Shown here: one piece after another, positions 1 to 19,197 of the stretch
How positions within the stretch are numbered: the stretch's first letter is position 1
Layout of the letters: every line of letters begins with the position of its first letter
DNA from: Oscillospiraceae bacterium
Lineage (GTDB): Bacteria; Bacillota_A; Clostridia; Oscillospirales; Oscillospiraceae
Reading direction: 5' to 3'
Length of the DNA: 19,197 nt
NCBI GenBank assembly: GCA_017537045.1
Contig: JAFYLN010000069.1
Coordinates: 1-19,197 of the forward strand
Notes under the pieces: model-generated
Database searches by the model: none
What the model saw: only the letters and a program-made list of their open reading frames with translations
What the model was told of the DNA's origin: nothing
Program-made: the position numbers and the translations under genes

Positions 1-959
1 AGTGGCTGGGCGAGAGCGATGCCGATCCCTGGATCCCCCCCATGGTCGAGGATCTGAAGGAGCGTGGTCTGGCAGTTCAGTCTGAGGGTGCCTGGGTCGT
101 GCCCGTGGCTGAGGAGTCCGACAAGAAGGAAATTCCTCCCATGATCCTGGTGAAGTCCGACGGCTCCGCCATCTACGCCACCACCGACCTGGCTACCATG
201 GTGCAGCGTATGCACGACTGGAATCCCGACAAGATCCTGTACCTGACCGACAAGCGCCAGAGCCTGCACTTTGAGCAGGTCTTCCGCGCCGCCCGGAAGT
301 CCGGCATCGTGGCTGAGACCACCGAGCTGGAGCATATTGGATTTGGCACCATGAACGGCAAGGACGGCAAGCCCTTCAAGACCCGCGAGGGCGGCGTCAT
401 GCGTCTGGAGCGGCTGATCGCCGAGCTGACCGACTTCGTCCGCGCCAAGGTCGTGGAGAACCAGATCGTCTCCGCCGACGAGGTGGATGCCACCACCGCC
501 AAGATCGCCCTGGCCGCCCTGAAGTACGGCGACCTGAGCAACCAGCCCACCAAGGACTACATCTTCGATATGGATCGCTTCGCCTCCTTCGAGGGCAACA
601 CCGGTCCTTACATCGTCTACACCATCGTGCGCATCAAGTCCATCCTTGGCAAGTACGGTGCCTGGGAGAACCTGACCATCACCGAGCCCGCCAACGAGTT
701 CGCCAAGGATCTGATGATCGCCATTACCAAGTTCGCCCCCGCCATGGAGTCCGCCCTGAAGGCCTCCGCCCCCAACCTGGTCTGCGCCTACATCTACGAG
801 CTGGCCGGTGCGGTGAACAAGTTCTACCACGAGACCCGCATCCTCTCCGAGGAGGACGAGACCAGGAAGGCCGGCTACATCGCCCTGATCGGTCTGGCCA
901 AGGAGATCCTCGAGCAGTGCATCAATATCCTGGGCTTCGCCGCCCCCGAGAAGATGTGA
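1..959 (+). CDS. argS: Arginyl-tRNA synthetase, 3' part (5' end outside window)
   Basis: Charges tRNA-Arg with arginine in the cytoplasm (class I aminoacyl-tRNA synthetase). The reading frame is open from position 3, so the gene begins before the window; the first in-window ATG (42) is internal. Visible signatures, numbered from that ATG, are the ATTDLAT segment of the catalytic fold (about residues 46-52), HFEQVF (76-81), the GKDGKPFKTREGG segment that stands in for KMSKS in ArgS (about 105-117), and the DALR-type anticodon-binding start with SFEGNTGPYIVYT (about 182-194). The protein ends in the usual short PEKM tail. The gene is followed by a strong hairpin terminator. GC-rich codon use matches the M3 peptidase and sbcCD genes downstream, so this is host backbone. 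Confidence 0.96.
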   Translation, partial: WLGESDADPWIPPMVEDLKERGLAVQSEGAWVVPVAEESDKKEIPPMILVKSDGSAIYATTDLATMVQRMHDWNPDKILYLTDKRQSLHFEQVFRAARKSGIVAETTELEHIGFGTMNGKDGKPFKTREGGVMRLERLIAELTDFVRAKVVENQIVSADEVDATTAKIALAALKYGDLSNQPTKDYIFDMDRFASFEGNTGPYIVYTIVRIKSILGKYGAWENLTITEPANEFAKDLMIAITKFAPAMESALKASAPNLVCAYIYELAGAVNKFYHETRILSEEDETRKAGYIALIGLAKEILEQCINILGFAAPEKM

Positions 960-1000
960 TAAAAAGTGCTGAGTTCTGAGTTCTGAGTGCTGAATGATTG

Positions 1001-1041
1001 AAAAAAGCCCGCTGTGGAGTTTTCCACAGCGGGCTTTTTTT
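1001..1041. terminator. Intrinsic terminator after argS
   Basis: A perfect 12-bp stem (1007-1018 with 1023-1034) closes a GTTT loop and is followed by seven T's. The left side is preceded by six A's, so it can also act on the opposite strand, ending transcripts from sbcC. It sits between the convergent argS and sbcC genes. Confidence 0.93.
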
Positions 1042-1060
1042 ATAGAATACCCTTCGCGTA

Positions 1061-1083
1061 GGGGCGACCCTCGCGGTCGTCCC
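1061..1083. repeat. Short GC-rich palindrome between argS and sbcC
   Basis: GGGGCGACC (1061-1069) pairs with GGTCGTCCC (1075-1083), with one G-T pair and a 5-base loop CTCGC. There is no T-run, so it is not a standard terminator. Palindromes of this GGGGCGACC...GGTCG type are, from memory, dispersed intergenic repeats in related GC-rich Clostridia; within this window I see one copy. Just upstream, 970-991 contains tandem near-copies of GAGTTCT. Confidence 0.45.
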
Positions 1084-1096
1084 CCACACAGAAAAA

Positions 1097-3823
1097 TTAC
1101 TCCAGCCGGATCCGCGCCTGGGAGTAGCCGTCTCTCGTCTTGGTGACGATGATCTGCTTCTCGATGCGCTCCTTCAGCTCGGCCACATGGGAGATGATGC
1201 CAACCAATCGGTCGGTGCCGGAGAGGTTTGTGAGGGTGGCGATGGCCTGGCGCAGGGATTCCTCGTCCAGAGAGCCGAAGCCCTCGTCGACAAACATGGT
1301 GTCGAACCGGATGCCGCCGGACTGGCGCTGGATCATCTCGGAAAGTCCCAGTGCCAGGGACAGGGAGGCCTTGAAGCTCTCGCCGCCGGAGAGGGTGCGC
1401 ACCGACCGGGCGGAACCGTTGTAATGGTCAATGACATCCAGCTCGAGGCCGGTGAGCCGTCTGCCGTCGGCAGCCTCGGTGTGGCGGATCAGCTCATACT
1501 GTCCGTCGGTCATCCGCAGCAGCCTTGTGTTGGCACAGGCGATGATCCGGTCGAAATAGGTGGTCTGGACGAAGGTCTCCAGCATCAGCCGCTCCTTACC
1601 GGAGAGTGCGCCGTTGGCGGTCTTCGCCAGGGGCTCCAGCCAGCGCAGCTTTGCCTCCAGAGCGGACAGCTCCCCGGCGGTGCGCTCGAGTCCCTCCCGC
1701 ACCTGACGGTTCACACTGAGCCGTCCGCTGGCGGCGTTGCCGGTCTGGCGCAGGGCGGTCAGCTCCGCGCTCACCTGGGTCAGCTCCGCGTTGGCGGCAT
1801 CGAAGTCGATGGGTTCCTGGGCTTCCAGTGCGGCCTGGGTGGCCTCGATTCTGCCCCGCAGGGCAGTGAGCTGGCTCTCCACCTGCCGGTGGTTCTCCTG
1901 GGCGGAGGCGATGGTCTTCTCCAGCATCGTCTGCCTCTGCTTCCGTACGCCGATCTCCCTCAGGAGGGCTTCCTCCTCCGGATAGGGCAGCGCCTCCCGG
2001 GCGGTCTGGATCTGCTCCCGCCGGGTCTGGACTGCTGCCTCCAGTGCGGCGGCAGTCTGGGCATCGGCGGTCTGTCGCTCGGTCAGCAGCCTGATCTGCT
2101 TTTCCAGACCGGGCATACCGGCCTCCAGGGTTTTCCGCCGCTGTTCCTTCGCGGAAAGCGCCATCCCCTCCCGGGTGGCTTCCTCCAGCTCTCTGCGGCA
2201 CAGCTCCAGAGCATCCGCCATGGTCTGCTCCTCCGGCAGCAGCCGAGCCTTCGACTCAAGCCAGGCCTGTTCCATCTGCGCCCGCTCACCCTCCAGCCGT
2301 CCGGCCTTTGCGCTGGCGGTCTCCGCCTTTTTCCGGGCGGCGTCGGCTTTGTTCTGGGCGGCATCCACCGCATCCTGGGTGGGCGCATGGTCAGCCAGGG
2401 GCGCGGGGGCAGGATGCTCCACGGCGCCGCAGACGGGACAGGGCACGCCCTCGGTCAGAGCCGAGGCGAGGATGCCCGCCTGGGCATCCAGAAACGCCCG
2501 GTAAAGCCCCTGGTAGGTCTGCTGGGCATCGGCGGCAGTCTTCGCCGCAGCCAGGTATTCCCGCTGCGCCTGCTCCGTCCGGTTGCAGGCATCCCGATAC
2601 CCATGCTCCTGCTTTTGCAGCGCGCTCAGCTCCCACTGCCGCTGGGTCAGCCGCTCCCGGTTCTGGCCGTTCTGAGCCAGCGCCAGGGGCACATCCTTCA
2701 GCTCCTCCAGCTCCGCCGCGGCGAGCTGCTGCTGCTCTCTGGCTTTTTTCAGGTCAGCCTCATTCTTTTCGGCTGTTCCCCGCAGGGTCGCAAGCTTGAT
2801 GTTGTCCCCGCTCTGGCTCTTGAGCATGGCAGCCAGCTCCGCATATCTGGGGCGCACAGCCTCCAGCGCGGCGGTCTCATTGGTCAGCGCCTTCACCTCC
2901 GGAATCAGCGGACGGCAGTCCTCCAGCGCCTGCTCCGCCGCGGCAAGCTGTACCGCTCCCCTGCCCTCGGACTGGCGCATATCCTCCAGAAGCTTGCGCT
3001 GCTTCTGCTGATTTTTTGCCCGCTCCGTCAGCGCGGCCAGATCGGTGCTCCGGGCTTCCAATGCGCCGATCTTCTCCGACAGCCCCTGGATCAATGCTTC
3101 ATCCGCCGCCAGAGATTCCTCCAGGATCCGCTGCACCTCGTCCATGGGCAGACCCCGGATCTCCATCTCCTCCACCGTGCGCAGCATCCCGGCATACTGC
3201 TCCTGGCTCTGGCGCAGCTCCCGCCACCGCTGCTCCGCGGCGCGGTTCTCCACACCCAGACGATCCTGGAGCACCTTATATTTGTCCGTATCAAAAATTT
3301 TCCGGAAGATCTTCACCCGATCCTCGGTCTTCGCCAGCAGCAGCTGCTGGAAATCGCCCTGGGCGATCATGGCGATGGAGGAAAAATGCTCCTTGCCCAC
3401 GCCCAGGATCTCGGTGATCTGGGCGGTGACCTGCTTTTCCTTGGTGATCACGGAGCCGTCGGGCAGATGGAGCTGGGCATCGGGCTTCTGCTCCACCATG
3501 GTGCTGCCCCGCTTGGCGGGACGCAGGTAGCCGGGGTTCCGGCGAACGGTATAGGTCTGCCCGTGGCAGGAAAATTCCAGCTCCACGAAGGTGGGGGTCT
3601 CCGGGGCGGCATACTTGGAGCGGAAGAGGTCAGAGTTGTCCCTTGCGCCGCCGCTGGCCTTGCCGTAGAGGGCATAGCAGATGGCGTCAAAAATCGTTGT
3701 CTTGCCCGCGCCGGTATCGCCGGTGATCAGGTACAGTCCGCCGGTACCCAGGGATGCAAGATCCAGCACGCACTCCCCCGCGTAGGGTCCGAAGGCGGAT
3801 ATGGTCAGCTTCAGCGGTCTCAT
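1097..3823 (-). CDS. sbcC: SbcC, Rad50-like ATPase subunit of the SbcCD nuclease
   Basis: ATPase subunit of the SbcCD (Mre11-Rad50-like) complex, which processes hairpins and blocked DNA ends during replication and repair. The 908-aa length is typical. The N-terminus has the Walker A motif GDTGAGKT (35-42) and a Q-loop AQGDFQQ (about 154-160). A long coiled coil rich in A, E, Q and R follows, with a zinc-hook CPVC at 462-465 at its turn, then a second coiled coil. The C-terminal ABC signature LSGGES starts at 811, Walker B MFVDEG at 843-848, and the D-loop is GSLD. The start codon overlaps the end of sbcD by 4 bases (ATGA type), so translation is coupled. A very long open frame on the opposite strand is only a GC-bias shadow. 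Confidence 0.97.
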   Translation of the reverse strand: MRPLKLTISAFGPYAGECVLDLASLGTGGLYLITGDTGAGKTTIFDAICYALYGKASGGARDNSDLFRSKYAAPETPTFVELEFSCHGQTYTVRRNPGYLRPAKRGSTMVEQKPDAQLHLPDGSVITKEKQVTAQITEILGVGKEHFSSIAMIAQGDFQQLLLAKTEDRVKIFRKIFDTDKYKVLQDRLGVENRAAEQRWRELRQSQEQYAGMLRTVEEMEIRGLPMDEVQRILEESLAADEALIQGLSEKIGALEARSTDLAALTERAKNQQKQRKLLEDMRQSEGRGAVQLAAAEQALEDCRPLIPEVKALTNETAALEAVRPRYAELAAMLKSQSGDNIKLATLRGTAEKNEADLKKAREQQQLAAAELEELKDVPLALAQNGQNRERLTQRQWELSALQKQEHGYRDACNRTEQAQREYLAAAKTAADAQQTYQGLYRAFLDAQAGILASALTEGVPCPVCGAVEHPAPAPLADHAPTQDAVDAAQNKADAARKKAETASAKAGRLEGERAQMEQAWLESKARLLPEEQTMADALELCRRELEEATREGMALSAKEQRRKTLEAGMPGLEKQIRLLTERQTADAQTAAALEAAVQTRREQIQTAREALPYPEEEALLREIGVRKQRQTMLEKTIASAQENHRQVESQLTALRGRIEATQAALEAQEPIDFDAANAELTQVSAELTALRQTGNAASGRLSVNRQVREGLERTAGELSALEAKLRWLEPLAKTANGALSGKERLMLETFVQTTYFDRIIACANTRLLRMTDGQYELIRHTEAADGRRLTGLELDVIDHYNGSARSVRTLSGGESFKASLSLALGLSEMIQRQSGGIRFDTMFVDEGFGSLDEESLRQAIATLTNLSGTDRLVGIISHVAELKERIEKQIIVTKTRDGYSQARIRLE

Positions 3824-4956
3824 GCTTCCTCCTTCCAGATCGATTCGATCAGTCCCGTCAGGTATTTGCGCTGGTCATCCCCCAGCTCACGGTTGTTCTG
3901 CTTTTCATACAGCAGTCCAAAGAGCTCCAGGGGCGAGGTCTCGGGCATGATCTCCGCCTCCAGGGGATTCTGCCGTGTCCGGGTTCGCTCGTTGTCATAG
4001 CTGAGCTTCATGATGTAGGGGTACACCGTCCGCATCCGTCCCAGCGCCTCGGGCACATCCTCCTCGTCGGTGAGGGTGATGTGCAGATAGCTCTCCGGCA
4101 GATCGGTTCCATAGTAGAAGGAGCGGCTCATCAGCTCCTCATAAGTGCCCCGGATCTGCTTCAGATCCCGCAGGGGCTTCAGCTCCCGGGTGGTGATGGT
4201 CAGGCTTCCCTTCTCCTGAAGCTGCACAAAGGTCACGCTCTTATGGTGATTGGCCTCGGAGAAGGAATATTTGAGCATGGTGCCGCAGTAGCGGATGTGA
4301 TCTCCGCCCGCCCGCTGGGCGCCGTGGAGGTGACCCAGAGCCACATAATCAAAGCCCGCGAACACCTCGGCATCCACATTGTCGCTGCCGCCGATGCTCA
4401 CTTCCTCGCTTTCGCACCGCTCGGAGCCGGTGACGAACTGGTGCGCCAGGAGCACATGGCGGTTTCCGTCCGCCCGGTCAATGGCGGACAGTCCCACCCG
4501 GGCGGCATCGGTATAGCTCTCGATGACCTCCTCCGGGTAAAAGCGGCGCACCTGCACAGGCTTCAGGAAGGGCAGCAGATGGATGCACACCGTGCCGAAC
4601 TCGTCCTGCTGCCGAATCGTGGTCACCGTGCCGTCATAGACCGGGGACAGGTAGACCCCCGCCCGCTCCAGAAGCCGCCCGCCGAAGGCCAGCCGCTCGG
4701 CGGAATCGTGGTTGCCGCTGATGATGTACACCGGACAGCACTGCGCCAGCCGGGAGAGGAACCAGTCAAAGAGCTCCACCGCCTCGGCCGAGGGCACGGT
4801 CTTGTCATAAATGTCGCCACAGAGCAGCGCCCCATCAGGCTTCTCCTCCGCCGCCAGCATCAAAATCTGCTCCAGCACATGGCGCTGGTCGGCGATCATG
4901 GTAAATCCATTGACCCGCTTACCCAGATGCAGGTCGGATAAATGCATCAGTTTCAT
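3820..4956 (-). CDS. sbcD: SbcD, Mre11-like nuclease subunit of SbcCD
   Basis: Metallophosphoesterase-type exo/endonuclease subunit that works with SbcC. All metal-binding motifs are visible: DLHLG (D8, H10), GDIYD (D48), GNHD (81-84), AHQF (H172) and GHLHG (H209, H211). The 378-aa length is normal for the family. The start ATG lies one base after the stop of the M3 peptidase gene and its end overlaps sbcC by 4 bases, so the three genes form one minus-strand operon. The only ribosome-binding match is a weak GGGGAT inside the preceding gene, which fits translational coupling. Composition is like the host genes. Confidence 0.96.
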   Translation of the reverse strand: MKLMHLSDLHLGKRVNGFTMIADQRHVLEQILMLAAEEKPDGALLCGDIYDKTVPSAEAVELFDWFLSRLAQCCPVYIISGNHDSAERLAFGGRLLERAGVYLSPVYDGTVTTIRQQDEFGTVCIHLLPFLKPVQVRRFYPEEVIESYTDAARVGLSAIDRADGNRHVLLAHQFVTGSERCESEEVSIGGSDNVDAEVFAGFDYVALGHLHGAQRAGGDHIRYCGTMLKYSFSEANHHKSVTFVQLQEKGSLTITTRELKPLRDLKQIRGTYEELMSRSFYYGTDLPESYLHITLTDEEDVPEALGRMRTVYPYIMKLSYDNERTRTRQNPLEAEIMPETSPLELFGLLYEKQNNRELGDDQRKYLTGLIESIWKEEA

Positions 4957-4957
4957 C

Positions 4958-6661
4958 TCATTCGATCCCCGTCAGGTCAAAATTGTCCAGATAGTCCTTG
5001 GCCTTGACCGCGATCTCCTTCAGGCACTCGGGGTCGAAGGGGCTGCGCAGTCCGGCAGAGGCCAGCAGATTGGTGAAGACCATGCTGCCACCGAGCCTGG
5101 TGTAGTCCATGTAGGTCTTCCAGGCGGCATCCCGGTTTTCCCGGAGCATCGCCCAGAACTGCAGCGCCACAGTCTGCGCCAGACAGTAGTCGATATAATA
5201 GAAGGGGCGCTTATAGATGTGCGCCTGCCGCTGCCAGGCCTTGCCCTCGCCGTAGAAGGGAATGTCGTCCGGGCGCACCCAGGGCATATACAGCCCCATC
5301 AGCTCCTGCCAGACCATGTGCCGCTCCTTGGGGCCGAACTCGGGATACTCGTAGATGACATGCTGGAAATGATCCACCATGGTGCCGTAGGGGATGAAGC
5401 ACAGCCGCTCCGCCAGATGGGTATAGCGGAACTTGTCGCCATCGGCGCCGAAGAAATCCTCCGCCCAGTCCTCGGCAAAGAATTCCATGGCCATGGAGTG
5501 GACCTCGCAGCCCTCCAGGCTGGGGGTCATGCTCTCGGAGGGCACCCGATCCCGGTTGACATAGAAGGCAAAGGCATGTCCCGCCTCATGGGTGATGACC
5601 TTGACATCATGGGCAGTTCCGTTAAAATTGGCAAAGATGAAGGGAGACTTTGCGGTGTAGACACCGGTGCAGTAGCCGCCCATGGCCTTGCCGGGTCTGC
5701 TCTGAACGTCCATCATCTCCCCCGCCATCATGCCGTTCCAGAATTCCTTCGTCTCGGGACTCAGCTCGGAATAGAACTTGGTTCCGGCGGCCAGTACCGC
5801 ATCCGCATCGCCCACGGGCCTGGGGTTGCCGCTGCGGAAGGCCAGATCCTTGTCCGCAAAGCTCAGGGGGAATTCGAAGCCCATCCGCTTGGCCTGCTCC
5901 ATGTAAATGCGCTTGCACAGGGGCACCACATAGTCCTGGACGGCCTTGCGGAAGGTCTCCACGTCCTTCTCGGTGTAGCAGTTGCGCTGCATCCGGTCAT
6001 AGCCCAGAGGGGTGTAGCTCTTGTGGCCGAGCTTGAGGGCCATGCCGTGGCGCAGCGCCACCAGCTCGTCATAGATGGCATCCAACTCCTTGCCGTTTTC
6101 CTTGAACCACTTGCCCTCGGCCTTCCAGGCGGCGCGGCGCTTTTCGTCATCGGTGCTCAGCTTGTAAGGCTCCATCTGGGAGATGGTACAGGTTTTGCCG
6201 TCAAAGGGGATCTGGGCGGAGGCGATGAGCTTGGTGTATCGGCTGACCAGCTCGTTCTCCTTCTGCAGATCCTCCACGATCTCGGGCTTGAAGGTGCGGT
6301 TTGCCAGCTCCGCGTTCAGCAGCGCCACTTCGCCGTACTTCTCCTCCAGCTTTCCCCGGAAGGGGCTGCGGAGCAGCGCATCCGTCCAGGCCTGCTTCAG
6401 GGGCTGCACTTTGGGCAGCTCCCGGTTGTAGAATTTCATCTCGCCGTCATAGAATTCGTTCCGGGTGTCAATGTCCCGGCGGATCTGCGCCACCGTGCGC
6501 ATGGTGCGGATCGTCCGGCCATCCAGATCGTTCATGGCAAGAAATGCCGCTTCCGCCTCCTCAAAGCTCCGAGCCCCGCACAGCCGCTCCGTCAGCGCCG
6601 CCAGCTCCGCCTTCAGCGCATCCAGATCGATGCGCTCATATTGGATCTCAGAAAAAGTCAT
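4958..6661 (-). CDS. M3-family oligoendopeptidase
   Basis: Zinc metallopeptidase of the thimet-oligopeptidase/PepF clan (MEROPS M3), expected to cut short peptides in the cytoplasm. The zinc site HEAGH is at residues 358-362; the third ligand is probably E386 in EVHS. I chose the ATG at 6661 (567 aa) because GGAGGAG lies 6 bases upstream; a 22-residue longer frame is open but would start inside the promoter. The length and the helical N-terminal half before the HEXXH fit the 'M3 family, not PepF proper' group. No signal peptide is seen. It is the first gene of an operon with sbcD and sbcC; no functional link to DNA repair is known to me. Confidence 0.93.
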   Translation of the reverse strand: MTFSEIQYERIDLDALKAELAALTERLCGARSFEEAEAAFLAMNDLDGRTIRTMRTVAQIRRDIDTRNEFYDGEMKFYNRELPKVQPLKQAWTDALLRSPFRGKLEEKYGEVALLNAELANRTFKPEIVEDLQKENELVSRYTKLIASAQIPFDGKTCTISQMEPYKLSTDDEKRRAAWKAEGKWFKENGKELDAIYDELVALRHGMALKLGHKSYTPLGYDRMQRNCYTEKDVETFRKAVQDYVVPLCKRIYMEQAKRMGFEFPLSFADKDLAFRSGNPRPVGDADAVLAAGTKFYSELSPETKEFWNGMMAGEMMDVQSRPGKAMGGYCTGVYTAKSPFIFANFNGTAHDVKVITHEAGHAFAFYVNRDRVPSESMTPSLEGCEVHSMAMEFFAEDWAEDFFGADGDKFRYTHLAERLCFIPYGTMVDHFQHVIYEYPEFGPKERHMVWQELMGLYMPWVRPDDIPFYGEGKAWQRQAHIYKRPFYYIDYCLAQTVALQFWAMLRENRDAAWKTYMDYTRLGGSMVFTNLLASAGLRSPFDPECLKEIAVKAKDYLDNFDLTGIE

Positions 6662-6695
6662 GTTGATCTCCTCCATCGTAATGTTATCTGCCCCC

Positions 6696-6704
6696 AGTAT
6701 ATCA
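6696..6704 (-). promoter_or_regulatory. Extended -10 promoter of the M3 peptidase-sbcD-sbcC operon
   Basis: On the minus strand this reads TGATATACT, a full extended -10 (TGn followed by TATACT). The -35 region is poor, which extended -10 promoters tolerate. It lies about 35 bases before the peptidase start codon. Confidence 0.6.
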
Positions 6705-6793
6705 CAATTCCGCAAAATTGGAAGCACCCAAACGCCCCACTCCCCCGCCTAAATCAACCCCGATAAAAAACTTTCCCATTTTCGAAAAAGTGC

Positions 6794-6822
6794 TTGACAA
6801 ACCACAGCCCCTGTGTTACTAT
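6794..6822 (+). promoter_or_regulatory. Promoter of tRNA-fMet
   Basis: A perfect -35 TTGACA (6794-6799), a 17-bp spacer and a -10 TACTAT (6817-6822) stand about 30 bases before the tRNA. Spacing is ideal. It lies outside the inserted element, so the tRNA keeps its native promoter after integration. Confidence 0.8.
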
Positions 6823-6852
6823 ATCTGAGCACTGAGGTGCGCAACCAAATAT

Positions 6853-6928
6853 CGCGGAGTAGAGCAGTTGGAAGCTCGTCGGGCTCATAACCCGGAGGTC
6901 GTAGGTTCGAGTCCTGCCTCCGCAACCA
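6853..6928 (+). tRNA. Initiator tRNA-fMet (CAT), integration target
   Basis: A full 76-nt cloverleaf with encoded CCA. Acceptor CGCGGAG faces CTCCGCA, which leaves the C1:A72 mismatch that marks bacterial initiator tRNAs. The D stem is GAGC/GCTC. The anticodon CAT is at 6886-6888, inside a stem with the three G:C pairs (GGG/CCC) diagnostic of initiators. From position 31 of the tRNA onward the sequence is repeated exactly at 18425-18473. The 3' part, including anticodon loop, T arm and CCA, was therefore supplied by the integrated element, which rebuilds a complete gene. Confidence 0.97.
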
Positions 6929-6931
6929 TAA
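6883..6931 (+). repeat. attL: left 49-bp direct repeat
   Basis: Identical to 18425-18473. It begins at the last base of the 5' side of the anticodon stem and runs through the T arm, CCA and three bases more. Identity starting at the anticodon loop fits integrases that recombine there; the 7-base loop CTCATAA (6884-6890) is the likely crossover segment (inference). Confidence 0.93.
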
Positions 6932-6933
6932 AA

Positions 6934-6965
6934 AGTCCTGAAATCGTAAGATTTCAGGACTTTTT
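6934..6965 (+). terminator. Element-supplied terminator of tRNA-fMet
   Basis: A perfect 12-bp stem (6934-6945 with 6950-6961), loop GTAA, ending in TTTTT. It lies just inside the element, 5 bases after the tRNA CCA, and replaces the native terminator that integration has moved to 18476-18518. Confidence 0.9.
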
Positions 6966-7025
6966 CTTGCTTTTTAGGGGCTGAAAAGTTCGGGGAGAAA
7001 TTCTGCGAATCTGTGAAAAACGATC

Positions 7026-7045
7026 TGACCCATATTCTGACCCAT
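7026..7045 (+). repeat. Left pair of TGACCCAT repeats (putative integrase arm sites)
   Basis: TGACCCAT occurs at 7026-7033 and 7038-7045, 12 bases apart in the same orientation. The same octamer, in the same orientation and with pairs spaced 12-13, recurs near the right end. Short directly repeated sites inboard of both att cores are typical arm-type sites for tyrosine integrases. Binding is inferred. Confidence 0.65.
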
Positions 7046-7091
7046 AATAGGATAGCACCTAGTGGACTGAGAGTCCTATTTTGAAGGAGTA

Positions 7092-7120
7092 TCGACATAC
7101 CTTGACATTTATGGTATACT
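7092..7120 (+). promoter_or_regulatory. Promoter of the SDH-family protease gene
   Basis: A -35 TCGACA (7092-7097, one mismatch), a 17-bp spacer and a full extended -10 TGGTATACT (7112-7120). An exact TTGACA at 7102-7107 also exists but has no good -10 at the right distance. An inverted repeat AATAGGA/TCCTATT (7046-7052, 7074-7080) lies just upstream and could be an operator. Confidence 0.68.
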
Positions 7121-7151
7121 TTAAATATATTACAATAAAGGGGTATGGGCT

Positions 7152-8015
7152 ATGATTACTTCTCCTATAAATAGCGCTAATCGACAGGCAATAGAGAACT
7201 CTTTTTCAGCTTTAGAGAAAGTGCTTGATGCTGATGTTATGGTTTATTACGGGGAGCTAATTGATGGCGTTGAAGCAGATGTCAAACAGATAATTGAGCA
7301 AATCTGTCATGATGGAAAGAAACACGACACATTGTACATTCTTTTAACCACACCCGGTGGTAGCTTGAATCCGGTTAAACGCATGGTGAATATTTTCCGA
7401 AATTTCTATGCGGAAGTTAACTTTATTATCCCGGATTATGCATATAGTGCAGGTACCGTAATGTGCTGTAGTGGCGATAAAATATTTATGGACTACTATA
7501 GTGTTCTGGGACCTATCGATCCCCAGGTTAGAAACAAGGATGGGAAATTCGTTGCAGCATTGGGATATTTGGATAAAATTAATGAATTGATCCAAAAGGC
7601 AAAGAATAACGAACTCACTAATGCAGAGTTTATTATTTTGAAGGACTTTGATTTGGCAGAACTCCGTGCGTACGAACAAGCACGCGATTTGGCGGTTGAT
7701 TTGCTTGTCGAATGGTTACCCAAATATAAGTTTAAGAATTGGAGTATCCATCAATCTTCACAAAATCCTGTTACGATTGAAGAAAAGAAAAACAGAGCAC
7801 TGGAAATTGCACAGAATCTTAGCGACAATAAAGAATGGAAATCGCATGGCCGTCCTATAAGTCGTGAGGAATTGGGCAGACTAAAACTGCAAATTGATCA
7901 TATTGAAGACAATGCTGATGCATATGCTGCAGTTACGGCATACCATGAACTTATGATAGATTATGTTAGAAAGTACAATATGCAAAGATTTATTCAGACA
8001 AGGGGGTTCTTGTAA
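7152..8015 (+). CDS. SDH-family Clp-fold serine protease-like protein
   Basis: 287 aa, resembling the SDH (serine dehydrogenase proteinase, PF01972-like) branch of the ClpP/crotonase fold. Visible marks are TPGGS (67-71, oxyanion-type loop), YSAGT with presumed nucleophile Ser99, the LGPIDPQ segment (119-125) typical of this family and SppA, and a C-terminal WKSHGRPIS motif (229-237). The partner residue of the catalytic Ser is not obvious. Unlike many SDH proteins it has no N-terminal membrane segment, so it is probably cytosolic. It has its own extended -10 promoter. Its stop overlaps the start of the 68-aa gene by one base, so the two are one unit. The substrate is unknown; a defence or stress role is inferred only from location. 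Confidence 0.8.
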   Translation: MITSPINSANRQAIENSFSALEKVLDADVMVYYGELIDGVEADVKQIIEQICHDGKKHDTLYILLTTPGGSLNPVKRMVNIFRNFYAEVNFIIPDYAYSAGTVMCCSGDKIFMDYYSVLGPIDPQVRNKDGKFVAALGYLDKINELIQKAKNNELTNAEFIILKDFDLAELRAYEQARDLAVDLLVEWLPKYKFKNWSIHQSSQNPVTIEEKKNRALEIAQNLSDNKEWKSHGRPISREELGRLKLQIDHIEDNADAYAAVTAYHELMIDYVRKYNMQRFIQTRGFL

Positions 8016-8221
8016 TGTCAATTTGTGATGAAATACAAAAGCTAGTAGCAGACAGAGAATCTACTTTGTTTGATGCTAGTGTGTGTGAAATGTATGAGGA
8101 GGCAAGTAAGTCCTTCCAAGAGTTGGTAGACAAAGGATTCGCGTATAAGCGGGGATATCAATTGCTACCTATCGAAAGTACAGTTTGTAACAATGTGGAT
8201 TTTAATGTTAGTCGCACATAA
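8015..8221 (+). CDS. Small 68-aa protein coupled to the SDH-family protease
   Basis: I do not recognise this protein. The ATG shares one base with the preceding stop, with AGGGGG about 8 bases upstream, so it is translated with the protease. The first ~40 residues are acidic and probably helical; a KRGYQLLPIE segment follows at about 44-53. No membrane segment or metal motif is seen. A substrate adaptor, inhibitor or regulator of the protease is possible, but that is only inference from coupling. A perfect 8-bp inverted repeat (8218-8225 with 8236-8243) covers its stop codon. Confidence 0.7.
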   Translation: MSICDEIQKLVADRESTLFDASVCEMYEEASKSFQELVDKGFAYKRGYQLLPIESTVCNNVDFNVSRT

Positions 8222-8261
8222 TGTTACATTATAGGAACATTATTGTGATACAATGCCGAAT

Positions 8262-8300
8262 AAAACCTCTCCCATGCCAATCGACATAGGGAGAGGTTTT
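8262..8300 (+). terminator. Terminator after the protease pair
   Basis: A 12-bp perfect stem AAAACCTCTCCC/GGGAGAGGTTTT (8262-8273 with 8289-8300) with a 15-base loop and a T-rich tail. It isolates the protease pair from the restriction-modification promoter. Confidence 0.82.
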
Positions 8301-8348
8301 CTTTGTTTATGGTGTACCATTTTTTGAACTGTGATTTTTGGTGTTAAT

Positions 8349-8370
8349 GAGCGTCAATATATTGACGCTC
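8349..8370. promoter_or_regulatory. Perfect 22-bp palindrome with GCGTC/GACGC, putative operator
   Basis: GAGCGTCAATA (8349-8359) is followed directly by its exact reverse complement. Each arm contains the pentamer GACGC in opposite orientation (GCGTC 8351-8355, GACGC 8364-8368). GACGC is the known recognition site of the LlaJI system, which the downstream genes resemble. The right arm contains the -35 hexamer, so binding or methylation here should affect transcription. Confidence 0.8.
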
Positions 8371-8390
8371 GACAAAATGTGTTGTATAAT
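8362..8390 (+). promoter_or_regulatory. Promoter of the restriction-modification operon
   Basis: A -35 TTGACG (8362-8367), exactly 17 bp spacer and perfect -10 TATAAT (8385-8390). The -35 is inside the palindrome and overlaps its GACGC. The predicted start near 8397 leaves a leader of about 46 bases before the first gene. Confidence 0.88.
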
Positions 8391-8442
8391 TACAGAAAAC
8401 ATACGATCGGTATTTATGTGATTTTTGGTATAGGAGGAAAAT

Positions 8443-8700
8443 ATGTACGATCTTACTGGATTTGAACATTGGCTAGATGCTAATTTTACATACACAAAAG
8501 AGACCAAAAGCAATATTGTTTCTCGCCTGCGCCGTGCAGATAAAATGCTTGCTGTGGTAAATGAACCGGTGTATCTGTTTAATCTTTCACAATGCAGCGA
8601 ATTTACAGAACTGTCGGTTACAGTGAAATCCCAAATTCGCAGAGCTGTCAAGCTGTATAGCCAATATTTAGAAAACGAGGGACAGAACGCCAATGAGTAA
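8443..8700 (+). CDS. 85-aa first protein of the restriction-modification operon
   Basis: Function not recognised. An AGGAGG at 8432-8437 precedes the ATG, and the gene overlaps the first methyltransferase by 8 bases, so it is a real coupled member of the operon. The predicted all-helical protein has the pattern FEHWL (about 6-10), SRLRRADKM (about 27-35) and AVKLYSQYL (about 68-76). This resembles a SAM-like core-binding helical module and also the segment at about residues 261-354 of the McrB-like protein downstream (FRAWF...LNWYEKFL). It may be a stand-alone DNA-binding or assembly module, or a controller that binds the operator; both are inference. Confidence 0.75.
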   Translation: MYDLTGFEHWLDANFTYTKETKSNIVSRLRRADKMLAVVNEPVYLFNLSQCSEFTELSVTVKSQIRRAVKLYSQYLENEGQNANE

Positions 8701-9853
8701 ACACAGAATTAAAGCGGTCTCTCTGTTTGCTAATGTTGGCATTGCAGAGACCTACTTGAGCGAGATCGGCATCGATGTTATTGTAGCCAACGAGATTGAT
8801 CCTCGGAGAGTTGCACTCTATAGACATCTTTATCCAGAAACGAAGATGATTGAGGGTGATATTACTTCGCCTGACATCAAGGACCAGATTGTTACTTATG
8901 CCACAGAGAACGGCGTGGAGCTGCTTCTGGCGACGCCGCCTTGTCAGGGAATGAGCACGGCTGGTAAAATGGATAAATGGGATGTGCGAAACACCCTGAT
9001 TTGTCATGCGATCGAAATGGTCAAACGCATTCGTCCCAAGTATGTGTTTTTGGAAAATGTTCCGCAGCAGCTTACTACCAAGATCAAATACAACGGCGAA
9101 ATTATGCGGATTCCGGACTATGTTCGTGCAGAACTGGAAAGCGACTATCAGTTCAATGACGAAATGAAGATTGAAGCATCGGATTATGGTGTACCGCAGT
9201 ACCGAGAGAGAGCAATTATGCTTCTGGTTCGAAAAGATTTAGGATTCAAGTGGGCTTTTCCCGAGAAAACAGGTGCTGTTACATTAGAACAGGCGCTTGG
9301 TAATCTTCCTTCCCTTGATCCTGAAATTTATGATGTTTCTTACGAAGAAATGATCCGTCTGCAGCCCGAGTATGAGGAAAAGAAGCGCCGGGGCGCAGAG
9401 GTTTCTCCTTGGCATTATCCGCCGAAACATATTTATCGGCAGGTTGTTAGCATGATGCACACTCCGACGGGGCAAACAGCATTCGATAATATCGACAAAT
9501 ATAAGCCCCGCAAGAAAAATGGAGACCTTGTTACTGGTTTCCGAAATACGTATAAGCGGCAGCATTGGGATCGGCCAGGAACAACGGTGACGATGTATAG
9601 CCGGGAAATCAGTTCTCAGGGTAATGTTCATCCAGGTCGGTTGATTGGCACAGATGAGGAAGGCTTGCCTATTTATTCTGACGCAAGAGTCATGTCCATC
9701 TACGAGTTGATGATCATGTCCTCCTTGCCGGGTGATTGGAATATCCCTATAGGAACTTCTGATCATTTTATTAGATGTGTAATCGGCGAGGGTATTCCCC
9801 CGCTGTTGGTTAAGAAAATAATGGAAAACTTAATGGTGAATATAGATGAGTAA
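8693..9853 (+). CDS. DNA (cytosine-5)-methyltransferase 1, LlaJI M1-like
   Basis: Transfers a methyl group from S-adenosylmethionine to C5 of cytosine. The 386-aa protein shows motif I LFANVGIAE (11-19), motif IV TPPCQG with catalytic Cys84, motif VI ENVP (121-124), a motif VIII-like QYRER (169-173), a target recognition region, and motif X as GEGIPP (365-370). It is clearly paralogous to the next gene, sharing ATPPCQGMS, LENVPQ, LIT/LTTKI and the C-terminal IGEGIPPLLVKKIM. In LlaJI-type systems two such enzymes each methylate one strand of an asymmetric site, and I infer the same here. Start overlaps the 85-aa gene by 8 bases; the ATG sits in ATGAGTAAAC. Confidence 0.95.
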   Translation: MSKHRIKAVSLFANVGIAETYLSEIGIDVIVANEIDPRRVALYRHLYPETKMIEGDITSPDIKDQIVTYATENGVELLLATPPCQGMSTAGKMDKWDVRNTLICHAIEMVKRIRPKYVFLENVPQQLTTKIKYNGEIMRIPDYVRAELESDYQFNDEMKIEASDYGVPQYRERAIMLLVRKDLGFKWAFPEKTGAVTLEQALGNLPSLDPEIYDVSYEEMIRLQPEYEEKKRRGAEVSPWHYPPKHIYRQVVSMMHTPTGQTAFDNIDKYKPRKKNGDLVTGFRNTYKRQHWDRPGTTVTMYSREISSQGNVHPGRLIGTDEEGLPIYSDARVMSIYELMIMSSLPGDWNIPIGTSDHFIRCVIGEGIPPLLVKKIMENLMVNIDE

Positions 9854-10988
9854 ACTTACAGGCTTGTCGCTGTTCTCCAATGTCGGTGTAGCCGAAGCAT
9901 ATTTTAAGCAAATCGGTGTTGATATCGTATTGGCAAACGAACTTCTGCCGGAACGGGCACGGTTCTATGCTGATGTTTACAATCACACGGAAATGATTTG
10001 CGGAGATATTTGCGATGAAACGATCAGAACCGGTATTGTAGACCGTGCTATTGAAAAGAATGTCAATTTCATAATTGCGACACCCCCTTGCCAGGGCATG
10101 AGTAAGCTGGGATCTATGAATCCCCATGATGCGAGAAATCAGCTGATCTACTATGCGGTTGATGTTATTAAGCGCGTTCGACCCAAGTTTGTTCTGTTGG
10201 AGAATGTCCCCCAGACCCTGATCACAAAGATTGTGGTCGATGGGGAAGAAATGCTGATTCCGGAGTATCTCAAACGCGAGCTAGGTGACTACTATGAGTT
10301 TAACACAGATCCTCGTGTTAAGGCTATGGATCATGGTGTCCCTCAGATGAGACCGAGATGCATTTTCTTGCTTACTGCCAAGAATACCGGGATTCACTGG
10401 GAATTCCCCAAGGTTGAAGAAAAGCTAGTTACAATGGAAGATGCTATTGGTCATCTCCCTTCTGTAGATCCTGTAGTGCGTGAAGGTATGGATCACACTC
10501 TTGCACTGTTCCCGGATTTCGAGAAGAAAAAGGAAGCTGCAGCGAAGGTTTCAAAATGGCACTTCCCTCCGACACACAATCGGCGCCATGTAGAATGGAT
10601 GATGCACACACCCTCTGGTACTTCTGCGATCTACAATGAAGTTCATTATCCCCAAAAGCCGGACGGAAAGAAAATTGTTGCTCATGAGAATCAGTACCGG
10701 CGTCATGCATGGGAAAAGCCGTGCAGAACAATCACGCAGAATAATGGTGTTCTTAGTTCGCTGTGTTGTGTGCATCCTGGTAGACCTTACCAAACGGCGG
10801 ACGGCAAGACACTTTATTCCGACCCACGAGTATTGACGATCTACGAGCTGCTACTGGTGTCGTCTTTGCCGGCAGATTGGCCTATCCCTGATTGGGCAAA
10901 CGAAAGCCTTATCCGCCATGTAATTGGTGAAGGTATCCCGCCACTACTAGTAAAGAAAATCATGGTTGAACTACTCAACCAGATTTGA
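9846..10988 (+). CDS. DNA (cytosine-5)-methyltransferase 2, LlaJI M2-like
   Basis: Second m5C methyltransferase, 380 aa. Motif I is LFSNVGVAE (9-17), motif IV TPPCQG with catalytic Cys82, motif VI ENVP (119-122), QMRPR (167-171) and motif X GEGIPP (361-366). It overlaps the first methyltransferase by 8 bases at a junction with the same ten bases, ATGAGTAAAC, as that gene's own start, which supports origin by tandem duplication. The variable region before motif IX differs from its paralogue, as expected if the two recognise opposite strands of one asymmetric site. It is followed after 12 bases by the McrB-like gene. Confidence 0.95.
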   Translation: MSKLTGLSLFSNVGVAEAYFKQIGVDIVLANELLPERARFYADVYNHTEMICGDICDETIRTGIVDRAIEKNVNFIIATPPCQGMSKLGSMNPHDARNQLIYYAVDVIKRVRPKFVLLENVPQTLITKIVVDGEEMLIPEYLKRELGDYYEFNTDPRVKAMDHGVPQMRPRCIFLLTAKNTGIHWEFPKVEEKLVTMEDAIGHLPSVDPVVREGMDHTLALFPDFEKKKEAAAKVSKWHFPPTHNRRHVEWMMHTPSGTSAIYNEVHYPQKPDGKKIVAHENQYRRHAWEKPCRTITQNNGVLSSLCCVHPGRPYQTADGKTLYSDPRVLTIYELLLVSSLPADWPIPDWANESLIRHVIGEGIPPLLVKKIMVELLNQI

Positions 10989-11000
10989 TTGGAGGAAATC

Positions 11001-12962
11001 ATGGGTAAAATCATAATTCCGAAAAATACTGCTACTCCCGATGAAGTTATGGGCGCATTGCAAATCTATTACGATGCTAATGATTGGTTGACCAATGCGG
11101 ACTTTCGAAACACATATAAAGAGAGATACGGTATTCTGGGAGATGACACGGATCTATCTGCGTACACGGCAAAGGTAGAGATTGGTTCCTACTATGGATT
11201 TGTTGAATGGCAGAATATCAAAAAATCTCAATCTCCCCGCAGAATTACTGCTCGTGGCAGACAGTTTTTGGAACACTACAATGCTGGTGCTACTGATGCA
11301 ATCCACGAAGACATTATGTGTTCCCTGGAAGAAGTAATATTTGGCCGCAATAATTTTGCGTGCCAGTCCAGTGATTCCGACATAGATCCGCCTGCACTGT
11401 TTTTGAGAGCAACAATCGACTTGGGGTATCTTACAAATACAGAGTTTGCACATCTTGTGTATCGCATGGAGTATGATGCTAAGCATTATACAGAAATGAT
11501 CCGAGAGATCAAGGCATATCGGGATCGCGACGAAGCAATTAAACTGCCTGACGATGGAAAGAAGTACAAGGATCCCAAACCTATTCTTATGCTTGAACGG
11601 TGGGGTGTTTTATCATCCGCTCAGGTTGGCAATTCCAAGAGGCTGAGCATCAGCGCAGCATTCCTTGCTAAGTATCAACAGAGACTGCGTAACCTGAAAA
11701 TTTACAACATCGATAAGAATGTCAGTGCAGATGTTGAAGCTGACCAGGGTGAAACAGAGGCTGCAAGCGACAACGAGCAGCGCTTTAGAGCATGGTTCGC
11801 TACGCAAAAGACGGTCTATGGAAAACCGCCTACGGCCAGTGCTATTTATAATAACTGTGCGGCACTGAAAAAAGTGTGCGAGCTGATGGACATAGAAGAA
11901 TATCCAGACATGGAGAGCTTGTTCGAGATTACAGACCTCGAAGCATTCCAGAGTGTGAAGCAGTACATCAAATCGCATCCTGACTATCAGGAAATCAACA
12001 AGGCTTGCTACAACAAGTTCCTGAGTACCGGATTAAACTGGTATGAGAAATTCCTGGTGTATTTGATGGAGGAGGAAGAGGTGGCGGAGACACCCGATCC
12101 TTATCTCAAGAAGGATTTCCTGGAAGATGTATTTCTTACGGAAGAAGAGTACGATGAACTGGTTGCACTTCTGCTGTACAAGAAAAATGTAATTTTGCAG
12201 GGCGCACCAGGTGTCGGTAAAACTTTCCTTGCCAAGCGGCTGGCTTATTCCATTATGGGTGTTGCATCTAAGCATCATGTGGAAATGGTACAGTTTCATC
12301 AGAATTACAGTTATGAAGACTTTATTATGGGCTACAAGCCCGCTGGAGACAGCTTCGAACTGAAGGAAGGCGTGTTTTACAGCTTCTGTAAAAAAGCTGA
12401 GCAGAAGCCGGAAGAGAAGTACTTCTTCATCATCGATGAAATTAACCGCGGTAATTTGAGCAAGGTCTTTGGTGAATTGATGCTGTTGATTGAAAATGAC
12501 AAGCGCGGTGAACAGGTCACCTTGGCCTATCGCAATGAGAAATTTACTGTTCCCGCAAATGTTTATATCATCGGCATGATGAATACGGCAGACCGCAGCT
12601 TGGCTTTGATGGACTATGCGCTGCGCAGAAGATTCAGCTTCTTTGAGGTTGTGCCGGCGTTCAAGCGCACGAAGTTTGTCGATCATGTAACTGCGTTGAT
12701 CGGTGATGTTGACACAGTGAATATGCTGAATGACCGTTTGTATGCGCTGAATGAGATCATTGCCGACGAGGACAAGTCCGGTCTTGGCAAGGGTTTCTGT
12801 ATTGGTCACAGTTATTTCTGCACCAAGCCGGTTGCAGGCCAGACTCCTGATCAGTGGTATAGGACTATCATCAAGTTCGAAATCAGCCCCTTACTGGATG
12901 AATACTGGTGGGACGACAAGGACAAGGCCAACGAGTGTAAAAAAGAATTGCTGGGAGAGTAA
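11001..12962 (+). CDS. McrB-like AAA+ GTPase subunit, LlaJI R1-like
   Basis: Predicted NTP-driven motor subunit of a two-part restriction nuclease. I chose ATG 11001 (653 aa) because GGAGGAA lies 3 bases upstream; a TTG 12 bases earlier would place the start inside that site. The C-terminal half is a McrB-type AAA+ domain: Walker A GAPGVGKT (401-408), Walker B IIDEIN (477-482) and the McrB family signature MNTADRS (527-533). The first ~370 residues replace the short 5mC-binding domain of E. coli McrB. They include helical segments that look winged-helix-like (about 15-95) and a second helical module (about 257-354). This region probably reads the target site. The stop is 5 bases before the McrC-like gene. 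Confidence 0.94.
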   Translation: MGKIIIPKNTATPDEVMGALQIYYDANDWLTNADFRNTYKERYGILGDDTDLSAYTAKVEIGSYYGFVEWQNIKKSQSPRRITARGRQFLEHYNAGATDAIHEDIMCSLEEVIFGRNNFACQSSDSDIDPPALFLRATIDLGYLTNTEFAHLVYRMEYDAKHYTEMIREIKAYRDRDEAIKLPDDGKKYKDPKPILMLERWGVLSSAQVGNSKRLSISAAFLAKYQQRLRNLKIYNIDKNVSADVEADQGETEAASDNEQRFRAWFATQKTVYGKPPTASAIYNNCAALKKVCELMDIEEYPDMESLFEITDLEAFQSVKQYIKSHPDYQEINKACYNKFLSTGLNWYEKFLVYLMEEEEVAETPDPYLKKDFLEDVFLTEEEYDELVALLLYKKNVILQGAPGVGKTFLAKRLAYSIMGVASKHHVEMVQFHQNYSYEDFIMGYKPAGDSFELKEGVFYSFCKKAEQKPEEKYFFIIDEINRGNLSKVFGELMLLIENDKRGEQVTLAYRNEKFTVPANVYIIGMMNTADRSLALMDYALRRRFSFFEVVPAFKRTKFVDHVTALIGDVDTVNMLNDRLYALNEIIADEDKSGLGKGFCIGHSYFCTKPVAGQTPDQWYRTIIKFEISPLLDEYWWDDKDKANECKKELLGE

Positions 12963-12967
12963 TTCTC

Positions 12968-14080
12968 ATGAGTGAACAAAAGCTACCCATTCCAATTAAA
13001 AATATATTCTATATGCTGTGTTACGCATGGAATATTCTGTCTATTAAGGGAGAGATCGAAGTTGATGAGGATGACTTCGGTGATGCATATAACCTTCTTG
13101 CCAGAATTTTTACATTCGGATTGGGTAAGCTTATCCGCTCCGGTTTCCATCGCTCGTATATAGAAGAGACGGAACTGCTGCCTACGGTAAGAGGTCGGAT
13201 CAACATCGGCGGCAGTATCCGTGCGCGTATGGCTCGGCAGCAGAAAATGGAATGCACATACGATGAGTATTCCAGGAATGATTGCTTTAATCAAATCCTG
13301 AAATATACGATCGATGCACTTATGAAGAATCCTGAGATCGACAAGAAGATCAAAAAGGATTTGAAAAAGATGCAGGTGTATTTCTCAGGAATTGATTCAA
13401 CGGCTCCGACAAAAGATGTTCGCCGCGGATTGATTTTCAATCGAAATAATACCACCTATAAGATGCTGATCCACGTTGCTATTATGCTGTATGACAACAC
13501 AATGGTAAACGAGGAGGACGGCAAGAATGCATTTGCAGACTTCTTCCGGGACGGTCAGATGGAACGAGTATATGAGATGTTTATTCTCAATTTCTATGCG
13601 CTGCACCTGAATTCGGCACAGTATCGGGTCCATGCGCCCAAAATCACATGGAATATGGAAGAAGATGCAGAGGATCGATATGGCGGATTGGTGGATATTG
13701 TAATGAATCCTTCTGATCGCCGGACGGATATTGTAATCGAGAATAAGGTCACCAAGAAACAACTGATCCTTGATGCAAAGTATTATCAAGAAACCCTTGT
13801 GCGTGGCTATCGGGATTCTGCCATTGCCCGATTCCGCAGAAACCATATTGATCAGGTTCGTGGTTATGTGCTGGATAGCAAGTACCCAGGAAAGAAATTG
13901 GGCGCTTTGGTGTATCCGACGGTTAAGGATGATTTTCCAAGACCGCAGATGGCACCAATGCAAGGCTCCCTTGTGCTGTTCAAAACATTGAATCTGAATA
14001 AGGATTGGCGGGATATTGAACAGGATTTGTTAGCATTTGTACCGCTGCTTGAGCAAGTTTTGGATCAACAGCGGAATTAA
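12968..14080 (+). CDS. McrC-like PD-(D/E)xK nuclease subunit, LlaJI R2-like
   Basis: Predicted endonuclease partner of the McrB-like GTPase, 370 aa. The N-terminal part starts IPIKNIFYMLCYAW, a typical McrC-family opening. The nuclease core is at the C-terminal side: a helix MERVYEMFILNFY (198-210), D243 in GLVDIVM, and the DxK pair D269/K271 in LILDAKYY, which fits the PD-(D/E)xK fold of McrC. The ATG follows the McrB-like stop by 5 bases, with GGGAGAG about 8 bases upstream. Together with the GTPase it should translocate and cut; whether it needs unmethylated GACGC (as in LlaJI) or modified DNA (as in E. coli McrBC) is inferred from operon layout in favour of the former. Confidence 0.93.
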   Translation: MSEQKLPIPIKNIFYMLCYAWNILSIKGEIEVDEDDFGDAYNLLARIFTFGLGKLIRSGFHRSYIEETELLPTVRGRINIGGSIRARMARQQKMECTYDEYSRNDCFNQILKYTIDALMKNPEIDKKIKKDLKKMQVYFSGIDSTAPTKDVRRGLIFNRNNTTYKMLIHVAIMLYDNTMVNEEDGKNAFADFFRDGQMERVYEMFILNFYALHLNSAQYRVHAPKITWNMEEDAEDRYGGLVDIVMNPSDRRTDIVIENKVTKKQLILDAKYYQETLVRGYRDSAIARFRRNHIDQVRGYVLDSKYPGKKLGALVYPTVKDDFPRPQMAPMQGSLVLFKTLNLNKDWRDIEQDLLAFVPLLEQVLDQQRN

Positions 14081-14100
14081 CCACTTAGGAGGTGTCCGTC

Positions 14101-15057
14101 TTGGTGAGTCAACCAACTGTTGTTAGTTTGTTCGCCGGAATTGGCGGGATCTGCCTTGGCTTCAAACAAGCTGGTTTTGAAATCGTGTGGGCTAACGAGA
14201 AAGATGCTGCAGCCTGTCGAACATATCGCTACAATTTTGGTGGCGAGTACCTGGTTGAAGGGGATATACGTAAACTTGATATGGCTCAGCTACCTCGTGC
14301 TGATGTACTTGCAGCGGGTTTCCCGTGCCAATCATTTTCGGTGGCGGGACTAAAAAAGGGATTTGCCGACACGAGAGGTCAGTTGTTTTTTGAGGTGATT
14401 CGCGCTATTGAGGAGATCCAACCTCCGGTAGTGTTTTTAGAAAATGTTGAAAACCTGATGGAACACGATGGGGGAAGAACTTTTCAAGTGATTTATTCTT
14501 CCCTTGTTGAGCATGGCTATATCCTGCGGTATCAACCAATGGCTACCCATGAATATGCGAATATTCCACAGACACGGCGCAGGGTTTACATTGTGGCATT
14601 TCGGGATTATGCGATGTGTCAGAAGTTCCAATTTCCAGTTCCTGTACCATTAACGGCAGATATTCATGCATTTCTTGATCGAGAAACAGAGCAACATGAG
14701 ATCTACTATTATCGCACCGGGACACCATTTGACGAATATATCCGAAGCCATGCCACGGATATGGATGGCTTATACCGGGTTTTTGATGGTGTAATTAAAA
14801 AGTATTCATTAGGAAAATGTCCGACATTGACAGCTTCCATGAGTGCGCCGCGAAATGCCACTGTGCTAAGAGACAATTGGGGTGTTCGGCGGCTGACCTT
14901 ACGGGAATCTCTGCGATTCCAAGGTTTTCCGCAGGAGTTCTATTTCCCCAATACGATTAAGCTGGAGGATGCGTATAAGCAAATAGGAAATTCTGTTACG
15001 GTTCCGGTGGTCAAAGCTATAGCAGCGAACATTAAAGCGGTTCTCTATAATGGATAA
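14101..15057 (+). CDS. Third DNA (cytosine-5)-methyltransferase, Dcm/HhaI type
   Basis: A separate m5C methyltransferase, not closely like the two upstream. Motifs are canonical: FAGIGG (11-16), PCQ with Cys76 in GFPCQSFS, ENVENL (114-119), QTRRRVYIV, RRLTLRESLRFQGFP and motif X GNSVTVP (296-302). A strong AGGAGGTG (14087-14094) ends 6 bases before TTG 14101, so I start there (318 aa); GTG 14092 overlaps the ribosome site. The target recognition region is short (about 175-260). It lies 20 bases after the McrC-like stop and before the operon terminator, so it is co-transcribed. No extra endonuclease stands beside it. It may protect against, or mark DNA for, the same nuclease; its target is unknown. 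Confidence 0.93.
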   Translation: MVSQPTVVSLFAGIGGICLGFKQAGFEIVWANEKDAAACRTYRYNFGGEYLVEGDIRKLDMAQLPRADVLAAGFPCQSFSVAGLKKGFADTRGQLFFEVIRAIEEIQPPVVFLENVENLMEHDGGRTFQVIYSSLVEHGYILRYQPMATHEYANIPQTRRRVYIVAFRDYAMCQKFQFPVPVPLTADIHAFLDRETEQHEIYYYRTGTPFDEYIRSHATDMDGLYRVFDGVIKKYSLGKCPTLTASMSAPRNATVLRDNWGVRRLTLRESLRFQGFPQEFYFPNTIKLEDAYKQIGNSVTVPVVKAIAANIKAVLYNG

Positions 15058-15062
15058 AAGAT

Positions 15063-15095
15063 TTGCGGTACGCTCTCCGGCGCACCGCAATTTTT
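15063..15095 (+). terminator. Terminator of the restriction-modification operon
   Basis: An 11-bp stem with one mismatch (15063-15073 with 15080-15090) around TTGCGGT/ACCGCAA, loop of 6, then TTTTT. It separates the operon from the convergent integrase gene, whose stop codon it touches. Confidence 0.85.
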
Positions 15096-16236
15096 ATAGG
15101 CTGAGTATATTTCCCATAGTCTGAGCGGCTTCTTTCTGCGCTGTTGTTGTGACATGGGCATAGGTATCCAGGGTGAAGCCGGCGGAGAAGTGACCCAGCA
15201 TACCACTGACCGTCTTGATATCCACTCCGTTCTGCAGTGCGATGGTAGCAAAGGTGTGGCGGAGGTCGTGAAATCTGACCTTCGGGATTCCTGCTCTTTC
15301 AAGAACCCGCTTCAGCATATTGTTGACGCTGTCTGGGGAGATAGGCCCACCGTTGGGCGAGGGAAACACATAGGTGTCATTGGTCTTGCGCTTCTGCTCC
15401 CGCAGGACTTCGATTGCCTGGGGCGAGATGCTGACTGCCCGGTAGGAGTTTTTGGTTTTCAACGGTGCTTCTACGATCTGACCGTCTACTCTAGCTACCT
15501 GCCGCCGCACCTTGATGATGCCATTCTTCCAGTCAATGTCCGTCCATTTCAGCCCCAGCAGTTCTCCACGGCGCAGGCCGGTTGCCAGCTCAATATAGTA
15601 CATTTCGTAGACACCGGTGGCTTTCGCTTCCTGAAGGAATGCTTGGAGCTGCTCTGACGGGATGGTCTGCATCTCCTTGTGTTCCAGTTTGGGAAGTGCT
15701 ACAGCCTTGCACGGATTCTCTGAGATGATCTTCTGTGCCACGGCGAAGTCCATGGCAGAGGAGATGACCTGATTGATGTTCCGCACCGTCTTGGCGGACA
15801 AGCCTTTCGGCTGATGTTCCGCTTCGATCCGCTCCACCCGGCCTTTGTTCATCAGCTTGCGGTACAGTTTTTGAAGATCCATAGTGCTCAGTTTCTCCAA
15901 TGGGATGTTGCCGATGTTTGGTGCGATGTGGTGGTCGATGTAACCGCGATAAGTCTGATGGCTGGACGGCCTGACTTTAATTTTGCAGACATTCTCAAAC
16001 CACTCATCCATCCACATCTCTACGGTGTACTTGCCGGTTCGGGTGAAGTCCACTTTCTTGGCTTCTTCCAAAGCCTTTTTCAGTTTTTCTTTTACCTCGG
16101 CTTGTGTCTTGCCAAGGACATTTTTGAAGATCTGCTTGCCGGTTTCCGGATCGGTACCGGCAGTAAATCTACCTTCCCAACGGCCATCTTTCCGCTTGCG
16201 GATATTGCCTTCGCCGTTGGCTCTGCGTTTTGCCAT
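15094..16236 (-). CDS. Tyrosine integrase
   Basis: Catalyses site-specific integration and excision of the element at tRNA-fMet. ATG 16236 (380 aa) is preferred because AAAGGAG lies 8 bases upstream; a longer frame adds nine unlikely residues. Domains: an N-terminal AP2-like arm-binding domain (about 8-55, GNIRKRKDGRWEGRF), a SAM-like core-binding domain (about 70-170), and the catalytic domain. Catalytic residues visible are R222 (TGLRRGE), K262 (TKNSYR), H323 and R326 (FHDLRHTFA), H349 (LGH) and Y359 (LDTYAH). The set is complete, so it is probably active. It is convergent with the methyltransferase operon and downstream of the excisionase on the same strand. Confidence 0.96.
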   Translation of the reverse strand: MAKRRANGEGNIRKRKDGRWEGRFTAGTDPETGKQIFKNVLGKTQAEVKEKLKKALEEAKKVDFTRTGKYTVEMWMDEWFENVCKIKVRPSSHQTYRGYIDHHIAPNIGNIPLEKLSTMDLQKLYRKLMNKGRVERIEAEHQPKGLSAKTVRNINQVISSAMDFAVAQKIISENPCKAVALPKLEHKEMQTIPSEQLQAFLQEAKATGVYEMYYIELATGLRRGELLGLKWTDIDWKNGIIKVRRQVARVDGQIVEAPLKTKNSYRAVSISPQAIEVLREQKRKTNDTYVFPSPNGGPISPDSVNNMLKRVLERAGIPKVRFHDLRHTFATIALQNGVDIKTVSGMLGHFSAGFTLDTYAHVTTTAQKEAAQTMGNILSL

Positions 16237-16263
16237 GCTATCAACTCCTTTCGTAGCGCACAC

Positions 16264-16631
16264 AATACTACATGTTTTTGATAATAGCTAGTCACGAAAT
16301 CTACCAAATGTATTTTGTCTATAAGAGGCTAAAACTGCCCTAAAATTCAAAAGGCGCCAGATTAATCGTTGTGGCACTAAGCAAATCCTGATTTTGGGCG
16401 CCAAGGGGTCAAAACAGAGTGCAAAAAGGCGCCAAAATTTTGCGAAGAGTGCAATTCCGAAAAAGTTTTGGGAGGCTAAGAGAAATCCCGCCCGGCATTG
16501 CCGGACGGTGGGCTTGAGGTGGTGCAAAAGGCACCACCTCTTATTCCTGCAATCTTTTCGCAACAGCTGGTAAGCCCCAGAATCAATCTCCTCTGGTGAA
16601 AATATCAGGTCGATTCCAGTCCTTCGATGAT
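16264..16631. other. Intergenic region between excisionase and integrase, with hairpins and GGCGCCA repeats
   Basis: About 370 bases without a supported gene. It holds GGCGCCA three times (16353, 16397, 16428), two copies of AGAGTGCAA, an imperfect hairpin CCGGC-ATT-GCCGG extended outward (16488-16508), and a perfect 10-bp hairpin GAGGTGGTGC/GCACCACCTC (16516-16525 with 16531-16540). Neither hairpin has a T-run on either strand. The region probably regulates integrase expression; no clear promoter could be fixed. Confidence 0.5.
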
Positions 16632-16841
16632 TTAAGCAGCGGCTTCTGTCTGCTCGTCGATCCATGCGAGAAACTTATCTCTGGGCACCAGAATGCGAGT
16701 GCCAATCTTCATATGAGGGAATCCCTTGGATCGAACTAACTCGTAGGCTGCGGCTCTGGAGATTCCCAAGACTTCACTTACTTCTGGTGCGGTCAAGGTC
16801 AGCGGCAGATCCTGGTAGCTTTTGTATTTGCTCTCTCTCAA
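16632..16841 (-). CDS. Excisionase-family DNA-binding protein
   Basis: A 69-aa protein with the helix-turn-helix pattern of the excisionase/MerR-like HTH_17 family: LTAPEVSEVLGISRAAAYELVRSKGFPHMKIGTR followed by ILVPRDKFLAWI. Such proteins bind and bend the att arms to favour excision. The start is TTG 16841, chosen for AAAGGAG 7 bases upstream; no ATG is available at the N-terminus. It stands about 395 bases before the integrase on the same strand, a common xis-int order, but with an unusually long gap that holds hairpins and repeats. Confidence 0.9.
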   Translation of the reverse strand: MRESKYKSYQDLPLTLTAPEVSEVLGISRAAAYELVRSKGFPHMKIGTRILVPRDKFLAWIDEQTEAAA

Positions 16842-17037
16842 ATCAATTCTCCTTTCTTAATAGATTTTGAGGCCGGTTCAAGCCAAACCTGTGGCGGACA
16901 CGGGGTGAATGTGACGATGGAGGGATTACTGCTTTGTTCAAAAGAAAAGGGCACACATCGGCAACAGCTGGCTTACCTTTCTCACCATACTATTAGGACA
17001 AAACTCGCAAAAAACGGCACGGTGAATTTTGGCGCAG

Positions 17038-17283
17038 ATGAAAAATCAGCATCATGCCCAAATTGCAAACACAGATTATAGTAAAAACACCGCGCCGAAT
17101 AGCAATTCGACACGGTATTTCGCTTTGGTTGTTGCGCTGATTACTGAGTTCGCAACTTCGCACGCATTTTTTGGCATCTGGGATTTACGAACTGAGGAAC
17201 CGAAAAATGCGAGCTTATCTTTGATTATGGCAGTATCATTTTTGACATTAATGACAGTTGCAATTTTGAGGAAGCCAAGTTAA
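17038..17283 (+). CDS. Small predicted membrane protein (81 aa)
   Basis: Not recognised. Two hydrophobic segments are clear: about residues 28-50 (RYFALVVALITEFATSHAFF) and about 61-79 (SLSLIMAVSFLTLMTVAIL), joined by a short charged loop. The N-terminus is polar. No good ribosome binding site precedes ATG 17038; TTG 17029 with GGTG 4 bases upstream is the alternative. Its stop codon lies inside an inverted repeat that also covers the ribosome binding site of the next gene. Composition is AT-rich like the element. It could be a decayed or spurious frame. Confidence 0.4.
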   Translation: MKNQHHAQIANTDYSKNTAPNSNSTRYFALVVALITEFATSHAFFGIWDLRTEEPKNASLSLIMAVSFLTLMTVAILRKPS

Positions 17284-17313
17284 CATACCCAAAATTTCAA
17301 AGGAGGTATGTTA
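17281..17313 (+). promoter_or_regulatory. Inverted repeat enclosing a ribosome binding site
   Basis: TAACATACC (17281-17289) pairs perfectly with GGTATGTTA (17305-17313). The loop and the base of the right arm hold AGGAGG (17301-17306), and the next ATG is at 17316. Folding in RNA would partly hide the ribosome site, suggesting translational control (inference). Without a T-run it is not a terminator. Confidence 0.55.
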
Positions 17314-17315
17314 AT

Positions 17316-17621
17316 ATGAATCCCTATTTTGAGAAACTGAAAGCGCAAATCAATGTGAATCCGCCTAATTTTGGAGACGGTGAATCTGTTCTGACCATGA
17401 TATACGAGTGCTACAACGAAAACAATCCATATGACAATGAGCAGATCCGCGCAGACTTCCATGAACTCTATCAGCAGATGAATGGTATGCCACTCCGGGA
17501 GATAGATCAGATTATCTATCCGGTTTGCAGACTTTGCCGGGATCATGAGAGGGCGGGATTCGTTGAAGGAATTCGCCTGGGTGTTCTCTTGGCGCAGGAA
17601 CTCAGTGAGGTGGAGCTATGA
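17316..17621 (+). CDS. Small 101-aa protein, first of a paralogous pair
   Basis: Function unknown. AGGAGG 9 bases upstream supports the ATG. The sequence is acidic and predicted helical, with VCRLCRDHERAGFVEGIRLGVLLAQEL at the C-terminus (about 70-96). It aligns with the next protein along its whole length (F/I..KL/RL, GDGESVLTMIYECY versus GCETVLEQLYQAY, CRLC..(H/Y)ER..F..G). The F..G..LG..L..EL ending resembles small DUF6809-type proteins common on Firmicute mobile elements, a family link made from memory only. The stop overlaps the next start (ATGA). A hairpin may control its translation. Confidence 0.75.
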   Translation: MNPYFEKLKAQINVNPPNFGDGESVLTMIYECYNENNPYDNEQIRADFHELYQQMNGMPLREIDQIIYPVCRLCRDHERAGFVEGIRLGVLLAQELSEVEL

Positions 17622-17917
17622 GCGAGATTGCCAATCGGCTGAACACATACATCCAAAGTCATCCTTTTGATTCTGGAGACAGCGGTTGTGAAACAGTTCT
17701 GGAACAGTTGTATCAGGCCTACGCGGAATCCCATGAGAGTGATCCAGTAGAGATTGGTGAGGGCTTTAAGGAATTGGATGATTTCCTTTGTTCCTTGCCG
17801 TTGGATGACAACAATGCCGTATTCACTCTCTGTTGTCGACTGTGCAGCGCCTATGAACGAAAAGCTTTTCTGGATGGGCTACAATACGGTGCGTATTTGA
17901 TAAATGAATTGAAATAA
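17618..17917 (+). CDS. Small 99-aa protein, second of a paralogous pair
   Basis: Function unknown. It overlaps the previous gene by 4 bases and is homologous to it: conserved ETVL..LY.AY (about 25-35), LCCRLCSAYERKAFLDGLQYGAYLINEL at the C-terminus. It has no membrane segment. Conserved CRLC in both copies is notable but other zinc ligands are not evident. Tandem duplication followed by divergence is the simplest origin. It is followed by a plausible terminator. Confidence 0.75.
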   Translation: MSEIANRLNTYIQSHPFDSGDSGCETVLEQLYQAYAESHESDPVEIGEGFKELDDFLCSLPLDDNNAVFTLCCRLCSAYERKAFLDGLQYGAYLINELK

Positions 17918-17923
17918 GATAGT

Positions 17924-17967
17924 TGCCGCCGGGTGTTATCTGTTGATGCCATCTGGCGGCACTTTTT
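17924..17967 (+). terminator. Probable terminator after the small paralogous pair
   Basis: TGCCGCC (17924-17930) pairs with GGCGGCA (17955-17961), with a 24-base loop, then C and five T's. The loop is long, so confidence is moderate. Confidence 0.6.
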
Positions 17968-17981
17968 CGGTGAGAAAAGAC

Positions 17982-18009
17982 TTGTAATTTCTGAAAGCTA
18001 TGCTACAAT
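17982..18009 (+). promoter_or_regulatory. Orphan promoter facing the right end of the element
   Basis: TTGTAA (17982-17987), a 16-bp spacer and an extended -10 TGCTACAAT (18001-18009). No supported gene follows; transcription would cross the arm repeats and the attR half-tRNA. Confidence 0.5.
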
Positions 18010-18424
18010 CACGACACCTTGGGGTGGGATCTGTGTTCTCTCCGGGTGAGGGAAAATAATCTGACCCATGTTTTTGACCCATGTTGGAACTGGGGCAGGA
18101 GATTACCGGCAGAGGAAGAAAAACTCCCGGCACAGGCGGATGGCTCGAAAACAGGGCGTAAAAACCTCTTGAAAACCTGGTCAGCGCAACCCACGGAAAA
18201 GTGAATCCAAAGTGGTCTTGAATGTGTCATAAGCCCAAATTCGGCGGTGAAAGCTGTCTTATTGGCTGACCCATAGCAAGGCCACTTTTTTAACCCATGT
18301 TTTGACCCATACGGGATCATCACGCAGTGGACGGGGCAGATTTCAGCGGATTGCGGTCGGTGGCAAACGCCGCCGAAAGGCTCTAAAATGCTGATTATTT
18401 GCGTAGGAAGTTATGTAAACCGCA
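18010..18424. other. Non-coding right end of the element (attachment region)
   Basis: About 400 bases without a supported gene between the small-protein pair and attR. Five TGACCCAT-type repeats lie here. Frames through it are short and have no ribosome binding sites. It most likely serves integration and excision (attP right arm). Confidence 0.6.
18062..18310 (+). repeat. Right cluster of TGACCCAT repeats (putative integrase arm sites)
   Basis: Copies at 18062-18069, 18075-18082, 18267-18274, 18291-18298 (TAACCCAT, one mismatch) and 18303-18310, all in one orientation. Two pairs have spacings of 13 and 12, like the left pair at 7026/7038. Presence near both element ends and nowhere obvious in the genes supports recognition by integrase or excisionase. 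Confidence 0.68.
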
Positions 18425-18473
18425 GCTCATAACCCGGAGGTCGTAGGTTCGAGTCCTGCCTCCGCAACCATAA
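18425..18473 (+). repeat. attR: right 49-bp direct repeat, 3' remnant of tRNA-fMet
   Basis: Exact copy of 6883-6931. It lacks the 5' half of the tRNA (acceptor 5' strand, D arm, 5' anticodon stem), so it is not a working tRNA. It is the original 3' end of the host gene, pushed away by integration, and is still followed by the native terminator. Confidence 0.93.
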
Positions 18474-18475
18474 CT

Positions 18476-18518
18476 GGACGAAACTATGATAGAATGTCGT
18501 GGTTTCGTCCGTTTTTTT
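18476..18518 (+). terminator. Displaced native terminator of tRNA-fMet
   Basis: GGACGAAAC (18476-18484) pairs with GTTTCGTCC (18502-18510), then G and seven T's. It stands 5 bases after the CCA of the half-tRNA, the same distance as the element-supplied terminator has from the rebuilt gene. Confidence 0.85.
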
Positions 18519-18552
18519 ATCTCTAGGGGCAGGACAAACCGAAAATGCAGAA

Positions 18553-18605
18553 AATCGCCACCCTGGGAGAGAGTATCCCCGTGGTGGCGATTATTTTTAT
18601 TTTTC
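18553..18605 (+). terminator. Second hairpin with T-rich tail in the host spacer
   Basis: AATCGCCACC (18553-18562) pairs perfectly with GGTGGCGATT (18583-18592), followed by ATTTTTATTTTT. It may be a back-up terminator for the tRNA transcript. The rest of the spacer 18606-18792 shows no supported gene. Confidence 0.6.
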
Positions 18606-18792
18606 CTCCGGATTGGGAGCAATAAATCGTGCAACGAGAAATTATTATTTCAGCGAACAGCAAATAATTTCACGAGATGGACTATCCAGGGTGCAGAACG
18701 TGCATGATCTATAAGAGAAATTTGCTCATGTTTTTTGGATGCCGAATTATCACAAAACACGGCCGCCCTCTGTGGAAATGGCTGTGATTGTT

Positions 18793-19197
18793 TTATAAAA
18801 ATTTTTCCAGGCGGTAGCACCGATCGGGATATAGGTCTTTGATGCCACCTTTGTAAGCATAGCCGAATTTGAGGTAAAAGTCCCGACCAGTGATGGAGGC
18901 CGGAAGATCGATCCGTTTTGATCGCAGGGCATATTCGTCCGCTTCCAGTGTTTCTATGATCTTGCGTCCGATACCTCTGCCCTGATACTCCGGCAAAACA
19001 AAAATCGTCAGCAGAAAGCATTCATCCAGTCGGCCCTCATAGGGCGCGACTCCGCCGCAGGCAACGATCTGATTGCCGTCGCAGAATACATAAAAATGGG
19101 ACCATCCCGCTCGCACAAGCACCTTTTCCGGAGTGAATAGGGTGCAGTGGTTCTCAATATATTCCGCCCCGTAATCCCGGATATTGGTGGTTCGCAG
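18793..19197 (-). CDS. GNAT-family N-acetyltransferase (5' end outside window)
   Basis: The frame stays open to the window end, so the start lies beyond 19197; a GTG at 19122 is internal. The visible 134 residues contain the acetyl-CoA binding motif A of GNAT enzymes, LTIFVLPEYQGRGIGRKIIETLE, with the Q/RxxGxG/A loop as QGRGIG, preceded by a VACGGVAPYEGR strand region and followed by the C-terminal DFYLKFGYAYKGGIKDLYPDRCYRLEKFL typical of the family. The acceptor is unknown. Composition matches the host side rather than the element. It is not part of the insertion. Confidence 0.9.
   Translation of the reverse strand: MRTTNIRDYGAEYIENHCTLFTPEKVLVRAGWSHFYVFCDGNQIVACGGVAPYEGRLDECFLLTIFVLPEYQGRGIGRKIIETLEADEYALRSKRIDLPASITGRDFYLKFGYAYKGGIKDLYPDRCYRLEKFL

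Follow-up and report, generated by a model that had tools for sequence, protein, structure and literature searches.

We consider it fairly likely that the LlaJI-type restriction–modification (R-M) operon found in a genome of an Oscillospiraceae bacterium is repressed by a dimeric protein of 85 amino acids, which would bind a palindrome lying over the -35 element of the operon promoter and whose repression would be tuned by methylation. That palindrome occupies positions 8349–8370 of the window, by which term we denote the whole stretch of 19,197 nucleotides analyzed here. Upon direct reading of the window, those 22 bp (GAGCGTCAATATATTGACGCTC) were found to be perfectly equal to their own reverse complement and to contain two inverted pentamers separated by 8 bp—GCGTC on the plus strand at 8351–8355, i.e., a target pentamer on the minus strand, and GACGC on the plus strand at 8364–8368—in the layout GCGTC-N8-GACGC. 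The right arm includes the -35 hexamer TTGACG (8362–8367, plus strand), which is followed after a spacer of 17 nt by the -10 hexamer TATAAT (8385–8390, plus strand), the two together matching the consensus at 11 of 12 positions. The preliminary description of this DNA had reported the same palindrome, pentamers and promoter, all of which the direct reading confirmed; we propose the palindrome as the operator on the strength of its own sequence and of its conservation in relatives. No terminator separating the promoter from the upstream gene was revealed by a scan of 8150–8480. Within the window GACGC is not enriched, in that it occurs 12 times as against 32.9 expected from dinucleotide shuffles; a Markov model gave an expectation of 18.3 and placed the pentamer as the 29th lowest of 1002, but those counts (12 versus 18.3) are small, and avoidance of GACGC as a sign of its recognition was set aside.

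The operon reads in one direction on the plus strand and begins with the ORF of the 85-aa protein (8443–8700), whose end overlaps the start of the first m5C DNA methyltransferase, M1 (8693–9853; PF00145, 2.9e-41), by 8 nt. There follow a second m5C methyltransferase, M2 (9846–10988; PF00145, 1.8e-33); R1 (10989–12962), composed of a LlaJI-type N-terminal part plus a McrB-like AAA part; and R2, a McrC-like subunit (12968–14080; PF10117, 1.7e-30). R1 may in fact start four codons later, at an ATG with which its alignment to R1.LlaJI sets in; R1 also matches the PADLOC profile REase_II PDLC03547 (5e-59). In carrying two methyltransferase genes the operon falls outside the type IV McrBC systems, which lack a cognate methyltransferase and cut methylated DNA. 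A third m5C methyltransferase gene, of another subfamily (14092–15057, plus strand), stands directly behind R2; no such gene was seen behind the R2 genes detected in the related loci L004, L021, L043, L062, L067, L091, and L093. The operon is part of an island, since identical 49-nt att-like repeats (6883–6931 and 18425–18473) bound an 11.5-kb stretch that holds the operon, a tyrosine integrase (15094–16263, minus strand; PF00589, 7.3e-32) and an excisionase-like HTH_17 protein (16632–16841, minus strand), and the left repeat overlaps the end of a tRNA-Met gene (6853–6928, plus strand; ARAGORN), at which the island is inserted. The interval from the left repeat to the operon contains, at 7152–8221, the gene of a serine protease of the SDH/ClpP fold along with an ORF of 68 aa.

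When M1 was compared by tblastn with 72,556 plasmid records, the five best matches were Lactococcus plasmids at 54.4–54.6% identity, with the sixth falling to 32.9%; the best of all was the LlaJI system of Lactococcus lactis pNP40 (NC_010901.1; locus L001), whose M1 is 54.6% identical to that of the window. R1 is 33% identical to R1.LlaJI over 279 N-terminal positions and 30% over 245 positions of the AAA part, roughly 100 residues between the two matching parts remaining unaligned. The pNP40 promoter, which reads GGCGTCAAATTCTTGACGCC and lies inside a palindrome of about 52 bp that is imperfect at its center, is composed of TTGACG, 17 nt, and TAGAAT, with GCGTC-N8-GACGC covering the -35. The preliminary description had called the operon LlaJI-like, had given its gene order (two m5C methyltransferases, a McrB-like gene, a McrC-like gene) as that of LlaJI, and had held that LlaJI possesses a GACGC pair at the same place in its promoter: gene calls and Pfam corroborated the order, the M1 and R1 alignments the kinship, and the pNP40 sequence the pair, whose spacing of 8 bp proved equal as well. 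What that first reading had missed is the kinship of the 85-aa protein to the N-terminal part of M1.LlaJI, whose first 76 residues align with it at 43% identity. The two systems thus share the order M1-M2-R1-R2, the N8 pair over the -35 and the 17-nt spacer, and M1, M2, and the N-terminus of R1 are homologous between them. They differ in the regulatory domain, which LlaJI carries as part of its M1 but the window encodes in a separate ORF; in the palindrome, of 22 bp here versus about 52 bp in pNP40; and in R2, which here is a McrC that matches R2.LlaJI pairwise at an E of only 0.011. The fusion to M1, which we ourselves chose as a mark of the LlaJI family, is accordingly absent from the window, the split form occurring also among its close relatives: of the 28 loci with the domain, 20 have it fused to M1 and 8 have it as a separate ORF.

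LlaJI itself is a published precedent for control of a promoter through the system's own site, and within the literature covered, partly in excerpt, it is the single such case. According to the available excerpts, M1.LlaJI represses its own gene (PMC3978073) and is listed among the methyltransferases with a proven regulatory function (PMC3695355; PMC3978073), the arrangement of the sites can control the LlaJI operon (PMC11779793), and R1.LlaJI was reported to bind a fragment of the LlaJI promoter (PMC1459862, section 8). That fragment, the LlaJI promoter probe, contains two target sites, likewise as excerpted. Among other methyltransferases, M.SsoII and M.Ecl18kI, which are m5C enzymes with an N-terminal HTH, resemble the window system in that a DNA-binding domain linked to the methyltransferase controls the enzyme's own promoter (PMC3978073, in the portion available); their regulatory sites, however, differ from the methylation site in the excerpted account of PMC3695355, whereas the operator of the window contains the probable target of its system.

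The structure predicted for the 85-aa protein (model pLDDT 91.2) is a helical fold, and the solved structures closest to it are those of tyrosine recombinases, specifically of their core-binding domains. In sequence searches the Pfam integrase SAM-like families gave no match for the window protein, although Phage_int_SAM_5 was matched by 4 of 24 relatives at a best E of 0.036; a search of PDB sequences with the domain profile returned nothing better than E 0.12, and a search of the phage collection with one domain member, that of L024, gave no match. The MrpR protein, the master repressor of SP-beta, offers a likeness, being a repressor with a tyrosine-recombinase fold in the accessible text of PMC10516654; MrpR, however, has core-binding and catalytic-type domains, whereas the window protein consists of the core-binding-like part alone. 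The FliZ profile TIGR03823 weakly matched 15 of 24 domain members, the window protein scoring 23.1 bits (E 4.6e-5), far below the NCBIfam equivalog cut-off of 159.3 bits; with the direct comparison weaker still (hhalign probability 45), true homology to that flagellar regulator was rejected, and FliZ serves as an analogy only. The domain is rare, having been found in 2 of 397, 3 of 391, 2 of 398, and 1 of 296 genomes, which counts include the genomes of first sighting. No title or abstract was found on this domain in methyltransferases, nor on GACGTC pairs in HindVP-type promoters, within a literature coverage that consisted largely of non-subscription papers.

To place the operator in a comparative frame, we assembled 145 loci—76 from genome contigs (from the best 80 of 567) and 67 from viral contigs, both sets retrieved with an M1 alignment as the query—to which pNP40 and the window were added. 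In those 2.26 Mb GCGTC-N8-GACGC occurs 24 times, every time upstream of the M1 methyltransferase family, while at each of the other spacings from 0 to 20 the inverted pentamers occur at most twice. Two adjacent methyltransferases are present in 79 of the loci, and there the position before or at the start of M1 is filled by the window's domain in 28 and scores as a Cro/C1-type HTH in 14 (three of which score weakly, at 13–15 bits), as ribbon-helix-helix in nine and as HTH_17 in four, with none of the small-domain profiles scoring in the remaining 24. Of five examples submitted to Pfam, those labeled HTH and HTH_17 were confirmed, and the two labeled ribbon-helix-helix gave only sub-threshold matches to ParG, NikA-like, and ParD. 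After the removal of L088, an HTH locus cut off upstream, the N8 pair was found within 520 bp upstream in 23 of the 28 loci with the domain versus 1 of 50 without (Fisher p 6e-14, a value that does not count independent events, the rows being related); without identical M1 rows the figures are 23 of 26 versus 1 of 46.

The five domain-bearing loci without the pair are L026 and four nearly identical versions of a streptococcal locus, each with a single half-site. In L026, whose M1 groups with that of L022, the promoter upstream of the -10 has been replaced and contains no GACGC (upstream of 3522), which may reflect genuine variation or an assembly error in a MAG contig. Conversely, L020 retains the pair (8899–8916), with TAGACG for TTGACG, and no domain was detected there; its neighbor in the M1 tree, L030, has both. 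The expectation of the preliminary description that the paired GACGC would be conserved in homologous operons while the surrounding bases vary was therefore borne out among the domain-bearing relatives, but not in 49 of the 50 operons without the domain nor in 5 of the 28 with it. Since many of the loci that lack the domain have other small DNA-binding genes in its slot, the N8 pair belongs to the small-domain regulator and not to the methyltransferases as such.

The nine ribbon-helix-helix loci are informative on this point in that none has the GACGC N8 pair; at least one TGGCGTTT is located upstream in eight of them, and two or more in seven. Such repeats near the -35 accompany the ribbon-helix-helix-like gene in L006, L007, L008, L012, L016, L027, L080, and L081 (the last with one exact TGGCGTTT copy), where that gene fills the slot of the 85-aa gene, apparently being fused to M1 in L012/L080 and L027. 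The target-recognition domains of this class are nonetheless about as similar to those of the window (mean 69% for M1 and 68% for M2) as are those of LlaJI (68 and 71%) or those of the domain class (69 and 73%), from which similarity in the absence of the pair we conclude that the pair follows the regulator. Hence, of the earlier claim that the promoter pentamer reveals the recognition site, the presence of the pair in the promoter stands, but the pentamer alone does not predict the site. Recognition of GACGC by the window system is better, though indirectly, supported by the target-recognition domains, judging from their alignment with LlaJI: the identity there is 68% for M1 and 71% for M2, compared with 53 and 61% in the respective catalytic parts. 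The earlier interpretation was right in kind, as a LlaJI-like control through the system's own site, with the pentamer in the promoter being explained by the regulator.

A tree of 72 M1 proteins, built by a quick method, divided the domain-bearing loci into two groups, the window, L004, and L005 being located with the ribbon-helix-helix loci L006–L009, away from the LlaJI group. A single clade of all the domain-bearing loci plus L020, which locus was included after inspection of the tree, was rejected (p-AU 5e-5), as was a single clade of the ribbon-helix-helix loci (p-AU 1.5e-5). A sign test of domain versus operator on that tree had no power, providing three independent pairs, of which two agreed, none disagreed and one was equal.

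We also determined how often the pattern occurs elsewhere. In 21 whole genomes (about 61 Mb) GCGTC-N8-GACGC was matched 29 times on one strand, 19 of the matches being operators of this family and 10 lying elsewhere by our own tally, or about 1 per 6 Mb; a control with the pattern written backwards gave 31 matches, by our sum, in the same genomes. With the total no higher than the control, what is unusual is the position of the pattern and not its number, and the placement at the operators is far beyond chance. As a stand-alone finder the motif was discarded, being meaningful only beside the gene: at least 120 stretches of IMG/VR match GCGTCAANNNNTTGACGC, and among the matches listed none of the 120 encodes the domain or M1.

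The shape of the operator was analyzed in 23 non-redundant examples, all of them found by GCGTC-N8-GACGC, so that the pentamers themselves are given. In all 23 the two bases after the left GCGTC are AA, though the left arm lies outside the -35, and TT precedes the right GACGC, forming TTGACG, in 22, the exception being the TAGACG of L020; the best -10, with matches at 4 to 6 of its 6 positions, is spaced at 17 or 18 nt. Immediately beyond the arms, the base is complementary to its counterpart in all 23, against 17.8 expected from exchanged partners, that pair being G/C in 20 and A/T in the window, L004, and L005; the next base outward is complementary in 16 of 23 (7.2 expected), beyond which the excess is small or patchy. 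The conserved TT/AA together with this outer symmetry are what one would expect if TTGACGC(C/T) half-sites were read by a dimer.

In the mechanism that we propose, the 85-aa protein would bind the palindrome as a dimer, with one subunit per TTGACGC(T/C) half-site, and the bound dimer would cover the -35 and repress every gene of the operon, including that of the regulator itself. With the target GACGC present in both half-sites, an operator methylated by M1 and M2 would be bound differently by the protein, and protein dose and methylation state would then jointly set the expression; with an operator made of the system's own target, the switch is probably methylation-sensitive. In this scheme the dimeric binding and the repression are inferred, as are the direction in which methylation would act and the identity of the methylated site as GACGC; likewise, the co-occurrence of domain and pair suggests that the small domain, and not the rest of M1, would be the reader of the DNA.

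That last assignment has a competitor in which the catalytic and target-recognition part of M1 would itself be the repressor on the paired GACGC, the 85-aa protein only helping. The regulatory function listed for M1.LlaJI agrees with such a role, as does L020, which keeps the operator with no domain detected; yet M1.LlaJI itself includes the domain, and the published passages, as excerpted (PMC3695355; PMC3978073), do not separate the two, while the nine ribbon-helix-helix loci combine similar target-recognition domains with a lack of the pair, and the conserved bases extend past the pentamer on both sides. We accordingly judge M1 an unlikely repressor. Still less probable, in our estimation, is a scheme with no repressor at all, where methylation of GACGC would by itself weaken the promoter for RNA polymerase through the -35, which element the right GACGC does overlap. 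Control of expression by methylation at a CfrBI site is a published case, going by its title, but such a scheme leaves unexplained the left-arm bases outside the -35, the outer symmetry and the link to the domain. Finally, the pair could be a by-product, TTGACG being a good -35—TTGAC is to be expected in strong elements of that kind—and the left half being due to chance or to a hairpin in the transcript. The genome total no greater than the backwards control and the IMG/VR matches lacking the family, which make the motif alone undiagnostic, are in keeping with that view; the exact N8 pair upstream of M1 in 23 of 28 domain loci, compared with roughly one occurrence per 6 Mb elsewhere, disfavors it to the point that we regard it as very improbable. 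Repression by the dimeric 85-aa protein, tuned through methylation of the GACGC sites within the palindrome, is the simplest account.

The same association of domain and operator recurs in a second R-M family. One further genome, of the same family as that of L004, encodes an m5C methyltransferase whose C-terminus matched the domain profile, and tblastn located the domain in HindVP-family systems on plasmids of Citrobacter and Morganella; a related E. coli plasmid carries it as well. The relatives BsaHI, HgiDI, and HgiGI recognize GRCGYC, whereas HindVP itself was reported as putative and inactive in the authors' test (PMC2413257, in the part available); the target of the plasmid systems is presumably GRCGYC, since those relatives recognize it. 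The Citrobacter, Morganella, and E. coli promoters contain GACGTC-N8-GACGTC with TTGACG as the -35 and a 17-nt spacer, assigned by eye, to TAGTAT or TATCAT. The same pair is found in a viral contig, where the domain forms an ORF of its own downstream of the methyltransferase and the R gene bears the SPERRFD motif of the HindVP-type endonuclease group. In all, four of the five distinct HindVP/BsaHI-type systems with a clear domain have the pair in their promoters (L270, 1517–1536; L272, 1183–1202; L274, 1925–1944; L273, 5930–5949), a count from which we left out L280, a damaged Aminobacter copy with a weak match, and L282, a second and near-identical Morganella plasmid. The fifth system, L268/L269, lacks the N8 pair and has other genes as neighbors. 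The N8 GACGTC pair was found in none of the four members without the domain (L277, L278, L279, and L281), L281 having a GACGTC pair at a spacing of 17 bp some 180 bp upstream. In contrast to the window operon, these systems have a different endonuclease, divergent R and M genes and a single methyltransferase, with the domain at the C-terminus of that enzyme or in a separate downstream ORF.

Further searches in 391 genomes (the class of the L013 genome), 398 (the class of that of L023) and 296 (the phylum of that of L018) provided two new domain loci, one of which follows the N8 rule: L286 has the pair, while in L285/L289 a stand-alone domain gene precedes a third type of m5C methyltransferase (L289, 4576–5682; L285, 1680–1820), and the promoter carries TTGACGTTGACGT as a direct TTGACG repeat with no inverted pair.

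These distributions lead us to a broader reading, which we hold to be as apt to fail as to stand when taken as a whole: a core-binding domain derived from a recombinase would be a portable autoregulator of R-M systems, encoded on its own or joined to the N- or C-terminus of various m5C methyltransferases, and would form one cassette with an operator consisting of the system's own target twice, at N8 over the -35—GACGC pairs in the LlaJI types, GACGTC pairs in the GRCGYC types—while in the dual-methyltransferase family the same slot would alternatively hold ribbon-helix-helix or HTH regulators. What the analysis adds to the LlaJI precedent is a core-binding-like regulator that may be portable and whose operator, in two R-M families, is made of the system's own sites. 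If the reading were true, the promoter would be a switch read through methylation, and the target of an uncharacterized system could be read from its promoter. Mobile R-M systems depend on their own regulation to avoid killing a new host; one geometry and one domain, shared by two M1 lineages and a GRCGYC-type system, turn the LlaJI case into a testable general design, in which a probable DNA reader is named and promoter sequences can be used to guess target sites.

As a separate observation, two other motifs are strongly under-represented in the window (1–19,197), GGACC/GGTCC with 7 occurrences versus 38.3 expected and GGGCC/GGCCC with 5 versus 23.9, a scarcity hinting that another restriction system, with a GGNCC-like target, may have been present in the host lineage.
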